From Streptomyces mexicanus (lineage in GTDB: Bacteria; Actinomycetota; Actinomycetes; Streptomycetales; Streptomycetaceae), in the NCBI RefSeq assembly GCF_902506575.1, contig NZ_LR732544.1, positions 1,386,330 through 1,450,329 of the forward strand: a stretch of DNA of 64,000 nt, in the 5' to 3' direction. The notes beneath the pieces are model-generated. The model was not told the origin of the DNA and did no database searches. It worked only from the letters and a program-made list of their open reading frames with translations. Position 1 is the first letter of the stretch. Each line of letters begins with the position of its first letter. The position numbers and the translations under genes are program-made. Below, piece by piece: positions 1 through 64,000 of this stretch.

Positions 1-278
1 GGGCCGGTGAACCACCCCGCCACCAGCCGTGTCCGTCCCAGGCGCTGCCAGAGACGCGCGAGAGCCGACAAGGAGACCCCTTGCGCCCGGACACCCCGGT
101 GGCCGTCATCGTCGACCGCGCCCGTCACGCAGTTCGTCATCGGCTACGCCCGCGCGGCCTGCGGCTTGGCCCTCATGCGTGTGGTGCGCACCGGTCCCGC
201 ACTCCTGGTCGGCTCCGGAGGCAGCCGCAGTCGCTCGACGCCCCGTAGGGCCCTACGACGCCGCGCGGCGGGGCCCGA

Positions 279-620
279 TCAGCCGAACAGTCGGGAACCG
301 AGCGGGTGTCGGCCGTCGAAGCCGGGGAGGACGAGGAATGTCGCACTGGCGGTCGTGGTGGTGAATCGCAGGAGTGCGTCGGAGGCTTCCATGTGGGTGA
401 GGGTGGCGGTGAAGGTCCGCAGGTCGTTCTGGAAGCTGATGAAGAGCAAGCCGGGGGCGGGCTCGTCGATGCTGTAGGAGCGGCGGAGCATGAGGCCGAC
501 ACCGACCACGGTGGGGTTGGCCCTGCGCGCATGGGCGTCCGCGGGAACGAGATAGCGGCCGTCCTGCTCCCCGGCCCTGACCCGACGGAGCGGGCGGCCA
601 GCACTCCCCAGGACAGCGCG
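279..620 (-). pseudogene. DyP-type peroxidase, C-terminal remnant
   Basis: An open minus-strand frame ending at 279 encodes only the C-terminal part of a dye-decolorizing (DyP) heme peroxidase. Visible landmarks in order are a PADAH-R segment followed by LRRSYS, a GLLFISFQ strand, then SDALLRF, a TASATFLVLPG stretch and a terminal PLGSRLF. These match the end of the family in order and spacing. The N-terminal two thirds, with the GxxDG motif and distal-face residues, are absent. No start codon with a ribosome binding site is visible, and the coherent similarity fades near 620. About 100 residues remain against roughly 300-400 in a full enzyme, so this is a decayed fragment. Family assignment is from remembered motifs. 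Confidence 0.55.
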
Positions 621-753
621 GTCGACGGCATACGCGCCGTGCGGACCGCCGCTCGCCGGTGGATCATCCGGTGGTTACCCACGTTGGTGGCTATCGGTGG
701 CGCTGGGGCCTTCCTAGCCTGATCCCACTCAACGGCTGGAGCGGGAGTAGACA

Positions 754-2681
<1,928 letters not shown>

Positions 2682-2685
<4 letters not shown>

Positions 2686-3260
2686 CAGTCGCCGTGATCG
2701 CGGGCGCGCCGGGATCCGGCAAGGGCACGCAGGCCTCGGCACTGGCGAAGCGGCTCGGTGGCCTTCACGTCTCGACCGGCGACCTCTTCCGCGAACATCT
2801 GGCCCGGAACACGCAACTGGGCCGGCTGGCACGAACCTACCTCGACGCCGGCCGCTACGTGCCCGACGACGTCACCAACGGCATGCTCCGTGACGCCGTC
2901 ACTCAGCAGGACGTTGCTGTCCCGCTCGTGCTGGACGGTTACCCGCGCACCGAAAAGCAGGTCGCGTTCCTCGACATGCTGCTCGCCGAGTCCGGCCGAC
3001 AGGCTCCCGCGGTGGTCACACTCGTCGTCGAGACGGAGGAACTCGTCCGTCGTCTCGCCCGCCGGGCTCTGCTGGAGAACCGTTCCGACGACACGGAGAA
3101 CGTCATCCGGAAGCGGCAGGCTGTCTACCTCGCGCAGACGGCACCGATCCTGAGGATCTACCGGCAGCGTGGCAAGCTGCGGGAGGTCGACGGTACGGGC
3201 ACCGTCGAGGAGGTCGCCGATCGGATCGACGGCGCCCTGACCGCCCTGTGCGCCGGTTGA
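2682..3260 (+). CDS. adk: Adenylate kinase, short form
   Basis: Interconverts AMP + ATP and 2 ADP. The 192-residue protein carries the P-loop GAPGSGKGT at residues 8-16, the STGDLFR nucleotide-binding segment, and the LDGYPRT motif that opens the AMP site. The LID is short and has no zinc-binding cysteines, as in short bacterial adenylate kinases. It begins inside the acs stop codon (ATGA overlap), with GGAGGAG just upstream within acs. Acetyl-CoA synthetase releases AMP, so coupling to a kinase that returns AMP to ADP makes metabolic sense. This is probably a second, pathway-dedicated copy, since the housekeeping adk of streptomycetes lies in the ribosomal-protein region; that is inference. 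Confidence 0.85.
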
Positions 3261-3270
3261 CGGCGGAACG

Positions 3271-4035
3271 TCAGTCGGCGGTCCGATGGCGGTAGGCGTG
3301 AACAGCCTCCTGTCGAGTGCGGGCGCCGAGGCGCGCCATCAGTGCCCGCATGTACGTCTTGACCGTCTGCTCGGTCAGGCCCAGATGGGCAGCGATCTCG
3401 GCGTTACGCAGGCCACGCTCCACCAGGAGCAGGACCTGACGCTGACGTGGCGTGAGCGGCTCACCGGGGACGGGCGCTGCGGCCGACTCGCCGAGCAGTG
3501 CGAGCAGTGCCGCCCGGGTCTCGGCATCCCTCGTGGAGCGTGCGATCTCACGGATGCGCTGCGCGTGGTGAGTGGGCAACGCATCCGGGTGCCGGTCCAG
3601 GTCTTCGCGGGCGGTGATCCGCAGCGAGATCGAGTCGGCCACGGTCACCAGGCGCCTGACCGTGGCCGAGGTCAGCGCCGCGGGCCTGCGGGTCGCCGCG
3701 TACAGGAGGCCGCAGATCCGGTCCCCGCGCATCAGCGGCGCGGCAGCCAGACCCACCACGCCCTCGCCGAGCACCGGCCCGTCGTAGTCATGCGTGATAC
3801 CGGGATCGTGCTCGTAACACCGGACGGCCAACGGCTGACGCTCGGCGAGCACTCGACCGCCCAGACCCCTTAGCGGCCGGATGATCATCGACGTCAGGGC
3901 CGTCGTGGCACCCCCCGCACACACGGACACCGGGACACACGTGTCGCCGAATCCGCCGAACACCAAAGTGATCTCGCCGCTGCGAAGCGAACCGGCGGCG
4001 TGGGCGAGCAGATGCGTGTCCGAGACTCGAGACAT
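3271..4035 (-). CDS. GAF-LuxR family transcriptional regulator
   Basis: Probable DNA-binding regulator of about 254 residues. The N-terminal half resembles a GAF-type sensory domain (for example a GEGVVGLAAAPLM segment). The C-terminal 65 residues form a LuxR/GerE helix-turn-helix: LTPRQRQVLLLVERG, then the recognition region NAEIAAHLGLTEQTVKTY and a basic tail. I chose the ATG at 4035, preceded by a GGTGG run; the frame is open to 4131, so a start 32 codons upstream is possible. It converges with acs-adk, whose end is only ten bases away, and lies next to the mycofactocin locus, making either a possible target. No ligand can be inferred. Confidence 0.75.
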   Translation of the reverse strand: MSRVSDTHLLAHAAGSLRSGEITLVFGGFGDTCVPVSVCAGGATTALTSMIIRPLRGLGGRVLAERQPLAVRCYEHDPGITHDYDGPVLGEGVVGLAAAPLMRGDRICGLLYAATRRPAALTSATVRRLVTVADSISLRITAREDLDRHPDALPTHHAQRIREIARSTRDAETRAALLALLGESAAAPVPGEPLTPRQRQVLLLVERGLRNAEIAAHLGLTEQTVKTYMRALMARLGARTRQEAVHAYRHRTAD

Positions 4036-4206
4036 GATCACCACCGCTGCGTCAGGACCTGGGCCGCTTCCGCACCACAGCCTGCCGTCGACAGGGCAGG
4101 CGCGAAGGCGGCTCTCACCACCTTCGGGCATGGCCGCGGCAGGGGAAAGCGTCAGATGGCGGGACCTTCCGCCTCATGCTTCGCCATATGGCGGAAGCCA
4201 TCAGCC

Positions 4207-4839
4207 TCATCCCCGGGGTGGAGAGCCGCGGAAGCCGCTTTGGAGTTCCCGCATGGCGGTATCCAGCAGCTCGGTCAGATCAGCGTTCTGGTCGGCGAGC
4301 CACTGCTCGTAGGCCGCGATGCACGTGGCCAGGGTGGCGTACCCGACCTGTCGGGGCAGCAGCGCGTCCTGTGGCTGACCGGTCCGATCTGCGACGAAGG
4401 CAGTGACGACCTGCCGCCAGGAGGCGTACCGGAGCGTTGAGTCGGCCTGCAGTGCCGGCACGCGAAGGATGAGTTCCATGCGCCGGCGATGCCAGGGCAC
4501 ATCGGCAGGGTCGAACCGGTTGAACGAGACCACCGCCTCACGGAGGGCGTCCATCATCGGAACCTCGCGCGGGCAGGCGCCGAGCAGTTCGCGCAGGCGC
4601 GCCAGTTGGCCGTCGAAGTCTCCCCACACCAGGTCGTTCTTCGACGCGTGGTACCGGAAGAAGGTACGACGGCTGATCCCGGCAGCTGCTGCGATGTCGT
4701 CGACGGTGGTCTGCTCGAATCCTTTACTCGCGAACAGCTCGAACGCCAGAGCCTCGAGCCGGTCACGAGACGTAACGGACGGCCGCCCGATCCGCGACGC
4801 GGGTGTGCCCACTCTCGTGGTCGATCTTGACGCAGCCAT
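4207..4839 (-). CDS. mftR: Mycofactocin system TetR-family regulator MftR
   Basis: TetR-family repressor of about 210 residues. The N-terminal helix-turn-helix reads FASKGFEQTTVDDIAAAAG followed by ISRRTFFRYHASKNDLVWGD; this, with the later WHRRRMELIL and LRYASWR segments, is typical of MftR, which represses mycofactocin genes and responds to long-chain acyl-CoA in mycobacteria (family knowledge). The ATG at 4839 was chosen because GAGGGGAAGAG lies just upstream; the open frame continues to 4884. It is 80 bases behind mftF on the same strand, so it is probably the last gene of the mft transcript. In many genomes mftR sits upstream of mftA instead. Its likely operator is the palindrome at 10390-10406. 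Confidence 0.85.
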   Translation of the reverse strand: MAASRSTTRVGTPASRIGRPSVTSRDRLEALAFELFASKGFEQTTVDDIAAAAGISRRTFFRYHASKNDLVWGDFDGQLARLRELLGACPREVPMMDALREAVVSFNRFDPADVPWHRRRMELILRVPALQADSTLRYASWRQVVTAFVADRTGQPQDALLPRQVGYATLATCIAAYEQWLADQNADLTELLDTAMRELQSGFRGSPPRG

Positions 4840-4919
4840 CCCGTCTCTTCCCCTCTGACCACGCTCCACCCGGCCTCTTCGCATCCGGCGACCGCTGTCA
4901 TCCTCCCGGCAGAGTGAGC

Positions 4920-6401
4920 TTACCGAGCCTGGCTCGTTCGCCCCTGGGGAGAAGCCTTCCGTGCGGGCTGCCGTTGCGGCGTCCGGGGGTTCAGGACCAT
5001 GCGGGGGCGCAGGGCTGCTGTGGAGCGTCCCCTGAGGGCGGAGATCCAGACGCCGGCGCCGTAGGCGAGGTCGTCGAGGCGGCGGGCGATGCCGTACCGG
5101 ATCGGGTCGAGGCGGGTCGTGCCGCGGCGGTACTCGAGCGCGATGTCAGTGATCGCCGCCAGGACCGTGGCACGGCGCATACGGCGTGAGGCCAGACAGC
5201 CGATGACGGTGAGCGGCCACCAGTGGCGGGTGAGCAGCGCAGAGCCTTGCGCCACAGCGGATACGGTGCCGTCGGCAGTAAGCCGTGTGGCGTGACGGGC
5301 AGGATGGGCGGGGTCTTTCAGCTTCCTGGCGATACGGGCTGTGGCGACGGCCCAGGCGGTGCCGGCGACGGGCAGGGACCAGCGGCGCTGGGCGAACAGG
5401 GCGAGGACCAGTGCCGTGCTCCACGGGGCCAGCACGACGGGAGCGATGTTCTGTGGGTGACGCTGGGCGAGAGGGTGGGCACCGGTGCCGTAGACGGCCT
5501 TCCGTGCGAACCAGTCGCCCATGTGTGCCCGGTGTTCGTGGGCGGCTTCGACGGATGGTTCGTACCTGATGGGCCAGCCGTCCCGGACCAGGCGCCAGCA
5601 CAGATCGACGTCTTCGCCCACGCGCATGCGTTCGTCGAAGCCGCCGGTCTCGGTGAGGATGTCGACGCGCGCGACCATGCAGGCGCTGGGGGCCCAGGAC
5701 ACCGGTGTGCCGGGACGGACAGCGGCCGGATGCGCCCCCAGGTCGAGGGATGACCGGGTGCTCTCGTAGCGGCCGAGCCAGCCGGGCGCCTCGGTGGTGG
5801 CCAGCCCTGTGATTCTGGGTACGGCCATGGCGACCTGGGGGTCGGCGAAGTGCCGCAGCAGGGTGGGCACCGTCTCGGCTGTCAGCACGATGTCGGAGTC
5901 GATGAAGGCCACATAGGGGGTGCTGACATGGCGTAGCCCGGCGTTGCGCGCACCTGCCGGTCCCAGGTTGACCGGCAGGGCGACCATGTGCGCGTGGTGC
6001 CGTGCGGCGACGGCGTTGATCAGGTCCGGGCGGCGTGAGGCGTCGTCCACGACGATGACCGGGCTGCCCGAGGGGATGCTGTCCAGGAGCCGGGCCAGTT
6101 GGTGGGCACGGTCGCGGACCGGGATCACATACGTGCAGCTGGGATCGTCGCCATCGCGGCGTCCGGGGTGGCACGGCAGGGCGTGGACGGCCGGATGGGC
6201 CAGGCCGGACTCCAGCAAACGGTCGGCGAGGGCCGCGCTCGCCGCATCCCGCACGTACACCGTGCGCCCGGTCAGCAGCGGTCGCGCTCGGGGAGCGAGC
6301 CGGATCAGCCGGGTCGGGTTTCCGCCGAGGAGGGCCCGGCCGTCGTCGAGCACACGGGTGTGCCGGTCGAGGACGACCACGAATCCGTGGGGAAGTGTCA
6401 T
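4920..6401 (-). CDS. mftF: Mycofactocin glycosyltransferase MftF
   Basis: Family 2 glycosyltransferase that adds glucose units to the mycofactocin core, giving the oligoglycosylated cofactor. The 493-residue protein opens with the MftF-specific N-terminal region (LLGGNPTRLIRL), then has the GT-A fold: SCTYVIPVRDR, the VVDDAS nucleotide-sugar strand, the metal-binding FIDSDI (DxD-like) segment, and the acceptor-side motif GEDVDLCWRLV near residue 270. Hydrophobic and basic stretches follow in the C-terminal half. The ATG at 6401 overlaps the mftE stop by four bases (ATGA), which decides the start over an ATG at 6422. Confidence 0.9.
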   Translation of the reverse strand: MTLPHGFVVVLDRHTRVLDDGRALLGGNPTRLIRLAPRARPLLTGRTVYVRDAASAALADRLLESGLAHPAVHALPCHPGRRDGDDPSCTYVIPVRDRAHQLARLLDSIPSGSPVIVVDDASRRPDLINAVAARHHAHMVALPVNLGPAGARNAGLRHVSTPYVAFIDSDIVLTAETVPTLLRHFADPQVAMAVPRITGLATTEAPGWLGRYESTRSSLDLGAHPAAVRPGTPVSWAPSACMVARVDILTETGGFDERMRVGEDVDLCWRLVRDGWPIRYEPSVEAAHEHRAHMGDWFARKAVYGTGAHPLAQRHPQNIAPVVLAPWSTALVLALFAQRRWSLPVAGTAWAVATARIARKLKDPAHPARHATRLTADGTVSAVAQGSALLTRHWWPLTVIGCLASRRMRRATVLAAITDIALEYRRGTTRLDPIRYGIARRLDDLAYGAGVWISALRGRSTAALRPRMVLNPRTPQRQPARKASPQGRTSQAR

Positions 6402-7225
6402 GGGCGCGCGGCTTCCGTGCATGGAGCAGGTGGGGCGGGGCGGTACGAAGCCGGGTCGCGGTGCGGAGTGCGGCGCGATGCGGGATCGGTGAGTCGGCCC
6501 CGCGCATCCGTTCGGCCTGCGGCGATCCGACGCACAGCGGTGGTCACCATCGTCTCGAACAAGGCCCGGCCCTCCTCGGCCGTGGCACCGGTCGGGTCTC
6601 CGAGCACTCCCGAAGGGGAGACCGCACGGACGCCTCGCGACACCAGCTCCGGCATGAGGACGGCCAGAGGACGGGTGTCGCCGATGACCGCCTCGTGAAG
6701 AAGGACGTCGCCGGGGGCCAGGTGCAGCATCACGGAGGTCTCCGTGCGGCCTGCGTGCGCGTCACTGCCCGGTGTCTCGCAGCCGAGCCACGCCACGTCG
6801 TGGCCCTCGTCGCGGAGTTGGCCGACGGCCGCGTCGAGCGTGGGTACGTTCCCACCGTGGCCGTTGACGAAGACGGTGCGGCCCGCCCACAGTGACAACG
6901 ACCGCACGGTCTCCACCAGGACGACGCGCAGCGCGTCGTGCCCGATGGAGACCGTTCCTGGGAAGTCCGCGTGCTCGCCGCTGGCGCCGTAGGCGATGGT
7001 CGGTGCCGACAGCACGGGCTGGTCCGGTCGGCCTGCCGTCAGCCGCTCCGCCGTCGTCTGCGCCACGCTGTGAGCGATGACGCTGTCGGTGTCCAGCGGC
7101 AAGTGCGGCCCGTGTTGCTCGGTCGAGCCGACGGGAACCAGCACCAGCGCGTCGGCTGTGACGGCCGGCCACGCCGAGCGCGCCAAGTGCCGTGAGGCTT
7201 CCGGCGGTTTCCGGTGCGACGGCAT
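6398..7225 (-). CDS. mftE: Mycofactocin precursor peptide peptidase MftE (creatininase family)
   Basis: Metal-dependent peptidase that cleaves the MftC-modified MftA precursor and releases the Val-Tyr-derived AHDP core. The 275-residue creatininase-fold protein shows the metal-ligand motif GSTEQHGPHLPLDTD near residues 32-46 and the NGHGGN signature in the middle. A proline/arginine-rich tail of about 35 residues, unusual for the family, overlaps the start of mftF. The ATG at 7225 is two bases after the mftD stop, giving tight operon packing in the order D-E-F. Confidence 0.88.
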   Translation of the reverse strand: MPSHRKPPEASRHLARSAWPAVTADALVLVPVGSTEQHGPHLPLDTDSVIAHSVAQTTAERLTAGRPDQPVLSAPTIAYGASGEHADFPGTVSIGHDALRVVLVETVRSLSLWAGRTVFVNGHGGNVPTLDAAVGQLRDEGHDVAWLGCETPGSDAHAGRTETSVMLHLAPGDVLLHEAVIGDTRPLAVLMPELVSRGVRAVSPSGVLGDPTGATAEEGRALFETMVTTAVRRIAAGRTDARGRLTDPASRRTPHRDPASYRPAPPAPCTEAARP

Positions 7226-7227
7226 GG

Positions 7228-8427
7228 TCAGCCCACGGAGCCGGCGGTGCGTGGAGCGCCGAGGACACGTGTGAAGCCGTCCGGGATGACCAGGTCGTCC
7301 GGCGACAGTTCGTGGACCGAGGAGTGCCCGAGGCCGAGTACGGCGGAGTCGAGTCCGCCGCGCAGGATGTCCAGGACGTTCTCCACGCCCGCCTGCCCGT
7401 TGGCGGCCAGACCCCACAGGTAGGCGCGGCCGATGAGAACCGCCCGCGCGCCCAGGGCCAGTGCCTTCGCGACGTCGCCGCCGCGGCGGACACCGCCGTC
7501 GAGGAGGACCTCGATCTCGTCGCCCACAGCCTCGACGATGGAGGGCAGCAAGCGGATGGACGCCGGTGTGGTGTCGAGGTTGTTGCCGCCGTGGTTCGAC
7601 ACCGATATGCCGGACACGCCGACGTCGACGGCCCGCTTGGCGTCGTCGACCCGGGACACGCCCTTGAGCAGGAACGGGCCGCCCCACTCCTCACGCATCC
7701 ACTTGACGTCGTCCCACGTGGGCGGCGTCGTCTGCATCCACTCCCCGTACGCGCCGAAGAACGTGGGCGCCTTCCCACCGGGCGGCTGCAGGTTCGGCGT
7801 GGTCAGGTCCGGGATCCGGCCGGACTTGGCGAACGTCCACAGCCAGCGCGGGTGAGGCAGGACGTTCGGCGCCAGCTTGACCATCGTCTTGAGGTCGATC
7901 CTCTCCGGGATCGCCGGGCTGCCCCAGTCACGACCGTGGGAGAAGGACCAGTCCAGGGTGGCGATGAGCGCCTTCGCCCCGGCGGCCCGCGCCCGTTCCA
8001 TGCGCTGCGCCATGGCCTCCCTCGTACCGGTCCAGTACATCTGGTAGAAGGTGTTCGGGTTGGCCTCGGCGACCTCTTCGACCGGTTTGCTGGCGAAGGA
8101 GCTCAGACCCATGATCACGCCGCGGTTCGCCGCGGCGCGGGCGACCGCGACCTCGCCGTCGGGGTGGACGGCCTGCACGCCCGTCGGCGAGATCACCACC
8201 GGGATCGCGGACTCCACCCCGAGCACGGTCGTGGAAAGATCCCGCTGCGCATGGTGCCCCACGACGCGCGGGGCGAAGCCCAGTTCGGCAAAGGCTCCGG
8301 TGTTGTCGTCGAGGGTACGGCCTCGTTCCGAGCCGGCCACCAGTGCCCCGTACACGGTGCTCGGCAGGTACTTCTTGGCGCGGCGTTGAGCCTCCGCGAC
8401 GGTTTCGAACCAGGGATTACGGCCCAT
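7228..8427 (-). CDS. mftD: Premycofactocin synthase MftD (FMN alpha-hydroxyacid dehydrogenase family)
   Basis: FMN enzyme that oxidatively deaminates AHDP to premycofactocin, the redox-active form. The 399-residue protein is a full TIM-barrel of the lactate dehydrogenase / glycolate oxidase family: SPTGVQAVHPDGE, YQMYWTG, the central FLLKGV strand with its catalytic-side lysine, the active-site histidine in SVSNHGGNNLD, and the phosphate-binding LLDGGVRRGGD and GARAVLIGRAYLWGL strands. It starts 114 bases after the mftC stop, the largest gap inside the operon. The upstream sequence has only a weak GAGAAAGAG ribosome site. Confidence 0.9.
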   Translation of the reverse strand: MGRNPWFETVAEAQRRAKKYLPSTVYGALVAGSERGRTLDDNTGAFAELGFAPRVVGHHAQRDLSTTVLGVESAIPVVISPTGVQAVHPDGEVAVARAAANRGVIMGLSSFASKPVEEVAEANPNTFYQMYWTGTREAMAQRMERARAAGAKALIATLDWSFSHGRDWGSPAIPERIDLKTMVKLAPNVLPHPRWLWTFAKSGRIPDLTTPNLQPPGGKAPTFFGAYGEWMQTTPPTWDDVKWMREEWGGPFLLKGVSRVDDAKRAVDVGVSGISVSNHGGNNLDTTPASIRLLPSIVEAVGDEIEVLLDGGVRRGGDVAKALALGARAVLIGRAYLWGLAANGQAGVENVLDILRGGLDSAVLGLGHSSVHELSPDDLVIPDGFTRVLGAPRTAGSVG

Positions 8428-8541
8428 GATGCGGCTCTTTCTCGGGAGTGGATGTGCGGGGCAGTGACGATTCGGCGACCTGCCCGAACGACAGGGGGAG
8501 CGGTGCCACGCGTCGCGAGCCCGGCGTGATCGACGAGACCC

Positions 8542-9792
8542 CTAGGTGAAGCTCGTGCCGGCCAGCGGGTCCTCGGCGCAGTCGCTGACCGGCGGCCGGT
8601 TCAGACCCGGGCGGCGTGTGAGAACCAGATCCACGGCGCCGGGACGCCGCTGGGGTGCAGTGCGGTGCGAGTGGTCGCCGGACGGCTTCGGAAGGTGGCC
8701 TCGCTCCTTCGGGCGTCGAGCCAGCAAGTGCTCGCCATGTCCTTGGACGCATTCGGGGTCGGGGCCGTCCAGCGGCAGCCCGGTGAAGAACTTCGCCGCC
8801 ATACAGCCGCCCTTGCAGGTGTCGTAGAACGCGCACGAGGCGCACGCGCCACCGCTCTGCGGCTCGCGCAGGCTCCGGAACAGCTCCGACTCCCGCCATA
8901 CCTCGGCGAAGCCGCCCGGCCGGCGAACGTTGCCCGCGAGGAACTCGTCGTGGATCGCGAACGGGCACGCGTACACGTCCCCGACCGGGTCGATGAGGCA
9001 CACCACGCGGCCGGCCCCGCACAGGTTCAGACCCGGCAACGCCTTCCCGTACGCCGACAGGTGGAAGAAGGAGTCACCCGTGAGCACACGGTCGCCGTGT
9101 GCCACCAGCCAGTCGTACAGCTGCCGCTGCTGCTCCGGGAGCGGATGCAGTTCGTCCCACACGTCCGCGCCACGGCCGGAAGGGCGCAGCCGGGTCAACC
9201 GCAGCTGAGCACCGTAGCGGTCCGCGAGGGCCTTGAACTCGTCCATCTGCGGGATGTTGTGCCGGGTGCACACGACGGAGAGTTTGAAGTTCTTCATTCC
9301 GGCGTCGGCCAGATTGCGCATCGCGCGCAGCGCCGTGTCGTAGGAACCCGGGCCGCGCACCGCGTCGTTGACCTCGGCGGTCGCCCCGTCCAGCGAGATC
9401 TGGACGTCCACGTAGTCGTTGCGGGCCAGCCGCTGTGCGACCTCGGGCGTGATCCGCACGCCGTTCGTGGAGAACTTGACGCCGACGTGGTGCGCGGTGG
9501 CGTAATCGAGCAGTTCGAAGAAGTCGGGGCGGACCGTTGGCTCGCCTCCGCCGATGTTGACGTAGAAGACCTGCATGGCCTCCAGTTCGTCGATGACGGC
9601 CTTGGCCTCTGCCGTGGTCAGCTCGCGTGGGTCGCGCCGGCCGGAACTGGACAGGCAGTGGGTGCACGAGAGGTTGCAGGCGTAGGTGAGTTCCCAGGTC
9701 AGGCAGATCGGTGCGTCAAGGCCGTACTCGAAGAGGTCCACCAGGCGCGACGCGGCCGGCGCGGGCATCGCCTTCTGCGGAGCTGCGGTCAT
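8542..9792 (-). CDS. mftC: Mycofactocin radical SAM maturase MftC
   Basis: Radical SAM/SPASM enzyme that decarboxylates the C-terminal Tyr of MftA and cross-links it to Val. The catalytic [4Fe-4S] cluster cysteines are C39, C43 and C46 in CNLSCTHC; the GGGEP SAM motif follows. The C-terminal half has the SPASM cysteines (NLCGAGR, YACPF, GGACASCAFYDTCKGGC). At 416 residues it is longer than the usual 340-390: after the last conserved cysteine there is a basic, proline-rich tail of about 65 residues that looks unconserved. Its ATG overlaps the mftB stop by four bases, matching the known need of MftC for MftB. Confidence 0.93.
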   Translation of the reverse strand: MTAAPQKAMPAPAASRLVDLFEYGLDAPICLTWELTYACNLSCTHCLSSSGRRDPRELTTAEAKAVIDELEAMQVFYVNIGGGEPTVRPDFFELLDYATAHHVGVKFSTNGVRITPEVAQRLARNDYVDVQISLDGATAEVNDAVRGPGSYDTALRAMRNLADAGMKNFKLSVVCTRHNIPQMDEFKALADRYGAQLRLTRLRPSGRGADVWDELHPLPEQQRQLYDWLVAHGDRVLTGDSFFHLSAYGKALPGLNLCGAGRVVCLIDPVGDVYACPFAIHDEFLAGNVRRPGGFAEVWRESELFRSLREPQSGGACASCAFYDTCKGGCMAAKFFTGLPLDGPDPECVQGHGEHLLARRPKERGHLPKPSGDHSHRTAPQRRPGAVDLVLTRRPGLNRPPVSDCAEDPLAGTSFT

Positions 9793-10067
9793 GGAGTTTC
9801 CCTTTCGATGACCATCGACGACTGGACGAGCGCGGTCAGGGCCTGCCCGTACCGGGGCACTTCCCGGTCGTCGACGCCGGCGGCCAGACAGGCCGCTCGC
9901 GCGCTGGGGGCCGTTGCAAGCGCCTGCACAACGGCGAGCAGCCTGCGGTCCTTGAGGAAGGAGAGTTTGCGGGTACCGAAGTGGTAAAGCAGCGCACCGA
10001 AGGGTTCCGGCCGTACCGAGACCTGCGGGTGCAGGTCCCAGGCACGATCCAGGTCCAATGTGGCCAT
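9789..10067 (-). CDS. mftB: Mycofactocin peptide chaperone MftB
   Basis: Small PqqD-like RiPP recognition element that binds the MftA leader and presents it to MftC. The 92-residue protein contains the family segment LHPQVSVRPEPFGALLYHFG followed by KLSFLK and a winged-helix-like C-terminal part. The ATG at 10067, eight bases after the mftA stop, gives the usual family N-terminus (MATLDLDRAWDLHP). The frame also contains an ATG at 10091 that would overlap mftA. No strong ribosome site is visible, so translation is probably coupled to mftA upstream and to mftC downstream (ATGA overlap). Confidence 0.88.
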   Translation of the reverse strand: MATLDLDRAWDLHPQVSVRPEPFGALLYHFGTRKLSFLKDRRLLAVVQALATAPSARAACLAAGVDDREVPRYGQALTALVQSSMVIERETP

Positions 10068-10075
10068 CGCGCGGC

Positions 10076-10204
10076 CTAGTAGACGCCGCACATGCCGTCG
10101 ATCGAGACTTCCTCGATCAGGGCATCGCCTTCGATGAGCGCCTCGGGCGAGGTGGTCTGGTCGGCGTGGTTCTGCTCGGCCTCGGCGGAGTTGAACTCGT
10201 TCAT
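10076..10204 (-). CDS. mftA: Mycofactocin precursor peptide MftA
   Basis: Ribosomally made precursor of the redox cofactor mycofactocin. It is 42 residues long, acidic, and ends in the invariant core IDGMCGVY; the last two residues, Val-Tyr, become the cofactor after MftC, MftE and MftD action. The leader part (EALIEGDALIEEVS) is what MftB binds in the characterised system. The ATG at 10204 has GAGGGAG eight to nine bases upstream. It is the first gene of the minus-strand operon and is divergent from mftG. Confidence 0.95.
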   Translation of the reverse strand: MNEFNSAEAEQNHADQTTSPEALIEGDALIEEVSIDGMCGVY

Positions 10205-10638
10205 GCGGTTCTCCCTCGGAGTGCGGAAGTTGTACGGGCGGTTCTCGATCTCGGGGTGCGGAAGGAAGTGATCGCGGAACCTGCGTGCGACACAGTCCGC
10301 GTGCGTGGAGCGAACTGCGGGCAGGAAAGCCGAGCCCGCTCGGGGTGAGAAGCTTCGCCGACCCCGTCGTTCAGACACCGGCGAGAATATTGGCATGGGG
10401 TGCCAAAAGGAAGGTGTCGAGCAGCGGCAATTTCGCGTACCGCGGCACGTCGGGCGTGCACGCCCCTCTCCCCAACCGGTCCGACCAGCGAAAACCCAAC
10501 TGACGCCGGTGCAGGGGCGGCCGCCGACTTCGTTTCGCGACGATCGCGAGGGCTTGCGTTCCGCCACCGGGGGCCGCAGGATTGCGTGCTCATGGAACAG
10601 ATCCGTCTCCCCTTTCGCATCGCCGCGGCACGGCTTTC
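10205..10638. promoter_or_regulatory. Divergent mftA/mftG intergenic region
   Basis: This 434-base region holds no convincing gene. It should contain the mftA promoter (leftward) and the mftG promoter (rightward). I see the inverted repeat annotated at 10390-10406 and an imperfect direct repeat, 10205-10229 and 10238-10264, that duplicates the sequence around the mftA ribosome binding site. No clear -35/-10 pair could be assigned. Confidence 0.6.
10390..10406. promoter_or_regulatory. Candidate MftR operator palindrome
   Basis: The sequence TTGGCA-TGGGG-TGCCAA is a perfect 6-bp inverted repeat with a five-base spacer, about 185 bases upstream of mftA and 230 bases upstream of mftG. Size and symmetry fit a TetR-family dimer, and MftR is encoded in the locus. 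That MftR binds here is inference. Confidence 0.5.
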
Positions 10639-12207
10639 GTGAGCCGCCGACCGGATGTCGTCGTGGTCGGTGCCGGAGCCGCCGGTGCGGTGCTCGCGGC
10701 GCGTCTGACCGAGGATGCCGGCCGGCACGTGCTGCTCCTGGATGCGGGGCCCATACCGCGCGGCGCGGACGGATTCGGCCCCGCGCTGCTGGATGCCCGA
10801 CTGGTTCCGGGCGCACAGCCGAACCACCCCGCCACGACGGCCCATCCGGTACGTCTCACGCCGGAGCGACCGTGGCTGGTGACCCGCGGACGCATCCTCG
10901 GCGGCTCGACCACCGTGAACGGCGGCTACTTCATACGGGCCCGGCGTGAGGACTTCGACCGCTGGGCCGCCGCGGGCAATCCGGCCTGGGCCTACGACGC
11001 AGTGCTGCCGCTCCTGCGCACTCTGGAGAACGATCTCGACTTCGGTCCGAGCGAACTGCACGGTGATCAGGGACCGATGCGGATACGGCACCAGCGTATC
11101 GAGCACCCGGCGGCCGTCGCCTTCCGCGACGCCGCCCGGCGCCTCGGTTTTCCCGCCGAGCCCGACAAGAACGACCAGGCACCGCCCGGCTTCGGCCCCG
11201 TACCCTCCAACGCGGTCGACGGGGTACGCCACAACACCGGCCTCGCCTATCTGCCCCCCGAGATCCTCGACCGGCCCACCCTGACCGCCATCGGCGGCGG
11301 GCGGGCCCTCCGTGTCGTCATCAAGGACGGCCGTGCCACCGGGGTCGTCGTCGAACGCGACGGCCTGCGCACCACCGTCGACGCCGGCAGCGTCGTGCTC
11401 AGCACCGGCGCTCTGTCCACCCCGCATCTGCTGCAGCTCTCGGGGATCGGACCGCGCGCCGACCTCGAACGACTCGGCATACCCGTCATTCGTGACGCTC
11501 CCGCCGTCGGCGCCTGCTTCAGTGACCACCCGCAAGTCGTCCTCGACTGGACGCCCCACGAGGACATGGGTGACCCGGCCGAGTCCTGGCTCGGCGGCTG
11601 TCTCCACCTCGCCCACGCGGAAGGCGGCCTCGATCATGCCGGCATTCCAGGAGACCTGGAGGTCCTCCAGTCCCTGGTCCCCATGGCAGGGCTCGTCAGC
11701 GGTGCCGTGAGCGTCCCCGGAGCACCCCTGTCCTTCCTCGCCTCCGTCCAAACGCCCAGGCCGACAGGCCGGCTGCGCATCCGGGCGGCCGATCCCGGCA
11801 CGCCACCCGACATCGACTACAACTTCCTCAGCACTGCCGAGGACTTCTGCCGCCTGCGCCAGGTCGTCCGCGTCACCGCGGCCCTGATCGACACCCCACC
11901 CTTCGCCGACGTTTCCCACGGCCTGCTCGACCCCGGTCCCGAAGTACTGGACGACGATCGGGCCCTGAACCACTGGATTCGCGAACACGTCGGCACCGCC
12001 CAGCACACCTGCGGCACCGTGCCGATGGGACCCGCGGACGATCCCGGAGGCGGCGCCGTGGACCAGTTCGGGCGCGTCCACGGCGTGCGAGCCCTACGCG
12101 TCGCCGACACCTCGATCCTGCCCGACGCTCCGCAGCGGGGACCCGCGGCGACCGCTGTCCTGATCGGCGAGTTCATCGCCGATGCCATGCGTCGCGGCCT
12201 TGGGTGA
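10639..12207 (+). CDS. mftG: Mycofactocin system GMC oxidoreductase MftG
   Basis: Flavoprotein of the glucose-methanol-choline family that oxidises mycofactocinol and passes electrons toward the respiratory chain in mycobacteria. The 522-residue protein has the N-terminal FAD dinucleotide fold VVVVGAGAAGAVLAARL, the GMC signature region GRILGGSTTVNGGYF, the second GMC signature GALSTPHLLQLSGIGP, and the C-terminal segment with the active-site His of HTCGTVPMG followed by LRVADTSILP. I chose the GTG at 10639, directly before the FAD fold; the frame stays open to 10582. It is divergent from mftA and is followed by a degenerate fragment. Its presence makes the mft locus complete. Confidence 0.88.
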   Translation: MSRRPDVVVVGAGAAGAVLAARLTEDAGRHVLLLDAGPIPRGADGFGPALLDARLVPGAQPNHPATTAHPVRLTPERPWLVTRGRILGGSTTVNGGYFIRARREDFDRWAAAGNPAWAYDAVLPLLRTLENDLDFGPSELHGDQGPMRIRHQRIEHPAAVAFRDAARRLGFPAEPDKNDQAPPGFGPVPSNAVDGVRHNTGLAYLPPEILDRPTLTAIGGGRALRVVIKDGRATGVVVERDGLRTTVDAGSVVLSTGALSTPHLLQLSGIGPRADLERLGIPVIRDAPAVGACFSDHPQVVLDWTPHEDMGDPAESWLGGCLHLAHAEGGLDHAGIPGDLEVLQSLVPMAGLVSGAVSVPGAPLSFLASVQTPRPTGRLRIRAADPGTPPDIDYNFLSTAEDFCRLRQVVRVTAALIDTPPFADVSHGLLDPGPEVLDDDRALNHWIREHVGTAQHTCGTVPMGPADDPGGGAVDQFGRVHGVRALRVADTSILPDAPQRGPAATAVLIGEFIADAMRRGLG

Positions 12208-12240
12208 CAGCTGAAACACCGGAAAACGGTCCCGGACTCA

Positions 12241-12384
12241 CGGGTCACAGCGGCCTTCCACCACCTGTCGGCCGTCCTGCTGCAGGACCCGGCGATCAAC
12301 GAGATCGACACGGATGTGGGGGTGTTGGGTGAGACACGCGCGGACACCGATGTCGAGCAGGCGCTGGCCGCCACCGACGTGTGA
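12241..12384 (+). pseudogene. Possible C-terminal remnant of an ADP-forming acyl-CoA synthetase (ATP-grasp)
   Basis: Directly behind the mftG stop, in the same frame, about 47 codons read as a coherent protein end: AAFHHLSAVLLQDPAINEID, then an acidic tail and a TGA. The pattern (LS-x-L, then P-x-I-x-EID) resembles the end of the ATP-grasp domain of ADP-forming acyl-CoA synthetases. There is no start codon or upstream part. It is most likely a gene remnant; the assignment is tentative. Confidence 0.3.
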
Positions 12385-12440
12385 CGTACTACCGCGCTCC
12401 TGAGCGCGTATCAGAGTGGCCGGAAACCGAGTTGTTCCGC

Positions 12441-14867
12441 TCAATGCACCCATGATGGACGGCCCGGGACAGATCCGGCGAGGGGCTGTTCGGTCCAGAT
12501 GGTCTTTCCTTGCCGGCTGTAGCGGCTGCCCCAGCGAGTGGTGAGCTGAGCGATCAGATAAAGGCCGCGGCCTCCCTCGTCGGCCCAGCGGGCCCGGCGT
12601 AGGCGAGGCTGGGTGTTGCTGGGATCGGAGACCTCGCAAATCAGCACCTTCTCACGGATCAGGCGCAAGCTGACCGGGCCGCCGGCGTAGCGAATGGCAT
12701 TGGTGACCAGTTCGCTGACGATCAGCTCGGTGGTGAACGCCAACTCCTCCAGCCCCCAGGCGGCCAGCTGACGGGTGGTGGCCTGGCGGGCGTCGGCCAC
12801 GACGGCCGGGTCCGCGGGGAACTCCCAGCTCGCCGTGCTCTCCGGAGGGACGGCCCGGGTGCGGGCGAGCAGCAGGGCGATGTCATCGTCGCGCGGGTTG
12901 TCGCCGAGGTCGGCGAGCAACGTGCCTCCGATGGCCTCCGGGGTGCGGCCGGGACCGGACAGCGCCGCGAGGCGGTCCGTCAGCCATCGCACTCCACCGT
13001 CGATGTCCTGGTCGCCGCGTCGGGCCAGTCCGTCGGTGTACAGGGCGAGGAGGCTGCCGGGTTCCAGGTCGACCGTCGTGGTCTCGAACGGCATGCCGCC
13101 CACCCCCAGTGGCGGACCGGGGGCGACGTCGATCACCTTGGCGGTGCCGTCGGGTCGGACCAGCACGGGCGGCGGGTGGCCGGCGCTGGCCAGGGTGCAG
13201 TGACAGGCCACTGGGTCGTAGACCGCATACAGACAGGTGGCGCCGACCGTGTCCCGCTGCCCGCGGGGTGCCTCGGCCGCGAGGCGCTGGACGAGGTCAT
13301 CGACGTGCGTGAGGAGTTCGTCGGGGTCGAGCTCGAGGTCGGCGAGGGTCTGGACGGCGGTACGCAGGCGTCCCATGGTGGCGGTGGCCTGCAGGCCGTG
13401 GCCGATGACGTCACCGACGACCAGGGCCACCCGCAGGGACGGCAGGGGAACGACGTCGAACCAGTCGCCTCTGATCTCTGCCCCGCCCCGTGCGGGCAGG
13501 TAGAAGCCCGATGTCTCCCCCGCCGAGGCCTCGGTCGCGGCCGAGGGCAGCAGGCGTTGCTGCAGCGCGAGCACCGAGCGGTGCTCGCGGGTGTAGCGGC
13601 GGGCGTTGTCCACGCTCAGCGCGGCGCGGGAGGCGATCTCCGTCAACAGGTCCGCATCGTCGGCGTCGAAGGGCTCGGGCCGCTCGGTCCGCCAGACCGC
13701 GACCGCACCGAGGACCAGACCCCGCGCGTACAAGGGCGCCGACACCAGCGAATGCCCGCCCTCCGGGACGTACATCTTGACCAGCCGTGGGTCGCCGAGG
13801 GGAGCGCCTGCCCCCTCACGGTCGGTGATGACGGCCGCGCCGCGCTGAATCATGCGGAGGTTCGGTACGTCCGGGAGTACGGGGACCGTCTCTCCCAGCT
13901 GGATGAGACCGGTCGGCCATGTGCCGTTGGCCGATGCCACGGCGGCCCTGCGCTGGTGTGGTTCTCCGCCGCCGAGCATCTTCGCAGGCTCCTCCCCCTC
14001 GAGCACCGCCTCGGCCAGGTCCACCCAGGCCAGGTCCCCGAAGGCGGGCACGAGAACGTCCACCAGGTCCTGCGCGGTGCGGACGACATCGAGGGAGCCA
14101 CCGATCCGGGCGGCGGCCTCGCGGAGCAGATCCAGCTGACCGCGGGCACGCCGCTTCCCGGTGGCGTCGATGAACAGTGCGGCGACACCCGTTGGGCGCC
14201 CGCGCGCGTCTTCCAGCCGGAAGGCGGACAGCGCCAGGGTCCGCTCCCGTTCCGGGAGGAGCGGCGACCGCATCCGCTGCTCCCTCCCGACCAGCGGCAC
14301 GCCCGTCTCCAGTACCTCTCGCAGCGCCGCCTCGGTCGCCTGCGCGTCCTCGGTGTGCATCACCTCCGCCAGTCGGCTGCCGGGAGACAGGGGCGGTCCG
14401 CCGAACATCTCGGGGGTGACGTTGGTCCGCACGACGGTCAGATCCGCGTCGTGGATGCCGATCCCGACCCGCTCCTGGGAGAACAGTGCGCGCAGCACGG
14501 AGACGCTCTGTCCCCACTCCGTCACCCAGTGGGCAGGAGCCGCCAGGACAAGGAGCTCGGAGGAGTCCTCCAGCCGCACCACCCGGAAGGCGACCTCTAC
14601 CGCGCGGCCGGACCGGTGCCCCAGGCGCGCCCGGCCCGCCGCCGGAATCCCGCCCTTGCACGGTGCGGGCCCACCGCGTACGCCGCCGGAACCGTCGGCG
14701 AGCAGCTCCCGGACCGGGCGACCGCACACCTCCGCGGCCGTCCGCCCCAGCAGTTCCGCCGCCGAGCGGGGGCACCGCAGCACGGTGCCGTCGCCGTCGA
14801 GGATCACCGCCGTGAGGGCGCCGAAGGAGAACGCCCAGTCACCGACGTGATCGGTGGACGCGCCCAT
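12441..14867 (-). CDS. PAS-GAF-SpoIIE phosphatase with C-terminal histidine-kinase-like ATPase
   Basis: An 808-residue signalling protein. In order it has a PAS domain (about residues 10-110, TAVILDGDGTVLRCP), a second PAS (about 115-235, ending LFIDATGKRR), a GAF domain (about 245-420), a SpoIIE/PP2C serine phosphatase (about 430-660, GDWFDVVPL and VVGDVIGHGLQA with metal-binding Asp residues, ALYTDGL) and an anti-sigma-type HATPase domain (about 675-790, SELVTNAIRYA and DEGGRGLYLI). Such proteins dephosphorylate anti-anti-sigma factors and carry a RsbW-like kinase module, linking stress or redox inputs to alternative sigma factors in streptomycetes. The ATG at 14867 follows GAGGAG at good spacing. 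No cognate anti-sigma partner lies nearby. Its target is unknown. Confidence 0.85.
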   Translation of the reverse strand: MGASTDHVGDWAFSFGALTAVILDGDGTVLRCPRSAAELLGRTAAEVCGRPVRELLADGSGGVRGGPAPCKGGIPAAGRARLGHRSGRAVEVAFRVVRLEDSSELLVLAAPAHWVTEWGQSVSVLRALFSQERVGIGIHDADLTVVRTNVTPEMFGGPPLSPGSRLAEVMHTEDAQATEAALREVLETGVPLVGREQRMRSPLLPERERTLALSAFRLEDARGRPTGVAALFIDATGKRRARGQLDLLREAAARIGGSLDVVRTAQDLVDVLVPAFGDLAWVDLAEAVLEGEEPAKMLGGGEPHQRRAAVASANGTWPTGLIQLGETVPVLPDVPNLRMIQRGAAVITDREGAGAPLGDPRLVKMYVPEGGHSLVSAPLYARGLVLGAVAVWRTERPEPFDADDADLLTEIASRAALSVDNARRYTREHRSVLALQQRLLPSAATEASAGETSGFYLPARGGAEIRGDWFDVVPLPSLRVALVVGDVIGHGLQATATMGRLRTAVQTLADLELDPDELLTHVDDLVQRLAAEAPRGQRDTVGATCLYAVYDPVACHCTLASAGHPPPVLVRPDGTAKVIDVAPGPPLGVGGMPFETTTVDLEPGSLLALYTDGLARRGDQDIDGGVRWLTDRLAALSGPGRTPEAIGGTLLADLGDNPRDDDIALLLARTRAVPPESTASWEFPADPAVVADARQATTRQLAAWGLEELAFTTELIVSELVTNAIRYAGGPVSLRLIREKVLICEVSDPSNTQPRLRRARWADEGGRGLYLIAQLTTRWGSRYSRQGKTIWTEQPLAGSVPGRPSWVH

Positions 14868-15358
14868 GGTGCTCCTCGTCGGCAATCGAATGGGCCAAAA
14901 TGATGCGTTACACCCATTATGATCGCTTCGAAACCCGGTGCTCGGTGCTTCAGTGGCATGGTGCGGTCTCGGCTCCCGGTTCTCCGCCACTGCGCAGCCA
15001 GTGAAGCGGCGCCCTCTCCTTTCACCTGGGGAACGGCCCGCCGGATGGCGTACTACAACGGACGGCGCGGTCACGTTGCGCTCGGCTGTCTCACACACGC
15101 CCGCCGCCAAGATCGGGGCGGGGTGGCGGACGAAGTTCCGCCGCTGTCGTGTGAAGCGGACATCCCCTGGGGACGTGCTCCCCGAAAGGTCCGGCGCCGA
15201 ACGTCTCAGGTGCAGACGGGCCGCCCTGCTCCGTGCCGGCCGTCTTCGGCCGAAGCCCCCGTGAGCCGTAGGACAGAGCTCGATCCCGCGACGAAGGCCG
15301 CCCGGGTCGCCGACGCACACAGTTCCAGCGGACCCGAGCGGTCCGGCGCCTCGCGTTC
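14868..15358. other. Long intergenic region upstream of the SpoIIE phosphatase gene
   Basis: About 490 bases without a convincing gene. The left end is locally AT-rich and carries the possible sigma-B-type promoter at 14910-14935. The rest has no coherent reading frame, clear terminator or repeat that I can support. Confidence 0.5.
14910..14935 (-). promoter_or_regulatory. Possible sigma-B-type promoter for the SpoIIE phosphatase
   Basis: On the minus strand GGTTTC is followed after 14 bases by GGGTGT, close to the streptomycete general-stress (sigma-B-like) consensus GNNT-N14-16-GGGTAY but with G instead of A at one position. It lies about 43 bases upstream of the ATG at 14867. This is a pattern match only. 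Confidence 0.3.
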
Positions 15359-16204
15359 TCAGCGGCTGTCGGTCGCGCGCGACACCGCTTCCCATCGCGT
15401 GATCTCCTCGGCGCGGGCGAGGTAGGTGTCACGAACGGTGTCGACGGCGGTCCGTCCGATCACCAACCGGTCGGGGGGCGCCTTGGAGAGCAGGGCGGTG
15501 AGAATCGCCCGGGCCCCCAGCTCCGGCACTCCGGGCTGTGCCCCGTAGGCCTCGGCCGGCGAGTCCCGACGCCGCTCCACGGGGCCGTAGATGCCGAACC
15601 GGGCCTCAGTCTGGACGCGCGACCGCCCGAAGAAGTCGGTCCGGAAGGCCCCCGGCTCGACCACCATGACATGGACCCCGAAGGGCGCGAGCTCGTGGCG
15701 CAGGGAATCCGACCACCCCTCCAGCGCGTGCTTGCTCGCCGCGTAGTAGGCGGACCCCGGAGGTCCTTTCACCCCGCTCACCGATGAGAGGTTGACGACC
15801 GCACCGCGACGCCGGGCGCGCAGGCCGGCGACCAGCTGCCGGGTCAGCTCCGTCGGCCCGAAGAAGTTCGTCTCCATCACGAGGCGCCGCTCGTCCTCGC
15901 TCGTCTCCTCGACCGCGCCGAGCAGACCGAAGCCGGCGTTGTTGACGAGGACGTCGACCGGACCGAACTCTGTCTCGACCGTGGTGAGCAGTTCCTGGAA
16001 GGTCTGCGGCTTGGTGAGATCCAGTGCGGCCGGCAGGATGCGCTCGCTGCGGGGGAACCCGTTGAGCCTGCCGACGTCGCGGGCAGTGACCACGACCCTG
16101 TGGCCGCGGGTGACCAGCTCATGGGCGAGCGCCGCTCCCAAACCCGTCGACGCACCGGTGACGAGCCAGACACTGTCGTCACCGAGTCCGACCGCGGCAG
16201 CCAT
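15359..16204 (-). CDS. SDR family oxidoreductase
   Basis: Short-chain dehydrogenase/reductase of 281 residues that reduces or oxidises a carbonyl/alcohol with NAD(P). Motifs: cofactor-binding TGASTGLGAALA near residue 18, NNAGFG, the catalytic serine in NLSSVSG, and YYAASKHA with catalytic Tyr and Lys. The FFGPTEL and LRHELAPFGVHVMVVEPG segments are those of the group annotated as oxidoreductases acting on bulky ketones. The ATG at 16204 shares one base with the stop of the mycofactocin-coupled SDR upstream (TGATG), so the pair is co-translated. Substrate unknown. Confidence 0.8.
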   Translation of the reverse strand: MAAAVGLGDDSVWLVTGASTGLGAALAHELVTRGHRVVVTARDVGRLNGFPRSERILPAALDLTKPQTFQELLTTVETEFGPVDVLVNNAGFGLLGAVEETSEDERRLVMETNFFGPTELTRQLVAGLRARRRGAVVNLSSVSGVKGPPGSAYYAASKHALEGWSDSLRHELAPFGVHVMVVEPGAFRTDFFGRSRVQTEARFGIYGPVERRRDSPAEAYGAQPGVPELGARAILTALLSKAPPDRLVIGRTAVDTVRDTYLARAEEITRWEAVSRATDSR

Positions 16205-17064
16205 CACACGCCCGAGTAGGGTTCGAGCACAAGGCACCCGGCATCGACCTTGAGCTGCTGACCCGTCACCATGCGGGCCTCGTCCGAGGCGAGGAAGAGA
16301 ACGGCAGCGGAGATGTCCTCGGGCTGGACCATGGCGGTGTCCAGCACATGCATGCCTCGCATCGCGGGCTCGGCGTCGGCCAGGGTCGAATGAGGAGCGC
16401 CACCGGTGAACACCCCGTACATCATCTCGTTGAGCAGCATCGGGGTCGCCGTGTTGGTGGGGTGCACGGCGTTGACCCGGATGCCCTCGCGTCCGAGCTC
16501 GCGCGCCAACGAGTGGACCAGCGAGGAGACGGTGCGCTTGGCGAACCCGTACCCTGCACCGCCCGGCCCCGTGCCCGACTGATCGCTCTCCGCCCGACCG
16601 AGCCGAAGCCCCGCGACCGAACCGGTGACGATGACGGATCCTCCGGCGGTCAGATGAGGAACCGAGGCGGAGAGCGTGTTGACCACGCCGTTCAGGTTGA
16701 CCTGGACGACGTCCAGGAAAACCGCAGCAGGCTGCTTGCCCAGGGGCGAGATGCCCGCGTTCGCAACGACGACGTCGAGTCCTCCCAGCTCGTTCACCGC
16801 ACGATCCACCTCTGCGGTGAGCGCGGCGAGGTCACGTACATCGGTGCGGCTGGCGACGATCCGTCGACCCGTCGCCTGGACCTGAGCGACGGTCTCGGCA
16901 AGCTCAGCCGGCGTGCTCATGCTGTAAGGCACCGTGTCGATCTGCGCGGCGATGTCGACCGCGATGATGTCCGCGCCCTCCTGTGCGAGCCGGACCGCGT
17001 GCGAGCGCCCCTGTCCCCGAGCCGCGCCGGTAACGAGCGCGACCTTTCCCTCGACCCTGCCCAT
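16204..17064 (-). CDS. Mycofactocin-coupled SDR family oxidoreductase
   Basis: A 286-residue SDR with the signature of mycofactocin-dependent dehydrogenases, in which NAD(H) stays bound and mycofactocin re-oxidises it. Seen here: MGRVEGKVALVTGAARGQGR at the N-terminus, the continuation HAVRLAQEGADIIAVD, an insertion with IDTVPYSMSTP after the second beta strand, NAGISPLGK, and YGFAKRTV as the Tyr-x-x-x-Lys region. The ATG at 17064 has AAAGGAG eight bases upstream, better than the longer frame to 17121. It lies 7 kb from the mft locus and heads a two-gene operon. It is the strongest local candidate for a client enzyme of the cofactor; its alcohol substrate is unknown. Confidence 0.87.
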   Translation of the reverse strand: MGRVEGKVALVTGAARGQGRSHAVRLAQEGADIIAVDIAAQIDTVPYSMSTPAELAETVAQVQATGRRIVASRTDVRDLAALTAEVDRAVNELGGLDVVVANAGISPLGKQPAAVFLDVVQVNLNGVVNTLSASVPHLTAGGSVIVTGSVAGLRLGRAESDQSGTGPGGAGYGFAKRTVSSLVHSLARELGREGIRVNAVHPTNTATPMLLNEMMYGVFTGGAPHSTLADAEPAMRGMHVLDTAMVQPEDISAAVLFLASDEARMVTGQQLKVDAGCLVLEPYSGV

Positions 17065-17183
17065 CACTGGGCTCCTTTCGTTGTTCGGATGCGAGCGGTC
17101 CGACCACCTCCACGGAGCCATGCACGGGCCGTCGGTGAGACGGCACCCCAGGGCAGCGGCGCAGGTGGTGATATGAACGGTCG

Positions 17184-18314
17184 TCAGCCCACGAGGTCGT
17201 GAATCGCGTCACCGATCTCGCCGAACGGCGCCATTGCCTGCGGACCGAAGAAGCTTCGGTTGTGGAGGATCGCCACGGCAAGACCGCGATCGGGCTCTGC
17301 CCAGGCCACCGTGCCGCCGGCACCCGTGTGCGACAGGATCCCGTCCGTCAGCGCACCACCGGCACGGGAGTTGCTCACGCCGGGGGCGACGTGCCAGAGC
17401 CCGCCGTACCCGACCGGCAGGACATAGCCGTAGGTCTGGTCCGGCTCGAGCGGACGCGGTCGGCGGCACTGCTCGATGACCGCATCGCTCAGGAACTGCT
17501 CGCCGTCGACGCGCCCGCGCCCGGCGTACAGCGCGAAGAGCTTCGCGGTCGCCTTCGCCGTCGCTACCCCGCCCGCGGACGGCAGCCCTGCGGCCTGCAC
17601 CTCGGGAAGGTTGTAGAGGCTCGGACCGAAAGGCAGGTCCGGCGGCGAGGCCCTGGGCCCGAAGCCGGCCGGGTGGAGCAGTGGTGGCTCCTCCCCCGTG
17701 AGGATCGCGACGCGGCCGCGTTCCGACGCCGGAAGACCAAGATGGAAGTCGTGCGCACCGACCGGTTCCAGGACCTCCGCACGCACGAACTCCTGGAACG
17801 AACGCTTCCGCGCGTCCGTACGACGCACGAGCTCCCCGACGACGAAGCCGAACCCGTACGGGCTGTAGGCGTTCATCGTGTCCGGCGGTGCGACCGGTGG
17901 CTCGGCGGCGATGCCCGCGCACATCCACTCCCAGTCGAGCAGCTGCTGCACACTGGTGCCGGCCGGGATGGGGGGCGCTCCTGAGCGGTGGGCGAGAACG
18001 TGCTCCAGGGTGATGGAGTCCTTGCCGTGCTGCGCGTAGTCCGGCCAGACCTCGGCGACGGGCTGGTCGTACCGTAGCCGGCCTCGCTGGACCTGGAGAT
18101 GTGCGGCGGTCGCTGTCAGCGCCTTGGTCACCGAGAAGACCGGGAAGAGGGTGTCGCCCGTCACCTGGTCGCCCGACCCTGCTGAGGTTTCACCGGCCCA
18201 TGTGTCGACGACCAGCTGGTCGCCCAGACAGGCGGCGACTTGGACGCCGACCTCCCCCGCGGACAGGGCGGACTGCAGCGCAGCCTCGATCCGCGGGGTG
18301 GTGAGTCTGCTCAT
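17184..18314 (-). CDS. Serine hydrolase / esterase of the beta-lactamase class C fold
   Basis: A 376-residue soluble protein of the beta-lactamase/EstB esterase family. The Ser-x-x-Lys pair is SVTK (S61, K64) and the second-motif tyrosine is likely Y150 in NAYSPYGFG. Toward the C-terminus a HTGAGGTVAWA segment takes the place of the KTG box, common in esterases of this family. No signal peptide is visible, so it is probably a cytoplasmic esterase or lactonase rather than an antibiotic-resistance enzyme. It ends 119 bases before the mycofactocin-coupled SDR and starts 16 bases after livF, so it could be co-transcribed with the importer. In this island it might open a lactone or ester made by the Baeyer-Villiger enzyme; that is inference. 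Confidence 0.8.
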   Translation of the reverse strand: MSRLTTPRIEAALQSALSAGEVGVQVAACLGDQLVVDTWAGETSAGSGDQVTGDTLFPVFSVTKALTATAAHLQVQRGRLRYDQPVAEVWPDYAQHGKDSITLEHVLAHRSGAPPIPAGTSVQQLLDWEWMCAGIAAEPPVAPPDTMNAYSPYGFGFVVGELVRRTDARKRSFQEFVRAEVLEPVGAHDFHLGLPASERGRVAILTGEEPPLLHPAGFGPRASPPDLPFGPSLYNLPEVQAAGLPSAGGVATAKATAKLFALYAGRGRVDGEQFLSDAVIEQCRRPRPLEPDQTYGYVLPVGYGGLWHVAPGVSNSRAGGALTDGILSHTGAGGTVAWAEPDRGLAVAILHNRSFFGPQAMAPFGEIGDAIHDLVG

Positions 18315-18330
18315 TGCCTTCTCCTCGCGG

Positions 18331-19053
18331 TCAGAGGTAAAGCGCCTGGACCTCGTCCAGACGTGACTTGAGCTCGGTGGCCGTGCCTTCGAGCTCCAGT
18401 CGTCCGCGGCGGAGCACCACGCCGCGATGCGCGACCGAGAGCGCCTTCACGACCTGTTGCTCGACCAGGAGCACGCCGAGGTTCTCCTCCCGACAGGCGC
18501 GCTCCAGCACTTCGAGGATGCGATCGACGATCTTGGGTGCGAGGCCGAGCGAGAGCTCGTCGGCGAGCAGGATCTTGGGGCGGCGGGCGATCGCACGTGC
18601 CGCCGCGAGCATCTGCTGCTGGCCTCCGGACAGGAACCCGACCGTACGTCCCACGTGCTCCTCGAGCTCGGGGAAGTACTCCAGCGCCGCTTCCACGGTG
18701 ACGCCCCCTGCCCTGAGGTTGTCCCGCACGGTCATGCCCATGAAGACACAACGTTCCTGCGTCACCACCGCGAGACCTTGCCGGGCGCGCATCCGCATGG
18801 GTGCCGTGGTGACCTCGCCGTTGATCTCGACGTGCCCCGCATACGGCTTGAGCGCACCCGCGAGACCCATGATCGTCGTCGACTTGCCGGCGCCGTTGGC
18901 ACCGAGAACGGCGACGATCTCACCGCGCTTCACTTCCAGGTCGAGCTCGGTCACATACGGGAGGGAGCCGTACCCGAGCGAGAGGCCGCGGGCTGCGATG
19001 GCGAGCTCCGTCGCCGGCGTCGCGGGCGTCTTCTGGGCTGCGGTGGCGCTCAT
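18331..19053 (-). CDS. livF: Branched-chain-type ABC transporter ATP-binding protein LivF
   Basis: Second ATPase subunit of a Liv/HAAT-family importer. The 240-residue protein has Walker A GANGAGKST, the Q-loop region with VVTQERCVF, the ABC signature FLSGGQQQM, Walker B ILLADELSLGLAP and the short C-terminus of LivF. Its ATG overlaps the stop of the fused permease/ATPase gene (ATGA), so subunits are made together. The signature is intact, whereas the fused LivG-like domain has a divergent one. Several Liv-family systems import aromatic or terpenoid acids instead of amino acids, which fits the catabolic setting. Confidence 0.88.
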   Translation of the reverse strand: MSATAAQKTPATPATELAIAARGLSLGYGSLPYVTELDLEVKRGEIVAVLGANGAGKSTTIMGLAGALKPYAGHVEINGEVTTAPMRMRARQGLAVVTQERCVFMGMTVRDNLRAGGVTVEAALEYFPELEEHVGRTVGFLSGGQQQMLAAARAIARRPKILLADELSLGLAPKIVDRILEVLERACREENLGVLLVEQQVVKALSVAHRGVVLRRGRLELEGTATELKSRLDEVQALYL

Positions 19054-21812
19054 GCGCGGGTCTCCTTCTCGGCAGGCTTGACGGTGAGGGGCTGTGACTC
19101 GTCAGGTGCCGGTGCTCCGACCAGTCCCACGACTTCCGCCTCCGGCCCCACCGGAGCGTCGTCGACTTCCTCACCGAGGTAAGCCGCGACGACCGCCGGG
19201 TGGGAGCGGACCTGCTCGGGCGAACCGTGCGCGATGACGGATCCGAAGTTGAGCGCCGTGATCACGTCACTCACGCTCATCACCAGGTCGACGTCGTGCT
19301 CGATGATGAGGATGGCGATGCCGTACTCGTCCGCCATCCGCCGGACGAGGTCCTTGAGCTCGCTCGTCTCCACCTCGTCGAGGCCGGCGGCCGGTTCGTC
19401 CAGCAGGATGATGTCGGAGTTCGTCGCCATCGCCCGCGCGATGGCCACCAGCCGGCGCTTGGCGTAGTTGAGATCGGAGATCTTACGGCCGAGGTCGTCT
19501 TCGAGGCCGAGCAGTTCCACTGCGTCTCGTGCGGCGTCGCTCAGCGTCGGCGGATAGGGCCAGAAGAGGTCGCGGAACAGGTTGGCCTTGCGGTGGATCT
19601 CCGATGCGGCCTGCAGGTTGTCGAAGACGTTCAGGTCCTCGAAGAGCTCCAGACTCTGGAAGGAGCGGCCGAGGCCGAGCCGTGCCCGGCGCCAGGTGGA
19701 CTTGTCGTCGATCGGCGTGTCGTTGAGCGCCACGGAGCCGGACTGCGGCCTGACATAGCCACTGATGACGTCGAGCAGCGTGGTCTTGCCCGCACCGTTG
19801 GGTCCTATGAGGCCGTGGACCTGGCCCGGCTCGACCGTCAGGCTGACGTCCTTGAGCACATGCACGTTGCCGAACGACATGTTGATGCCGGTGACCGAGA
19901 GGCTCTTGCCGGCACGGGCCCGCCGCGCGCTGCTCTCCCGGGGTGGGAGCGTGATCGGCTTCAGTGACGTGCGCTTCTTCTGCCGTTCCTGGGACTGCGC
20001 GACCATGACGGACGCGACACCGTTCGGATTGAGGATCATCGTCAGGATGAGCAGCACACCACCGATCAGCGGCAGGTACTGGAAGTCCGCGCTGTAGACG
20101 GCGGCGGCGATCTCGGTCCCGAGCCCGCCGGGTGTGAAGCTCATCCCCAGCAGCGGGCCGGTCACGTACCCGACACCGCCGATGACCGTCCACACGAGCT
20201 GGTTGACCGACGAGAAGACGTCGAAATTGGTGTAGGTGACCGCCGAAGTGCGGTAGGCGATCAGCACACCTCCGACGGCCGCTATGAACGCCCCGAGCGA
20301 GAACGCGATCGCCTTCGCCATGCCGACCGGGATGCCGATGGACGTGGCGGCGCGCTCGTTGCCACGCGTGGCGATCAGGCGACGGCCGGTCTGACCGCGG
20401 CGGAGGTTCGCCAGAAACAGGGCGAGCAAGGCGAAGACGATGATCGCGAAGATCAGGTAGCGCCTCGGGTCGAGCAGGGCCGAAAGGTCGAGCCCGAAGA
20501 TCGACGGAGTGGGGATCATCACGACTTGCGAACGGCTGAAGACCGCGGCGAAGAGCAGCAGGTTGAAGGCGAGCGTGACGATCGCCAGGCTCACACCCCG
20601 CATCCGCATGGCGGGAAGAGCCAGGAGGAAGCCGATCGGGACGGCTCCGACCGCCGCGATCAGCAGGATGATGAGGAACGGGATGCCCGGGTTGCGGGAC
20701 GCGATCTCCGAAGCGATCACCGCCCCTACGCCTGCCATCGCGAACTGCGCCATCGAGAGCTGGCCGGCATACCCCGTCACCAGCACGACGGAGAGCATCA
20801 CGATCGCGACGAGCAACGACACCAGCAGCGCCTGGTTCCACTCGACCGGCAGCACGAACCACACCAACGCGATGGCGACCACCAGTGTCGGCACCACCAA
20901 CTGCCAGCGCACCCGGCCGGAACCGAGGCTCGGGAGGCGCGCGCCGATGTAGCCCCGCGACGCGATCCCCTGACCGTGCAGCACCATCAGGAGGACGACG
21001 ATGACGAACGTCGACATCGCACCCGCACCGCGCACGTCGACGTGGGCGCTGACGACCGACTGCAGGAGGACGATCCCCATGCCCCCGAGTACCGTCAGCG
21101 GGAACGACACCAGGCTGCCGGCCAGAGCGGCACCGAGAGCCGGCACGATCAGGTTGCTCATCGTGACCAGGTCGAGGCCGCTCACGGGAGCGAGCAACGC
21201 CCCCGCGAGACCCGCGAGCGAGCCGCCGAGGAACCAGTTGCCGATGGCCAGGCGTTCGGCGTTGTGACCGAGCGCGGCGGCGGCGGTCGGATTTTCGGCC
21301 ACCGCCGCCGTGGCGGTGCCGAAGTTCGTGAACCGGTAGACGGCCCACAGCCCGAGCGCCACGACCACCGCGATCGCGATCAGCAGCAGCCGGTCGACGC
21401 CGATGGCCTTGTCACCCCACAAAGACACCCGGTCGGTCGGCAGAAGCGAGGGCGCGTTGCGACCGTCCGCGCCGTACACCACCTGCAGCACCGACTGCAC
21501 CACCACCAGCACGCCGAGCGAGCCGATCAGGCGGGCGAGCGGCGACGCGTCGCGCAGCGGGCGCATGACGAGGATTTGGGCCAGGACGCCGACCAGACCG
21601 GACACCAGGATGGCGGCCACCAGGGCGAGGATCTTCGGTACCCCGGCTCGTGTGGCCAGGTCCCAGTAGACGAAACCTCCGAGCGAGGCCATTGAGGCGT
21701 GCCCGAGGTTGAGGACACCGGTGCCCCGATAGACGAGCACGATGCCCAGCGCCAGGAGTCCCAGCATGGCACCCGGCCCCAAGGAAAGGATGCCGATGAA
21801 TATCGTCTCCAT
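19050..21812 (-). CDS. Fused ABC importer protein: LivH permease - LivM permease - LivG ATPase
   Basis: A single 920-residue polypeptide contains three importer subunits normally made separately. Residues about 1-290 are a LivH-type permease (GILSLGPGAMLGLLALGIVL, then LNLGHASM). About 310-620 are a LivM-type permease (TGYAGQLSMAQFAMAGVGA). About 655-890 are a LivG-type ATPase with Walker A GPNGAGKTT near residue 667, Walker B IILLDEPAAGLD, and LNYAKRRLVAIARAM in place of a canonical LSGGQ. No frameshift or internal start is evident, so the fusion looks real. The ATG at 21812 is preceded by GAAGGGG; the frame runs open to 21890. Substrate-binding proteins likely to serve it are at 48.3 and 51.0 kb. 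One copy of the recurrent 15-bp element lies 83 bases upstream. Confidence 0.87.
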   Translation of the reverse strand: METIFIGILSLGPGAMLGLLALGIVLVYRGTGVLNLGHASMASLGGFVYWDLATRAGVPKILALVAAILVSGLVGVLAQILVMRPLRDASPLARLIGSLGVLVVVQSVLQVVYGADGRNAPSLLPTDRVSLWGDKAIGVDRLLLIAIAVVVALGLWAVYRFTNFGTATAAVAENPTAAAALGHNAERLAIGNWFLGGSLAGLAGALLAPVSGLDLVTMSNLIVPALGAALAGSLVSFPLTVLGGMGIVLLQSVVSAHVDVRGAGAMSTFVIVVLLMVLHGQGIASRGYIGARLPSLGSGRVRWQLVVPTLVVAIALVWFVLPVEWNQALLVSLLVAIVMLSVVLVTGYAGQLSMAQFAMAGVGAVIASEIASRNPGIPFLIILLIAAVGAVPIGFLLALPAMRMRGVSLAIVTLAFNLLLFAAVFSRSQVVMIPTPSIFGLDLSALLDPRRYLIFAIIVFALLALFLANLRRGQTGRRLIATRGNERAATSIGIPVGMAKAIAFSLGAFIAAVGGVLIAYRTSAVTYTNFDVFSSVNQLVWTVIGGVGYVTGPLLGMSFTPGGLGTEIAAAVYSADFQYLPLIGGVLLILTMILNPNGVASVMVAQSQERQKKRTSLKPITLPPRESSARRARAGKSLSVTGINMSFGNVHVLKDVSLTVEPGQVHGLIGPNGAGKTTLLDVISGYVRPQSGSVALNDTPIDDKSTWRRARLGLGRSFQSLELFEDLNVFDNLQAASEIHRKANLFRDLFWPYPPTLSDAARDAVELLGLEDDLGRKISDLNYAKRRLVAIARAMATNSDIILLDEPAAGLDEVETSELKDLVRRMADEYGIAILIIEHDVDLVMSVSDVITALNFGSVIAHGSPEQVRSHPAVVAAYLGEEVDDAPVGPEAEVVGLVGAPAPDESQPLTVKPAEKETRA

Positions 21813-21894
21813 GAGTCGACCCCTTCTCGGGAGTGAGACGTTCCGACGGCCTCGAGGCCGGAGTGACCCAGGGCACGCAGTAACCGGCAAATTA

Positions 21895-21909
21895 ATTAGA
21901 TGATTCGAC
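21895..21909 (+). promoter_or_regulatory. Recurrent 15-bp element, copy 1 (importer)
   Basis: ATTAGATGATTCGAC, 83 bases upstream of the LivHMG fusion gene. It matches the shared pattern GTTANATNATTNNNC except for the first base. The whole site sits in a short AT-rich island. Confidence 0.55.
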
Positions 21910-22348
21910 TGGTGTCAACACATGTGCAAGGTCCGCCATGGTTTGGTTTCCGGCCGCATGAGCCCACGGACCGGGCAACCCCTTCCATGGCGACATGCCC
22001 GGAGCCGGCGACGCCCGTCGTCTCGACGCCGTTGTCACTCGAACCTGAGTCGTGCTCCGGTGATCGACGATTGTGGCGCCGGCGGCTGCCGGCGCACGCG
22101 CAGCTCACGCTCACTGCGTCGACCGCATCCGCGTGGCCGCCGCGCACCGGGGGCCGGCCCCGTCCTGGCACTCGTCTTTCTGGTTGTCCCGCGTGAGACC
22201 AACGCGGCGGGGCCTGCCGCGCGTGAAGTGGCGCAGCCGCCGCACGTCGTCGAAGACTGCGGCACGGCGGCCCCATCCGCGCGCCGCCGCACAGCCCGGG
22301 GCCACGGCCTGTGGCCACCCGCGCGACGGCCTCACGGTCGCACGGTGC

Positions 22349-22380
22349 GGCCCGGCGGGACAGCCACATCCCACCGGGCC
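22349..22380 (-). terminator. Hairpin terminator behind the SDR at 22.4-23.2 kb
   Basis: Twelve-base arms (22349-22360 and 22369-22380) with an eight-base loop. The single imperfect pair is a G-U wobble in the minus-strand transcript. It begins 12 bases after the stop of the SDR gene. No T-run follows, as is common in streptomycetes. Confidence 0.5.
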
Positions 22381-22391
22381 GAGCCGGCCCG

Positions 22392-23177
22392 TCAAACCAG
22401 CACTGTGCCGCCGTTCACGCGAAGGATCTGACCTGTCAGCGCCGCACCGGCATCCGAGGCGAGGTACAGCGCGGCGTGCGCGATCTCCTGCGCATCGACG
22501 ATCCTGTTCAACGGTGACGTCGAAGCGCGGTCGTTGACGCGGTCGGTGAATCGGGCCTCGTCCAGCGCCCCGTCCTCGCGGACATAGTCCTGCTGCGTGA
22601 TCCCGCTGACCACCCAGCCGGGCGCGATTCCGGCGACGCGGATGCCGAGCCCACCGAGCTCGACCGCGAAAGCGCGCGTCAGCTGCTGCACACCGCCCTT
22701 CGACGCCGCGTATGACGCCCGCTCGGTGCTCGGCCGGTCGATGATGGCCGAGGCCATGTTGATGATGACCCCACCCCTCTTCATCGCCCGCGCCGCGGCC
22801 TGACATCCGTAGAAGACGCCGTGGAGGTTCACCGCCAGCACCTTCTGGAACTCCTCAGGCGTGATGTCGAGGACCGGCCGGCGGATCAGGATCCCGGCGT
22901 TGTTGCACATGATGTCGAGTGCGCCGAACTCCTCGACGGCCCGTGCCACCAGGGCCGTCACCTGGTCGGCATCACTCACGTCCACCCCGTGCGAGAGCGC
23001 GGTGCCGCCGCCGTCGGCGACCTCCTTCGCGACGCGCTGCGCCCCCTCGGCGTCCAGGTCGGCGCAAACAACCTTGGCGCCCGCCGCCGCGTACGTCGTC
23101 GCGATCGCCTTACCGATGCCGCTGGCGGCCCCGGTGACGACCGCGACCTTCCCTTCGAGCTGGAAGACGCCCGCCAT
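22392..23177 (-). CDS. SDR family dehydrogenase in the P450 operon
   Basis: A 261-residue NAD(P)-dependent SDR: GxxxGxG in TGAASGIGKAIA, NNAGIL, catalytic serine in NMASAI, and SYAASKGGV with Tyr and Lys. It is the last gene of the minus-strand operon oxocamphor-hydrolase-like / P450 / ferredoxin / SDR; its ATG shares one base with the ferredoxin stop. By analogy with the Rhodococcus camphor route (P450 hydroxylation, dehydrogenation to a beta-diketone, then hydrolytic ring opening), this enzyme is the natural candidate to oxidise the P450 product to the diketone. The role is inferred from context. Confidence 0.82.
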   Translation of the reverse strand: MAGVFQLEGKVAVVTGAASGIGKAIATTYAAAGAKVVCADLDAEGAQRVAKEVADGGGTALSHGVDVSDADQVTALVARAVEEFGALDIMCNNAGILIRRPVLDITPEEFQKVLAVNLHGVFYGCQAAARAMKRGGVIINMASAIIDRPSTERASYAASKGGVQQLTRAFAVELGGLGIRVAGIAPGWVVSGITQQDYVREDGALDEARFTDRVNDRASTSPLNRIVDAQEIAHAALYLASDAGAALTGQILRVNGGTVLV

Positions 23178-23368
23178 CAGCGGACAACCGTGATGACGCG
23201 CTCCGGGCACGAGGCGGCGGCGACCTCGGCGTCGTCCTCGAGCGCGGGCGGCACGTCGAACCCGTCGGTGTCGATGTAGCCGTCCTCGTCCAGCACGAAA
23301 AGCTCCGGGACGATGGCGTTGCAGCGGGCGTGACCCTCACACCTGGGCCGGTCGATCTCGATCTTCAT
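23177..23368 (-). CDS. Ferredoxin, [3Fe-4S] type, P450 electron donor
   Basis: A 63-residue acidic ferredoxin with three cluster cysteines: C10 and C16 in CEGHARC, and C54 in SCPE. The residue that would be the second ligand of a 4Fe cluster is absent, as in the 3Fe-4S ferredoxins that feed actinobacterial P450s. It lies 18 bases downstream of the P450 gene and overlaps the SDR start by one base. No ferredoxin reductase is encoded nearby, so a reductase from elsewhere is needed. This could also serve the second P450 at 51.9 kb, which has no ferredoxin neighbour. Confidence 0.88.
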   Translation of the reverse strand: MKIEIDRPRCEGHARCNAIVPELFVLDEDGYIDTDGFDVPPALEDDAEVAAASCPERVITVVR

Positions 23369-23386
23369 GAGTCAATCCTCTTCTGG

Positions 23387-24595
23387 TCAGCCGAGCTTGA
23401 GGGGGAGGTGCTTGATCGCCATGTTGGTCCCGCCCCACATGTCGATGACGGCTCCGTCGGCGACGGTGTACTCGGGAATCTTCTTGTGCCAGAGCTCGAG
23501 CGCGATGCCGAGCTCGAGCCGTGCGAGGTGCGACCCGAGGCAGCGGTGCGGTCCCATGCCGAACGCGGAGTGGCGCGGAGCGGCACGATCGAAGTCGACG
23601 ACGTCGTGCCTGTCGTTCTCCGACGGGGACCGGGAAACGAGCGAGTTGCACAGCAGGATGCGGTCTCCGGCCCTCATGTCGACGCCGGCGAAGTGGACGT
23701 CCTGGGTCACCCGGCGCGCGATGTTGGTGAAGGAGAAGTAGCGCAGCAGTTCCTCCACGGCCTTCGGAGCGCTCTCCGGATCCGCCGCGAGCTTGGCGCG
23801 GTGCTCCGGGCTGCGGGCCAGGAAGTTGAACGCGAAGGTCGTACCGGCGGTCACCGTCTCCAGACCGGCCAGGAAGAACAGGAAGGTGATTCCGACGACC
23901 GTGTCGGGGTCGAGTGGCACGCCGTCGACCTCGGTGGCGAGCATTTCACTGATCCAGTCGTCCTGCGGGTTCGCCGCCCGTTCGGCGACCAGCTTGCGCA
24001 GAAAGTCGCCGACCTCGTGGTTGGCGCGCTGTTTGTCCTCACCGAGCGCGTGCAGGAGCGTGTTGTTCCACTCGACGAAAAGGTCGGCGTTCTCCAACGG
24101 GAGTCCGAGCCGGGCCATGAAGATGCGCGTGGGCAGCGGCACGGCGAAGTCGTCGACCAGGTCGATGGAGTCCTTGCCGCTGGCCTCGTCCACGAGTTCT
24201 GCGGCGAGCTTGCGGATGCCGTCCTCGAGCTCCTTGACCCGTCGCGGGGAGAACATGCCCGAGACCGCTCGCCGGTACTTCGTGTGGTCCGGCGGGTCGA
24301 GCTCTTCGGGGATCATCGGCGGCGCCCCCTCCCGCACCGGCAGGCCACCGGGATAGTTCGAGAACACATCCGGCCGCTGATACGCCTCACGTATGTCTTC
24401 TGCACGCGTCGGCACCCAGAACCCGCCCCAGGCCGTACTGAAGATCACGCGCTGGTCACGGAACCGCTCGAGGTACTCGAACGGCTCCGCCAGGAACTCG
24501 GGGTCGGTGTGGTGGTCGAAGTCCCGGAGCAGCTCCACCGGGACGTGATCCGGGCGCACGGGTTCCGGGAGAGCAGCCGCTCCTGCGTAGCTCAT
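23387..24595 (-). CDS. Cytochrome P450, camphor-hydroxylase-like
   Basis: A 402-residue soluble bacterial P450. Heme-binding loop FGMGPHRCLG with the Cys ligand at residue 352, I-helix LAGLETVT (acid-Thr pair present), and ExxR in the EELLRY region. The N-terminal segment GGFWVPTRAEDIREAY followed by MIPEELDPPDH resembles, from memory, P450cam and its relatives more than steroid or fatty-acid P450s. AGGAGGAG lies seven bases before the ATG at 24595. It sits between a ferredoxin and a 6-oxocamphor-hydrolase-like gene, the arrangement expected for hydroxylation of a bicyclic ketone. Substrate is inferred. Confidence 0.88.
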   Translation of the reverse strand: MSYAGAAALPEPVRPDHVPVELLRDFDHHTDPEFLAEPFEYLERFRDQRVIFSTAWGGFWVPTRAEDIREAYQRPDVFSNYPGGLPVREGAPPMIPEELDPPDHTKYRRAVSGMFSPRRVKELEDGIRKLAAELVDEASGKDSIDLVDDFAVPLPTRIFMARLGLPLENADLFVEWNNTLLHALGEDKQRANHEVGDFLRKLVAERAANPQDDWISEMLATEVDGVPLDPDTVVGITFLFFLAGLETVTAGTTFAFNFLARSPEHRAKLAADPESAPKAVEELLRYFSFTNIARRVTQDVHFAGVDMRAGDRILLCNSLVSRSPSENDRHDVVDFDRAAPRHSAFGMGPHRCLGSHLARLELGIALELWHKKIPEYTVADGAVIDMWGGTNMAIKHLPLKLG

Positions 24596-24606
24596 GTCTT
24601 CTCCTC

Positions 24607-25392
24607 CTAAAGTGCGGTGCTCTTCCCCGCCAGCCGGCGGAGACGCACGTTGTCCAGTCCGGCAAGGGCCTCCAGGGCGAGACCGAAGGGGAGCTGCTCG
24701 TCGATCAACCGCTTGTACCGCTGGGTGAGGACGACGCGGGAGTACCGGGCCGCCAGCGGGTTGAGGGCCGCCAGCGCACGCGCGTGCTCGTAGGCCCGGT
24801 CCATCAGCTTCTCCGGTGCCAGCACCTCCGCCACCACGCCCAACTGCTTGGCCTCGGCTGCCGAGAGGGTCTGCCCGGTGAGCAGGAAGTACCGGCCCCG
24901 GTTCATCCCCAGCAACTCCTGCCAGACGATGTGGACACCGTCGCCCGGCACCGAGCCGCTCGGCACATGTGCCTTGTCCTGGAACGTGGCCGTTTCCGAG
25001 GCGAGCACGATGTCGGACATGACGGCGAGCTCCGCATGCACGGTCGCCGGCCCGTTCACCGCCGCGATGACGGGGACCTCGATGTCGAGGAGCCGGCGCA
25101 GCAAGTGCTTGCCCTCGTAGATGATCTGATCCCACATCTGAGGATCGACCGTCGGCCGGTCCCAGGCATAGTCGTCGATGAAGGAGTCGCCCGTGCCGGT
25201 CAGGATGACGACGCGGTTCTCCCTGTCCTCGGCGATGTCGAGGAACGCACGGCTCCAGTCGGTGTGGTGTTGCGGGCTGTAGGCGACCGGCCCATCACCG
25301 TCTTTCGCCCTGAACCTGAGGAGGAGGATACCGTCCGCGTCACGCGACATCGCGAACGTGGGGTAACTGTCGAAATAGTCAGGTTTGCCCAT
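24607..25392 (-). CDS. Crotonase-fold beta-diketone hydrolase, 6-oxocamphor hydrolase-like
   Basis: A 261-residue crotonase-family protein resembling 6-oxocamphor hydrolase (OCH, CamK) of Rhodococcus, which opens a bicyclic beta-diketone by retro-Claisen C-C cleavage. Shared segments include RENRVVILTGTG, IEVPVIAAVNGP, VMSDIVLA and NRGRYFLLTGQ. Residues corresponding to the OCH catalytic set are present: H119, H142, D151 and E241 (OCH H122, H145, D154, E244, a constant offset). The pocket residues W40 and F82 of OCH appear as Tyr and probably Pro, so the substrate may differ. Comparison is from memory. The ATG at 25392 has GAGAGGG upstream. It is the first gene of the P450-ferredoxin-SDR operon, and a copy of the 15-bp element lies 23 bases before the start. 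Confidence 0.78.
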   Translation of the reverse strand: MGKPDYFDSYPTFAMSRDADGILLLRFRAKDGDGPVAYSPQHHTDWSRAFLDIAEDRENRVVILTGTGDSFIDDYAWDRPTVDPQMWDQIIYEGKHLLRRLLDIEVPVIAAVNGPATVHAELAVMSDIVLASETATFQDKAHVPSGSVPGDGVHIVWQELLGMNRGRYFLLTGQTLSAAEAKQLGVVAEVLAPEKLMDRAYEHARALAALNPLAARYSRVVLTQRYKRLIDEQLPFGLALEALAGLDNVRLRRLAGKSTAL

Positions 25393-25414
25393 GTTCGGCC
25401 CTCTCGACCAATTA

Positions 25415-25429
25415 GTTAGATCAATAAGA
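25415..25429 (+). promoter_or_regulatory. Recurrent 15-bp element, copy 2 (P450 operon)
   Basis: GTTAGATCAATAAGA, 23 bases upstream of the oxocamphor-hydrolase-like start, in an AT-rich stretch (25410-25433). The position would overlap the core promoter. Confidence 0.55.
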
Positions 25430-25513
25430 TAAGTGGGCGTGGCGCGGGCCACAAGGCCTGACGCGCTTCCGTCGGACGGCGTTCCGCAGACGCAAGCCCA
25501 CGGGGCCACGGGT

Positions 25514-26434
25514 TCACCCGACGAGAGGGAAGACCTCTTCGGCGACCCAGCGCAGCCGATCGAGGTACTCCTCGATGCTGTCGGTCTTGGTGAGCGGCGC
25601 CGACACCTCCGTCACTCCGAGCTCACCGAGCCAGTGGATCCGCTCCGCGATGCAGTCGGCGTTCCACCCGCTCAGGTTGTGCTCCGATGTCTTGGCGACG
25701 TGGTTGAGGCCGAGCTCGAGGTTGAGCAGGTTGTAGTAGATCTCGATCGGCCGACCCTGGTAGTGGCGGCTGGAGGTGATCCGGTCGATCTGCTCGGGGA
25801 ACCGCTCCAACGGCGTCTGGTACGGCGACCACCCGCTCCCCCACCGGGCGACCCGCTCCATCACAGCCGGAGCGTCGCCGGCGAACCACAGCGGCGGGTA
25901 CGGCTTCTGCGTCGGCTTCGGATCCGAGCCCACTCCTTCGAAGGAGACGAACTCACCGTGGTAGCTCGCGCTCGTGTTCGTCCAGATTTCGATCATCGCC
26001 TCGACGTACTCGTCGACGATCCGGCCCCGCTTGCGAAAGTCGACCCCGAGGATGTCGAACTCCTCCTTCAGCCAGCCCACGCCGATGTTGATGTCGGCGC
26101 GGCCACCGCTCACCCAGTCGAGGACGGCCCACATCTTCGCCTGGACGATCGGGTTCTGCAGGGCGAGAAGCGTGATGTTCGACCCGACCCGCATCCTGGG
26201 CGTGCACGCTGCGAGGTATCCGAGGATGGTGGTCGCCTGCATGTAATGAGTGCCGGAGTCGGCGACGTGGTTGTGGGGAATCGCCAGGTGCTCGCCCACC
26301 GTGACCTTGTGGTAGCCGAGCTCGTCCGCGGTGGCGAGGATGCGTTGGAACTCGGGTCCGCCGAGCTTTCGCATCCAGGGGTAGGTGATCGCGGCGACCT
26401 GTTGGTTGTTCGGGAGCGAAAGGTTGAACTTCAT
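25514..26434 (-). CDS. LLM class (luciferase-like) F420- or flavin-dependent oxidoreductase
   Basis: A 306-residue TIM-barrel of the bacterial luciferase-like superfamily. Visible landmarks: MKFNLSLPNN start, VGEHLAIPHN, a SGGRADINIGVGW segment and PYPPLWFAGD followed by ARWGSGW, typical of the F420-dependent TIGR03619-like group. A two-component flavin monooxygenase role, including type II Baeyer-Villiger chemistry on camphor-like ketones, is possible, but no flavin reductase lies nearby. The ATG at 26434 follows GGAGGAACAAGG. Coenzyme and substrate are unresolved. Confidence 0.75.
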   Translation of the reverse strand: MKFNLSLPNNQQVAAITYPWMRKLGGPEFQRILATADELGYHKVTVGEHLAIPHNHVADSGTHYMQATTILGYLAACTPRMRVGSNITLLALQNPIVQAKMWAVLDWVSGGRADINIGVGWLKEEFDILGVDFRKRGRIVDEYVEAMIEIWTNTSASYHGEFVSFEGVGSDPKPTQKPYPPLWFAGDAPAVMERVARWGSGWSPYQTPLERFPEQIDRITSSRHYQGRPIEIYYNLLNLELGLNHVAKTSEHNLSGWNADCIAERIHWLGELGVTEVSAPLTKTDSIEEYLDRLRWVAEEVFPLVG

Positions 26435-26763
26435 CCTTGTTCCTCCACGTGGATCACGTCGCAAGTGGTGTTCGCGGCATCTTGGCGAAGGCGGCGAACA
26501 CCCGCGGTACACGCCGGGACTCGTCGGGCGCCAGGAATCCGTGAGAAGGACGCCCGCACCTGCCCGGGTGCGCGATCACGTCTGCGCCGGCGGCCACACC
26601 GCCAGGGGCGGCGCCACAGACACCGAGGTGGAGCACCGGCCCGACGGCCCGGCGGGGTCTCCGGCCACGTCCATCGCGGCCGGCCGACGCCACATGGTGG
26701 GAAGTTCGCGAGCAACTCACGGAACCGCCTGGCCAGACCGGCCCTTCAGGTCGGCCCCGTCCG
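26435..26763. other. Intergenic region, no feature seen
   Basis: About 330 GC-rich bases between the LLM oxidoreductase start and the stop of the next crotonase, all on the minus strand. It should hold the LLM gene promoter, but I see no clear promoter, operator copy or gene. Confidence 0.4.
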
Positions 26764-27558
26764 TCAGCGGAAACGTGGAGTCGGCTTCACCGCGACGGCC
26801 CGCGCGGCCGAACGGATGCCCTCCGGGCTCCCGATCTGGGTGTAGGCGAGTCCTTGCGCCATGGCGACCGAACGCCCGTGGTCCAGCGACTCCCAGACCG
26901 CACGCACCGTACCCTGCACCGCCTCAGGCGGGTTCTTCGCGATCGCCGCGGCGATCTCGCGGGCGCGCTCCCAGAGCTTCGTCGGTGCCACGGTCTCCGA
27001 CACAAGCCCGATCCGCAGCGCGGTGTCGGCGGTGACTCGTTCCTCGAGTCCCATCAGCGCGATGCGCAGGGCCTCGCCGAGCGGAATGCGCCGTGAGAGT
27101 CCGATGGGCTCGAGCGAAGCCACCATCCCGTACGAGACGTGCGGATCGAAGAAGGTGGCGTCTTCGGCACAGATCACCACATCGCTCTCGTTGATCCAGT
27201 AGAAGGCGCCACCCGCGGCCATGCCGTTCACCGCGGCGACGACAGGCTTCCAGCATTTGTTGGCCTTCGGCCCGAGCCGGTCGCCGGGGTCGACCTGCGA
27301 CCACTTGTTGGCCGGCTTCACGATCCCCTGCTTCACGTCGACGCCGGTGCAAAAGGCTCGGTCACCTTGAGCCCGAAGGACGACGGCACGGACGTCGTCG
27401 TCGAGCCTCACCTCCTGCCAGAACCGGGCGAACTCGTCGCACATCTGCTGGTTGAACGAGTTCATCGCCTCCGGCCGGTTGAGCGTGATGGTGGCGACAT
27501 GGTCCTCGCCGTGCTCGACCAGCACCGTCTCATAGCCGTGGGTCGACAGCACGGTCAC
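26764..27558 (-). CDS. Enoyl-CoA hydratase/isomerase family protein
   Basis: A 264-residue crotonase. The CoA-binding/oxyanion segments are FCTGVDVKQG and NGMAAGGAFYW; TLNRPEAMNSF is the family N-terminal motif. In the usual catalytic-Glu region it reads FDPHVSYGMVASLEP, without the common PGGGG loop, so the reaction may not be simple hydration. The GTG start at 27558 overlaps the stop of the preceding crotonase (GTGA), making it the last of a three-gene operon: isochorismatase-like, crotonase, crotonase. It presumably acts on a CoA intermediate of the island; substrate unknown. Confidence 0.78.
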   Translation of the reverse strand: MTVLSTHGYETVLVEHGEDHVATITLNRPEAMNSFNQQMCDEFARFWQEVRLDDDVRAVVLRAQGDRAFCTGVDVKQGIVKPANKWSQVDPGDRLGPKANKCWKPVVAAVNGMAAGGAFYWINESDVVICAEDATFFDPHVSYGMVASLEPIGLSRRIPLGEALRIALMGLEERVTADTALRIGLVSETVAPTKLWERAREIAAAIAKNPPEAVQGTVRAVWESLDHGRSVAMAQGLAYTQIGSPEGIRSAARAVAVKPTPRFR

Positions 27559-28337
27559 TCCTCCCCTGCGGGCACAGGCCTGCGCCCCGTCAGCTGTGCC
27601 GTGGCCTCGAGGAACTCCTCGCCGACGAGCAACTGTCCCTGTTGTGCCCCCATCACCGCCAGCTCGCTGTCGAGGCCGACGTGGAGGTAGCGTCTCAAGG
27701 ACGCCTTCGTCCGCGCGAGTGCCAGCCTGGGGAGGTCCGCGAGCGACTCCGCGACCTCGGTTGCCCGAGCGGCAAGATCCTCCTCGGCCACTTCGCCCAC
27801 GAGCCCGCAGGCGAGCGCCGATGCGGCGTCGAGCCGTTGCCCGAGCAGGAGCATCTGCGCGGCACGGGCACCGCCGACCAGCGCCGGCAGGTGGTGCGCG
27901 CCCCCCATGCCGGGAACCAGGCCGGCTTTGATCCAGGTACTCTCGAACAACGCGTCAGGAGCAGCGATCCGCAGGTCGCAGCAGAGCGCGAGATCGAGCC
28001 CCGCGCCGAACGCCGGCCCCGACACTGCCGCGATCGCCGGAAGCGGCGAGTCCCGCAAGGCGCGCACCAGCCCATGGAAGCTGGTGTAGATCGCGTCCGT
28101 GGCGACGGCACTGCCCTGCGAGGCGAGTGCCGAGAGGGACGGCAGGTCGCCCCCGGCGCAGAACGCGGGCGGGGTTCCGGTGAGGACGATGCTCCGCATG
28201 CCGGCTTCCTCGGCCCCGCGGACGGCGGCCACCAGTGCGTCCACGACCTCTACGGTGAGCGCGTTGCGCCGCTTCGGGCGGTTAATGGTGATTTCGCGAT
28301 GCCGTTCGACATCACGCACCAGCACCTCTGCGCTCAT
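27555..28337 (-). CDS. Enoyl-CoA hydratase/isomerase family protein
   Basis: A 260-residue crotonase with INRPKRRNALT, FCAGGDLPSL for the first oxyanion strand and SGPAFGAGLDLALCCDLRI for the second. The region ESTWIKAGLVPGMGG carries an acidic residue and the glycine loop of hydratases. The ATG at 28337 overlaps the stop of the isochorismatase-like gene and its own stop overlaps the next crotonase start, so the three are translated together. It is a likely hydratase for one of the acyl-CoA dehydrogenase products here. Confidence 0.8.
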   Translation of the reverse strand: MSAEVLVRDVERHREITINRPKRRNALTVEVVDALVAAVRGAEEAGMRSIVLTGTPPAFCAGGDLPSLSALASQGSAVATDAIYTSFHGLVRALRDSPLPAIAAVSGPAFGAGLDLALCCDLRIAAPDALFESTWIKAGLVPGMGGAHHLPALVGGARAAQMLLLGQRLDAASALACGLVGEVAEEDLAARATEVAESLADLPRLALARTKASLRRYLHVGLDSELAVMGAQQGQLLVGEEFLEATAQLTGRRPVPAGEE

Positions 28338-28960
28338 GCTGTCACCGCCGCCGCGAGCTGGCTCACGATCTCGTCCTTCGTGGTGATCGTCGCCAGTAGT
28401 CGAGTGATGTGGGCGAGCATGAAGTCATGCGTCTCGTCGGTCGCGCCGGCCACGCAGTCCTCTGGGACCACAACGGAGAATCCGCGGTTCACCGCCTCCA
28501 GCGAGCTGCCCGTCACCGCCACGTTCACCGAGACACCGGTCATGATGATCGACGAGACGCCGAGATTGCGCAGCAGCTGGTCGAGCTCGGTGGCGTGGAA
28601 CGCGGTGAGTCCGACGTGGCGGTGCACCCGGTAGTCACCGGGCTGCGGTGCCAGCTTCGGGTGGATCTCCACCGAGGGGTGCCCTTCGACGAGCGGGCGC
28701 TTGGTGAAGACGCCGGAGAGCAGGCTGTTGGCACGCCATCCGCGGTAGTCCGGGTACGCCGCGACCGTACAGTGCACGATCGGTACACCGAGCTGCCGCA
28801 AGGCATCGGCGAGCTCGGCGATGTTGTCGATCGTGCGCCGCTTGGTCACCTGCTCCACCAGCGGCTTGTTCGTCGCGTGCTCCGGATTGGTCATGCCGTT
28901 CTGGCACTCGCTGATCACAAGCGCCGTCGTCGACGGCGTACCGAGTCCACGAATCGTCAC
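28334..28960 (-). CDS. Isochorismatase-fold protein lacking the catalytic triad
   Basis: A 208-residue alpha/beta protein of the isochorismatase/cysteine hydrolase superfamily. All three canonical catalytic positions appear changed: the Asp after the first strand is Glu (E18 in VISEC), the Lys before the SAF-like motif is His (H115 in HRHVGLTAF), and the nucleophilic Cys is Ala (A148 in VSVNVAVT). The rest of the fold, including the late VVVPEDCVAG strand, is intact. It is therefore unlikely to be an ordinary amidase. It may bind a ligand, serve as a scaffold, or use another mechanism. It heads an operon with two crotonases. The triad comparison is by eye. Confidence 0.75.
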   Translation of the reverse strand: MTIRGLGTPSTTALVISECQNGMTNPEHATNKPLVEQVTKRRTIDNIAELADALRQLGVPIVHCTVAAYPDYRGWRANSLLSGVFTKRPLVEGHPSVEIHPKLAPQPGDYRVHRHVGLTAFHATELDQLLRNLGVSSIIMTGVSVNVAVTGSSLEAVNRGFSVVVPEDCVAGATDETHDFMLAHITRLLATITTKDEIVSQLAAAVTA

Positions 28961-29032
28961 ACTGCGTCCTTTCGTGTTGGGGATTCACCGGAGGTTTCCC
29001 TCTGCCCACGCCGGATGCAGCAGTGACGGAGG

Positions 29033-29851
29033 TCACTCGAAGAGGTCGACGATCTCCTTCGCCTGCGCCGCGCCGGCCAGGATCTTGCCTGCGGTGCTCA
29101 TGTGCGCGCGCCAGTGCTCTTGGGCACCGGTCACGTCCTTCTCCTCGATGAACTTCACGAGCCGTGCGTAGGAGCGGACCGACTTGCGAAGCGTCGTGAG
29201 GGTCGGCGGCTTCGACCAGCTCTGGTTGAGCTGCGATGCCATGTGGGTGTCGGTGACGTCGCAGAGGACACCCCACTGGACCTTGAGGGCACGGTTGCCG
29301 GCCCGCTCGACGACCTGCTCGTGGAAGCTCCGGGAAAGTCCCGCCCACCGCAGCTGGTCCGCCGACGCCGCCGGTTTCGCCTCAGCGATCGCCGAGGTCA
29401 GTTCGTCCAGCTCGTCGACGATACGGGTGAGCTCGGCGACATCGGCCCGCGTCCGGCGCTGAGCCAGCATGCCGGCGGCGATCGGCTCCATCAGCGCACG
29501 AGCCTCGTACACCTCACCGATCGTCGTGCCCTCCATCTGCAGGAGCAGTCCGACATACCGAGCCGCGACACCGAGGCTGGGCGCCATGACCTGAGCACCG
29601 CCGCGCGAACCGCGTCGGACGCTGATCAGCGACTCCGCCTCCAGGATGCGGAACGCCTCGCGCAGCGTGGGCCGCGAGACGCCGAACTGCTGCATCAGGT
29701 CGATCTCGGAAGGCAGCGTGTCACCTTCCTTCAGCTCGCGCGACACGATCTGCCGGCGGATGTTCGACGCGATGATCTCCGCAGTCTTCGGGACTCGGGC
29801 CCGGGCGAACTGGGGAGACACCGGATCGGCCGGCTGAGCGGCATAGGTCAC
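29033..29851 (-). CDS. GntR family regulator, FCD (FadR-like) subfamily
   Basis: A 272-residue regulator. The N-terminal winged helix reads DTLPSEIDLMQQFGVSRPTL followed by REAFRILEAESLI, a classical GntR pattern; the C-terminal all-helical FCD domain has the acidic/histidine ligand region (EARALMEPIA, SFHEQVVERAGN, HWRAHM) that binds a metal and a carboxylate-type ligand in relatives. The GTG at 29851 has GAGGAG six bases upstream, preferred over a start at 29887. It is divergent from the MaoC-like gene. It is the only transcription factor between 15 and 64 kb, so it is the leading candidate to bind the recurrent 15-bp element. Confidence 0.87.
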   Translation of the reverse strand: MTYAAQPADPVSPQFARARVPKTAEIIASNIRRQIVSRELKEGDTLPSEIDLMQQFGVSRPTLREAFRILEAESLISVRRGSRGGAQVMAPSLGVAARYVGLLLQMEGTTIGEVYEARALMEPIAAGMLAQRRTRADVAELTRIVDELDELTSAIAEAKPAASADQLRWAGLSRSFHEQVVERAGNRALKVQWGVLCDVTDTHMASQLNQSWSKPPTLTTLRKSVRSYARLVKFIEEKDVTGAQEHWRAHMSTAGKILAGAAQAKEIVDLFE

Positions 29852-29963
29852 AACGACTCCTCGGGACTTGGCGCATCCAAAACGCAATCGTACGACTCAT
29901 TGACCCGTACCCGCGACTCGATGCACCGCGCCGTCGCGGCTTACATCAAAGACCTCCCTCTAT

Positions 29964-29993
29964 TCAGGCGAATAAGTTGAATTGTATGCCTGA
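29964..29993. promoter_or_regulatory. Inverted repeat between the GntR gene and the MaoC-like gene
   Basis: TCAGGC and GCCTGA form perfect six-base arms 18 bases apart in the divergent intergenic region (29852-30096). The intervening AT-rich sequence may hold promoter elements. It could be an autoregulatory site. It is not a clear copy of the 15-bp element. Confidence 0.35.
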
Positions 29994-30096
29994 TTGAGTC
30001 TACAGTACCGGACTACGCCGGGCCAAGCACCGGCCATGAGTTGGGAGATGCGGTCGGGAACGGCTCCCGCTGCCGCAGAGAAGTTCGGAGAGGCTG

Positions 30097-31362
30097 ATGG
30101 CACAGCCACAGGCAGTGGAGCAGGCAGCGGGGACCTTCCTCGATCGCGACATCCAACGAGCGAAGGACCTGGTCGGGCTCGACTTCGCCACCACGACGCA
30201 GGAACACCTGACCTCGGTGACCTTCGACACGATCAGGAACTTCGCCGAGAGCTACGGGGACCCGAACCCGCTGTACACGGATGAGTCCTACGGACTGTCG
30301 ACCCGGTGGGGCACGCAGATCGCACCACCACTCATCGGCGTGGCGGTGAACAAGCCTCTGCTCGGCGACCCCCGCAGACCCGAGCACAAACGCCCGTCGT
30401 TCCGCGGTATCCACGTCTTCGTCTCGGGAAGCTCGTGGGACCTGTACCGACCGGTCGTCCCCACAGACACCTTGTACCAGTTCGAGGGCTACGAGAACGT
30501 CGAGGTCAAGGAGTCGGAGTTCGCCGGCCGGTCGGTGATCATCACCCGTCGCCACGTACGCATGAACCAGGACGCCGAGGTCGTCTCCGTCGCGCGCGTG
30601 ATCGCGATTCACGTCGAGCGGAAGGCTTCCAGGGAGAACGGCAAGTACAACGGTCTCGAGTTCAAGACCTACACGCCGAAGGACATCGCGGCGATCGAAG
30701 AGATCTACGCCTCCGAGAAACCCCGGGGGGCGGAGAAGCGCTACTTCGAGGATGTCCAGGTCGGCGACAAGCTCGGACCGATGGCGAAGGGACCACTGAC
30801 GATCACCGACATCGTCGTCTTCCACGCCGGCGGCTACGGCTTCACCCCGTACAAGATCTGCACCGGCCGGATCGCCTACGAAAACCGCAAGCGCATCGGG
30901 CCGTTCTATGTCCCCAACGCGGAGGGTGTTCCAGATGTCGCGCAGCGTGTTCACTGGGATGAGGCCTGGGCAAGGGAGATCGGCGTGCCTCGCCCCTACG
31001 ACTACGGCATGCTTCGTGACTGCTGGCTCACCCACCTCCTGACGGACTGGATGGGGGACGACGGCTGGCTGGTGAGCTACAGCAGCCAGATGCGCAAGTT
31101 CAACTACATGGGCGACTACCACCTGCTCACCGGCGAGGTCGTCGGCAAGCGTGAGCTCAAGGGGAACTTCCTGGTCGACATCGAACTGCGCGGAACCAAC
31201 CAGCGTGACGAGGTGACGTGCCCGGCGACCGCGACGATCGCGCTTCCCTCGAGGACCGGTGGCGACGTCACGCTGCCGGAGGTGCCGGCGGACATCGCGG
31301 CACGTGCGCAGCAGATGATGGACCGGCATCACGAGCTCCTGGCCCAGAGGGCCAAGAGCTGA
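30097..31362 (+). CDS. MaoC-like double-hotdog enoyl-CoA hydratase
   Basis: A 421-residue protein with two hotdog domains: an N-terminal FAS1-type dehydratase-like half (about residues 25-170, FAESYGDPNPLYTD) and a C-terminal MaoC-like half (about 205-400, FEDVQVGDKLGPM, later YDYGMLRDCWLTHLL). Such proteins hydrate 2-enoyl-CoAs of bulky substrates such as steroid side chains. The classic MaoC D-x-x-x-x-H motif is only approximately recognisable, so which half is catalytic is uncertain. The ATG at 30097 follows GGAGAGG. It is a monocistronic plus-strand gene divergent from the GntR regulator, with strong hairpins downstream. Confidence 0.75.
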   Translation: MAQPQAVEQAAGTFLDRDIQRAKDLVGLDFATTTQEHLTSVTFDTIRNFAESYGDPNPLYTDESYGLSTRWGTQIAPPLIGVAVNKPLLGDPRRPEHKRPSFRGIHVFVSGSSWDLYRPVVPTDTLYQFEGYENVEVKESEFAGRSVIITRRHVRMNQDAEVVSVARVIAIHVERKASRENGKYNGLEFKTYTPKDIAAIEEIYASEKPRGAEKRYFEDVQVGDKLGPMAKGPLTITDIVVFHAGGYGFTPYKICTGRIAYENRKRIGPFYVPNAEGVPDVAQRVHWDEAWAREIGVPRPYDYGMLRDCWLTHLLTDWMGDDGWLVSYSSQMRKFNYMGDYHLLTGEVVGKRELKGNFLVDIELRGTNQRDEVTCPATATIALPSRTGGDVTLPEVPADIAARAQQMMDRHHELLAQRAKS

Positions 31363-31416
31363 CCGCACGACACGACCGAGGCGGGGCGGCCGTGAGCGTA
31401 GCGACGCGCGCCGTCG

Positions 31417-31452
31417 CGAGTGGCCACGCACCGTCCGGCGCGTGGCCACTCG
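31417..31452. terminator. Hairpin, 13-bp perfect stem
   Basis: Arms 31417-31429 and 31440-31452 are perfectly complementary, with a ten-base loop, 54 bases after the MaoC-like stop. It is probably its terminator. Confidence 0.65.
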
Positions 31453-31461
31453 TGTTGCCGT

Positions 31462-31509
31462 GCCGGTAGCGACCGCCTCATCGGCGAACCGGCGTCCGTC
31501 GCTACCGGC
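31462..31509. repeat. Inverted repeat, 12-bp perfect arms
   Basis: Arms 31462-31473 and 31498-31509 match perfectly around a 24-base loop. It lies ten bases after the previous hairpin. It may be a secondary terminator or a processing structure. Confidence 0.5.
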
Positions 31510-31592
31510 GGGAATGGAGTCGTCGTCCTTCGCCGGCGGGTCTTCACCGCCGTGCGGCGTCCTGGTGTTCTGCATCGCCGTCTGGACGTAGG

Positions 31593-31639
31593 AGGCGTGA
31601 GTGCCCCGCACCGAACTTCGGTGCGGGGCACTCACGCCT
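31593..31639. terminator. Long perfect hairpin, 23-bp stem
   Basis: A 47-base perfect palindrome: 23-bp arms around a single central base, followed by TTTGGTGTT on the plus strand. Between convergent genes it should stop transcription from both directions. Confidence 0.7.
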
Positions 31640-31973
31640 TTGGTGTTGCACAGCCCCCCGGTGCCCCCCGAGTCGGTCGTGCGCGGACAGTCACGCACGG
31701 TCGGCGGCGAACCTTTGTCGCCCGCACGTCCGCGGGGCCGTTCCACACCTGCCCGGCAACGCGTGACGTGCTGTCGGCCTGTTCGGGCGCGGCTTCGCCG
31801 GGATCCTGATCTCCGACACCTCATCGTGCGCGGCGCCGCGGCCGCGTGGCCGTCCCACCGAACCCGATCAGCACCGCGCCGACCACGGTGTCGAGACGCG
31901 ACTCGTCACGGACTGTCCTCTGCGGCTTGTCCTCTCCGGCTCCTCACGCGAAGCCGAGTCGTGCGCCGATGTC

Positions 31974-33140
31974 TCACCGCGGCGGCATCGCCGGGTCGAA
32001 GGGCATGCCGAGGACCTGCTCGGCCACCGCGTTGCGCTGGATCTCCATCGTGCCCGCGCCGATCGTCGAGGCCCGCGTGCGCAGGTATCCGTAGGTCCAC
32101 CGGCGTCCCTGCACACCGTCCGCCCCGTCGAGCAGGCCGGCCGGCCCCAGCAGTTCCAGTGCGATCTCGTGCAGGCGCTGCTCGAAGGTCGAGTTGATCA
32201 GCCGGTTCACCGACGCGATCGGGCCGGGCTCGCCGTACTCCTGGATGTGGGACAGGATCCGCAACGCGTTGACCTGAAGGATGCGGGTCTGCACCTCGAG
32301 GTCGGCGAGCCTGTCGCGTGACACCGGGTCCTCGGTCGTACCCCGCTCACGGAGGAGGCCGTAGATCTCGTCGACGATGTTGCGGTAGAACGCGGCCTGC
32401 TTCAGCACTCCTGCCGACCGCTCGTGTCCGAGCGTGGTGCGGGTGATCTTCCAGCCCTCGTTCTCCTCACCGATGCGGTTGGCGACCGGCACGCGGACGT
32501 CGTCGAAGAAGATCTCGCAGAACGCCGCTCCCCCGGTGATGTCCTTCAGCGGCCGTACCTCGACACCCGGCGACTTCATGTCGATGAGGAGGTAGCTGAT
32601 CCCCTTCTGGCGACTGTCACGGGCGCCGGTGCGCACCAGCGTGAAGGCCATGTCGGCAACGTCCGCCGCGCTGTTCCAGACCTTCTGACCATTCACGACG
32701 TAATCGTCTCCGTCGCGCCGGGCGGTCGTCGTCAGCGACGGCAGGTCACTGCCCGCGCCGGGCTCGGAGAAGGCCTGACACCACACCTCGTCGCTGCGGA
32801 GCATCGGCTTCAGGAAGCGCTCGCGCTGCTCCGGGGTGCCGTGCTTGATGATCGTCGGGCCGCACATCGCGACGCCGGTGCCCGGAGGGGCGGGGACGCG
32901 GGCGCGGGCGAGTTCCTCGTGGTAGATCACCTGGTGGCGGAGGTCGAGTGCCATCCCCCCGTATTCCTTGGGCCAGCCCGGCCCGGCGAAGCCGTTGTCG
33001 CACAACGTGGCGTTCCAGCGGCGCGCCCAGTCGGTCCGGCCGATCTTGTCCTTGGGCGGCTTGCCCAGCTGCACGCTCTGCAGGAACCCCCGCAGTTCGG
33101 CGCGGAAGGATTCCTCCTCGGACGTCCAGTTCAGCTTCAT
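31974..33140 (-). CDS. Acyl-CoA dehydrogenase, subunit of a likely heteromeric pair (A1)
   Basis: FAD enzyme of 388 residues introducing a 2,3-double bond into an acyl-CoA. Landmarks: EEESFRAELRGFL start, GPGWPKEYGG, the FAD-loop QAFSEPGAGSDL, VNGQKVWNS, and near the C-terminus TRASTIGAGTMEIQRN. It is encoded 11 bases behind a 371-residue acyl-CoA dehydrogenase-like partner, as in the FadE28/FadE29-type alpha2-beta2 enzymes of actinobacterial steroid side-chain degradation. The ATG at 33140 was chosen because the family N-terminus begins there; the frame continues open far upstream. Substrate unknown, probably a branched or cyclic acyl-CoA. Confidence 0.85.
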   Translation of the reverse strand: MKLNWTSEEESFRAELRGFLQSVQLGKPPKDKIGRTDWARRWNATLCDNGFAGPGWPKEYGGMALDLRHQVIYHEELARARVPAPPGTGVAMCGPTIIKHGTPEQRERFLKPMLRSDEVWCQAFSEPGAGSDLPSLTTTARRDGDDYVVNGQKVWNSAADVADMAFTLVRTGARDSRQKGISYLLIDMKSPGVEVRPLKDITGGAAFCEIFFDDVRVPVANRIGEENEGWKITRTTLGHERSAGVLKQAAFYRNIVDEIYGLLRERGTTEDPVSRDRLADLEVQTRILQVNALRILSHIQEYGEPGPIASVNRLINSTFEQRLHEIALELLGPAGLLDGADGVQGRRWTYGYLRTRASTIGAGTMEIQRNAVAEQVLGMPFDPAMPPR

Positions 33141-33151
33141 TCCGATTCCCC

Positions 33152-34267
33152 TCAGAGCTTCACCAGGTCGGCGAGCCTGCGGCGATGCTCGGCAGGGCTC
33201 CCGAAGAGCTGGTGCGACGACTTGGCCCGGCGCAGATAGAGATGGGCGTCGTGCTCCCATGTGTAGCCGATGCCGCCATGCATCTGCAGGTTCTCCTGTG
33301 CTGCCTGGAGGTACGCCTCTGAGGCCCGTGCGCCTGCCACACAGGCGGCCGTCCCCAGCTCGGCCGGGTCCTCCTGCGATGCCCATGCCGCGTAGAGCAC
33401 CGCGGACCGCGACTGTTCCACCGAGACGAGTACGTCGGCGCAGCGGTGTTTGAGAGCCTGGAAACTCCCGATCGGACGGCCGAACTGTTCGCGCAGCTTC
33501 GAGTACTCCACGGTGAGCTCGAGGCATCTGGCGGCTCCGCCGACCTGCTCGGCGGCGAGCGCGGCGATCGCGACGTCACAGGCGTGGGCCAGGGCACGTG
33601 CGGCATCCGCTCCGACGGCGAGCACGGTGCCTTCCGCGTCCTTCAGGGAGACGGTGGCCATCCGCCGGGTGCGGTCGAGGGTGCGGACCGGGGTCACCTC
33701 GACACCGGCGGCGGACGTCTCCACCGCGACCAGCGCCGGCTCCTCCGGTGTGGTCGCGGTGACGAGGAGAACATCGGCGACACCGCCGTCGAGTACGTAC
33801 CGCTTCACGCCCGTCACCCGTGCCGTGGGGCCGGCGATGTGCACCTGCGTGTCTGCGGGTGGCCGGAAGAACGCGTCCCCTTCGGCCTCCGCGAGCGTGG
33901 CCACCGTCGCGCCTTCGGCGATGCCCTGGAGCAACGCTCCCGCCGCGGCGGGGCCGATGGTATTGAGCACCGCGGTGGCGATCACCGTGGCCAGGAACGG
34001 GCCGTCGTACAGGACGCGGCCGAGTTCCTCCAGCACCAGGAGCTGCTCGGCCAGGGACGCGCCGGCGCCGCCCTGCTCCTCGGGGATCGCGAGTGCCTGA
34101 GCGCCCAGTTGCACGGCCAACTGCTCCCACACGCCACGGTCGAACGCGGCGACGGGATCGTCCTCGTCGAGGTGCGGACGCAAGGTCTCGACGGTGGCCT
34201 TCGCGTCGAGGAACCCGCGCAGCGCGGCGCGAAACTGCTCCTGCTCCACTGACCAGGTCAGTTCCAT
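33152..34267 (-). CDS. Acyl-CoA dehydrogenase, partner subunit (B1)
   Basis: A 371-residue acyl-CoA dehydrogenase-family protein with a degenerate middle domain and an intact C-terminal helical domain (KLREQFGRPIGSFQALKHR, NLQMHGGIGYTWEHD). This is the layout of the non-equivalent partner in heterotetrameric dehydrogenases. The canonical FAD-contacting S-E-P-x-A-G-S-D segment is not recognisable here (EGDAFFRPPAD instead), which suggests FAD is shared with the A1 subunit. Start ATG at 34267 with GAAGGGAA upstream. The 15-bp element lies 37 bases before it. Confidence 0.82.
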   Translation of the reverse strand: MELTWSVEQEQFRAALRGFLDAKATVETLRPHLDEDDPVAAFDRGVWEQLAVQLGAQALAIPEEQGGAGASLAEQLLVLEELGRVLYDGPFLATVIATAVLNTIGPAAAGALLQGIAEGATVATLAEAEGDAFFRPPADTQVHIAGPTARVTGVKRYVLDGGVADVLLVTATTPEEPALVAVETSAAGVEVTPVRTLDRTRRMATVSLKDAEGTVLAVGADAARALAHACDVAIAALAAEQVGGAARCLELTVEYSKLREQFGRPIGSFQALKHRCADVLVSVEQSRSAVLYAAWASQEDPAELGTAACVAGARASEAYLQAAQENLQMHGGIGYTWEHDAHLYLRRAKSSHQLFGSPAEHRRRLADLVKL

Positions 34268-34303
34268 CTCACCATTCCCTTCGCCACAAGAATCACAGAC
34301 ACA

Positions 34304-34318
34304 GTTAAATAATATAAC
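34304..34318 (-). promoter_or_regulatory. Recurrent 15-bp element, copy 3 (acyl-CoA dehydrogenase pair)
   Basis: Read leftward it is GTTATATTATTTAAC, the most palindromic copy (outer five bases AGTTA/TAACT when extended by one). It lies between the SGNH-hydrolase stop and the B1 dehydrogenase start, 37 bases upstream of the latter. Confidence 0.6.
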
Positions 34319-35305
34319 TCAATGCTGGGATCCCAGCGCCTCGGCCATAACGGCCGCGACTCCCTTGGCGAAGGCGGCGTGCCCGGCGTCGCCCGGGTGC
34401 ACGCCGTCGACGAGCTGATCGGCGGAGACGAGATCGAGCCCCGGCAGCAGCACCAGACGAGCATCACCGTGCTGTGAGGCGAACCGAAGCACCTCCGCCT
34501 CGATCGCGGTCCGCAACTGTGCGAGTCCGGCCCCGAACCGGTTGGGAGTCGTCTCGGCGTCCGGCCGGACGATCGGGCTGACGACGATGACCGGGACATC
34601 GGGCAGGCCTTGGCGGACGGCCGTGAGAAACAGCCTCATCGTCTCGGCGATGTGGGCGGGATCGGTGGGGATCGACGACCACGCGTTCGTCCCCCAGGCC
34701 AGGGTGACGACATCCGCCTGCGACTCCGCCACCGCCACCGCCGCGGGAAGCTCTCCACGAGCCGAGCCGGCGAATCCGAGGTTCACCAGGTCGAGACCGA
34801 GGGTGCGCGCCACGACCGACGGCCATGCGAGGCCCGGCGCGGAGACGGACCAGCCCTGGGTGATCGAGTCCCCGTACGCGACCCAGCGCGGTCCGCGTGG
34901 GGCGGCCGCCAGCTCTCCGGCCAACGGCGTCGCCCCGGCGACACGCCACGCCTTCCCTTCGGGCAGATAGATCTCGACAACCGCGTCGGGGGCCCGGTCA
35001 GGAAGCTCGACCTCGACCGTCCCGGTCGTCACCTGTACACGACTGACGAGTTCGTCACCGACCCAGATGGCGAGCTCGTCACCGACGGTGGGGGCCGGCA
35101 CCGGCGTCGGCTCGCCCGGCTCCAGTCGCAGCCGCAGGCCACGGGCGGTACCTGTGACCGCGAGCCGAACTCCCGCGGGCACGCGCCCTGCGCCGACCGT
35201 GTCGGCCGGAAGTTTGCCTGCGACATGCGCCGGGATGCGTTGGCCCGACGCAGCGTCCACCCCAGGCAGCAGCCCCCTCAACTCGCTGATGCTCATCGGT
35301 GCCAT
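34319..35305 (-). CDS. SGNH/GDSL-family hydrolase (esterase)
   Basis: A 328-residue esterase-like protein. The N-terminal 130 residues form a beta-rich domain; the C-terminal part is an SGNH hydrolase with GDSITQGW (catalytic Ser), the LGFAGSARG glycine, WGTNAWS (Asn), and DGVHPGDAGH (Asp and His). All four blocks are intact. No signal peptide is visible, so it is probably cytoplasmic, and a role in cleaving a lactone or ester intermediate is plausible. The ATG at 35305 is preceded by AGGAAGGGG. It shares a 65-base divergent promoter region with the phosphotransferase gene. Confidence 0.8.
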   Translation of the reverse strand: MAPMSISELRGLLPGVDAASGQRIPAHVAGKLPADTVGAGRVPAGVRLAVTGTARGLRLRLEPGEPTPVPAPTVGDELAIWVGDELVSRVQVTTGTVEVELPDRAPDAVVEIYLPEGKAWRVAGATPLAGELAAAPRGPRWVAYGDSITQGWSVSAPGLAWPSVVARTLGLDLVNLGFAGSARGELPAAVAVAESQADVVTLAWGTNAWSSIPTDPAHIAETMRLFLTAVRQGLPDVPVIVVSPIVRPDAETTPNRFGAGLAQLRTAIEAEVLRFASQHGDARLVLLPGLDLVSADQLVDGVHPGDAGHAAFAKGVAAVMAEALGSQH

Positions 35306-35338
35306 CCCGGCCCCTTCCTCACGCTGCCCTCATGACGC

Positions 35339-35371
35339 TTGACCGAAGTTTCGTTATATTAATTTACCTGA
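35339..35371 (+). promoter_or_regulatory. Candidate leaderless promoter with 15-bp element, copy 4
   Basis: TTGACC (35339-35344), a 16-base spacer and TAATTT (35361-35366) end four bases before the ATG at 35371, with no Shine-Dalgarno sequence. This predicts a leaderless mRNA. The element GTTATATTAATTTAC (35353-35367) overlaps the -10 region, a typical repressor position. Confidence 0.5.
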
Positions 35372-36804
35372 TGACAACGACGACTGATCCCTCCCAAGCC
35401 CGCCCCTTGGCCGAACACGGCCCGGACAGCCCGCTGTCCGCCGAGATCGTCGCTTGGATCGAGGCCGAGGCCGGACACCCGGTGACCTCCGTGACTCGCG
35501 TCGCCGCAGGCGGACGGCGGCTCGGCTTCGCCGTCGACCTTGCCGGGGCCGATTCCACTCGCGGGCTCTACCTCGCGATGGAGCCAGGCGACGCGACAGC
35601 CGGTGACCGCCCCAGCGGCCTGCGGCGTGAGTTCCACGTGTACCAACGGCTGGCCCGCGATGGCATACGTGTGCCACCGGTGCTCGCGCTGCATCCCACC
35701 ATCGATGCCATGCTCATGGAGCACGTCCCCGGACACGCCCGTTATGGGAGCATCGGCGACACCGCGACCAAGGTTGCGGTGGCACGCGACTTCATGGCCT
35801 GCCTCGCCACCGCGCACCTGGTCGACCCGTGGGACGATCCGGTGCCGGGTCTGGAACCACACGGCTCGATCCGCCGGCATCTCACGGAGTTCGTCGACGG
35901 CTGGGCCGAGCGCTACCGCTCCGGCCGGAACGGTCCGGACCCGCTTCTCGAGCACGGGCTCCGGTGGCTGCGTTCGCGGATGCCGGATCCCGACCGCCGG
36001 CTTGCGATCGTCCAGGGCGACACCGGGCCCGGTAACTTCATGTTCGACGGCGACCGCGTCACCGCCATCGTCGACTGGGAGCTGTCGCATCTCGGCGACC
36101 CGTTCGAGGACCTCGGCTGGCTCTCGATGCGCGCAGCCCAGGACCCGTTTCCTGATCTGGCCCTGCGCCTGCAGGAGTACGCCGACGCGCTCGGCGAGGA
36201 GCTCGATCTCGACGCCGTGCGGTATTACCGCGTCCTCGCCGAGTGGACCATCGCGCTCATCGGGCACCTCAAGAGCCGTGCGGGCCTCGGCGATTCCGAG
36301 CGCGGGAACGCGTTCGTCTTCGAGCAGCTCCACCGCAGGCTTCTCATCGAGGCGCTGGCCGAGGCCGACGGCGAGACACTGCCCGATCTACCAGGCATCC
36401 GGTTCGCCGACACAGACCGCACCTGGGTCTACGACATGGCCCTCGACCAGCAGCGCGTGTCGGTCGTGCCGCACCTGGACGACCCGCTCGCGGTACGGCG
36501 CGCGAAGGGCGTGGCCCGCACCCTGAAGTGGCTGAAGCAGGCCGATCGCGCAGGCGGTGAGCCCGTGGAGCGCGAGCGTCAGGCACTGCAGGCACTCCTG
36601 GGAACGGCGGTCGGCGATCTCACCGCCGCACGGCTGGAGGTCGTCAGGGGAATCCGCGAGGACAGATGGAGCAAAGCCGACCAGCGCGCGTACCTCTGGC
36701 TCAAGACCTGGCTCGACAACGAGGTCTGCGGTGAAGCGATGGGCAGGCTTCGCGATCGGCATCTCGACCCGCTCACTCAGCCGGCGGACGGGGGTGCGTC
36801 ATGA
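35371..36804 (+). CDS. Phosphotransferase family protein (APH/ChoK-like)
   Basis: A 477-residue protein of the aminoglycoside phosphotransferase-like kinase fold. Seen: the N-lobe AAGGRRLGFAVDL, the catalytic loop IVQGDTGPGNFMFDG (Asp and Asn) and IVDWELSHLGDP, the metal-binding D-W-E segment. The C-terminal 120 residues form an additional helical domain. Members close to acyl-CoA dehydrogenases are often annotated ACAD10/11-like and may phosphorylate hydroxyacyl-CoAs so that phosphate can be eliminated. That role would suit a hydroxylated intermediate here but is inference. The ATG at 35371 gives the first candidate start after the promoter. It overlaps the next gene by four bases (ATGA). 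Confidence 0.78.
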   Translation: MTTTTDPSQARPLAEHGPDSPLSAEIVAWIEAEAGHPVTSVTRVAAGGRRLGFAVDLAGADSTRGLYLAMEPGDATAGDRPSGLRREFHVYQRLARDGIRVPPVLALHPTIDAMLMEHVPGHARYGSIGDTATKVAVARDFMACLATAHLVDPWDDPVPGLEPHGSIRRHLTEFVDGWAERYRSGRNGPDPLLEHGLRWLRSRMPDPDRRLAIVQGDTGPGNFMFDGDRVTAIVDWELSHLGDPFEDLGWLSMRAAQDPFPDLALRLQEYADALGEELDLDAVRYYRVLAEWTIALIGHLKSRAGLGDSERGNAFVFEQLHRRLLIEALAEADGETLPDLPGIRFADTDRTWVYDMALDQQRVSVVPHLDDPLAVRRAKGVARTLKWLKQADRAGGEPVERERQALQALLGTAVGDLTAARLEVVRGIREDRWSKADQRAYLWLKTWLDNEVCGEAMGRLRDRHLDPLTQPADGGAS

Positions 36805-37778
36805 CCGCCCCCACCGGACGGGCGTCCCTTCCGTCGTTCGGCGTCGATGACGACCGTCTGCACGCGCCGGGCGAGAAGCACAGCTGGACCGAGACCAGCT
36901 GGTGGTCGTTCAACGTTCCGGAACGTGCTCTGGCCGGCTGGCTCTACGTGCAGATACGCCCGCACCAGAACACCACGTCCGGTGGCGCGTTCGTGTACGA
37001 CGCCACCTCTCCCCTGCCGTGGCAGCTGCCCTTCTACGCCATGTTCGACCACCAACGACTCCCGGCGGACTTCGACCTCACACACGCCAGGCTGCCAAGC
37101 GGTGTCAGCGTCGACTGCGTCGAGCCCGGCATGGTCTACGCCCTCGGGTACCGCTTCCGCGACGAGCCCGATTTCGTCGCCTCCCTGCGCTTCGATGGAC
37201 TCATCCCGCCGTTCCCGTACCTCAGCGGCACTCCGCCGTTCTCCGCCTCCTCGCACTTCGATCAGCCGGGCCGCCTCACCGGGACCCTTCATCTGCGCGG
37301 CGAACGCATCGAGGTCGACTGCTTCTCGCTGCGCGACCGCTCCTGGGGGCCCCTGCCCGAGCACTGGGGCCGTGGTGGCCGCATGAGCTACGCCTTCGCG
37401 ACGATGGACGCCCGCAACGGGCTGCTTGCCTTCTGCCACCCGGTCGGAGACGATCCGTTCACCGACACCGAGTCGGTCACGACCGGATATCTCCTCATGG
37501 ACGGCGAGGTCTCCCGTCTCACCGGAGGCTCCCGGAAGTCCGCGCGCGATCCCGTCACGCGGATGGTGCGCACGATCGATCTCGAACTTCACGACGAGCT
37601 CGGCCGTACCGTGCACGCGCACGGTGAGGCCCGCAGCGCCATGGTGCTCTCCCGGCACCGTGTCACTTTCAACACCCTGCTGGAGTGGACGGACTCCGCA
37701 GGGAACGTCGGCTGGGGCGAGGACCAGGATCTCTGGCCGGTCGCTCTCCTGGCCGATTCCGCGCGATCCCGCAGCTAG
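36801..37778 (+). CDS. Conserved protein of DUF7064/DUF7065-like type
   Basis: A 325-residue soluble protein without signal peptide or membrane segment. It is rich in aromatic residues and predicted beta strands (for example SWTETSWWSFNVP and the motif DCFSLRDRSWGP followed by a Gly/Arg-rich stretch). The layout recalls the two-domain lipocalin-like proteins found near steroid and terpenoid catabolic genes. I do not recognise a catalytic motif. Translational coupling to the phosphotransferase (ATGA) and closeness to an SDR suggest a shared pathway, perhaps in binding or dehydrating a hydrophobic intermediate. Confidence 0.65.
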   Translation: MTAPTGRASLPSFGVDDDRLHAPGEKHSWTETSWWSFNVPERALAGWLYVQIRPHQNTTSGGAFVYDATSPLPWQLPFYAMFDHQRLPADFDLTHARLPSGVSVDCVEPGMVYALGYRFRDEPDFVASLRFDGLIPPFPYLSGTPPFSASSHFDQPGRLTGTLHLRGERIEVDCFSLRDRSWGPLPEHWGRGGRMSYAFATMDARNGLLAFCHPVGDDPFTDTESVTTGYLLMDGEVSRLTGGSRKSARDPVTRMVRTIDLELHDELGRTVHAHGEARSAMVLSRHRVTFNTLLEWTDSAGNVGWGEDQDLWPVALLADSARSRS

Positions 37779-37816
37779 CGATTCCGCCGCTCCCCGTTTT
37801 CCGAGAAGGGCCGCAC

Positions 37817-38614
37817 ATGTCCGAGAACCCCACCTACGTCGAGTCGACTCCCGACTACCCCGGCCTCCTCCGGCTCGACGGCAAACATGTCGTCGTGCTC
37901 GGCGGCGGTCAGGGCATCGGCCGTCAAACGTGTCTGGCAGCCGCGAGCGTCGGTGCGCGCGTGACGGTCGTCGACGCCGAGCACGACCGCGCCAAGAGCG
38001 TCGCCGAGGAGATCGACGGTCTGGCCCTCACCGCCGATGCCACGCGGCGCTCCGACATGGAGCGCGTGTTCGCGAACGCCGTCGAGAGGTTCGGCCCCCC
38101 GCACGGGCTGGCCGACATCATCGGCGTGGCCGGGTGGACGCCGCTTGCCGAATGCAGTGACGACGACTGGCAGCGCGCCCTCGATCTCAACCTCAAGCAC
38201 GCGTTCCTGGCCGTACAGCTCGGCTACAAGGCCATGGCGGAGTCCGGCTCGATCGTGCTTGTGGGCTCGGTCTCCGGCTTCCGCTCCTCCCCCAACCACG
38301 CGGGATACGGTGCGGCCAAGGCCGGCATCATGAATCTCGCCGGGACCGCGGCGGTCGAATTCGGTCCACGCGTACGCGTGAACGTGGTCGCCCCGGGGCA
38401 GACGATCACCCCGCGCATGGCCGTTCGTCACCCTGAGCCCGGCTATTACGAGGAGCGCGGCAAACTCGTGCCGTTGCAGCGGGTGGGCGAGCCCCGCGAC
38501 ATCGCCTCGGCCATCCTGTTCTTCCTCTCCCCGCTCTCGCAGTGGGTCACCGGTCAGACACTCGTCGTCGACGGTGGCTCCGGCCGCCTCTACCAGTACG
38601 GGGGGATCAAGTGA
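37817..38614 (+). CDS. SDR family oxidoreductase
   Basis: A 265-residue SDR. Cofactor motif GGGQGIGRQTCLA near residue 28, VAGWTPL in place of the usual NNAG (the Asn is lost), catalytic Ser in VGSVSG and YGAAKAGI with Tyr and Lys. C-terminal WVTGQTLVVDGG is typical. The changed NNAG region suggests a divergent active-site loop. The ATG at 37817 follows GAGAAGGG. It is the third gene of the phosphotransferase operon and is followed by a very strong hairpin. Confidence 0.8.
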   Translation: MSENPTYVESTPDYPGLLRLDGKHVVVLGGGQGIGRQTCLAAASVGARVTVVDAEHDRAKSVAEEIDGLALTADATRRSDMERVFANAVERFGPPHGLADIIGVAGWTPLAECSDDDWQRALDLNLKHAFLAVQLGYKAMAESGSIVLVGSVSGFRSSPNHAGYGAAKAGIMNLAGTAAVEFGPRVRVNVVAPGQTITPRMAVRHPEPGYYEERGKLVPLQRVGEPRDIASAILFFLSPLSQWVTGQTLVVDGGSGRLYQYGGIK

Positions 38615-38652
38615 CAGCGGTCGCGAGTCGGCCGTGAACTGACCGCACCAGG

Positions 38653-38710
38653 ACGGCCGCTGGGGGTTGTCGGGAACCACGTCAGGTTCCCGACAACCCC
38701 CAGCGGCCGT
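38653..38710. terminator. Bidirectional hairpin terminator, 26-bp perfect stem
   Basis: Arms 38653-38678 and 38685-38710 are perfectly complementary around a six-base loop, then TTT on the plus strand. It separates the SDR gene (rightward) from the alpha/beta hydrolase (leftward) and should end both transcripts. Confidence 0.75.
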
Positions 38711-38730
38711 TTCCGTCGGGTTGCCGACTC

Positions 38731-39564
38731 TCAGCCGGCCTCTCTCTCCACCACCCCCCGCAGCGAGCAGACGAACTCGTCGATCGAGCGAGCGCACAGC
38801 TTCGGCTGATCGAGGATGACGTGGTGGTAGGCGTCCTCCACTCGTGTCTTCGTCACCGGGCCCGGCACGACCTTCAGGACGTAGTCCGCCAGGTCGTCGT
38901 CGACAACGGCACTTCCGCCGGCGTAGACATACGCCATCGGCACGGTGACCAGCCGAGCAGCGGCGTCCACTCCGGCGTCGGTGAAGCGTGTGAGCGCCCG
39001 ATGGTCGTACTTCCACGTCCAGCCGTCGGCGGTCCGTTTCAGCGCCTTCTCCGCCAGGGGAACCATCGTCTCCGGGCCCGGATGCGGTTGCTCCGGCTTC
39101 AGCCGGAAGCGTGCGATCGCGGCCTCCTTCGTCGCGTAGACCGGCGGCGGTTTGCGCTCCAGGAGCCGGAAGTTGCGATACCGGCTCGCCGGACGGATGC
39201 TCGTGTCGAACAGCACGAGGCCGGCCAGTTCGTCAGGGTGCTCGGCCGCCAGCGTCAGGACCACCCGCCCACCCATGCTGTGACCGACCAGGATGGGGTC
39301 GACCACCTCCGAGGCCGCCATGACGGCGCGTACCTCGTTGACCCAGAACCGCGGCTCGTACTGGCCGCGGTGATCACTGTCACCATGCCCGCTCAGGTCC
39401 ATCAGGGTCAGGCGGTATCGGTCCGCGAGCAACTTCCCCAGTGGCCCCCACCAGGCATGGTTGGCGCCGTTCCCGTGCACGAGCACGAGGTCGGGTCCCT
39501 CACCGACGACGTCCCACTTGATCGTCGTCCCCTCGACGACGAGGGACCGCCCCAGATCACACAT
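38731..39564 (-). CDS. Alpha/beta-hydrolase fold protein
   Basis: A 277-residue alpha/beta hydrolase: oxyanion HGNGANHAWW, LMDLSGHGDSD, nucleophile elbow GHSMGGR, and the C-terminal histidine in YHHVILDQP. It resembles C-C bond hydrolases and ester/lactone hydrolases of ring-degradation pathways. The ATG at 39564 was chosen because GAGGTG sits five to six bases upstream; a GTG at 39585 in the same frame is an alternative. It is the last gene of a minus-strand group with an MFS transporter and a CoA ligase. Substrate unknown, possibly the lactone made by the Baeyer-Villiger enzyme. Confidence 0.78.
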   Translation of the reverse strand: MCDLGRSLVVEGTTIKWDVVGEGPDLVLVHGNGANHAWWGPLGKLLADRYRLTLMDLSGHGDSDHRGQYEPRFWVNEVRAVMAASEVVDPILVGHSMGGRVVLTLAAEHPDELAGLVLFDTSIRPASRYRNFRLLERKPPPVYATKEAAIARFRLKPEQPHPGPETMVPLAEKALKRTADGWTWKYDHRALTRFTDAGVDAAARLVTVPMAYVYAGGSAVVDDDLADYVLKVVPGPVTKTRVEDAYHHVILDQPKLCARSIDEFVCSLRGVVEREAG

Positions 39565-39629
39565 CATCTTCACCTCGTAGGTCACACGGTCGCGCCTTGT
39601 CCGGAGCGGACCGTTTCATGACGTCTTCA

Positions 39630-40889
39630 TCAGGCTGTTCTTCCCGGTTCCCGGGTCACGGCCGGGTCTGGAGTCCTTGGGGCCTCACGCGGACGCGCCC
39701 ATCCGGCTCCGCGCAGCCGGACGGTCGTCGCGACAGCCAGGACCAGCCCGGCGACCGCCAAGGAGGCGAGCCGAGCACCGGCCAGCTCGGCCACGCTTCC
39801 TTCCAGCAGCGCGAAGACCGGTCGCCCACCGATGAACGCGATGACCCACAGGCCCATGGCCCGGCCGAGCAGCGCGGCGGGCACCCTTGCCTGCACGAGA
39901 CTGAGCGCTCGGTTCGAGGCGGCGAGGAAGGCGCCGCCCGCGAGACAGCTCCCCACGCAGCAGATCCACAGGACCGGCGCCACGGCGATCACGGCGATGC
40001 CGACCGCCTGGACGGCCACGAGCGCGGCCAGTCTCCGTGGGAACCGCCGCAGCCATGGCACCAGCAGGAACGCGGTGACGACCGCACCCGCGCCGAAGCA
40101 CGTGATGAGCCAGCCCGTGCCGGAGTCCGAGCCTGTCAGACGGACGGAGAGCGCCGGCCCCAAGGTCGCCACGAGGTCCGTGGCACCGCTGACCACGAGG
40201 CCGACGAGGAGCAGCGGCAGCAGGAGCCGCTCCGAGCGCACCAAAGCGAACGTCTCCCGGACCCTCGGACGTCCTTGCGCCGGTTCCTGATGCCGCGGCC
40301 GAAGGAACTGGAGGGCGAGCACGTAGACGAAGAACGTCGCGGTGTTGAAGAGGAACGCGGCCCCGATGCCCCATCCGAGCACGATCATGTTCGCCACCAC
40401 CGGCCCGATGGCGCGTGCGAGGTTGAACTGGGAGGAGTTGAGCGACAGCCCGATTTCCCGGTGGGCGTCGCAGGTCATCAACGGCGCCAAAGACAGCTGG
40501 GCAGGCGACTGGAACGACTGGATGAGCCCGAGCAGGAAGACCGCCACCAACACTCCGGGCACCGCCACGTGACCGGTCATCGTGGCGATCGCGAGACCGC
40601 AACTCACGACGCTGCCCGACAGTTGGGTGCTCGTGAGGATGATCCGCCGATCCACCCGGTCGGCGACCGTGCCGGACAGTGGCGACAGCAGCGCGGGCGC
40701 CGCGAACTGGGCGACCGAGACCAGACTCACCACGAAGGTCGAATCCGACAGCCGGTAGATCAGCAGGACGGTGGCAAGGTTCTGGCACCAGGTTCCGATG
40801 TTCGACGCCGCCGCGCCCAGAAAGAAGATCCCGAACCTGTTCTCGTTGCTCAGGACCTCCCACACCACGAATCCGTGCCGCCGACTCAC
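39630..40889 (-). CDS. MFS transporter, EntS-like
   Basis: A 419-residue integral membrane protein with about 12 predicted transmembrane helices. The N-terminal FGIFFLGAAASNIGTWCQN, the loop DRVDRRIIL between helices 2 and 3, and SQFNLARAIGPVVAN are those of the MFS_3/EntS exporter group. The GTG start overlaps the CoA-ligase stop by four bases (GTGA). It may export or import a pathway compound; direction cannot be told from sequence. Confidence 0.8.
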   Translation of the reverse strand: MSRRHGFVVWEVLSNENRFGIFFLGAAASNIGTWCQNLATVLLIYRLSDSTFVVSLVSVAQFAAPALLSPLSGTVADRVDRRIILTSTQLSGSVVSCGLAIATMTGHVAVPGVLVAVFLLGLIQSFQSPAQLSLAPLMTCDAHREIGLSLNSSQFNLARAIGPVVANMIVLGWGIGAAFLFNTATFFVYVLALQFLRPRHQEPAQGRPRVRETFALVRSERLLLPLLLVGLVVSGATDLVATLGPALSVRLTGSDSGTGWLITCFGAGAVVTAFLLVPWLRRFPRRLAALVAVQAVGIAVIAVAPVLWICCVGSCLAGGAFLAASNRALSLVQARVPAALLGRAMGLWVIAFIGGRPVFALLEGSVAELAGARLASLAVAGLVLAVATTVRLRGAGWARPREAPRTPDPAVTREPGRTA

Positions 40890-42436
40890 GCTTGGGTACG
40901 CATCCGGGTCAGCTCGTGCTTGCGGATCTTTCCGGTGCCGGTGCGGGGCAGCGCCTCGATGAACTCAAGGCGCTCGGGGATCTTCTGTTTCGCGACACCG
41001 GAGGCGAGGAAGTGCGCGGCGAGCTGCTCCAGGTCGAGCGTCGCGTCCGGCTTGAGCACGACGAACGCACAGGCACGCTCTCCGTACCGCTCATCGGGGA
41101 TTCCGACGACCGCCACCTCGGCCACACTCGGATGCGTCGCGACCACACCCTCGATCTCGGCCGCCGAGAGGTTCTCACCACCCCGTATGATGATGTTCTT
41201 CTTGCGATCGACGACGGTGAGCAGGCCGCGCTCGTCGAGCACGCCGATGTCCCCGGTCGGGAACCAGCCGTCGCCGGTGAACACCTGGTCGTCGGGCACG
41301 TTCGTGTAACCCATGAACTGCTCCGGACCCTGCAGCTGGATCTCGCCGAGCGCACCGCGCGGCACCTCGGCGCCGTTCTCGTCGACCAGGCGCACCCGGT
41401 TGCCGCCGGTGAGATACCCGTCGTGGTCGGCTCGCACGTCGAGCGGGTCCTGCCAGCGGCCGAGGGCGACTGTGGGATGCTCGCTCATGCCGTACGCGCG
41501 CACCAGGCCGACACCGCTCGCATCGGCCCGCCGCACCAGGCTCGGCGAGACCGGCGCGCCGCCGCACATCATCATCCGGATCGAGCTCAGGTCGTACTTG
41601 CCGGCCTCCGCGAGCTCCAGCATGCCGACCGCGTGGAACGGCGTGGCGACCATCGCGGTGACCTTCTCCGACTCGACGAGCCGGCAGGCGAGCTCGGCGT
41701 TCCAGCCGTCCATCACCAATGTGCGCATGTGGTACAGCACGGCACGGAGGGGGAACATGTCCCCGCCGATGTGTCCGGCGGCGGAGCCCTGGAGATAGAC
41801 GTCGACGGCGCTGTCGTTGTGGGCACGGTAGTCGTAGTCGCAGGCCTCGGCCAGCAGGCTGCGCCGCGAGTGCTGCACCCCCTTGGGCACGCCCGTCGAA
41901 CCGGACGTGTAGATGACCAGACAACAGGCGTTCTCGTCATGGGTCGGCTCGTCGGCCAGTGGTTCGGCCTGTTCGAGGCGCGCCCAGGAAACGTAGCCCT
42001 CGGGCGTGTCGTCGAGCATCACGATCCGCGGCGGCCGGGCCTCCTCGGGAACCGCCTCGGCGACGGAGAGGTAGTCGAACTTGTTCCACCTGCGCTGGGT
42101 GATGTGGACGCTGGGACGCGCGTCCTGGAAGACCTGGGTCACTTCACGGGCGCCGAAGACGGGGACGATCGGCACCAGCACCGCGTCGGCCATCAACACG
42201 GCGAACTGCACGACCACCGACTCCAGCCGGTTGGTCAGCTGCACCGACACACGGGAACCGGGCTCGACACCCAGCTTCCGCAGCCCGCCCGCGACGCGAC
42301 GGGCACGGGCGTGGAGCTCGCCCACCGTCACCGTGCGCATGGAATCCGACGACACGAACTCGAGCTTCGTGTGAGCGTCCGCCCCGCCCGCGCGTGCGAT
42401 CAGCTCCGTCAGAGTGCTCGGTGTGCTCAAGGTCAT
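40886..42436 (-). CDS. Acyl-CoA synthetase (AMP-forming), class I adenylate-forming enzyme
   Basis: A 516-residue CoA ligase activating a carboxylic acid to its thioester through an acyl-AMP. Motifs: P-loop VIYTSGSTGVPKGV near residue 170, YGMSEHP (A5), FPTGDIGV (A7), VDRKKNIIIRGGEN (A8) and RTGTGKIRK with the C-terminal catalytic lysine (A10). The length fits fatty, aromatic or alicyclic acid ligases. The ATG at 42436 was preferred to a GTG at 42466. It is the only acyl-CoA synthetase in the island, so it probably activates the acid released by ring opening. A copy of the 15-bp element lies 36 bases upstream. Confidence 0.85.
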   Translation of the reverse strand: MTLSTPSTLTELIARAGGADAHTKLEFVSSDSMRTVTVGELHARARRVAGGLRKLGVEPGSRVSVQLTNRLESVVVQFAVLMADAVLVPIVPVFGAREVTQVFQDARPSVHITQRRWNKFDYLSVAEAVPEEARPPRIVMLDDTPEGYVSWARLEQAEPLADEPTHDENACCLVIYTSGSTGVPKGVQHSRRSLLAEACDYDYRAHNDSAVDVYLQGSAAGHIGGDMFPLRAVLYHMRTLVMDGWNAELACRLVESEKVTAMVATPFHAVGMLELAEAGKYDLSSIRMMMCGGAPVSPSLVRRADASGVGLVRAYGMSEHPTVALGRWQDPLDVRADHDGYLTGGNRVRLVDENGAEVPRGALGEIQLQGPEQFMGYTNVPDDQVFTGDGWFPTGDIGVLDERGLLTVVDRKKNIIIRGGENLSAAEIEGVVATHPSVAEVAVVGIPDERYGERACAFVVLKPDATLDLEQLAAHFLASGVAKQKIPERLEFIEALPRTGTGKIRKHELTRMRTQA

Positions 42437-42471
42437 TCGTCCGCCCCTGTCCGACCGGGTCTTCACTATCG

Positions 42472-42486
42472 GCTAATTAATATTAC
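42472..42486 (-). promoter_or_regulatory. Recurrent 15-bp element, copy 5 (CoA ligase / dehydrogenase divergent region)
   Basis: Read leftward it is GTAATATTAATTAGC. It sits in the 88-base region between the CoA-ligase gene (leftward) and the acyl-CoA dehydrogenase at 42525 (rightward) and could control both. Confidence 0.55.
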
Positions 42487-42524
42487 TCTATTGCCCTACG
42501 CAGCGGCTACGACAGGGAGAGTCT

Positions 42525-43697
42525 GTGGATCTGCACTTCACACCGGAGGACGAGAGCTTCCGCGACCAGGCCCGGACCTGGCTCGAGGAGAACCGCCCGC
42601 GCGAGGCGCGGCCCGACGATCCTGTCGTCGCCCGGCCCTTCGACACCGCGTGGCAGCGCCGTCAGTTCGAAGCCGGCTGGGCCGGGATCAACTGGCCGTC
42701 GGACTACGGCGGCCGCAACCTCTCCCTGATGCAGCAGCTCATCTGGTACGAGGAGTACGCGCGCTCCGGTGCTCCGACGGTCGGCGTCTGCTTCGTCGGC
42801 CTCGCCCACGCCGGACCGACACTCATCACCCGAGGCACCGAGCAGCAGAAGGCCGAGTACCTTCCCAAGATCCTCCGGGGCGACATCGTCTGGTGCCAGG
42901 GCTTCAGTGAGCCGGACAGCGGCAGTGACCTCGCGAGCCTGCGCACCCGGGCGGTCGTCGACGGCGACCACCTGGTCGTGAACGGCCAGAAGATCTGGAC
43001 GAGCTACGCCCAGGCGGCCGACGTGCAGGAGCTCCTCGTGCGCACCGACCCCGACGCCCCCAAGCACAAGGGCATCACCTGGGTCATCAACGACATGCGC
43101 AACCCCGGGATGGACATCCGCCCGATCCGCAACCTCAACGGGGTGCAGGACTACAGCGAGGTCTTCTACGACAACGTGCGCATCCCGCTGTCCAACGTGG
43201 TCGGCGAGATCAATGACGGCTGGTCGGTCGCGATGTCGACGCTCTCGTTCGAGCGCGGCACGGCCTTCATGGCGGACATCGTCGAACTCGGCCGCACGGT
43301 CGAGGAGCTCGTCGAGACAGCACGCGAGACCCCGTCGTGGGACGGCAAGGGCACCGCCTGGTCGGACGACCATCTGCGGGTCGAGCTGTGCCGCCTGCGC
43401 GCGGAGGTCGCATCACTGCGCGCGCTCAATTACGCGACGGTCTCGCGCGTGGCACGGGAGGGCAAGCCAGGCGCGGAGGCCTCCATCGTCCGCCTCTACT
43501 ACGGGCTCCTCACTCAGCGCGTGTTCCACCTCGCCGCCCAGGTCGTCGGACCCGGCAGGGCCGAGAAGGCCGGCAACGCCGCCAAGTGGAGCCGCGGATA
43601 CCTGAACAGCTTCCGCGCCGTGATCGCCGCAGGCACCAAGGACATCCAGCGCACCATCATCGGCGAGCGGGTGCTCGGCCTTCCGAAGGACCGCTGA
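42525..43697 (+). CDS. Acyl-CoA dehydrogenase, subunit of a second heteromeric pair (A2)
   Basis: A 390-residue FAD acyl-CoA dehydrogenase. WAGINWPSDYGGRN, the FAD loop QGFSEPDSGSDL, VNGQKIWTSYAQ, and a C-terminal part ending AGTKDIQRTIIGERVLGLP. It is followed 25 bases later by a 339-residue partner, repeating the arrangement at 32-34 kb. The GTG start at 42525 has GGGAGAG upstream. Paired dehydrogenases of this sort are characteristic of steroid and terpenoid acyl-CoA degradation in actinobacteria (FadE26/27, FadE28/29, FadE31/32), which supports a bulky substrate. Confidence 0.85.
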   Translation: MDLHFTPEDESFRDQARTWLEENRPREARPDDPVVARPFDTAWQRRQFEAGWAGINWPSDYGGRNLSLMQQLIWYEEYARSGAPTVGVCFVGLAHAGPTLITRGTEQQKAEYLPKILRGDIVWCQGFSEPDSGSDLASLRTRAVVDGDHLVVNGQKIWTSYAQAADVQELLVRTDPDAPKHKGITWVINDMRNPGMDIRPIRNLNGVQDYSEVFYDNVRIPLSNVVGEINDGWSVAMSTLSFERGTAFMADIVELGRTVEELVETARETPSWDGKGTAWSDDHLRVELCRLRAEVASLRALNYATVSRVAREGKPGAEASIVRLYYGLLTQRVFHLAAQVVGPGRAEKAGNAAKWSRGYLNSFRAVIAAGTKDIQRTIIGERVLGLPKDR

Positions 43698-43722
43698 GCG
43701 CGGCGCACTGAAAGGACTTCTC

Positions 43723-44742
43723 ATGGATCTCCTCCCTTCCGTCGATCAGACGGAAATCGTCACATCGGTCGCCGAGCTGCTGCGTGAGCAGGCATCCCTC
43801 GACTTCGTACGCGAGTACGTCGCTCCCGGTGACCTCTCTGGCCTGTGGGCACAGCTGGCCGAGCTGGGCCTGTTCGGGCTGGGCATCGATCCGGGCCGCG
43901 GCGGCGTCGGACTGGGTCTCGCGGAAGAGGTCCTGACCTTCCGTGAAATCGGACGCGCCCTGACGCCCGGCCCTCTTCTGGGCACCGTGCTGGCCGCCCA
44001 CCTCGCCGAGGAAGCCGGAGACGACGCCCTCACCGAGCGCATCGCCAGTGGTGCCGCTCGGGTGGCGCTCGCCGAACCGTACCGGGACCCGACTGCGATG
44101 TCGGGCAGCGTCGTCTCGGGCACGTTCCGCGTGACGGACCTGAGCGGGGCCGATCTCGTGCTGGCAGTGACTCCCGACGGTGCGGCGATACTCGATGCGG
44201 CGGCCGTCGAGGTGAGGTCGAGCCCCACGATGGACCCGACCACCGAGATCGGCGTCGGGGTGATCGAGTCCGGGACAGCACTCTGCTCCGCGGCGACCAG
44301 CCGAACCTGGTGGAGGGGCTGCGCCCTGACGGCAGCCCTCTCGACAGGGATCGCCGAGGCGACCCGCGACCAGTCGGTCGCGTACGCGAAGCTGCGTGAA
44401 CAGTTCGGCCGCCCGATCGGGACCTTCCAGGCGGTGAAGCACCGCTGCGCCGACATGGCCGTCCGGGCGGAGAGCGCCTACTTCCAGACCGTGTTCGCCG
44501 CACTCGCGTGGAGCTCCGGGGACCCGAACGGCACACACCACCTCGCCTCGGCTCGCATCGTCTCCACCGACGCGTCGCGCTCCAACAGCGCCGACAACAT
44601 CCAGAACCACGGTGCGATGGGGTTCTCCCAGGAGGTCGACGCTCACCTGTTCGCCCAGCGCTCCCTGGTGCTGGAGACGACGCTGGGCACCGAGCGCTGG
44701 CAGCTCGAGCACATCGCGAGCGCACAACGCGTCGAGTGGTGA
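43723..44742 (+). CDS. Acyl-CoA dehydrogenase, partner subunit (B2)
   Basis: A 339-residue, shortened acyl-CoA dehydrogenase-like protein. The N-terminal domain is intact (LAELGLFGLGIDPGRGGVGL), the middle FAD/substrate domain is reduced (AEPYRDPTAMSG), and the C-terminal domain retains KLREQFGRPIGTFQAVKHR and NIQNHGAMGFSQEVDAH. It pairs with A2 just upstream; the shortened middle domain fits the non-catalytic half of an alpha2-beta2 enzyme. The ATG has AAAGGA upstream. Confidence 0.82.
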   Translation: MDLLPSVDQTEIVTSVAELLREQASLDFVREYVAPGDLSGLWAQLAELGLFGLGIDPGRGGVGLGLAEEVLTFREIGRALTPGPLLGTVLAAHLAEEAGDDALTERIASGAARVALAEPYRDPTAMSGSVVSGTFRVTDLSGADLVLAVTPDGAAILDAAAVEVRSSPTMDPTTEIGVGVIESGTALCSAATSRTWWRGCALTAALSTGIAEATRDQSVAYAKLREQFGRPIGTFQAVKHRCADMAVRAESAYFQTVFAALAWSSGDPNGTHHLASARIVSTDASRSNSADNIQNHGAMGFSQEVDAHLFAQRSLVLETTLGTERWQLEHIASAQRVEW

Positions 44743-44830
44743 CGCGGGTGAAGCCCCGCGGTGGACACCGCAGGATGACGCGCATCACCGTCCGCACAAC
44801 ATCCAGCTCATTTGCCTATTCGGAGCCATT

Positions 44831-45196
44831 GTGATCATCGTCCACGGCACCACCCACGTCGCACCGGAGTCCCGGGATGCCTTCCTCGAGGAGGCCAAGG
44901 GGACCATCGCCCTCAGCCTCGCCGAAGCGGGCTGCATGGCCTACACCTGTTCCGAGGACATCACTCGGCCTGGCACCTTCCACTGGATCGAGGAGTGGGC
45001 CGACCTCGAGACCTTCAACGCCCACGCGGATGCCGCGCATCACCTCGACTTCATCCGCGCGCTCGCCGACAGCACCAGGATCATTCGGTCGGCCCCTCCC
45101 TCCGGCACCTATTTCGACGCCGAGCCGCTCGACGCCCAACGCCGTGCCGCCATGGGCTTCAGTATCTCCTCGGCGCCCGGACACATCCCGTCCTGA
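44831..45196 (+). CDS. Antibiotic biosynthesis monooxygenase (ABM) domain protein
   Basis: A 121-residue dimeric alpha-beta-barrel protein. Visible: the first strand IIVHGTTHV, then SRDAFLEEAKG, GCMAYTCSEDI, FHWIEEWADLETFNAHADA and a terminal IRSAPPSGTYF. The family includes cofactor-free quinol monooxygenases as well as small binding proteins, so function is uncertain. The GTG at 44831 is preceded by GGAG with six-base spacing. It follows the A2-B2 dehydrogenase pair by 88 bases and precedes a GC-rich hairpin (45220-45253). Confidence 0.75.
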   Translation: MIIVHGTTHVAPESRDAFLEEAKGTIALSLAEAGCMAYTCSEDITRPGTFHWIEEWADLETFNAHADAAHHLDFIRALADSTRIIRSAPPSGTYFDAEPLDAQRRAAMGFSISSAPGHIPS

Positions 45197-45219
45197 GACA
45201 CCGGCCGATCTTCCCCCCG

Positions 45220-45253
45220 CCGGCGCCCCGGCGCGGTTCGCCCCGGGCGCCGG
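45220..45253 (+). terminator. GC-rich hairpin behind the ABM gene
   Basis: CCGGCGCCC (45220-45228) pairs with GGGCGCCGG (45245-45253), beginning 24 bases after the ABM stop. There is no T-run. It probably terminates the dehydrogenase-ABM transcript. Confidence 0.45.
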
Positions 45254-45559
45254 TCGCCGCCCGGCTCTGCTCCGCCGGGGAGTATGGTCGGTCGGCCGCG
45301 TCACCTGCGCGATGCAGGCCGGTAGGGGCGTCACCATCCCGCCCGCCACAGGTATGCACTCCGGCGGGACCCTTTGCTTCATCGGCCACGGCGGGCTCCG
45401 GGGCCTGTGAGGGCCCCCGTACCACGAAAGCTTCCCACCGGCGAGGTCGGCAGGCTCCACGCCGGCCGAGCCACTGACTGCAAGTCAGGACGGGCGGCGG
45501 AGGGGTGCCGACCCGAAGGCCGAATCTTTTTGTCACTGCATGCCACTAGCCCAGATTGA

Positions 45560-45574
45560 GTTAGATAATTACGC
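45560..45574 (+). promoter_or_regulatory. Recurrent 15-bp element, copy 6 (BVMO)
   Basis: GTTAGATAATTACGC, ending 33 bases upstream of the GTG start of the Baeyer-Villiger monooxygenase. It is nearly identical to the copy at 53198 over its first nine bases. Confidence 0.6.
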
Positions 45575-45606
45575 TGTTTTAGGTATCACATCGAAAGGGG
45601 TAGCAC

Positions 45607-47409
45607 GTGGAGTCCAGCATCGATGTCGACGAGATACGCAGGCGCTACGAACAGGAGCGGCTTCGGCGTTCGGACGCTCATCGCGGAGACCTGGTCAAGC
45701 TTGAAGGTGAGCTGGCTCACTACCTGGATGACCCCTACATGAAGCCGACCGAACGTGCACCCATCGCCGACGAGGTGGACGCCATCATCGTCGGAGCCGG
45801 GTTCGGCGGCCTCCTCGCCGCAGCCCGTTTCAAGGAAGCCGGGCTGCGCAACGTGCGCATCATCGACCGCGGCGGCGACGTGGGCGGGGTCTGGTACTGG
45901 AACCGCTACCCCGGTGCCATGTGCGATGTGGAGTCCTACATCTACCTCCCGTTGATCGAGGAGACCGGCGCGAAGTTGCCTCCGTTGAAATACGCGCTCG
46001 GTCCGATGATCTACGAGCACGCGAAGCACGTCGCGAAGTTCTACGGGCTGTACGACCTCGGGCTCTTCCACACCGGCGTCACCAAGCTCACCTGGGCTGA
46101 CGGCGCCTGGGAGGTCGACACCGACCGCGGTGACCACATGCGGGCGAAGTACGTCGCGGTCTGCGAGGGCACCTTCAGCGTCCCGAAGCTGCCCGACCTG
46201 CCCGGCATCCTCGATTTCAAGGGCCACGCGTTCCACACCAGCCGCTGGGACTACGAGTACACGGGCGGCGACTCCGAGAGCGTGATGACGAACCTCACCG
46301 ACAAGAGGGTCGCCGTCATCGGAACCGGTGCGACGGCTGTCCAGATCGTGCCGCCGCTCGGCCGCAGCGCGAAGGAAGTGCTGGTCTTCCAGCGCACCCC
46401 GTCGACGGTCGGTCCGCGGGACCAGAAGCCGACCGACTACTCCTGGGCCGAGACTCTCGAACCCGGCTGGCAGCTCGAGCGCATGCGCAACTTCACGTCG
46501 ATCATCTCCGGAGACCCGGTCGACGAGGACCAGGTCCAGGACGCCTGGACCCGCATCTACGCCGAACTCATCCGCAACCCCGGCACTCCGGAGATGACCG
46601 CGGACCAGGTCAAGGCGAAGATGGAGGACATCGACCTCAAGACCATGGAGATGATCCGCAACCGGGTCGCCGAACTGGTGAAGGACCCGGCCAAGGCGGA
46701 GGCGCTGAAGCCCTACTACTACTACCTGTGCAAGCGACCGGCCTTCCACGACGAGTACCTCCAGGCGTTCAACAACGAGAACGTGAAGATCGTCGACACC
46801 CAGGGCAGGGGCGTGGAGCAGATCACCGAGAACGGCCTGCTGGTCAACGGCGTCGAGTACCCGGTCGACTGCATCATCTTCGCCACCGGCTTCGAGTACG
46901 GGACGCCCTACCACGAACGGGTCGGGTTCGACATCGTCGGCCGCGACGGCCTCGTCCTGTCCGAGTACTGGAAGGACGGCCCCTACACCTTCCAGGGCTG
47001 CATGACGCGCGGATTCCCGAACCTGTTCTTCATGCCTCAGTCGAACATGCAGGGCGCCATGAACGTCGATGTGGTCCACGTGATGACCGAGTACACGATG
47101 CACTGGCGCCACATCATCCGGAACGCCGAGGCAGGGGGGCACAAGGAATTCCAGCCCTCCGAGGCCGCGCAGGCGGCCTGGGTGCAGACGGTCGTCGACC
47201 AGCCGCGCAGCGACATCGAGTTCCAGAAGAAGTGCACACCCTCACGCTTCAATAACGAGGGTCACCTCGATGAGCGCTCTCCGCTTGCTCAGAACTACCC
47301 TCTCTCCACGATGCAGTTCTTCTACATGCTCGAGGAGTGGCGCCGCACCGCCGGTCTCGACGGCATCGAGTTCGACGGCCGGCCCGCCGAGGAAGTGGTC
47401 CCGGACTGA
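45607..47409 (+). CDS. Flavin-binding Baeyer-Villiger monooxygenase (type I)
   Basis: A 600-residue FAD/NADPH monooxygenase inserting oxygen next to a ketone to give an ester or lactone. First Rossmann motif GAGFGG at residues 63-68, GGVWYWNRYPGAMCD, the BVMO fingerprint FKGHAFHTSRWD at about 204-215 (F-x-G-x-x-x-H-x-x-x-W), the second Rossmann motif GTGATA near 239, and the late ATGFEYGTPY motif. The N-terminal extension of about 50 residues and total length resemble cyclopentadecanone-monooxygenase-like enzymes, from memory. GAAAGGGG lies before the GTG. It is probably monocistronic. It could act on the original ketone or on a ring intermediate, as OTEMO-type enzymes do in camphor degradation. 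Confidence 0.9.
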   Translation: MESSIDVDEIRRRYEQERLRRSDAHRGDLVKLEGELAHYLDDPYMKPTERAPIADEVDAIIVGAGFGGLLAAARFKEAGLRNVRIIDRGGDVGGVWYWNRYPGAMCDVESYIYLPLIEETGAKLPPLKYALGPMIYEHAKHVAKFYGLYDLGLFHTGVTKLTWADGAWEVDTDRGDHMRAKYVAVCEGTFSVPKLPDLPGILDFKGHAFHTSRWDYEYTGGDSESVMTNLTDKRVAVIGTGATAVQIVPPLGRSAKEVLVFQRTPSTVGPRDQKPTDYSWAETLEPGWQLERMRNFTSIISGDPVDEDQVQDAWTRIYAELIRNPGTPEMTADQVKAKMEDIDLKTMEMIRNRVAELVKDPAKAEALKPYYYYLCKRPAFHDEYLQAFNNENVKIVDTQGRGVEQITENGLLVNGVEYPVDCIIFATGFEYGTPYHERVGFDIVGRDGLVLSEYWKDGPYTFQGCMTRGFPNLFFMPQSNMQGAMNVDVVHVMTEYTMHWRHIIRNAEAGGHKEFQPSEAAQAAWVQTVVDQPRSDIEFQKKCTPSRFNNEGHLDERSPLAQNYPLSTMQFFYMLEEWRRTAGLDGIEFDGRPAEEVVPD

Positions 47410-47779
47410 CCCGACCTTCGGACTTCATCTGCGAGCATCGCGCCGGCTCCGGCGTATGGCGGCTGCCGGGTCTGTCCCGCTCCTGCCACCGGCACCGGAG
47501 CCACCGCCCGGGCCCGTGCCGGGCACCGAACCAAGGAGACGGCAGGGACGTGGGGATCCACGCCTGTGGTGCCCCCGCGCGTCCACGCCGGACTCTGCTC
47601 GAGCGAGCGGAGGATCGCCCGCCGGGGGTGTCCCCGCTTGCGCGGATCGTCGGCCGATGAGGGCGGACCACATCGACGGCGGCACCCGCGGTGCCGGAAG
47701 CGCCCCGTGATCGTGGACGGGGCGGCCCCGCCCCGTCGGCGGTGCGCCGGCGGAGTCGGCGTGCGGCGTCGAGGCAGCA

Positions 47780-48044
47780 CGAGAACCTGCTCTCCGGGCT
47801 CGGGCGTGGAGACCGGCTTGCCGGCCGGACCCGTGCTGCTGTAGGTGTGCCAGTAGCACTGGTAGGCGTCGTCGGCGGTGGCGATCCAGGTCTTGGGCCG
47901 GGTGGGGTTCTTGGCCAGGCGCACCGGATGGCCGTTGCGGCGCTTCCGTTCCTCATCGAACAGGCCGGTCAGGGTGTGCGGGACGGTGCGGTCGAGCTCG
48001 TCGAACGCGGGCCGGACAGCCTCGGTGATCGGCTTCGGCCGCGG
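47780..48044 (-). pseudogene. Fragment of an unidentified protein gene
   Basis: On the minus strand, from just after a TGA at 48047-48045, about 88 codons read as a coherent soluble protein: KPITEAVRPAFDELDRTVPH, then RNGHPVRLAKNPTRPKTWIA, ending about GEQVLV. It has no start codon or ribosome site, and beyond about 47780 the frame turns into low-complexity Arg/Pro sequence. I do not recognise the family. It looks like a remnant of an older gene, possibly from a mobile element. Confidence 0.4.
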
Positions 48045-48140
48045 TCAGGTCACGCCGGCGGCAGCGGTCAGCAGGCTAAGGGCAGTCCCGTCATCCCTGG
48101 CGGGCGCGCGACGCCGGCTACGGCACCTCACCGCGTTATC

Positions 48141-48174
48141 GGAGCGTCCGCATACACCCGTATGCGGACGCTCC
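48141..48174. terminator. Hairpin, 15-bp perfect stem
   Basis: Arms 48141-48155 and 48160-48174 are perfectly complementary around a four-base loop (ACCC). It lies about 100 bases downstream of the solute-binding protein gene on the minus strand and could terminate it; no T-run is seen. Confidence 0.55.
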
Positions 48175-48271
48175 TGCGCCGTGCGATGATCCCCCACTGC
48201 CTGAAAGGCGTGGGAGGTGCCCCCAGCATCCGACGCCGCGCGCCGTTCGACCGCGGATGACGGGACAAATC

Positions 48272-49447
48272 TCAGAACGGATTCATGTCGCCGGCGGGGA
48301 CGAACTTGCCGTTCTTGATCTGGAGCATGAAGACCTTCGACGACACGACCCGCGGCAGGTTGGGCACCGGTCCCGGTTTGGTGAAGTCGAGGTCGTCGAT
48401 CCACGCGAACTTCATGTTCGAAACCTTGGAGAACGCGTCCCAGACGTTGGCACTTGTCGCAGGACGGCTTTCCTTCTCCATCACCTGCGCGAACAACCGG
48501 AGTGCATAGTACGCGCGCAGGCCGACGCCCGAGTACACCTTCTCCTTCGGCTCGTACTTCTCCATGGCGGCCACGTAGGCAGCACCCCACTGGTTGTCGC
48601 CGGCCGCGTTCGGCGTGCCCTGGACGAGCCAGGAGCCGTTCGCAGCCGAGCCGGCCTCCTTCACCAGATTCGGCGTCACGGAACTGGCGCTCAGCACGAC
48701 CCGAAGCTTGGAACCCGCGGTCCCCAGTGCCTTGAAGAGCTTCAGGTTGCTTTCCGAGGTCATGGGGGACACGATCGCTTGGGCGCCGTCAGCCTCCGCC
48801 CGTGCCACGAACTGGCTGTAGTCCACCGCGTCATTAGGAATGGTGACGCTGCTGACGATCTTCACACCGGCCAGCTTCGCCCCTTGCTTGAAGTAGTCGT
48901 TGTTCGTCTTGACGGTCGCAGACTCGTTGTTGAAGGTCGCGATCCTCGTCGCGCCCAGCTTCTCCTTCGCGACCGCCGGCATCGCCGCGTAGCCCGGCAG
49001 ACCCGCGTCGAAGAGGAAGCTGGCCGGGCTCTTGGCATCATCCGGAGTGATGGCGTCGGCACCGATCGATGGGATCTTCGCCTGGCCCAGAACGGCGAGC
49101 GCCTGGGCACCGTTCATCATCAGCCCGCCGACGACAGCAGCTGCCTTCTCCTGGACGGCCTTCTGCGCGCACCGGAGCTCTTCGTTCGGGTCGTACTTGC
49201 TGTCGCACGGGACCACCGTGACCTTGCGGCCGTTGATACCACCCGCCTCGTTCAGTTCCGCGGCGGCAGCCTCGATCGAGCTCTTCATGAACGGGAGAGA
49301 GAACGACGGAGACTGGTACGGGGCAATCTGCATGATCTTGATCGGACCGGTGGAATCGCCTTCGCCACCCGCGGAAGCATTGCCTCCACAGGCCGTCAGG
49401 CAGGCGAGCGATCCCACCATGCCTATCGAAATTACGCACCGCTTCAC
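48272..49447 (-). CDS. ABC transporter substrate-binding lipoprotein (Liv type)
   Basis: Extracellular solute receptor for a HAAT-family importer. The 391-residue precursor starts with a short signal peptide and lipobox LTAC (cysteine at about residue 19), then the periplasmic-binding-protein type I fold: IKIMQIAPYQSPSF, ELNEAGGINGRKV, CAQKAVQEKAAAVVGG and a late YSGVGLRAYYALRLFAQ helix. The GTG at 49447 follows TTTGGAGGG; the frame runs on upstream but gives no better signal peptide. It probably feeds the fused LivHMG/LivF importer 27 kb away, the only permease of this class in the window. A -10-like TATATC lies just upstream. Confidence 0.87.
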   Translation of the reverse strand: MKRCVISIGMVGSLACLTACGGNASAGGEGDSTGPIKIMQIAPYQSPSFSLPFMKSSIEAAAAELNEAGGINGRKVTVVPCDSKYDPNEELRCAQKAVQEKAAAVVGGLMMNGAQALAVLGQAKIPSIGADAITPDDAKSPASFLFDAGLPGYAAMPAVAKEKLGATRIATFNNESATVKTNNDYFKQGAKLAGVKIVSSVTIPNDAVDYSQFVARAEADGAQAIVSPMTSESNLKLFKALGTAGSKLRVVLSASSVTPNLVKEAGSAANGSWLVQGTPNAAGDNQWGAAYVAAMEKYEPKEKVYSGVGLRAYYALRLFAQVMEKESRPATSANVWDAFSKVSNMKFAWIDDLDFTKPGPVPNLPRVVSSKVFMLQIKNGKFVPAGDMNPF

Positions 49448-49563
49448 TTTCCCTCCAAAGGGATATACGGGGCTACGCGCCCCACCGAAGTCATGTGCCG
49501 GTGAGCATTTAGCCAAGACACAGGGCGGCCGAAAGCGTCGAAGCGCGGCGTGGATCCCACCGG

Positions 49564-50817
49564 TCAGTCCGCGGTGACCGACGTCCCGATGCCGGCCTTC
49601 CACCGGCCGACCGCCGCCTTGATCCCTTTGTTGACCGCACTGGACCTGCCCCAACCGACATAGGGCGTGAGCTGGATCATCATCTCCTCGAGCTCCGCCT
49701 CGGAGAACTCGCCGTTGAGAAGGCCGCCGTACACCTGAGTCTCGATCAGGTCAGCGCGGCCCAGCTGAGCGGATGCACCCATGACGAGCATCCGGCGCTC
49801 GCGGAGTGACAGGCCGGGCCGACTCCATATGTCTCCGAAGAGATGCTCGACCGTCTCCAGGTTGTACGGACTGCCGTCGCGGTTGACGCTCGCATCGTGG
49901 AAACCGGGGCCGTAGACGATGTCCATCCACCGACGACCCCAGTCGTAGCGAGACATGTCCTCCCGGATCTGCGCTTCGCCTCGCTCGACCAGCTTCAGCA
50001 ATTCTGCACGCTCCCGAATGACGAACTCGGTGAACGCCGCCGACACGCCGACGGTGCGCGCGAGCTCAACGGCAGCACCCAGGTCCTTCTCGATGAGATC
50101 GGAGATCCGCTCACGTCGGGAGCGGTTCTCCGGGGCGAAGCCGATCTCGTCCTCAAGCAAGAACATCGTGCGACCGTCGGGGTCGGCATCCGCGATCGCC
50201 TGGCGCAGGCCCTCGTCGGTGACACCTGCGGCAGCGAGCAGGCGGCCGGCTGCAGCGCAGACGATCCAGCTGCCGTACGTCACGATGTTGCGCGCGATCT
50301 TGGTGGCCATGCCGGAACCGACCCCGCCGCAGCCGACGACCGACTGTGCCACCAGCTCAAGCGCGGCCACGACGTCGTCGCGCGCGGCGTCGCCCACGCC
50401 GACCATCGCAACCACACTGCGGACCTGGTCGTCCGTCGAACCCGGGAGGGTGGTCACCCCGCAGTCGGCGACGACGACTCCCCTCGCATGGCACTCAGCA
50501 GCGATCTCGCGTACGGACTGCAGATCGATGGTGCTCATGACGACGACGGCGGAGCCGGGGTGCGCCCCTGCCAGAAGACCATCAGGTCCCATGACGACCG
50601 CGCGCACCTGCTCGGCCGACAGGACTGCGATGAACACGACGTCGGTCTGCGTCGCCAGGTCCGCGGCCGACTTCGCCGCATCGGCCGCGCCGACCGCTGC
50701 GATGGCCTCGGGCGAGACGTCGTGGACGACGGGGCGGTGTCCCCCGTTCCTCAGACCGGCAACGAGGCGCCGACCGATGTGCCCCAGGCCGACGACGCCG
50801 TACTTGCTCTCACTCAC
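49564..50817 (-). CDS. Fusion of a beta-hydroxyacid dehydrogenase and a carboxymuconolactone decarboxylase-like domain
   Basis: A 417-residue two-domain protein. Residues 1-300 form a 3-hydroxyisobutyrate dehydrogenase-like enzyme: GLGHIGRRLVAGL, VVVMSTIDLQSV, and MATKIARN with the catalytic lysine. Residues about 305-410 resemble a carboxymuconolactone decarboxylase/AhpD-like domain (SLRERRMLVMGA, VYGGLLNGEFSEAELEEMMIQL); the AhpD C-x-x-C redox pair is absent, as in true CMD proteins. The GTG at 50817 has AGAGGGA upstream and was preferred to a GTG at 50838. The fusion suggests one intermediate is oxidised and then decarboxylated or isomerised. The gene lies between two solute-binding protein genes. 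Confidence 0.8.
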   Translation of the reverse strand: MSESKYGVVGLGHIGRRLVAGLRNGGHRPVVHDVSPEAIAAVGAADAAKSAADLATQTDVVFIAVLSAEQVRAVVMGPDGLLAGAHPGSAVVVMSTIDLQSVREIAAECHARGVVVADCGVTTLPGSTDDQVRSVVAMVGVGDAARDDVVAALELVAQSVVGCGGVGSGMATKIARNIVTYGSWIVCAAAGRLLAAAGVTDEGLRQAIADADPDGRTMFLLEDEIGFAPENRSRRERISDLIEKDLGAAVELARTVGVSAAFTEFVIRERAELLKLVERGEAQIREDMSRYDWGRRWMDIVYGPGFHDASVNRDGSPYNLETVEHLFGDIWSRPGLSLRERRMLVMGASAQLGRADLIETQVYGGLLNGEFSEAELEEMMIQLTPYVGWGRSSAVNKGIKAAVGRWKAGIGTSVTAD

Positions 50818-50975
50818 CTTGATCCCTCTCTGGTTCACGGCAGCTGATGCGCGTTCGCGGCCGATGCCGTCAGGAGGCCGACGTCATCGACGGCAACTGT
50901 TCGTGGCTGCGCTGTGGCGCGGGCCTGACACCGAGGCGGTGGGGGGTCGGCTCCTCGGGCCGCCCCCACCGCGGC

Positions 50976-51686
50976 TCATCCCCGCATGAACGGGTCGAAC
51001 GGGGCTTTCACGACCATCCTGCCGTCGACGATCTCGGCCGGAAACACGTCGGCGAAGAGGTGAGCCGCCCAGTAGGCGCGCAGACCGACACCCGACATCG
51101 CCTTCTCGTCCGGCTGGTACTTCGCCACCGCGGCGAGGTACTGCTTGCCCCACTCGTTCGCGTCATCTGCAACGGTGTGGATCGCGGCCACCTTCGTGGC
51201 TCCGAACGCGGACTTGGCGACCGCCGGCATGGCGGCATAGCCGGGGACGCCCGCGTCGAACAGGAAGCTCGCCGGGCTCTTGGCATCGTAGGGCGTGATG
51301 GCGTCAGGGCCGATGCAGGCAATCTTGGCCTTCTCGAGTACCGGGAGCATGGTGCTGCCGACGCTCGTCAGACCGCCGACGACGGCCGCCGCCTTGTCCT
51401 GGACTGCTGTCTGAGCACAGCGGAGGGCGACGTTGGGGTCCTGTTCCTCGTTGCAGGTCTCCAGCCGCAGCTTGCGGCCGTTGATGCCGCCCGCATCGTT
51501 GATCTCGTCAACGGCAGCCTGTACTGACGTCTTCATCATCGGCAGCGAGGTCGTCCGCGAGTGGTACGGCGCGATCTGCGTGATCCTGATCGCTCCGGAT
51601 GAGCCGCTGCCGTGCCCGCTGTTGGACCCGCAAGCAGCGAGCAGCAGACCAGAGGCCACGAGTGCGGCGGTGACCCTCATCCTCAT
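50976..51686 (-). pseudogene. Internally deleted substrate-binding lipoprotein
   Basis: A 236-residue product closely related to the 391-residue solute-binding protein at 48.3 kb: same lipobox (LAACGS), ITQIAPYHS, DEINDAGGINGRK, SPASFLFDAGVPGYAAMPAVAK. After GATKVAAIHT about 105 residues are missing, the next match being NEWGKQYLAAVAKYQ. A second gap of about 45 residues follows LFADV before the C-terminal end. Both deletions keep the frame. Most of the ligand-binding second lobe is gone, so normal function is unlikely, though the protein can still be made (AAGGAGAGG five bases before ATG). Confidence 0.7.
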
Positions 51687-51889
51687 TGCCTCTCCTTGAA
51701 ATGCCGGCTGCGGATCCCTGCCGCAGCCCTGTTGCCGTGCACGTCACTTCCAGGGGGCTCAGGGATGATCAGCTGACCTGTATGGCTGTGTCTGGAGCAG
51801 TCCGCTCGTTGCCTGCCCTCGGCAACCGCGGGCAGGCAACGCGGAGCATGCCCGCCGGGGCCCGGCGCAGGACCGGCGAGCCGGTGGGC

Positions 51890-53095
51890 TCACCGCGTGA
51901 CCATCAGCGCCTCGACGCCGTAGTTGGTCGAGTGCGAGTGCATCGGAACATCCTCGAGCGGAACGGCGAGGCGGAGATCCGGGAAGCGCTGCAGGATTGC
52001 CGGAACGACGGCCCTGAGCTCCGCACGGGCAATGTTCTGCCCGATGCACTGATGTGCCCCGAAGCCGAATGCCAAGTGCCGCAGCGCCTGCCGATCGAAG
52101 TCGAGCACATCAGGGTCCTCGAACCTGCGCGGGTCCCGGTTCGCTGCCACGAGCGACACCACCACGAGCTCGCCCTTCTTCATCCGAACGCCGCGGAACT
52201 CGGTATCCTCCGTGACCGTTCGCCCGAGCCCGAAGTGGACGATCGAGAGGAACCGGAGAAGCTCCTCGACGACGACGTCGATCCTGTCGGGGTTCTCGAG
52301 CACGAACCGGCGGTGCTCGGGATGGGTCAGCATCGTCAACACCGAGAGGGAGATCATGTTCGCCGTGGTGTCGTGGCCTGCGACGAGGAGGAGTCCGCCG
52401 ACCTTGACGAGGTCCTCATCGGTGAAGAAGGCGTCGCCACCGTCGATCTGGCCGAGCATCTCTCCGAGCAGACCGGTCAGATCGCCGCTGGCGCGCTTGC
52501 GGGCGAGCAGATCACGGATGTAGTCGAGGATCCACTGACGCTCGCTGTCCCGCTCGGCCTGCGACAACCTGAAGTCCATGATCTTGAGCGACGCCGCGTG
52601 GAAGGCGTCTCGATCGGCGTAGGGCACGCCGAGCAGCTCGCAGATCACGAGGCACGGGATCGCCAGGGCGAGCTCGTGGACGAGATCGAATGTCTCCGGC
52701 CCCGCCTCGATCGCGTCAAGTCGCTCGGCGACGATCTGCTCGATGTAGGGCTGGAGCTGCCGCCGCACACTGGGAACAGTGAAGCGACCGCCCAGAAGAC
52801 GCCGGTACGCGGCGTGGTCCTGACCGTCCATGTGCACGAATGTTCCGCTGAACGGCGTAGGCGTCCTGCCCGTGGGGTCGGCGTCCGGGGACTCGTACCT
52901 CGGCCTCGCGGCCGCGAACGCGGGGTGGCGGAACGCCGCGGCGACATCGTCGAAGCGAGTGACCAGCCAGCCCTCCATGCCGGCGGGGAAGCGTACCCGG
53001 GTGACCGGCGCTTCATCACGCAGCTCGCCGTAGATGACGGGTGGGTCGAACTTGGTCGGACGCTCTGTCGGCATTACTGGCCACGTGACTGTCAT
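51890..53095 (-). CDS. Cytochrome P450
   Basis: A 401-residue soluble P450. Heme loop FGFGAHQCIGQNIARAEL with the Cys ligand at residue 350, I-helix LVAGHDTTANMISL with the usual acid-Thr pair, and ExxR in the EELLRFLS region. It resembles the streptomycete CYP105/CYP107-type enzymes more than the camphor-like P450 at 23.4 kb. No ferredoxin gene is adjacent; the 3Fe-4S ferredoxin at 23.2 kb may serve it. The ATG at 53095 follows GAAGG; the frame is open to 53125. The 15-bp element lies 103 bases upstream, so it is likely co-regulated with the first P450 operon. Confidence 0.87.
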   Translation of the reverse strand: MTVTWPVMPTERPTKFDPPVIYGELRDEAPVTRVRFPAGMEGWLVTRFDDVAAAFRHPAFAAARPRYESPDADPTGRTPTPFSGTFVHMDGQDHAAYRRLLGGRFTVPSVRRQLQPYIEQIVAERLDAIEAGPETFDLVHELALAIPCLVICELLGVPYADRDAFHAASLKIMDFRLSQAERDSERQWILDYIRDLLARKRASGDLTGLLGEMLGQIDGGDAFFTDEDLVKVGGLLLVAGHDTTANMISLSVLTMLTHPEHRRFVLENPDRIDVVVEELLRFLSIVHFGLGRTVTEDTEFRGVRMKKGELVVVSLVAANRDPRRFEDPDVLDFDRQALRHLAFGFGAHQCIGQNIARAELRAVVPAILQRFPDLRLAVPLEDVPMHSHSTNYGVEALMVTR

Positions 53096-53413
53096 GTGCC
53101 TTCGTCTCTCTTGGTCGACGAACAAGGAGGGCGGCTACTGGTTCCGGCTTCGGCTTCACCCTTCGCACGAGTACGAATCGCCGTATCAGTTGAACTAGTT
53201 AGATAAGTTCGCTAGGGACTGTAGCGCACGCCACACCCTTCCACTAGGTTGCGACTTCAAGTGCTCTCGAGCAGCGGATCAGAGCGGGAGGATGCGCCGT
53301 CACGAACTGTCCGATGGCGAAAGCCAGTTTGCGCGGCCATTGCCGCCTGCTCGTCCGGCAGCGGTGAGGGAATCACGCCTTTGCCGCCCGGTCGGTGCGC
53401 CTCCGGCAGGATG
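53096..53413. promoter_or_regulatory. Intergenic region upstream of the second P450
   Basis: About 320 bases between the P450 start (leftward) and the end of the MFS gene. It holds the 15-bp element at 53198-53212. The remainder shows no gene; a terminator for the MFS gene is not obvious. Confidence 0.45.
53198..53212 (+). promoter_or_regulatory. Recurrent 15-bp element, copy 7 (second P450)
   Basis: GTTAGATAAGTTCGC, 103 bases upstream of the P450 start, in an AT-rich patch. It shares GTTAGATAA with the BVMO copy. Confidence 0.6.
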
Positions 53414-54886
53414 TCAGTGGGCGGCCGCCCCGCCGGTGGCGGGCCGCCTGCCGTGACGCATGAATGCCGTGAGTACGAACCCGACCATGCCTGCGACCGC
53501 GAGGGTGAGAAAGACGTAAGTGTAGCCGCGGGAGGCATAGACCACCTGGTGCGTGGCCGAGTCGGTGTGCAGTACATTCGCGGAGAGGATGACCGTCGCC
53601 ACGATCGGCATCGCTGATCCGGCGAAGGCCGAGGTGAACGCCTGCATCCCGGTACTGACGCCGGTCAGCCGAGCGGGCACGGCCTCGATGACGAGGTTCG
53701 GGCCGGCCGCGAAGTAGAACCCGTTGAAGGCGCCGTAGAGCACGCCGAAGACGACGTACTCCCACAGCCGGCTGTGCCAGAAGGCCATGGCCACGGTCGC
53801 CATGACCGCAAGCGAGCCGCACCACAGCATGACCAGGCGGGGCGAGAAGCGCCGGGCCAGATACCCGCCCAACGGCCCGAACAGCATGCCCACGATGCCT
53901 GAGGACAGGGTCACCAGGCCGACCTGCGTGGCGGACAGGCCGAACCCGTAGTCGATCCCGGCAGTCCGCTCGGCCTCCAGGAGCTGGGGGATGACATATC
54001 CCCACCCGCCGCTTGTGGCTCCGACGAGCAGGGAGACCCCAAGTGTGGCGCGCAGGGCGGGACCGGACAGCAGCCGCATGTCCATCATGGGTTCGCGGAC
54101 CCGGTACTCCACGACAGCGAAGGCCACCAGCAGGAGCACCGCTGCGACGAGGAGCACCAAGGTGGTGGGCGAGGTCCAGCCCAGTTCCGGGCCTTCGCTG
54201 ACGCCGAACAGCAGCAGCCCCGCCCCGGCGGTGAGCAACACCGATCCCAGCACATCCACGCGGTGCCGGTTCCGGGGGCCGCCGGGCACGACGAAGAACA
54301 CGATCGGAGCGAACACGCCCATGTAGATGAGGCAGAACCAGAAGATCGCGTGATAGCCGAACGCCGCCAGCAGGGCGCCGCTGATCAGTGGGGCGGCGAT
54401 CCCGGCGACCCCGATGCCGGTGGAGCTCATGCCGATCGCGATCGGCACCATCCGCTTGGGGAAGAACCCGCGGAAGAACGAGTAGATGACGCCCGGAATG
54501 GCGATGGCCGGGGCCTGCAGGACACGCGCCACCATGATCAGCGGGAACGAACTGGTGAGAGCCCCGATCAGAGATCCGACGACGTAGGTCAGTGCTACCG
54601 CCAGGACCAGCCGCCGGAAGCCGAAGATGTCGGCAAGCTTGCCCATCAGAGGCTGCAGGGCGGCGGCGACCAGCAGGCTGACGCTGACGATCCACGGCAG
54701 CTGGGCCGGCGTGAACAGCGCCGACATGGAGGGCAGTGCATTCCAGAACAGGATCGCCGTGAAGGTCATGGTCTCCGACAGCAGCAACACCGCGACCAGG
54801 ACGAACATGTAGTAGGCCGTTGACCGTTCTTCGGGGGCGGCCGTGTGGGGATCCTCTTGGTGCAGGCCGACCGATATCTCGCTCAT
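53414..54886 (-). CDS. MFS transporter, DHA2-like (14 helices)
   Basis: A 490-residue membrane protein with about 14 predicted transmembrane helices. It has the N-terminal LLLSETMTFTAILFW helix, the loop GKLADIFGFRRL between helices 2 and 3, and ARVLQAPAIAIPG in helix 5, a motif-C-like region of drug:H+ antiporters. The ATG at 54886 follows GGGAGGATC. Function could be efflux of a toxic intermediate or uptake of the growth substrate. It is transcribed leftward toward the P450 gene, about 320 bases from it. Confidence 0.82.
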   Translation of the reverse strand: MSEISVGLHQEDPHTAAPEERSTAYYMFVLVAVLLLSETMTFTAILFWNALPSMSALFTPAQLPWIVSVSLLVAAALQPLMGKLADIFGFRRLVLAVALTYVVGSLIGALTSSFPLIMVARVLQAPAIAIPGVIYSFFRGFFPKRMVPIAIGMSSTGIGVAGIAAPLISGALLAAFGYHAIFWFCLIYMGVFAPIVFFVVPGGPRNRHRVDVLGSVLLTAGAGLLLFGVSEGPELGWTSPTTLVLLVAAVLLLVAFAVVEYRVREPMMDMRLLSGPALRATLGVSLLVGATSGGWGYVIPQLLEAERTAGIDYGFGLSATQVGLVTLSSGIVGMLFGPLGGYLARRFSPRLVMLWCGSLAVMATVAMAFWHSRLWEYVVFGVLYGAFNGFYFAAGPNLVIEAVPARLTGVSTGMQAFTSAFAGSAMPIVATVILSANVLHTDSATHQVVYASRGYTYVFLTLAVAGMVGFVLTAFMRHGRRPATGGAAAH

Positions 54887-55436
54887 GATCCTCCCTGGGA
54901 CCAAGCGGCTGATGAACCGTGTTGATGCGGTGCCGGTTCGCGAACGGCGATGCCGTCGCCGCGGGTACGTGTTGAGGGGACGGGCGGTGGGCGGACGGGC
55001 CCTGCCCGGAGGAACCGGATTCGTCAGTGGCCGGCTGAGGTCGTGGACACAAGCTGACCGGAAGGAGATTTCGCGAAGGAGCGCACAGCCGGATGAGGCA
55101 CGTGGCGAGGTGCCTCGGCGTATCGGCTGCCCGGGATCAGCCCGGCAGCTCGTGCGATGCTAACCGTCACGGAAGGACAAGTACAGATAGATGATTAAAC
55201 CTAATTTGTGGCCCGGCGGATCGTCTCCTTCACGGATCGCGCGAGTTGGGTTCATGCTGCGGCAGCCAGGAGCGGTCGCACTGATCCTGCCCTCGGGCCT
55301 GGCCCACCGACACGGACTGGGCGACGGCATCGGGCCCCTCCGCATCAAGCCCCGCACCCCGCGACTGAACGGCACGGTCGGGTGATGTCAGCCCATCAGC
55401 TCAGAGAAGTTCTGCCCGGTGGGGCCCACCGGCGTG
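54887..55436. promoter_or_regulatory. Long intergenic region upstream of the MFS gene
   Basis: About 550 bases. The AT-rich patch at 55181-55210 contains the 15-bp element, copy 8. I see no coherent gene in the rest. Confidence 0.45.
55186..55200 (+). promoter_or_regulatory. Recurrent 15-bp element, copy 8
   Basis: GATAGATGATTAAAC, about 300 bases upstream of the MFS start. It is weaker than the others at positions 1-2 but similar to the importer copy over AGATGATT. The long distance makes its target less certain. Confidence 0.4.
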
Positions 55437-56204
55437 CTACTTCTGAGCATCCTGCGGACGCTTGGGGTTGCCGCCCAGGACGATGCCCCCGTCGATGAGA
55501 AGCGTCTCCCCGGTGACCCAGGAGGCGTCGTCGGACAGGAGGAAGAGCACTGCGCGGGCAATGTCCTCGGGCTCGCCGGCCCTGGCCATCGGGATTCCCT
55601 CGCCCGGGTTGTTGCCGCCCTCGAAGTAGGCGTTGGTGAAGTCGGTGCGGACAAGACCCGGGGCCACGGCGTTCACGCGCACGGTGGGTGCCATCTCGAA
55701 GGCCATCGAGCGTGTGAGGTGGAGCAGCATCGACTTGGTCGCGCCATACAGACCGTTTCCCTTGGACGAGCGGAAGGCCGCACCCGAGGCGACATTGATG
55801 ATCGAGCCGCCCCTCTTGCTCATCTGGCCGGCATGCCAGACCTGCTGCACCCATCCGATGGGCGCCAGGCAGTTGAGCTCCACCATCCCGCGACCCCGGT
55901 CGAGATCGACGTCCACGAGATTGCCGAGCTTGAGGCTCACACCGGCGCTGTTCACCAGGTGGTCCACCGCTCCGAACCGGTCGACCACCTCGGCCACCGT
56001 GGCGGCCTGATGCGACGGTTCGTCGGCGCTGCCCGCGATCGCGAGCACATCTCGTCCGATCTCGGCGGCCGCACTCCTGAGCACGTCCTCTCGTCGGCCG
56101 GTGATCGCCACCCGGGCCCCCTCGGCATGCAGGTCCTTCGCGATCTGGAACCCGATGCCACGGCTGGCGCCGGTGACGAGTGCGACCTTGCCCTCGAAAC
56201 GCAC
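55437..56204 (-). CDS. SDR family oxidoreductase
   Basis: A 255-residue SDR: TGASRGIGFQIA near residue 12, NSAGVSL, catalytic Ser in NVASGAAF, and LYGATKSM with Tyr and Lys. The end WVTGETLLIDGG is typical. The GTG at 56204 follows GGGAGG at five bases and lies two bases after the stop of the degenerate SDR, so the three SDR genes at 55.4-57.9 kb form one operon. It may be a 3-hydroxyacyl-CoA or alcohol dehydrogenase; substrate unknown. Confidence 0.8.
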   Translation of the reverse strand: MRFEGKVALVTGASRGIGFQIAKDLHAEGARVAITGRREDVLRSAAAEIGRDVLAIAGSADEPSHQAATVAEVVDRFGAVDHLVNSAGVSLKLGNLVDVDLDRGRGMVELNCLAPIGWVQQVWHAGQMSKRGGSIINVASGAAFRSSKGNGLYGATKSMLLHLTRSMAFEMAPTVRVNAVAPGLVRTDFTNAYFEGGNNPGEGIPMARAGEPEDIARAVLFLLSDDASWVTGETLLIDGGIVLGGNPKRPQDAQK

Positions 56205-56206
56205 GT

Positions 56207-56935
56207 CTACCTCCCGCCGCGCAGGAACTCGTTCCTCGTGTGCACGGGCTCCAGAAGGTAGCGCTTGAGGGAGTCGCCGCCGTCCACCGTGATGGTCGTG
56301 CCCGTCAGGTACGCCGCGTAGGGCGAGCACAGGTACTCGATCATCCACGCCAGCTCCCGCGCCTCACCCAGCCGAAGTGCCGGAATGTTGCCGGGCAGAC
56401 CGGCGCCGCCGGCACCGCTGAAGTGGCCGACCGCCAGGGCGTTGACACGGAGGTCGCGCGGGGACCACTCCACGGCGAGCGACTGCACCAGACCGACAAG
56501 AGCCGCCTGGGCGCCCGCCGCCGCGGCCGCGCCCGGTCCCCCGTGGAGCGCCACCGGATCGACCGTGATCAGCGCGACACCGCCGTTCTCCGCGCGTGCG
56601 GCACCGAACGCCGCGAGTGCTCCGAAAGCCGACTCGAGCATGCTGCCCGGCCCGGCTTGCCAGCTCCCGAGCGAGACACCGTCCGCGATCTCCGGCTCGG
56701 TCAGGTCCGGTGGAACGATCACCAGGACTTCGGCGTCAGTCGCACCGACCGTGTGCTGGACAGCTTTCGCATCGGCCAGGTCGATCTTCGAGACCGCAGC
56801 GCCGATCTCCGTCAGGCCGGCTGCCGCCGTCTCGGCGACGAAGCCGGCTCCGACGACGAGCGCTGCCGTGCCGGCCAGCGTGTCGGGCGGCAGCATGGCC
56901 GCAAGGGTGGCCGGCGGCGTGGGAAGTCCTGTCAT
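56207..56935 (-). CDS. Degenerate SDR-fold protein, probably non-catalytic partner subunit
   Basis: A 242-residue protein with SDR overall pattern but no functional sites. The cofactor motif TGxxxGxG is replaced by VVGAGFVAE. The Tyr-x-x-x-Lys region is GAQAALVGL with both Tyr and Lys lost, followed by the normal helix and RVNALAVG, then LTGTTITVDGG. Its ATG overlaps the stop of the dienoyl-CoA-reductase-like SDR by four bases. Heteromeric SDRs with one inactive subunit are known (for example BbsCD in toluene degradation), so this is plausibly the structural partner of its neighbour. A decaying duplicate is the alternative, but the frame is intact. Confidence 0.7.
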   Translation of the reverse strand: MTGLPTPPATLAAMLPPDTLAGTAALVVGAGFVAETAAAGLTEIGAAVSKIDLADAKAVQHTVGATDAEVLVIVPPDLTEPEIADGVSLGSWQAGPGSMLESAFGALAAFGAARAENGGVALITVDPVALHGGPGAAAAAGAQAALVGLVQSLAVEWSPRDLRVNALAVGHFSGAGGAGLPGNIPALRLGEARELAWMIEYLCSPYAAYLTGTTITVDGGDSLKRYLLEPVHTRNEFLRGGR

Positions 56936-57852
56936 CGCCTCACACCTGTCCTGTCCGCAAGGTCCGACTCCCAGAGATTCTCTCGCTCGGAGACCGGTTG
57001 ATAGGGGAAGCCGATCGGTCGTCGACGAAGGTGGTCGGCGCCCGTCAGGTGTACATTCTCGCCCGTCACGAAGGCCGCGTACGGCGAGACCAGGAATGCA
57101 GCGAGCCAGCCGTACTCCCGGATACGCCCGACCCGGCCGGCGACGATGCGCGGCCCCACCTTCGCGTCGGCTTCCTCCGCCGTAGCGGTTCTCGACCCGT
57201 CGTGCGGGAACCATCCGGCCACGATGCTGTTCACCCGGACACCGTCGCCCGCCCACTCGGCCGCCAGTGCTCGCGTGAGCGTGGCCACGCCCGCCTTCGC
57301 ACTGGACGACGCCGCGGCGCCGGGGTATCCCGTGGCCTGATACTGCGCACCGTTGTTCACGATGGCACCCCGCGTCAGGCCCGCGGCGAGGTAACGCCGG
57401 AAGAACTCACTCGACGCGATGAAGGTGCCCTCCAGCGCGATCCGCGAGATCGCAGCAAATCCATTCGCGGAGAGCTCTGCCGACCGCGCGGGAAAGTTCG
57501 CTCCCGCGTTGTTCGCCAGGATCGAGATCGGTCCCAGCGCGTTCTCCACGGCTTCGAATGCCGCCGCGACCTCGTCGGCCTTGCGCACATCCCCGCAGAC
57601 GCCGACCGCGCGGACACCTGTCTCGTCGGCGATCCGGCGTGCCGCCTTCTCTGTCTTGCCGAGGGTGCGTCCCAGAAGACCGACACTCGCACCGCAGCGC
57701 GCGAATGCCATAGCCGATTCCAGCCCCAGCCCGGAACCTCCGCCCGTGACCAGGGCGACCCGACCGGCAAGCGTGTCAGCCGGCAGCATCGAAGCGACTT
57801 CAGGGGGCTCACGCAGCGCCACGGCAACTCCATCGTCGTCAGTCAACGTCAT
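56932..57852 (-). CDS. 2,4-dienoyl-CoA reductase-like SDR (DECR type)
   Basis: A 306-residue SDR resembling mitochondrial-type 2,4-dienoyl-CoA reductases. The cofactor motif is TGGGSGLGLESA near residue 37. The DECR features are NNAGANFPARSAELS and an active site NGAQYQATGYPG followed by SSSAKAGV: the Tyr lies 15 residues before the Lys, as in DECR1, instead of the standard four-residue spacing. Expected reaction: NADPH reduction of a dienoyl-CoA, needed when ring opening leaves a misplaced double bond. The ATG at 57852 has no Shine-Dalgarno and is probably leaderless. It starts an operon with the degenerate SDR and a further SDR. Confidence 0.75.
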   Translation of the reverse strand: MTLTDDDGVAVALREPPEVASMLPADTLAGRVALVTGGGSGLGLESAMAFARCGASVGLLGRTLGKTEKAARRIADETGVRAVGVCGDVRKADEVAAAFEAVENALGPISILANNAGANFPARSAELSANGFAAISRIALEGTFIASSEFFRRYLAAGLTRGAIVNNGAQYQATGYPGAAASSSAKAGVATLTRALAAEWAGDGVRVNSIVAGWFPHDGSRTATAEEADAKVGPRIVAGRVGRIREYGWLAAFLVSPYAAFVTGENVHLTGADHLRRRPIGFPYQPVSERENLWESDLADRTGVRR

Positions 57853-57870
57853 TCAGTTAACTTAATACAC
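57850..57870 (-). promoter_or_regulatory. Candidate leaderless promoter with 15-bp element, copy 9
   Basis: On the minus strand TAAGTT, a TANNNT -10, ends six bases before the ATG at 57852 with no ribosome site between. The element GTTAACTTAATACAC (57856-57870, plus-strand reading) covers this -10. No good -35 is visible. Confidence 0.45.
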
Positions 57871-58063
57871 CATAAGAGTCGCTGCTGCAGCAACTGCCGA
57901 CGACCGTTCGGCGCATGCCTGGGAGGCGCCGATCCTCCGACTTCGCCGGCCGCACCAGGCGGGATGAGCCCGGCCCGGCGGCAAGCGGGCCGGCGCCCCT
58001 CCTCACCGAGTGGGTCCCCGAGCGCACCGGTCGAGACCAGTCTCGCGGGGCATGGGCGGTTCC

Positions 58064-59242
58064 CTACCCGAGCCGTTCGATGATCGTCACGTTCGCCATG
58101 CCGCCGCCTTCGCACATCGCCTGCAGGCCGTAGCGGCCCCCCGTCGACTCCAGGTAGTTGAGCATCGTGGCCATCAGACGCGTCCCGGAGCCGCCGAGCG
58201 GGTGTCCGAGCGCGATCGCGCCGCCGCGGGGGTTCAGCTTGTCGGGGTCGGCGTCGAACTCCTTCGCCCAGGCGAGCGGCACGGAAGCGAAGGCCTCGTT
58301 GACCTCGTAGACGTCGAAGTCGTCGATGGCCAGACCGCTGCGTTCGAGCGCCCTGTGGGTCGCGGGGATGGGACCCGTCAGCATGATCTCCGGATCGCTT
58401 CCGGCGACCGCGAACGTGTGGAACCTTGCACGCGGCGCCAGGCCGAGCGCCGCCGCCCTCTCCTCGCTCATGATGAGCGCTGCCGATGCACCGTCGGTGA
58501 GAGGCGACGAATTGCCCGGTGTGATCGCCCAGTTGATCTCCGGGTAGCGGGAGGCCATCTCGTCGGTGAAGAAGGACGGCTTCAATCCGGCGAGCCCCTC
58601 GACCGTGGTCGTCGGCCGCACCGTCTCGTCGACGGTGTGCGTGCTGCCGTCAGGGAGCACGACCGGCACGATCTCGTGGTCGAAGGCACCGGCGGCCGCG
58701 GCACCGGCCGCCCGCCGATGCGACCGCGCGGCGAACCGATCGAGCTCGGCGCGGTCGAACTTCCATCGCGCCGCGATGAGTTCCGCCCCGATCCCCTGAT
58801 GGGGAAGGTTCGGGTACCGGGCGTGAAGCGGAGCCTGGGGATGGCCGTTCTGTGCCGAGGAGAGCATGGGCACGCGGCTCATCGACTCGACCCCGCACGC
58901 GATCGCGATGTCGTACGCGCCGGCGATGACACCCTGTGCTGCGAAGTGCGCCGCCTGCTGGCTCGATCCGCACTGCCGGTCGACCGTGGTACCGGGCACG
59001 CTCTCCGGGAAGCCCGCGGTCAGGAGTGCGTTGCGGGCCACGTTGATGGCCTGGTCGCCGGCCTGGGTCACGCATCCGGCGATGACGTCATCGACGTGCG
59101 CGGGGTCGAGCCCGTTGCGCTCGACGAGTGCCCTGAGGACCGTGGCCAGCAGATTCACGGGATGGACCGTGGAGAGTGCCCCGCCCGGCTTCCCCTTGCC
59201 CGACGCGGTTCTGACGATGTCGACGATCACTGCGTTCGTCAT
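58064..59242 (-). CDS. Thiolase (acetyl-CoA C-acyltransferase)
   Basis: A 392-residue degradative thiolase cleaving 3-ketoacyl-CoA with CoA. Motifs: the nucleophilic cysteine in VDRQCGSSQQA, VESMSRVPM, NEAFASVPLAW, GGAIALGHPLGGSG (catalytic His) and CEGGGMAN with the second cysteine. It resembles FadA5/FadA6-type thiolases of steroid degradation. AAGGAGT is eight bases before the ATG at 59242. It ends a minus-strand run of thiolase, hydroxyacyl-CoA dehydrogenase-like SDR and acyl-CoA dehydrogenase, which together with a crotonase make a full beta-oxidation set at this end of the island. Confidence 0.88.
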   Translation of the reverse strand: MTNAVIVDIVRTASGKGKPGGALSTVHPVNLLATVLRALVERNGLDPAHVDDVIAGCVTQAGDQAINVARNALLTAGFPESVPGTTVDRQCGSSQQAAHFAAQGVIAGAYDIAIACGVESMSRVPMLSSAQNGHPQAPLHARYPNLPHQGIGAELIAARWKFDRAELDRFAARSHRRAAGAAAAGAFDHEIVPVVLPDGSTHTVDETVRPTTTVEGLAGLKPSFFTDEMASRYPEINWAITPGNSSPLTDGASAALIMSEERAAALGLAPRARFHTFAVAGSDPEIMLTGPIPATHRALERSGLAIDDFDVYEVNEAFASVPLAWAKEFDADPDKLNPRGGAIALGHPLGGSGTRLMATMLNYLESTGGRYGLQAMCEGGGMANVTIIERLG

Positions 59243-59275
59243 GTGGTTACTCCTTGTCACGGCGTCGGCGGACGG

Positions 59276-60025
59276 TCAGCGCGGGGCCATCCGGAGCGCG
59301 CCATCCATGCGGATGGTCTCCCCGTTGAGGTAGTCGTGGTCGATGATCATGCCGACGAGCTGGGCGTACTCGTCCGGGCGGCACAGCCGCTGCGGGAACG
59401 GGATGCCGGCGGCGAGCGCGCCGCGGAACTCCTCGCTCACGGTTTGCAGCATCGGCGTGTCTACGATGCCCGGCGCGACGGTGTTCACCCGGATGCCGTA
59501 CTGGGCGAGGTCACGTGCGGCCGGGACGGTCAACCCGACGACGCCGCCCTTCGACGAGGCGTACGCCGCCTGACCGACCTGGCCCTCAAAGGCGGCGACC
59601 GACGCGGTGTTGACGATGACGCCACGCTGACCGAACTCCAGCGGCTCGGTCCCGGCGATCTCCTCCGCCGCGAGCGCGAGCACGGTGAAGGTACCGATCA
59701 GGTTGACCTGGATCACCTTCGTGTAGAGGCCGAGGTCGTGGACGCCCTTGCGTCCGAGGATACGCGCCGATGGTCCGATGCCGGCGCAGTTCACCACCAC
59801 ACGCAGCGGCCCACTGGCCGCGGCCTTCGCGACAGCGGCGCGCACCTGCTGCTCGTCCGTGACGTCGGTCGCGATATAGCTGACCCCCTCGACCGCCGGA
59901 GCGTTGTCCGTGTTCAGATCGAGGCCGAACACCCGCGCTCCCCGCGAAGCGAGGTGTGCAGCCGTCGCGGCACCGAGTCCCGAAGCGGCTCCTGTGACGA
60001 TCGCCGCTGTGTTCTCGACCTTCAT
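59276..60025 (-). CDS. SDR, probable 3-hydroxyacyl-CoA dehydrogenase (HSD17B10-like)
   Basis: A 249-residue SDR: TGAASGLGAATA near residue 11, DVTDEQQV, NCAGIGPS, catalytic Ser in NTASVAAF followed by EGQVGQAAYASSKGGV (Tyr and Lys), then GIRVNTVAPGIVDTPM. The long loop EPLEFGQRGVIVN is characteristic of type II 3-hydroxyacyl-CoA dehydrogenases. It lies between the acyl-CoA dehydrogenase and the thiolase on the same strand, matching the order of beta-oxidation steps. Confidence 0.83.
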   Translation of the reverse strand: MKVENTAAIVTGAASGLGAATAAHLASRGARVFGLDLNTDNAPAVEGVSYIATDVTDEQQVRAAVAKAAASGPLRVVVNCAGIGPSARILGRKGVHDLGLYTKVIQVNLIGTFTVLALAAEEIAGTEPLEFGQRGVIVNTASVAAFEGQVGQAAYASSKGGVVGLTVPAARDLAQYGIRVNTVAPGIVDTPMLQTVSEEFRGALAAGIPFPQRLCRPDEYAQLVGMIIDHDYLNGETIRMDGALRMAPR

Positions 60026-60047
60026 GGTTCTCCTGTGAGTGTGCGGA

Positions 60048-61190
60048 TCAGCGCGCGAGGTCGCGGCTGATGACGAGGCGCTGGATCTGGTTGGTTCCCT
60101 CGAAGATCTGCATGACCTTCACCTCGCGCATGAAGCGCTCGACGGGGAAGTCGGTGGTGTAACCGGCACCGCCCAGCACCTGGACTGCGTCGGTGGTGAC
60201 CTTCATGGCGTTGTCCGTCGCGACCAGCTTCGCGATCGACGCCTGACGGGAGAACGGCTTGCCGGCATCGCGGAGGCGAGCGGCGTGCAGGTACGCCGCA
60301 CGTGCCGTCTCCACAGCCGCCGCCATGTCGGCGAGCACGAAGGCCAGGCCCTGGTGCTCGACGATGGGCCGGCCGAACGCGACCCTCTCCTTGGCGTAGG
60401 AGAGGGCCACGTCAAGAGCGGCCTGGGCAACTCCCGTGGCGGCGGCCGCAATCCCCAGGCGGCCGGAGTCCAGACCCGCGAGTGCGATCGGGAGACCCTG
60501 CCCCTCCTCCCCCAGCCGCCGCTCCACGGAGACGCGCACCCCGTCGAACAGCATGGTCGCCGTCGTCGAGCTGTTGAGCCCCATCTTGTCCTCGGGATGG
60601 TCGGCCTTGAGCCCGGGAGCGTCGGCGGGCACCAGGAAGCAGGAGATGCCCCTGCCGCCGTCGTCGGACGTCCGGGCCATCACCGTGTAGAAGTCGGCTT
60701 CCCCGCCATGAGTGGTCCAGGCCTTGGCACCGGTGATCACGTACTCGTCACCGTCGCGCACCGCCCGCGTCCTCATCGCGGCGGGATCCGAGCCGGCGTG
60801 CGACTCCGACAGGCAGTAGGCACCCAACAACTCGCCGCCGACCATGTCGGGAAGCCAGCGCGCCTTCTGCTCAGGCGTTCCGTAGCCGAAGAGCCCGAAA
60901 CACGACAGGACATGGACGCTCGTGCCGACACCGACCGCGGCCCAGGCCGAGGCGATCTCCTCGACCACCTGCAAGTAGACCTCGTACGGCTGCCCGCCGC
61001 CGTCGTACTCCTCCGGATAGGGCAGCCCCAACAGGCCGGCCCGGCCCAGGGTCCGGAACACCTCACGCTCAAACCTGTGACTGCGCTCCGCACCGGCCGC
61101 CTTCTCCCGAAGTTCCTTCTCGGCAATGCTCCGGGTCAGGCTGATCAGATCCGCAGCCTCCTGACTGGGCATCAAACGCTCTGCTGGCAT
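60048..61190 (-). CDS. Acyl-CoA dehydrogenase
   Basis: A 380-residue, single-type (homotetrameric) acyl-CoA dehydrogenase. AYCLSESHAGSDPAAM is the FAD loop, ITGAKAWTTHGG the substrate loop, FGRPIVEHQG the C-terminal domain start, and MQIFEGTNQIQRL carries the usual catalytic Glu. Unlike the two pairs at 32-34 and 42-45 kb it has no partner subunit and looks like a short/medium-chain enzyme. GAGGAGGTG precedes the ATG at 61190; the frame is open far upstream. It is divergent from a nitronate-monooxygenase-like gene across an operator-like region. Confidence 0.87.
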   Translation of the reverse strand: MPAERLMPSQEAADLISLTRSIAEKELREKAAGAERSHRFEREVFRTLGRAGLLGLPYPEEYDGGGQPYEVYLQVVEEIASAWAAVGVGTSVHVLSCFGLFGYGTPEQKARWLPDMVGGELLGAYCLSESHAGSDPAAMRTRAVRDGDEYVITGAKAWTTHGGEADFYTVMARTSDDGGRGISCFLVPADAPGLKADHPEDKMGLNSSTTATMLFDGVRVSVERRLGEEGQGLPIALAGLDSGRLGIAAAATGVAQAALDVALSYAKERVAFGRPIVEHQGLAFVLADMAAAVETARAAYLHAARLRDAGKPFSRQASIAKLVATDNAMKVTTDAVQVLGGAGYTTDFPVERFMREVKVMQIFEGTNQIQRLVISRDLAR

Positions 61191-61211
61191 GACACCTCCT
61201 CGGTCAGAACT

Positions 61212-61261
61212 GATACCAGTAACTGTACTTTCGTAGCAACCTTGGTACTGTCCTCGGTATC
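61212..61261. promoter_or_regulatory. Operator-like inverted repeats in the divergent 61.2-kb region
   Basis: Two 17-base half-sites, 61212-61228 and 61245-61261, are inverted relative to each other and agree at about 12 of 17 positions, beginning and ending with GATACC/GGTATC and GTAC. The left one contains the palindrome CAGTAACTG. This differs from the 15-bp element, so this end of the island may have another regulator. Confidence 0.45.
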
Positions 61262-61291
61262 TTCCGTACTGCTTGCATGCAGGAGGCACTC

Positions 61292-62278
61292 TTGCTCCGA
61301 ACGCGCATCACCGAGATGTTCGACATCGAGACCCCCCTCGTCTGCGGGGGCATGACCGGCCTGGGCACCGCCGACCTGATCGCCGCCGTGGCGAACGCGG
61401 GCGCCCTGGGCTTCCTCACCGCGCTCACGCAGCCCACGCCCGAGGCCCTTGTCAAGGAGATCACCCGCACGCGTGACCTCACCGACAAGCCCTTCGGTGT
61501 CAACCTGACGATTCTGCCCACGATCAACCCCGTGCCGTACGACGAGTACCGGGCCGCGATCATCGAGTCCGGCGTGAAGATCGTCGAGACGGCGGGCGCG
61601 AGTCCCGAGCCGCATCTCCCGGACTTCCACGAGGCCGGTGTCAAGGTCATCCACAAGGCCACGAGCGTGCGCCACGCGGTCTCCGCGCAGAACAAGGGCG
61701 TCGACGTCATCAGCATCGACGGCTTCGAGTGCGCGGGGCACCCCGGCGAGGACGACGTGCCCGGTCTGGTGCTGATCCCGGCGGCCGTCGCGCAGCTCAC
61801 GGTCCCCGTCATCGCGTCCGGCGGGATCGCCACCGGCGCCGGCCTGGCCGCCGCACTCGCCCTCGGGGCGGACGGGGCCAACATGGGCACCCGCTTCATG
61901 GCGACCACGGAGGCACCGATCCACGACAACGTGAAGCAGCAGATCGTCCGGAACTCCGAGCGGGACTCCGTCCTGGTGTTCCGGCAGTTCCACAACACCG
62001 CTCGCGTCGCCCGCAACTCGATATCGGAGCAGATCGCCGAGATCTCGCAGCGCCCGGGCGCGACCTTCGCCGACGTCGCCGCACTCGCCTCGGGTGCCCG
62101 GGGCCGGGCGAACGTCCTTCAGGGAGGCGACGTCGAAGGGGGAATGTGGTGGGCGAGCATGGCGCAGGGCCTGATCTCGTACGTCGGCACCTGCGCGCAG
62201 GTCGTCGCCGACATCGTGGGCGAGGCCGAGGACATCATGACCCGGCGGCTGGCGGCGCTGGTGGTCGCCGATGCCTGA
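61292..62278 (+). CDS. Nitronate monooxygenase / 2-nitropropane dioxygenase family FMN enzyme
   Basis: A 328-residue FMN TIM-barrel. GGMTGLGTADLIAAVANAG, KPFGVNLTILP, IDGFECAGHPGEDDV (catalytic-side His in the GHxG-like motif), IASGGIATG and ADGANMGTRFMAT are the family blocks. Members in steroid and terpenoid clusters often act as enoyl reductases or oxidases on CoA intermediates instead of on nitronates. The TTG start at 61292 is decided by a perfect AGGAGG five bases upstream; an ATG at 61277 lies before that Shine-Dalgarno. It is coupled to the next crotonase by an eight-base overlap. Confidence 0.82.
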   Translation: MLRTRITEMFDIETPLVCGGMTGLGTADLIAAVANAGALGFLTALTQPTPEALVKEITRTRDLTDKPFGVNLTILPTINPVPYDEYRAAIIESGVKIVETAGASPEPHLPDFHEAGVKVIHKATSVRHAVSAQNKGVDVISIDGFECAGHPGEDDVPGLVLIPAAVAQLTVPVIASGGIATGAGLAAALALGADGANMGTRFMATTEAPIHDNVKQQIVRNSERDSVLVFRQFHNTARVARNSISEQIAEISQRPGATFADVAALASGARGRANVLQGGDVEGGMWWASMAQGLISYVGTCAQVVADIVGEAEDIMTRRLAALVVADA

Positions 62279-63041
62279 GCCGAACTCTGTGACCCTGGAG
62301 GTCCGCGAGGGGGTCGCCCATGTCACCCTCGACCGCCCCGATCAGGGCAATGCCCTCGACCTCACCCTGGCTCACGGCTTGAAACGCGCGTTCGACGCCG
62401 TGGCCGAGCGCGATGACGCCCGCGTCGTCCTCCTCACGGGCAACGGCCGGTACTTCTGCACCGGCGGAGACCTTCGCTCCATGCAGGCGGCCGACGACCG
62501 CGGGGCGTTCCTCCGTGAGCTGGCCCTCGCCGCACACGAGGCGGTCAAGACGATCGCCTCGTTGGAGAAGCCGGTCGTCGCCGCGGTGCAGGGGTCTGCC
62601 GCCGGCGCGGGCCTGTCGCTGGTGCTGCTCGCAGACTTCGTGTTCACGACGGCGAAGACGACCTTCGTGACGGCCTACACCACTGTGGGACTCACGCCCG
62701 ACTGCGGTCAGTCGTGGCTGTTGCCCCGTGCCGTCGGCACGGGCCGCGCCCTGGACCTCATGCTCGCGCCCCGGCGCGTGCCGGGCGCCGATGCGGTCGC
62801 GCTCGGGATCGCGACGAAGGTCGTCGCCGAGGACTCGCTCCACGTCGATGCGCATTCCTTCGCCACCGGACTCGCCGCCGGTCCCGCTCACGCGCTCGGT
62901 GCGGCTCGGTCGCTCATCCGGTCGAGCTTCGCCGCCGCATTCGATGAACACCTCGACAAGGAAGCCGCGACGATCGCCCGCCTGGCGGCGACCGAGGAGA
63001 GCGGCAAGCTCATCGACGCCTTCCTCGCCCCGAAGGCCTGA
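62271..63041 (+). CDS. Enoyl-CoA hydratase/isomerase (PaaG-like)
   Basis: A 256-residue crotonase. TLDRPDQGNALD, FCTGGDLRSMQ and QGSAAGAGLSLVLLADF form the CoA site; TPDCGQSWLLPRAVG matches the PaaG-type active site, in which the Asp of the PDxGxSW motif is the catalytic acid for double-bond isomerisation. An enoyl-CoA isomerase role is therefore likelier than plain hydration. It starts inside the preceding gene and is followed by a palindromic terminator shared with the convergent racemase gene. Confidence 0.82.
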   Translation: MPEPNSVTLEVREGVAHVTLDRPDQGNALDLTLAHGLKRAFDAVAERDDARVVLLTGNGRYFCTGGDLRSMQAADDRGAFLRELALAAHEAVKTIASLEKPVVAAVQGSAAGAGLSLVLLADFVFTTAKTTFVTAYTTVGLTPDCGQSWLLPRAVGTGRALDLMLAPRRVPGADAVALGIATKVVAEDSLHVDAHSFATGLAAGPAHALGAARSLIRSSFAAAFDEHLDKEAATIARLAATEESGKLIDAFLAPKA

Positions 63042-63047
63042 CTGCAA

Positions 63048-63075
63048 GGCTGGCGTGCAGGCCTGCACGTCAGCC
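63048..63075. terminator. Palindromic bidirectional terminator
   Basis: Fourteen-base arms (63048-63061 and 63062-63075) with one non-Watson-Crick pair and no spacer. It sits between the convergent crotonase and racemase genes and overlaps the racemase stop codon. Confidence 0.5.
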
Positions 63076-64000
63076 CTGCACGGCCACCCCGGACTCGATC
63101 AGTGCATCGACATCGGCGATCCCCCACGCCAGCAGAGCCTCACGGGTCGAGGTCCCGACGGCACTCGGCGGAGTGCTGAGCGCCCCGTCTGTACGACTGA
63201 AACGCGGCGCCGGACCCGGTTGGATGCGCCCTTCCCGGCGGACCAGCGTGGCCCGAGCCCGCATATGGGGATGGCAGGCGGCCTCGCTCGGGCGAAGCAC
63301 GGGCGCGACGCAAGCGTCGGTGCCCTCGAAGACCTTCGCCCATTCCGCCATGGTCCGGGTGGCGAACGTCGCCGCGAAGAGCTCCCGCATTTCGGGATAC
63401 CGTGCGGGCTCGTCCTGCGGGGGACACACCTCGGCCACTCCGAGAAGGGAAACGAAGGTGGAGAAGAACTTCGGCTCGAGAGCTCCCACTGCCATGTGCC
63501 GGCCGTCGGAGGTCTCGTAGACGTTGTAGAACGGCACCCCGCCGTCGAGCATGTTGGAGGCCCGCTCCTCCACGGCGGCTCCTGAGCCGAGCAGACCGTA
63601 CGTCATCGCGCTCAGGTGTGCCGCCCCGTCGACGATGGCCGCATCGACCACCTGGCCCTGTCCGCTCGTCCTCGCCTCCAGCAGGGCAGCGAGCACGCCG
63701 ATCACAAGGTACGTCGAACCGGCTCCGAAATCTCCGAGCAGGTTGCCGGGGAACTGGGGGCGCGCCGGGGTCTGGCCGAGGCCGTGCAGAACACCGGCTG
63801 TGGCGATGTAGGTGAGATCGTGCCCGGCGTACGGTGCGAGCGGGCCGTCCTGGCCCCATCCCGTCATGCGGCCGTAGACCAGCCGCTCGTTGACCTCCCG
63901 GCAGCGCTCCGGCCCCAAGCCGAGCCGTTCGGCCACCCCGGGGCGCAGTCCTTCGACCAGGACGTCCGCGCCCGCGACCAACCGCAGGACGACCTCCACC
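63070..64000 (-). CDS. CaiB/BaiF CoA-transferase family, alpha-methylacyl-CoA racemase-like (5' end beyond window)
   Basis: The C-terminal 310 or so residues of a protein that continues past the right edge, so its start is not visible. Seen: LRPGVAERLGLGPE, YGRMTGWGQDGP, AGHDLTYIATAG (the His-Asp pair of racemases) and LLGDFGAGSTYLV with the Asp expected to be catalytic. These fit alpha-methylacyl-CoA racemase, which inverts the 2-methyl centre of branched acyl-CoAs so that dehydrogenases can accept them. This supports a branched, isoprenoid-like substrate for the island. A CoA-transferase function is the alternative. Confidence 0.82.
   Translation of the reverse strand, partial: VEVVLRLVAGADVLVEGLRPGVAERLGLGPERCREVNERLVYGRMTGWGQDGPLAPYAGHDLTYIATAGVLHGLGQTPARPQFPGNLLGDFGAGSTYLVIGVLAALLEARTSGQGQVVDAAIVDGAAHLSAMTYGLLGSGAAVEERASNMLDGGVPFYNVYETSDGRHMAVGALEPKFFSTFVSLLGVAEVCPPQDEPARYPEMRELFAATFATRTMAEWAKVFEGTDACVAPVLRPSEAACHPHMRARATLVRREGRIQPGPAPRFSRTDGALSTPPSAVGTSTREALLAWGIADVDALIESGVAVQG

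Follow-up and report, generated by a model that had tools for sequence, protein, structure and literature searches.

The question raised by this locus of Streptomyces mexicanus is whether four adjacent genes constitute a camphor route of the Rhodococcus kind, or a related module for another substrate. On the minus strand, from 25392 down to 22392, four co-directional and nearly contiguous genes encode an OCH-type beta-diketone hydrolase (261 aa; 24607-25392), a cytochrome P450 (402 aa, heme motif FGMGPHRCLG; 23387-24595), a single-cluster ferredoxin (63 aa, CEGHARC...CPE; 23177-23368) and an SDR family alcohol dehydrogenase (261 aa, TGAASGIG and YAASK; 22392-23177). Hydrolase and P450 are separated by 11 nt and P450 and ferredoxin by 18 nt, while ferredoxin and SDR share a TGATG stop/start overlap. 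This is the gene order given in the sequence-only reading, and the Pfam families agree with it, including the single-cluster 4Fe-4S domain PF13459 (Fer4_15, 55.5 bits) for the ferredoxin; the SDR also matches NF005559 at 227 bits (cut-off 215). The hydrolase ATG is at 25392 and not at 25429, the additional bases to 25429 being upstream sequence. Rfam gave no RNA element at the gathering threshold between 20000 and 31000.

The hydrolase is of the OCH/ABDH type

Alignment with OCH (6-oxocamphor hydrolase) had been proposed as the check on the hydrolase, and it placed OCH and ABDH nearest rather than ordinary hydratases. In a phmmer search of the PDB, the closest solved relatives are OCH from Rhodococcus (1o8u/1szo; 238 bits to 1o8u, 52% identity) and ABDH from Anabaena (alr4455, 2j5g/2j5s; 235 bits to 2j5g, 48% identity), and the next match, a hydratase, scores 82 bits. 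Among the PDB matches listed, a ring-opening activity is named only for OCH and ABDH. The four residues said to be retained from the OCH catalytic set (H119, H142, D151 and E241) are invariant in alignment with both enzymes, as is H43; with numbering checked, the set corresponds to H45/H122/H145/D154/E244 of OCH and to H43/H144/D153/E243 of ABDH, the residues given as catalytic in PMC3584854. With the predicted fold (AF2 model, pLDDT 89.7), which is the crotonase fold of OCH, the best 12 Foldseek chains are all ABDH or OCH, ABDH first (E <=3.6e-28, next 1.3e-17), an agreement that concerns fold and not specificity. The general Pfam model ECH_1 does match the protein (91 bits). However, the gap between PDB matches and the ranking by fold led us to reject an ordinary enoyl-CoA hydratase, and by alignment and predicted structure this is an OCH/ABDH-type enzyme. 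It is the sole OCH-type match genome-wide (self 579.6 bits, runner-up 55.6).

The enzyme might nevertheless act on a CoA thioester within beta-oxidation, by ring opening or hydration as do BadI, EchA20 or enoyl-CoA hydratase, with the P450 operon acting earlier on the same compound. The fold is common to CoA enzymes, and the hydrolase is surrounded by ligases, acyl-CoA dehydrogenases and two ordinary crotonase-family proteins (an enoyl-CoA hydratase-like one at 26764-27558 and a second at 27555-28337, both on the minus strand). By contrast, OCH and ABDH are nearest by far, the His/His/Asp/Glu active-site set is theirs, and a title among the references of PMC3584854 describes ABDH as CoA-independent. 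We consider action on a CoA thioester unlikely.

A Tyr-type clade outside that of OCH

Within the OCH/ABDH type, the hydrolase does not group with 6-oxocamphor hydrolase proper, either by clade or by its pocket residues. In a tree of 85 rows, obtained by a quick search with long branches and SH-aLRT support only, it lies outside the OCH clade (12 rows, SH-aLRT 98) and inside a five-row clade (SH-aLRT 97) with Tyr in place of OCH Trp40 and without Phe82. Two fragments (L101 and L071) and a copy of the S. mexicanus hydrolase itself (L009) were omitted from this tree. An AU test of the hydrolase inside the OCH clade, for which the group was the OCH clade read off the same tree plus the S. mexicanus hydrolase, gave p 0.003. 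W40 and F82, which we take to be pocket residues of OCH, are both retained in all 12 OCH-clade rows, and the S. mexicanus hydrolase has neither: Y38 occupies the W40 position, where ABDH has Phe, and F82 aligns with P80 (phmmer) or R79 (MAFFT). Of the two pocket changes proposed in the sequence-only reading, Trp to Tyr therefore stands, whereas Phe to Pro is seen with phmmer but not with MAFFT, and only the loss of Phe is common to both. Because the hydrolase sits in a branch separate from OCH, its natural substrate is probably other than camphor, an earlier hint that is strengthened by this placement and by the loss of Trp40 and Phe82.

Members of the Tyr clade may differ in function, since in one of them (L113) Tyr replaces the catalytic His145; outside the clade, L103 likewise has Tyr at the W40 position. 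Nor does the clade appear to be generally tied to P450s: a P450 match lies near 13 of 83 OCH-type loci, none was found within the examined flanks of the other 70, and the flanks of the four other Tyr-clade loci yielded none (0/4). A P450 in the neighbourhood is nevertheless a recurrent feature of OCH-type genes and counts in favour of an oxidise-and-cut module; among OCH-clade loci the count is 6 of 11, one of these P450 matches (at L029) being a fragment on a contig edge. The genome-contig scan for relatives used two narrow peptide patterns and returned 57 loci, none titled as an actinobacterium, so relatives will have been missed by it.

The P450 and its partners

The best PDB matches of the operon P450 are CYP101 camphor hydroxylases, with identities of 33.7% to CYP101D1 and 34.5% to P450cam. 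Members of one CYP family share more than about 40% identity, a value that places this enzyme outside CYP101. The P450s at OCH-clade loci are other P450s again (30-34% identical to that of the operon). The ferredoxin, presumably of the 3Fe-4S kind as its CxxHxxC...CP motif is usually read, has four PDB matches, of which the best is a 'putative ferredoxin' (4id8, 49.5 bits) and two others are chains that also contain a P450; it is likely the redox partner of the P450. The operon holds no ferredoxin reductase, the nearest one identified lying about 53 kb away (L138:13581-14822). The SDR scores 175 bits against the mycofactocin-coupled model TIGR03971 (cut-off 300), which argues against coupling to mycofactocin, and it could act in the reductive direction.

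A true camphor route would have the P450 form 6-endo-hydroxycamphor, the SDR 2,6-bornanedione and the hydrolase alpha-campholinic acid. The enzyme classes are alike and fit the sequence hydroxylate, oxidise, cut, as the sequence-only reading had it, and both the 52% identity to OCH and the CYP101 matches point the same way. The close kinship implied by that likeness is not supported, however: the P450 is only 34% identical to CYP101 and differs from those of OCH-clade loci, and the hydrolase falls outside a clade whose every row keeps the two residues that it has lost. The P450 identity, clade placement, AU test and W40/F82 loss together led us to reject a simple camphor operon by descent, and the conversion of camphor by these enzymes is in our judgement quite unlikely. 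The module looks, from these sequence comparisons, to have been assembled apart from the camphor operon.

Other known systems resemble the operon in part. The Rhodococcus sp. 008 plasmid (OCH clade) carries an OCH-type gene, ferredoxin, P450, SDR, ligase and beta-oxidation genes, but its ferredoxin-P450-SDR block is on the opposite strand, about 4.5-6.8 kb from the OCH-clade gene, and its P450 and hydrolase are 33% and 44% identical to those of S. mexicanus. A Rhodocyclaceae MAG has all four functions in a compact co-directional run (reductase-P450-hydrolase-ferredoxin-SDR), but with the P450 preceding the hydrolase, an extra reductase, a hydrolase of the OCH clade, and identities of 31% (SDR) and 34% (P450). 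A Paraburkholderia plasmid carries a P450-GMC oxidoreductase-hydrolase run, and the cyanobacterial homologues of ABDH, unlike the S. mexicanus operon, have no P450 match in the examined flanks. The comparison with Rhodococcus NCIMB 9784 concerns its hydrolase PDB chain, from which the S. mexicanus hydrolase is separated by clade. The camphor section of PMC4097962, in its accessible part, covers the Pseudomonas route.

The closest relatives of the operon P450 (47-49% identical) are found in four clusters (L162-L165), where an OCH-type hydrolase match is present in none (0/4), and we therefore infer joint chemistry from a single operon. These clusters share much else with the S. mexicanus region: crotonase (56-60%, to the protein at 26764-27558), acyl-CoA dehydrogenase (48-51%), mycofactocin SDR (48-52%), ferredoxin (43%) and GntR regulator (36-39%). 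The P450 and ferredoxin may thus have come from an acyl-CoA-type cluster and been joined by the hydrolase through rearrangement, to be co-transcribed without a common substrate; recurrence of these six families and a MaoC-like one (the last in 3 of the 4 stretches) in genomes that do not have the hydrolase speaks for such an origin. Against it stand the 11-nt spacing, the single upstream operator-like site and the fitting chemistry, and we regard it as very unlikely.

Surrounding genes and a shared operator-like motif

The operon lies in a region of lower GC, at least 120 kb long, that holds the motif-linked genes described below together with mycofactocin, CoA-ligase and beta-oxidation genes. 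Within the window (the whole 64-kb stretch analysed), the minus strand downstream of the operon encodes a Liv-type ABC importer with permease parts and a LivG-like ATPase in one reading frame (19050-21812; PF02653 in two stretches, 158 bits; PF00005; PF12399; LivG model 217 bits, below its cut-off of 362), a LivF-like ATPase (18331-19053; PF00005; UrtE 164 and LivF 139 bits, both below cut-offs), a beta-lactamase-fold serine hydrolase, possibly an esterase or lactonase (17184-18314; PF00144, 220 bits), and a mycofactocin-coupled SDR (16204-17121; TIGR03971, 333 bits, cut-off 300). Mycofactocin genes mftD, mftC and mftB and an MftG-like GMC oxidoreductase, just below cut-off, occupy 7228-12207. 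On the other side, also on the minus strand, are an F420/FMN luciferase-like oxidoreductase (25514-26437; TIGR03619, 198 bits, cut-off 166.9), a GntR/FCD regulator (29033-29887), an AMP-binding acyl-CoA ligase (40886-42466), a Liv-type periplasmic binding protein (48272-49654; PF13458) and a second P450 (51890-53125) whose best PDB matches are the compactin hydroxylase 2z36 and CYP105AS1.

A type I Baeyer-Villiger monooxygenase is encoded on the plus strand (45607-47409), 20 kb from the hydrolase operon; its FxGxxxHxxxW motif reads FKGHAFHTSRW, and the Rossmann GxGxx(G/A) motifs on either side of it start at residues 63 and 239. Its best PDB match (370 bits) is the fungal enzyme 5mq6, which we take to be a polycyclic ketone monooxygenase (the PDB label differs), a likeness that concerns this motif-linked BVMO and not the hydrolase operon. 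The window holds no tRNA, and the 80 kb of flanks scanned hold one, a tRNA-Thr (L140:19603); the scan gave no proof of a tRNA-bounded island.

An operator-like motif precedes the hydrolase operon (ATCTAACTAATT, 25410-25421, 18 nt before the ATG), the Liv importer (ATCTAATTAATT, 21890-21901), the BVMO (ATCTAACTCAAT, 45555-45566) and the second P450 (ATCTAACTAGTT, 53193-53204), all four sites being read on the minus strand. Because the motif core was read off the first two, its two exact genome matches are those same two and the evidence is partly circular; the independent sites are those before the BVMO (2 mismatches) and the second P450 (1 mismatch). Genome-wide, the extended pattern has 14 matches, hardly above the 12 of a reversed-pattern control, and only their crowding stands out, with nine crowded matches of which four are exact by construction, in a region whose lower GC raises chance matches. 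The earlier proposal that operon, importer and BVMO form one regulon gains support from a motif common to all three, two of the four sites having defined it. The divergent promoter of a TetR gene just outside the window (G000:C17:1450566-1451195; PF00440, 26.9 bits) holds a motif site scoring 19.6, whereas the best listed score in the GntR regulator's own divergent promoter is only 9.7. We therefore set GntR aside as the protein acting on this motif; TetR would be the better candidate.

It is also conceivable that the operon tailors a terpenoid or polyketide made by the cell itself, in a genome that yields 36 P450 matches, among them fragments that belong to a single gene. Yet the motif precedes a Liv importer, Liv binding proteins lie behind another motif site, and the window holds a catabolic set comprising a CoA ligase, a thiolase and four acyl-CoA dehydrogenases besides the crotonases, so that a biosynthetic role seems highly improbable.

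Proposed pathway and substrate

Taken together, these observations favour a catabolic oxidise-and-cut module (probability roughly 0.6), probably of the P450/SDR/retro-Claisen kind, and point to a cyclic ketone of terpenoid-like type, rather than camphor, as its most likely substrate. The sequence itself shows gene content and order, the family of the hydrolase, its conserved catalytic residues, the predicted fold and the common motif; from there we infer each reaction, the succession of steps, the action of a regulator at that motif and the class of substrate. With electrons supplied through the ferredoxin of the operon and a reductase from elsewhere in the genome, the P450 would hydroxylate a cyclic ketone at a carbon placed 1,3 to its carbonyl; the SDR would oxidise the resulting alcohol to a cyclic beta-diketone, and in the hydrolase an activated water would attack one carbonyl and cleave the C-C bond (retro-Claisen), leaving a keto-acid for degradation by the nearby CoA ligase and beta-oxidation enzymes. 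Through the shared operator, uptake of the substrate would be coordinated with a Baeyer-Villiger step running in parallel. A bicyclic monoterpenoid in particular is not supported as the substrate: because the best PDB match of the BVMO is a polycyclic-ketone enzyme, the compound may exceed monoterpenoid size.

A more tentative proposal, which we hold at less than even odds, is that a single regulon brings together uptake of a bulky, polycyclic ketone of terpenoid-like type, ring opening by both the P450/retro-Claisen and Baeyer-Villiger steps, and mycofactocin-linked alcohol oxidation; it would use a separate Tyr-type hydrolase clade and have an operator of its own, perhaps under a TetR-type repressor. 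In our literature search, none of the titles and abstract openings described this operon, and no paper joined mycofactocin with terpene and P450 or with monoterpene; this is weak evidence of absence, as the original OCH papers did not surface either. If the one-regulon proposal is true, this would be a degradation pathway with no counterpart in the literature that we searched.

To our knowledge, natural substrates are assigned for only a minority of OCH/ABDH family members. A third-clade hydrolase with a likely P450, ferredoxin and SDR and a motif-linked importer would offer a direct route to a new natural substrate. OCH-type enzymes cleave prochiral diketones asymmetrically, and a new specificity would therefore also be of interest to biocatalysis.

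The operon and its hydrolase

Four consecutive minus-strand genes, identified by gene reading and Pfam, encode a hydrolase (25392-24607), a P450 (24595-23387), a ferredoxin (23368-23177) and an SDR (23177-22392). The hydrolase stop lies 11 nt from the P450 start, 18 nt separate the P450 from the ferredoxin, and the ferredoxin stop overlaps the SDR start as TGATG, gene anatomy by which the four are judged to be one transcription unit. The sequence-only reading had placed this operon at 22392-25429; its genes stand, and its end point is revised, as 25429 takes in sequence upstream of the hydrolase. The ferredoxin, which we take to be of the 3Fe-4S type, shows the sequence motif CxxHxxC...CP, and its Pfam match is a single-cluster 4Fe-4S domain.

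The best PDB matches of the hydrolase are 6-oxocamphor hydrolase (OCH; 1o8u, 238 bits, 52% identity) and Anabaena beta-diketone hydrolase (ABDH; 2j5g, 235 bits, 48% identity), the best other match being a hydratase at 82 bits. An AlphaFold2 model (mean pLDDT 89.7), for which 25 related rows were the input, predicts a fold whose first 12 matches are all ABDH or OCH chains, at E 3.6e-28 or better, followed by hydratases at 1.3e-17. Residues H43, H119, H142, D151 and E241 are invariant in the alignment with OCH and ABDH, and the ABDH catalytic residues named in PMC3584854 (D153, H144, E243 and H43) map onto these positions. No second hydrolase of OCH type was found in the host's own genome, where the next match reaches only 55.6 bits. 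The gene is rare. Of 394 genomes in the same family, 9 have a match at E 1e-40, and of 394 in the class sample, 13 have one at E 1e-50, the host being counted in each case. The highest identity seen outside the host is 61%, in a Verrucomicrobiaceae MAG (L017).

Phylogeny and pocket residues

Judged by its sequence, the window hydrolase is an enzyme distinct from OCH. A tree with SH-aLRT support, built on 85 rows including two outgroup rows, places OCH in a clade of 12 rows, itself included (support 98), and groups ABDH with cyanobacterial rows and a few others. The window hydrolase falls in a five-row clade (support 97) with L017, L117 (a Sphingobium TKS plasmid protein) and L111 and L113, two proteins from one genome. 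A constrained grouping that made it a member of the OCH clade was rejected (p-AU 0.003).

All five rows of its clade, here called the Tyr clade, have Tyr in the column of OCH W40 (window Y38), where all 12 OCH-clade rows have Trp; in the column of OCH F82, Phe is found in 0/5 Tyr-clade and 12/12 OCH-clade rows. A GPVxYSxxHHxxW string is common to three of the five and partly altered in L111 and L113. The picture is not clean, because L103, outside the Tyr clade, likewise has Tyr at the W40 column, and L113, inside it, has Tyr in place of catalytic His145 (its hydrolase gene lies near position 9612, and its genome carries three OCH-type genes). The residue facing OCH F82 is Pro80 by phmmer and Arg79 by MAFFT, a disagreement between aligners that arises because loop lengths differ.

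The P450 and its partners

The operon P450 has CYP101 camphor hydroxylases as its best PDB matches, at 33.7% identity to CYP101D1 and 34.5% to P450cam, in both cases below the customary family line of 40%; camphor is a possible substrate of the pathway, and a disfavoured one. The closest P450s found in the class sample (47-49% identity) come from four genomes, L162-L165. In all four stretches the P450 stands with a ferredoxin, a GntR regulator, an acyl-CoA dehydrogenase, a crotonase and a mycofactocin SDR, and in three also with a MaoC-like protein. These partner genes are all related to genes of the window, and an OCH-type match was found in none of the four stretches. The four genomes that share this recurring cluster belong to one family. 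Because L162-L165 hold the same gene families without an OCH-type gene, the window's P450 and its partners resemble that cluster, which the hydrolase seems to have joined here.

OCH-type loci were scanned with six P450 queries over flanks of at most ~10 kb, often shorter, so that the counts are lower bounds. A P450 match is present in at least 13 of 83 such loci, some of them weak or at contig edges, and in at least 6 of the 11 loci of the OCH clade (L022, L104, L106, L112, L116 and, as a fragment at a contig edge, L029); the same queries, with flanks of ~10 kb or less, gave none at the four other Tyr-clade loci. L022 has a contiguous run of reductase, P450, hydrolase, ferredoxin and SDR. A Paraburkholderia sprentiae plasmid (L120, 5102-9960) carries consecutive genes for a P450, a GMC oxidoreductase, an OCH-type hydrolase and an EstA-type serine hydrolase, possibly a variant using another alcohol oxidase. 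Because the P450s at OCH-clade loci share little identity with the window's P450 (30-34%), the combination of P450, alcohol oxidation and retro-Claisen hydrolase appears to have been assembled more than once; it is possible, instead, that these loci descend from one module that diverged long ago. Separately, in two SAR202/Dehalococcoidia MAGs (L033, 5178-8975; L037, 10001-13600), genes for a P450 and a luciferase-like oxidoreductase lie in close proximity to an OCH-type hydrolase gene.

A shared operator-like motif

The core ATCTAAYTAATT, derived from the sites before the operon and before the Liv importer, occurs with at most 2 mismatches at four places in the window (shuffle mean 0.10; 0 of 100 shuffles reach 4), and the two non-defining sites precede the type I BVMO (45607-47409) and a second P450 (51890-53125). 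The only exact copies of the core in the 7.93 Mb genome are those at the two defining sites. An extended pattern drawn from all four sites has 14 genome matches, 9 of them inside 82 kb (G000:C17:1408219-1490136 on the host's contig), four of these nine being exact by construction; of the 10 matches that are not, 5 lie within that 82 kb, which is 1% of the genome. When each site was left out in turn, the four ranked 2, 1, 4 and 2 among window positions, training sites excepted. The reversed control pattern gave 12 genome matches, near the total of 14, and the motif region is more A+T-rich, which counts against the regulon reading. A TetR gene directly beyond the window (G000:C17:1450566-1451195), with an operator-like site in its divergent promoter, is a candidate for the regulator of the shared motif. 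Further P450 genes lie past the window (G000:C17:1466120-1467406, 1478002-1479255 and 1479372-1480760, in flanks L138-L139), with weaker operator-like sites upstream of or between them.

For the motif-linked BVMO the best match is 5mq6 (370 bits), presumably polycyclic ketone monooxygenase, and the next is phenylacetone monooxygenase (266 bits); because of that best match, its sequence hints at a bulky substrate for the pathway. Polycyclic ketone monooxygenase is named, with no PDB code, in PMC9552169.

Genomic surroundings

The region also holds Liv binding proteins, acyl-CoA ligases, acyl-CoA dehydrogenases, a thiolase, a reductase of the type serving P450 ferredoxins (L138:13581-14822, a candidate partner for the operon's ferredoxin), a mycofactocin-coupled SDR close to the importer, and a second BVMO-like protein (fingerprint FRGATYHTGQW). 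A mycofactocin locus (3271-12207), with an MftR-like TetR (4207-4884), MftD, MftC, MftB and an MftG-like GMC oxidoreductase, adjoins this catabolic region. The Liv-type importer (19050-21812) joins permease parts and a LivG-like ATPase in one 920-residue frame, an apparent permease/ATPase fusion. Adjoining the full-length Liv-type binding protein at 48272-49654 is another of 236 residues (50976-51686) that matches part of the domain and is perhaps truncated.

GC content is 0.66-0.71 in window blocks, 0.69-0.70 in the right flank and 0.74 in the left; the lower-GC stretch covers the window and 60 kb to its right, with its right edge beyond that span. A tRNA-Thr (L140:19603-19678), towards the outer end of the flanking DNA scanned, is a possible integration site.

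Proposed pathway

The analysis itself establishes the genes, the enzyme families, the residues, the predicted fold and the motif. The reactions that we infer would begin with hydroxylation in a 1,3-relation to a ketone and oxidation to a cyclic beta-diketone; retro-Claisen ring opening would follow, and the ring-opened product, whose parent substrate is likewise inferred, would enter beta-oxidation. No description of this operon was found in the literature surveyed, where subscription journals were thinly covered. The kind of pathway is already known from camphor; what is new is the hydrolase's clade, the P450 paired with it and the common operator-like motif.
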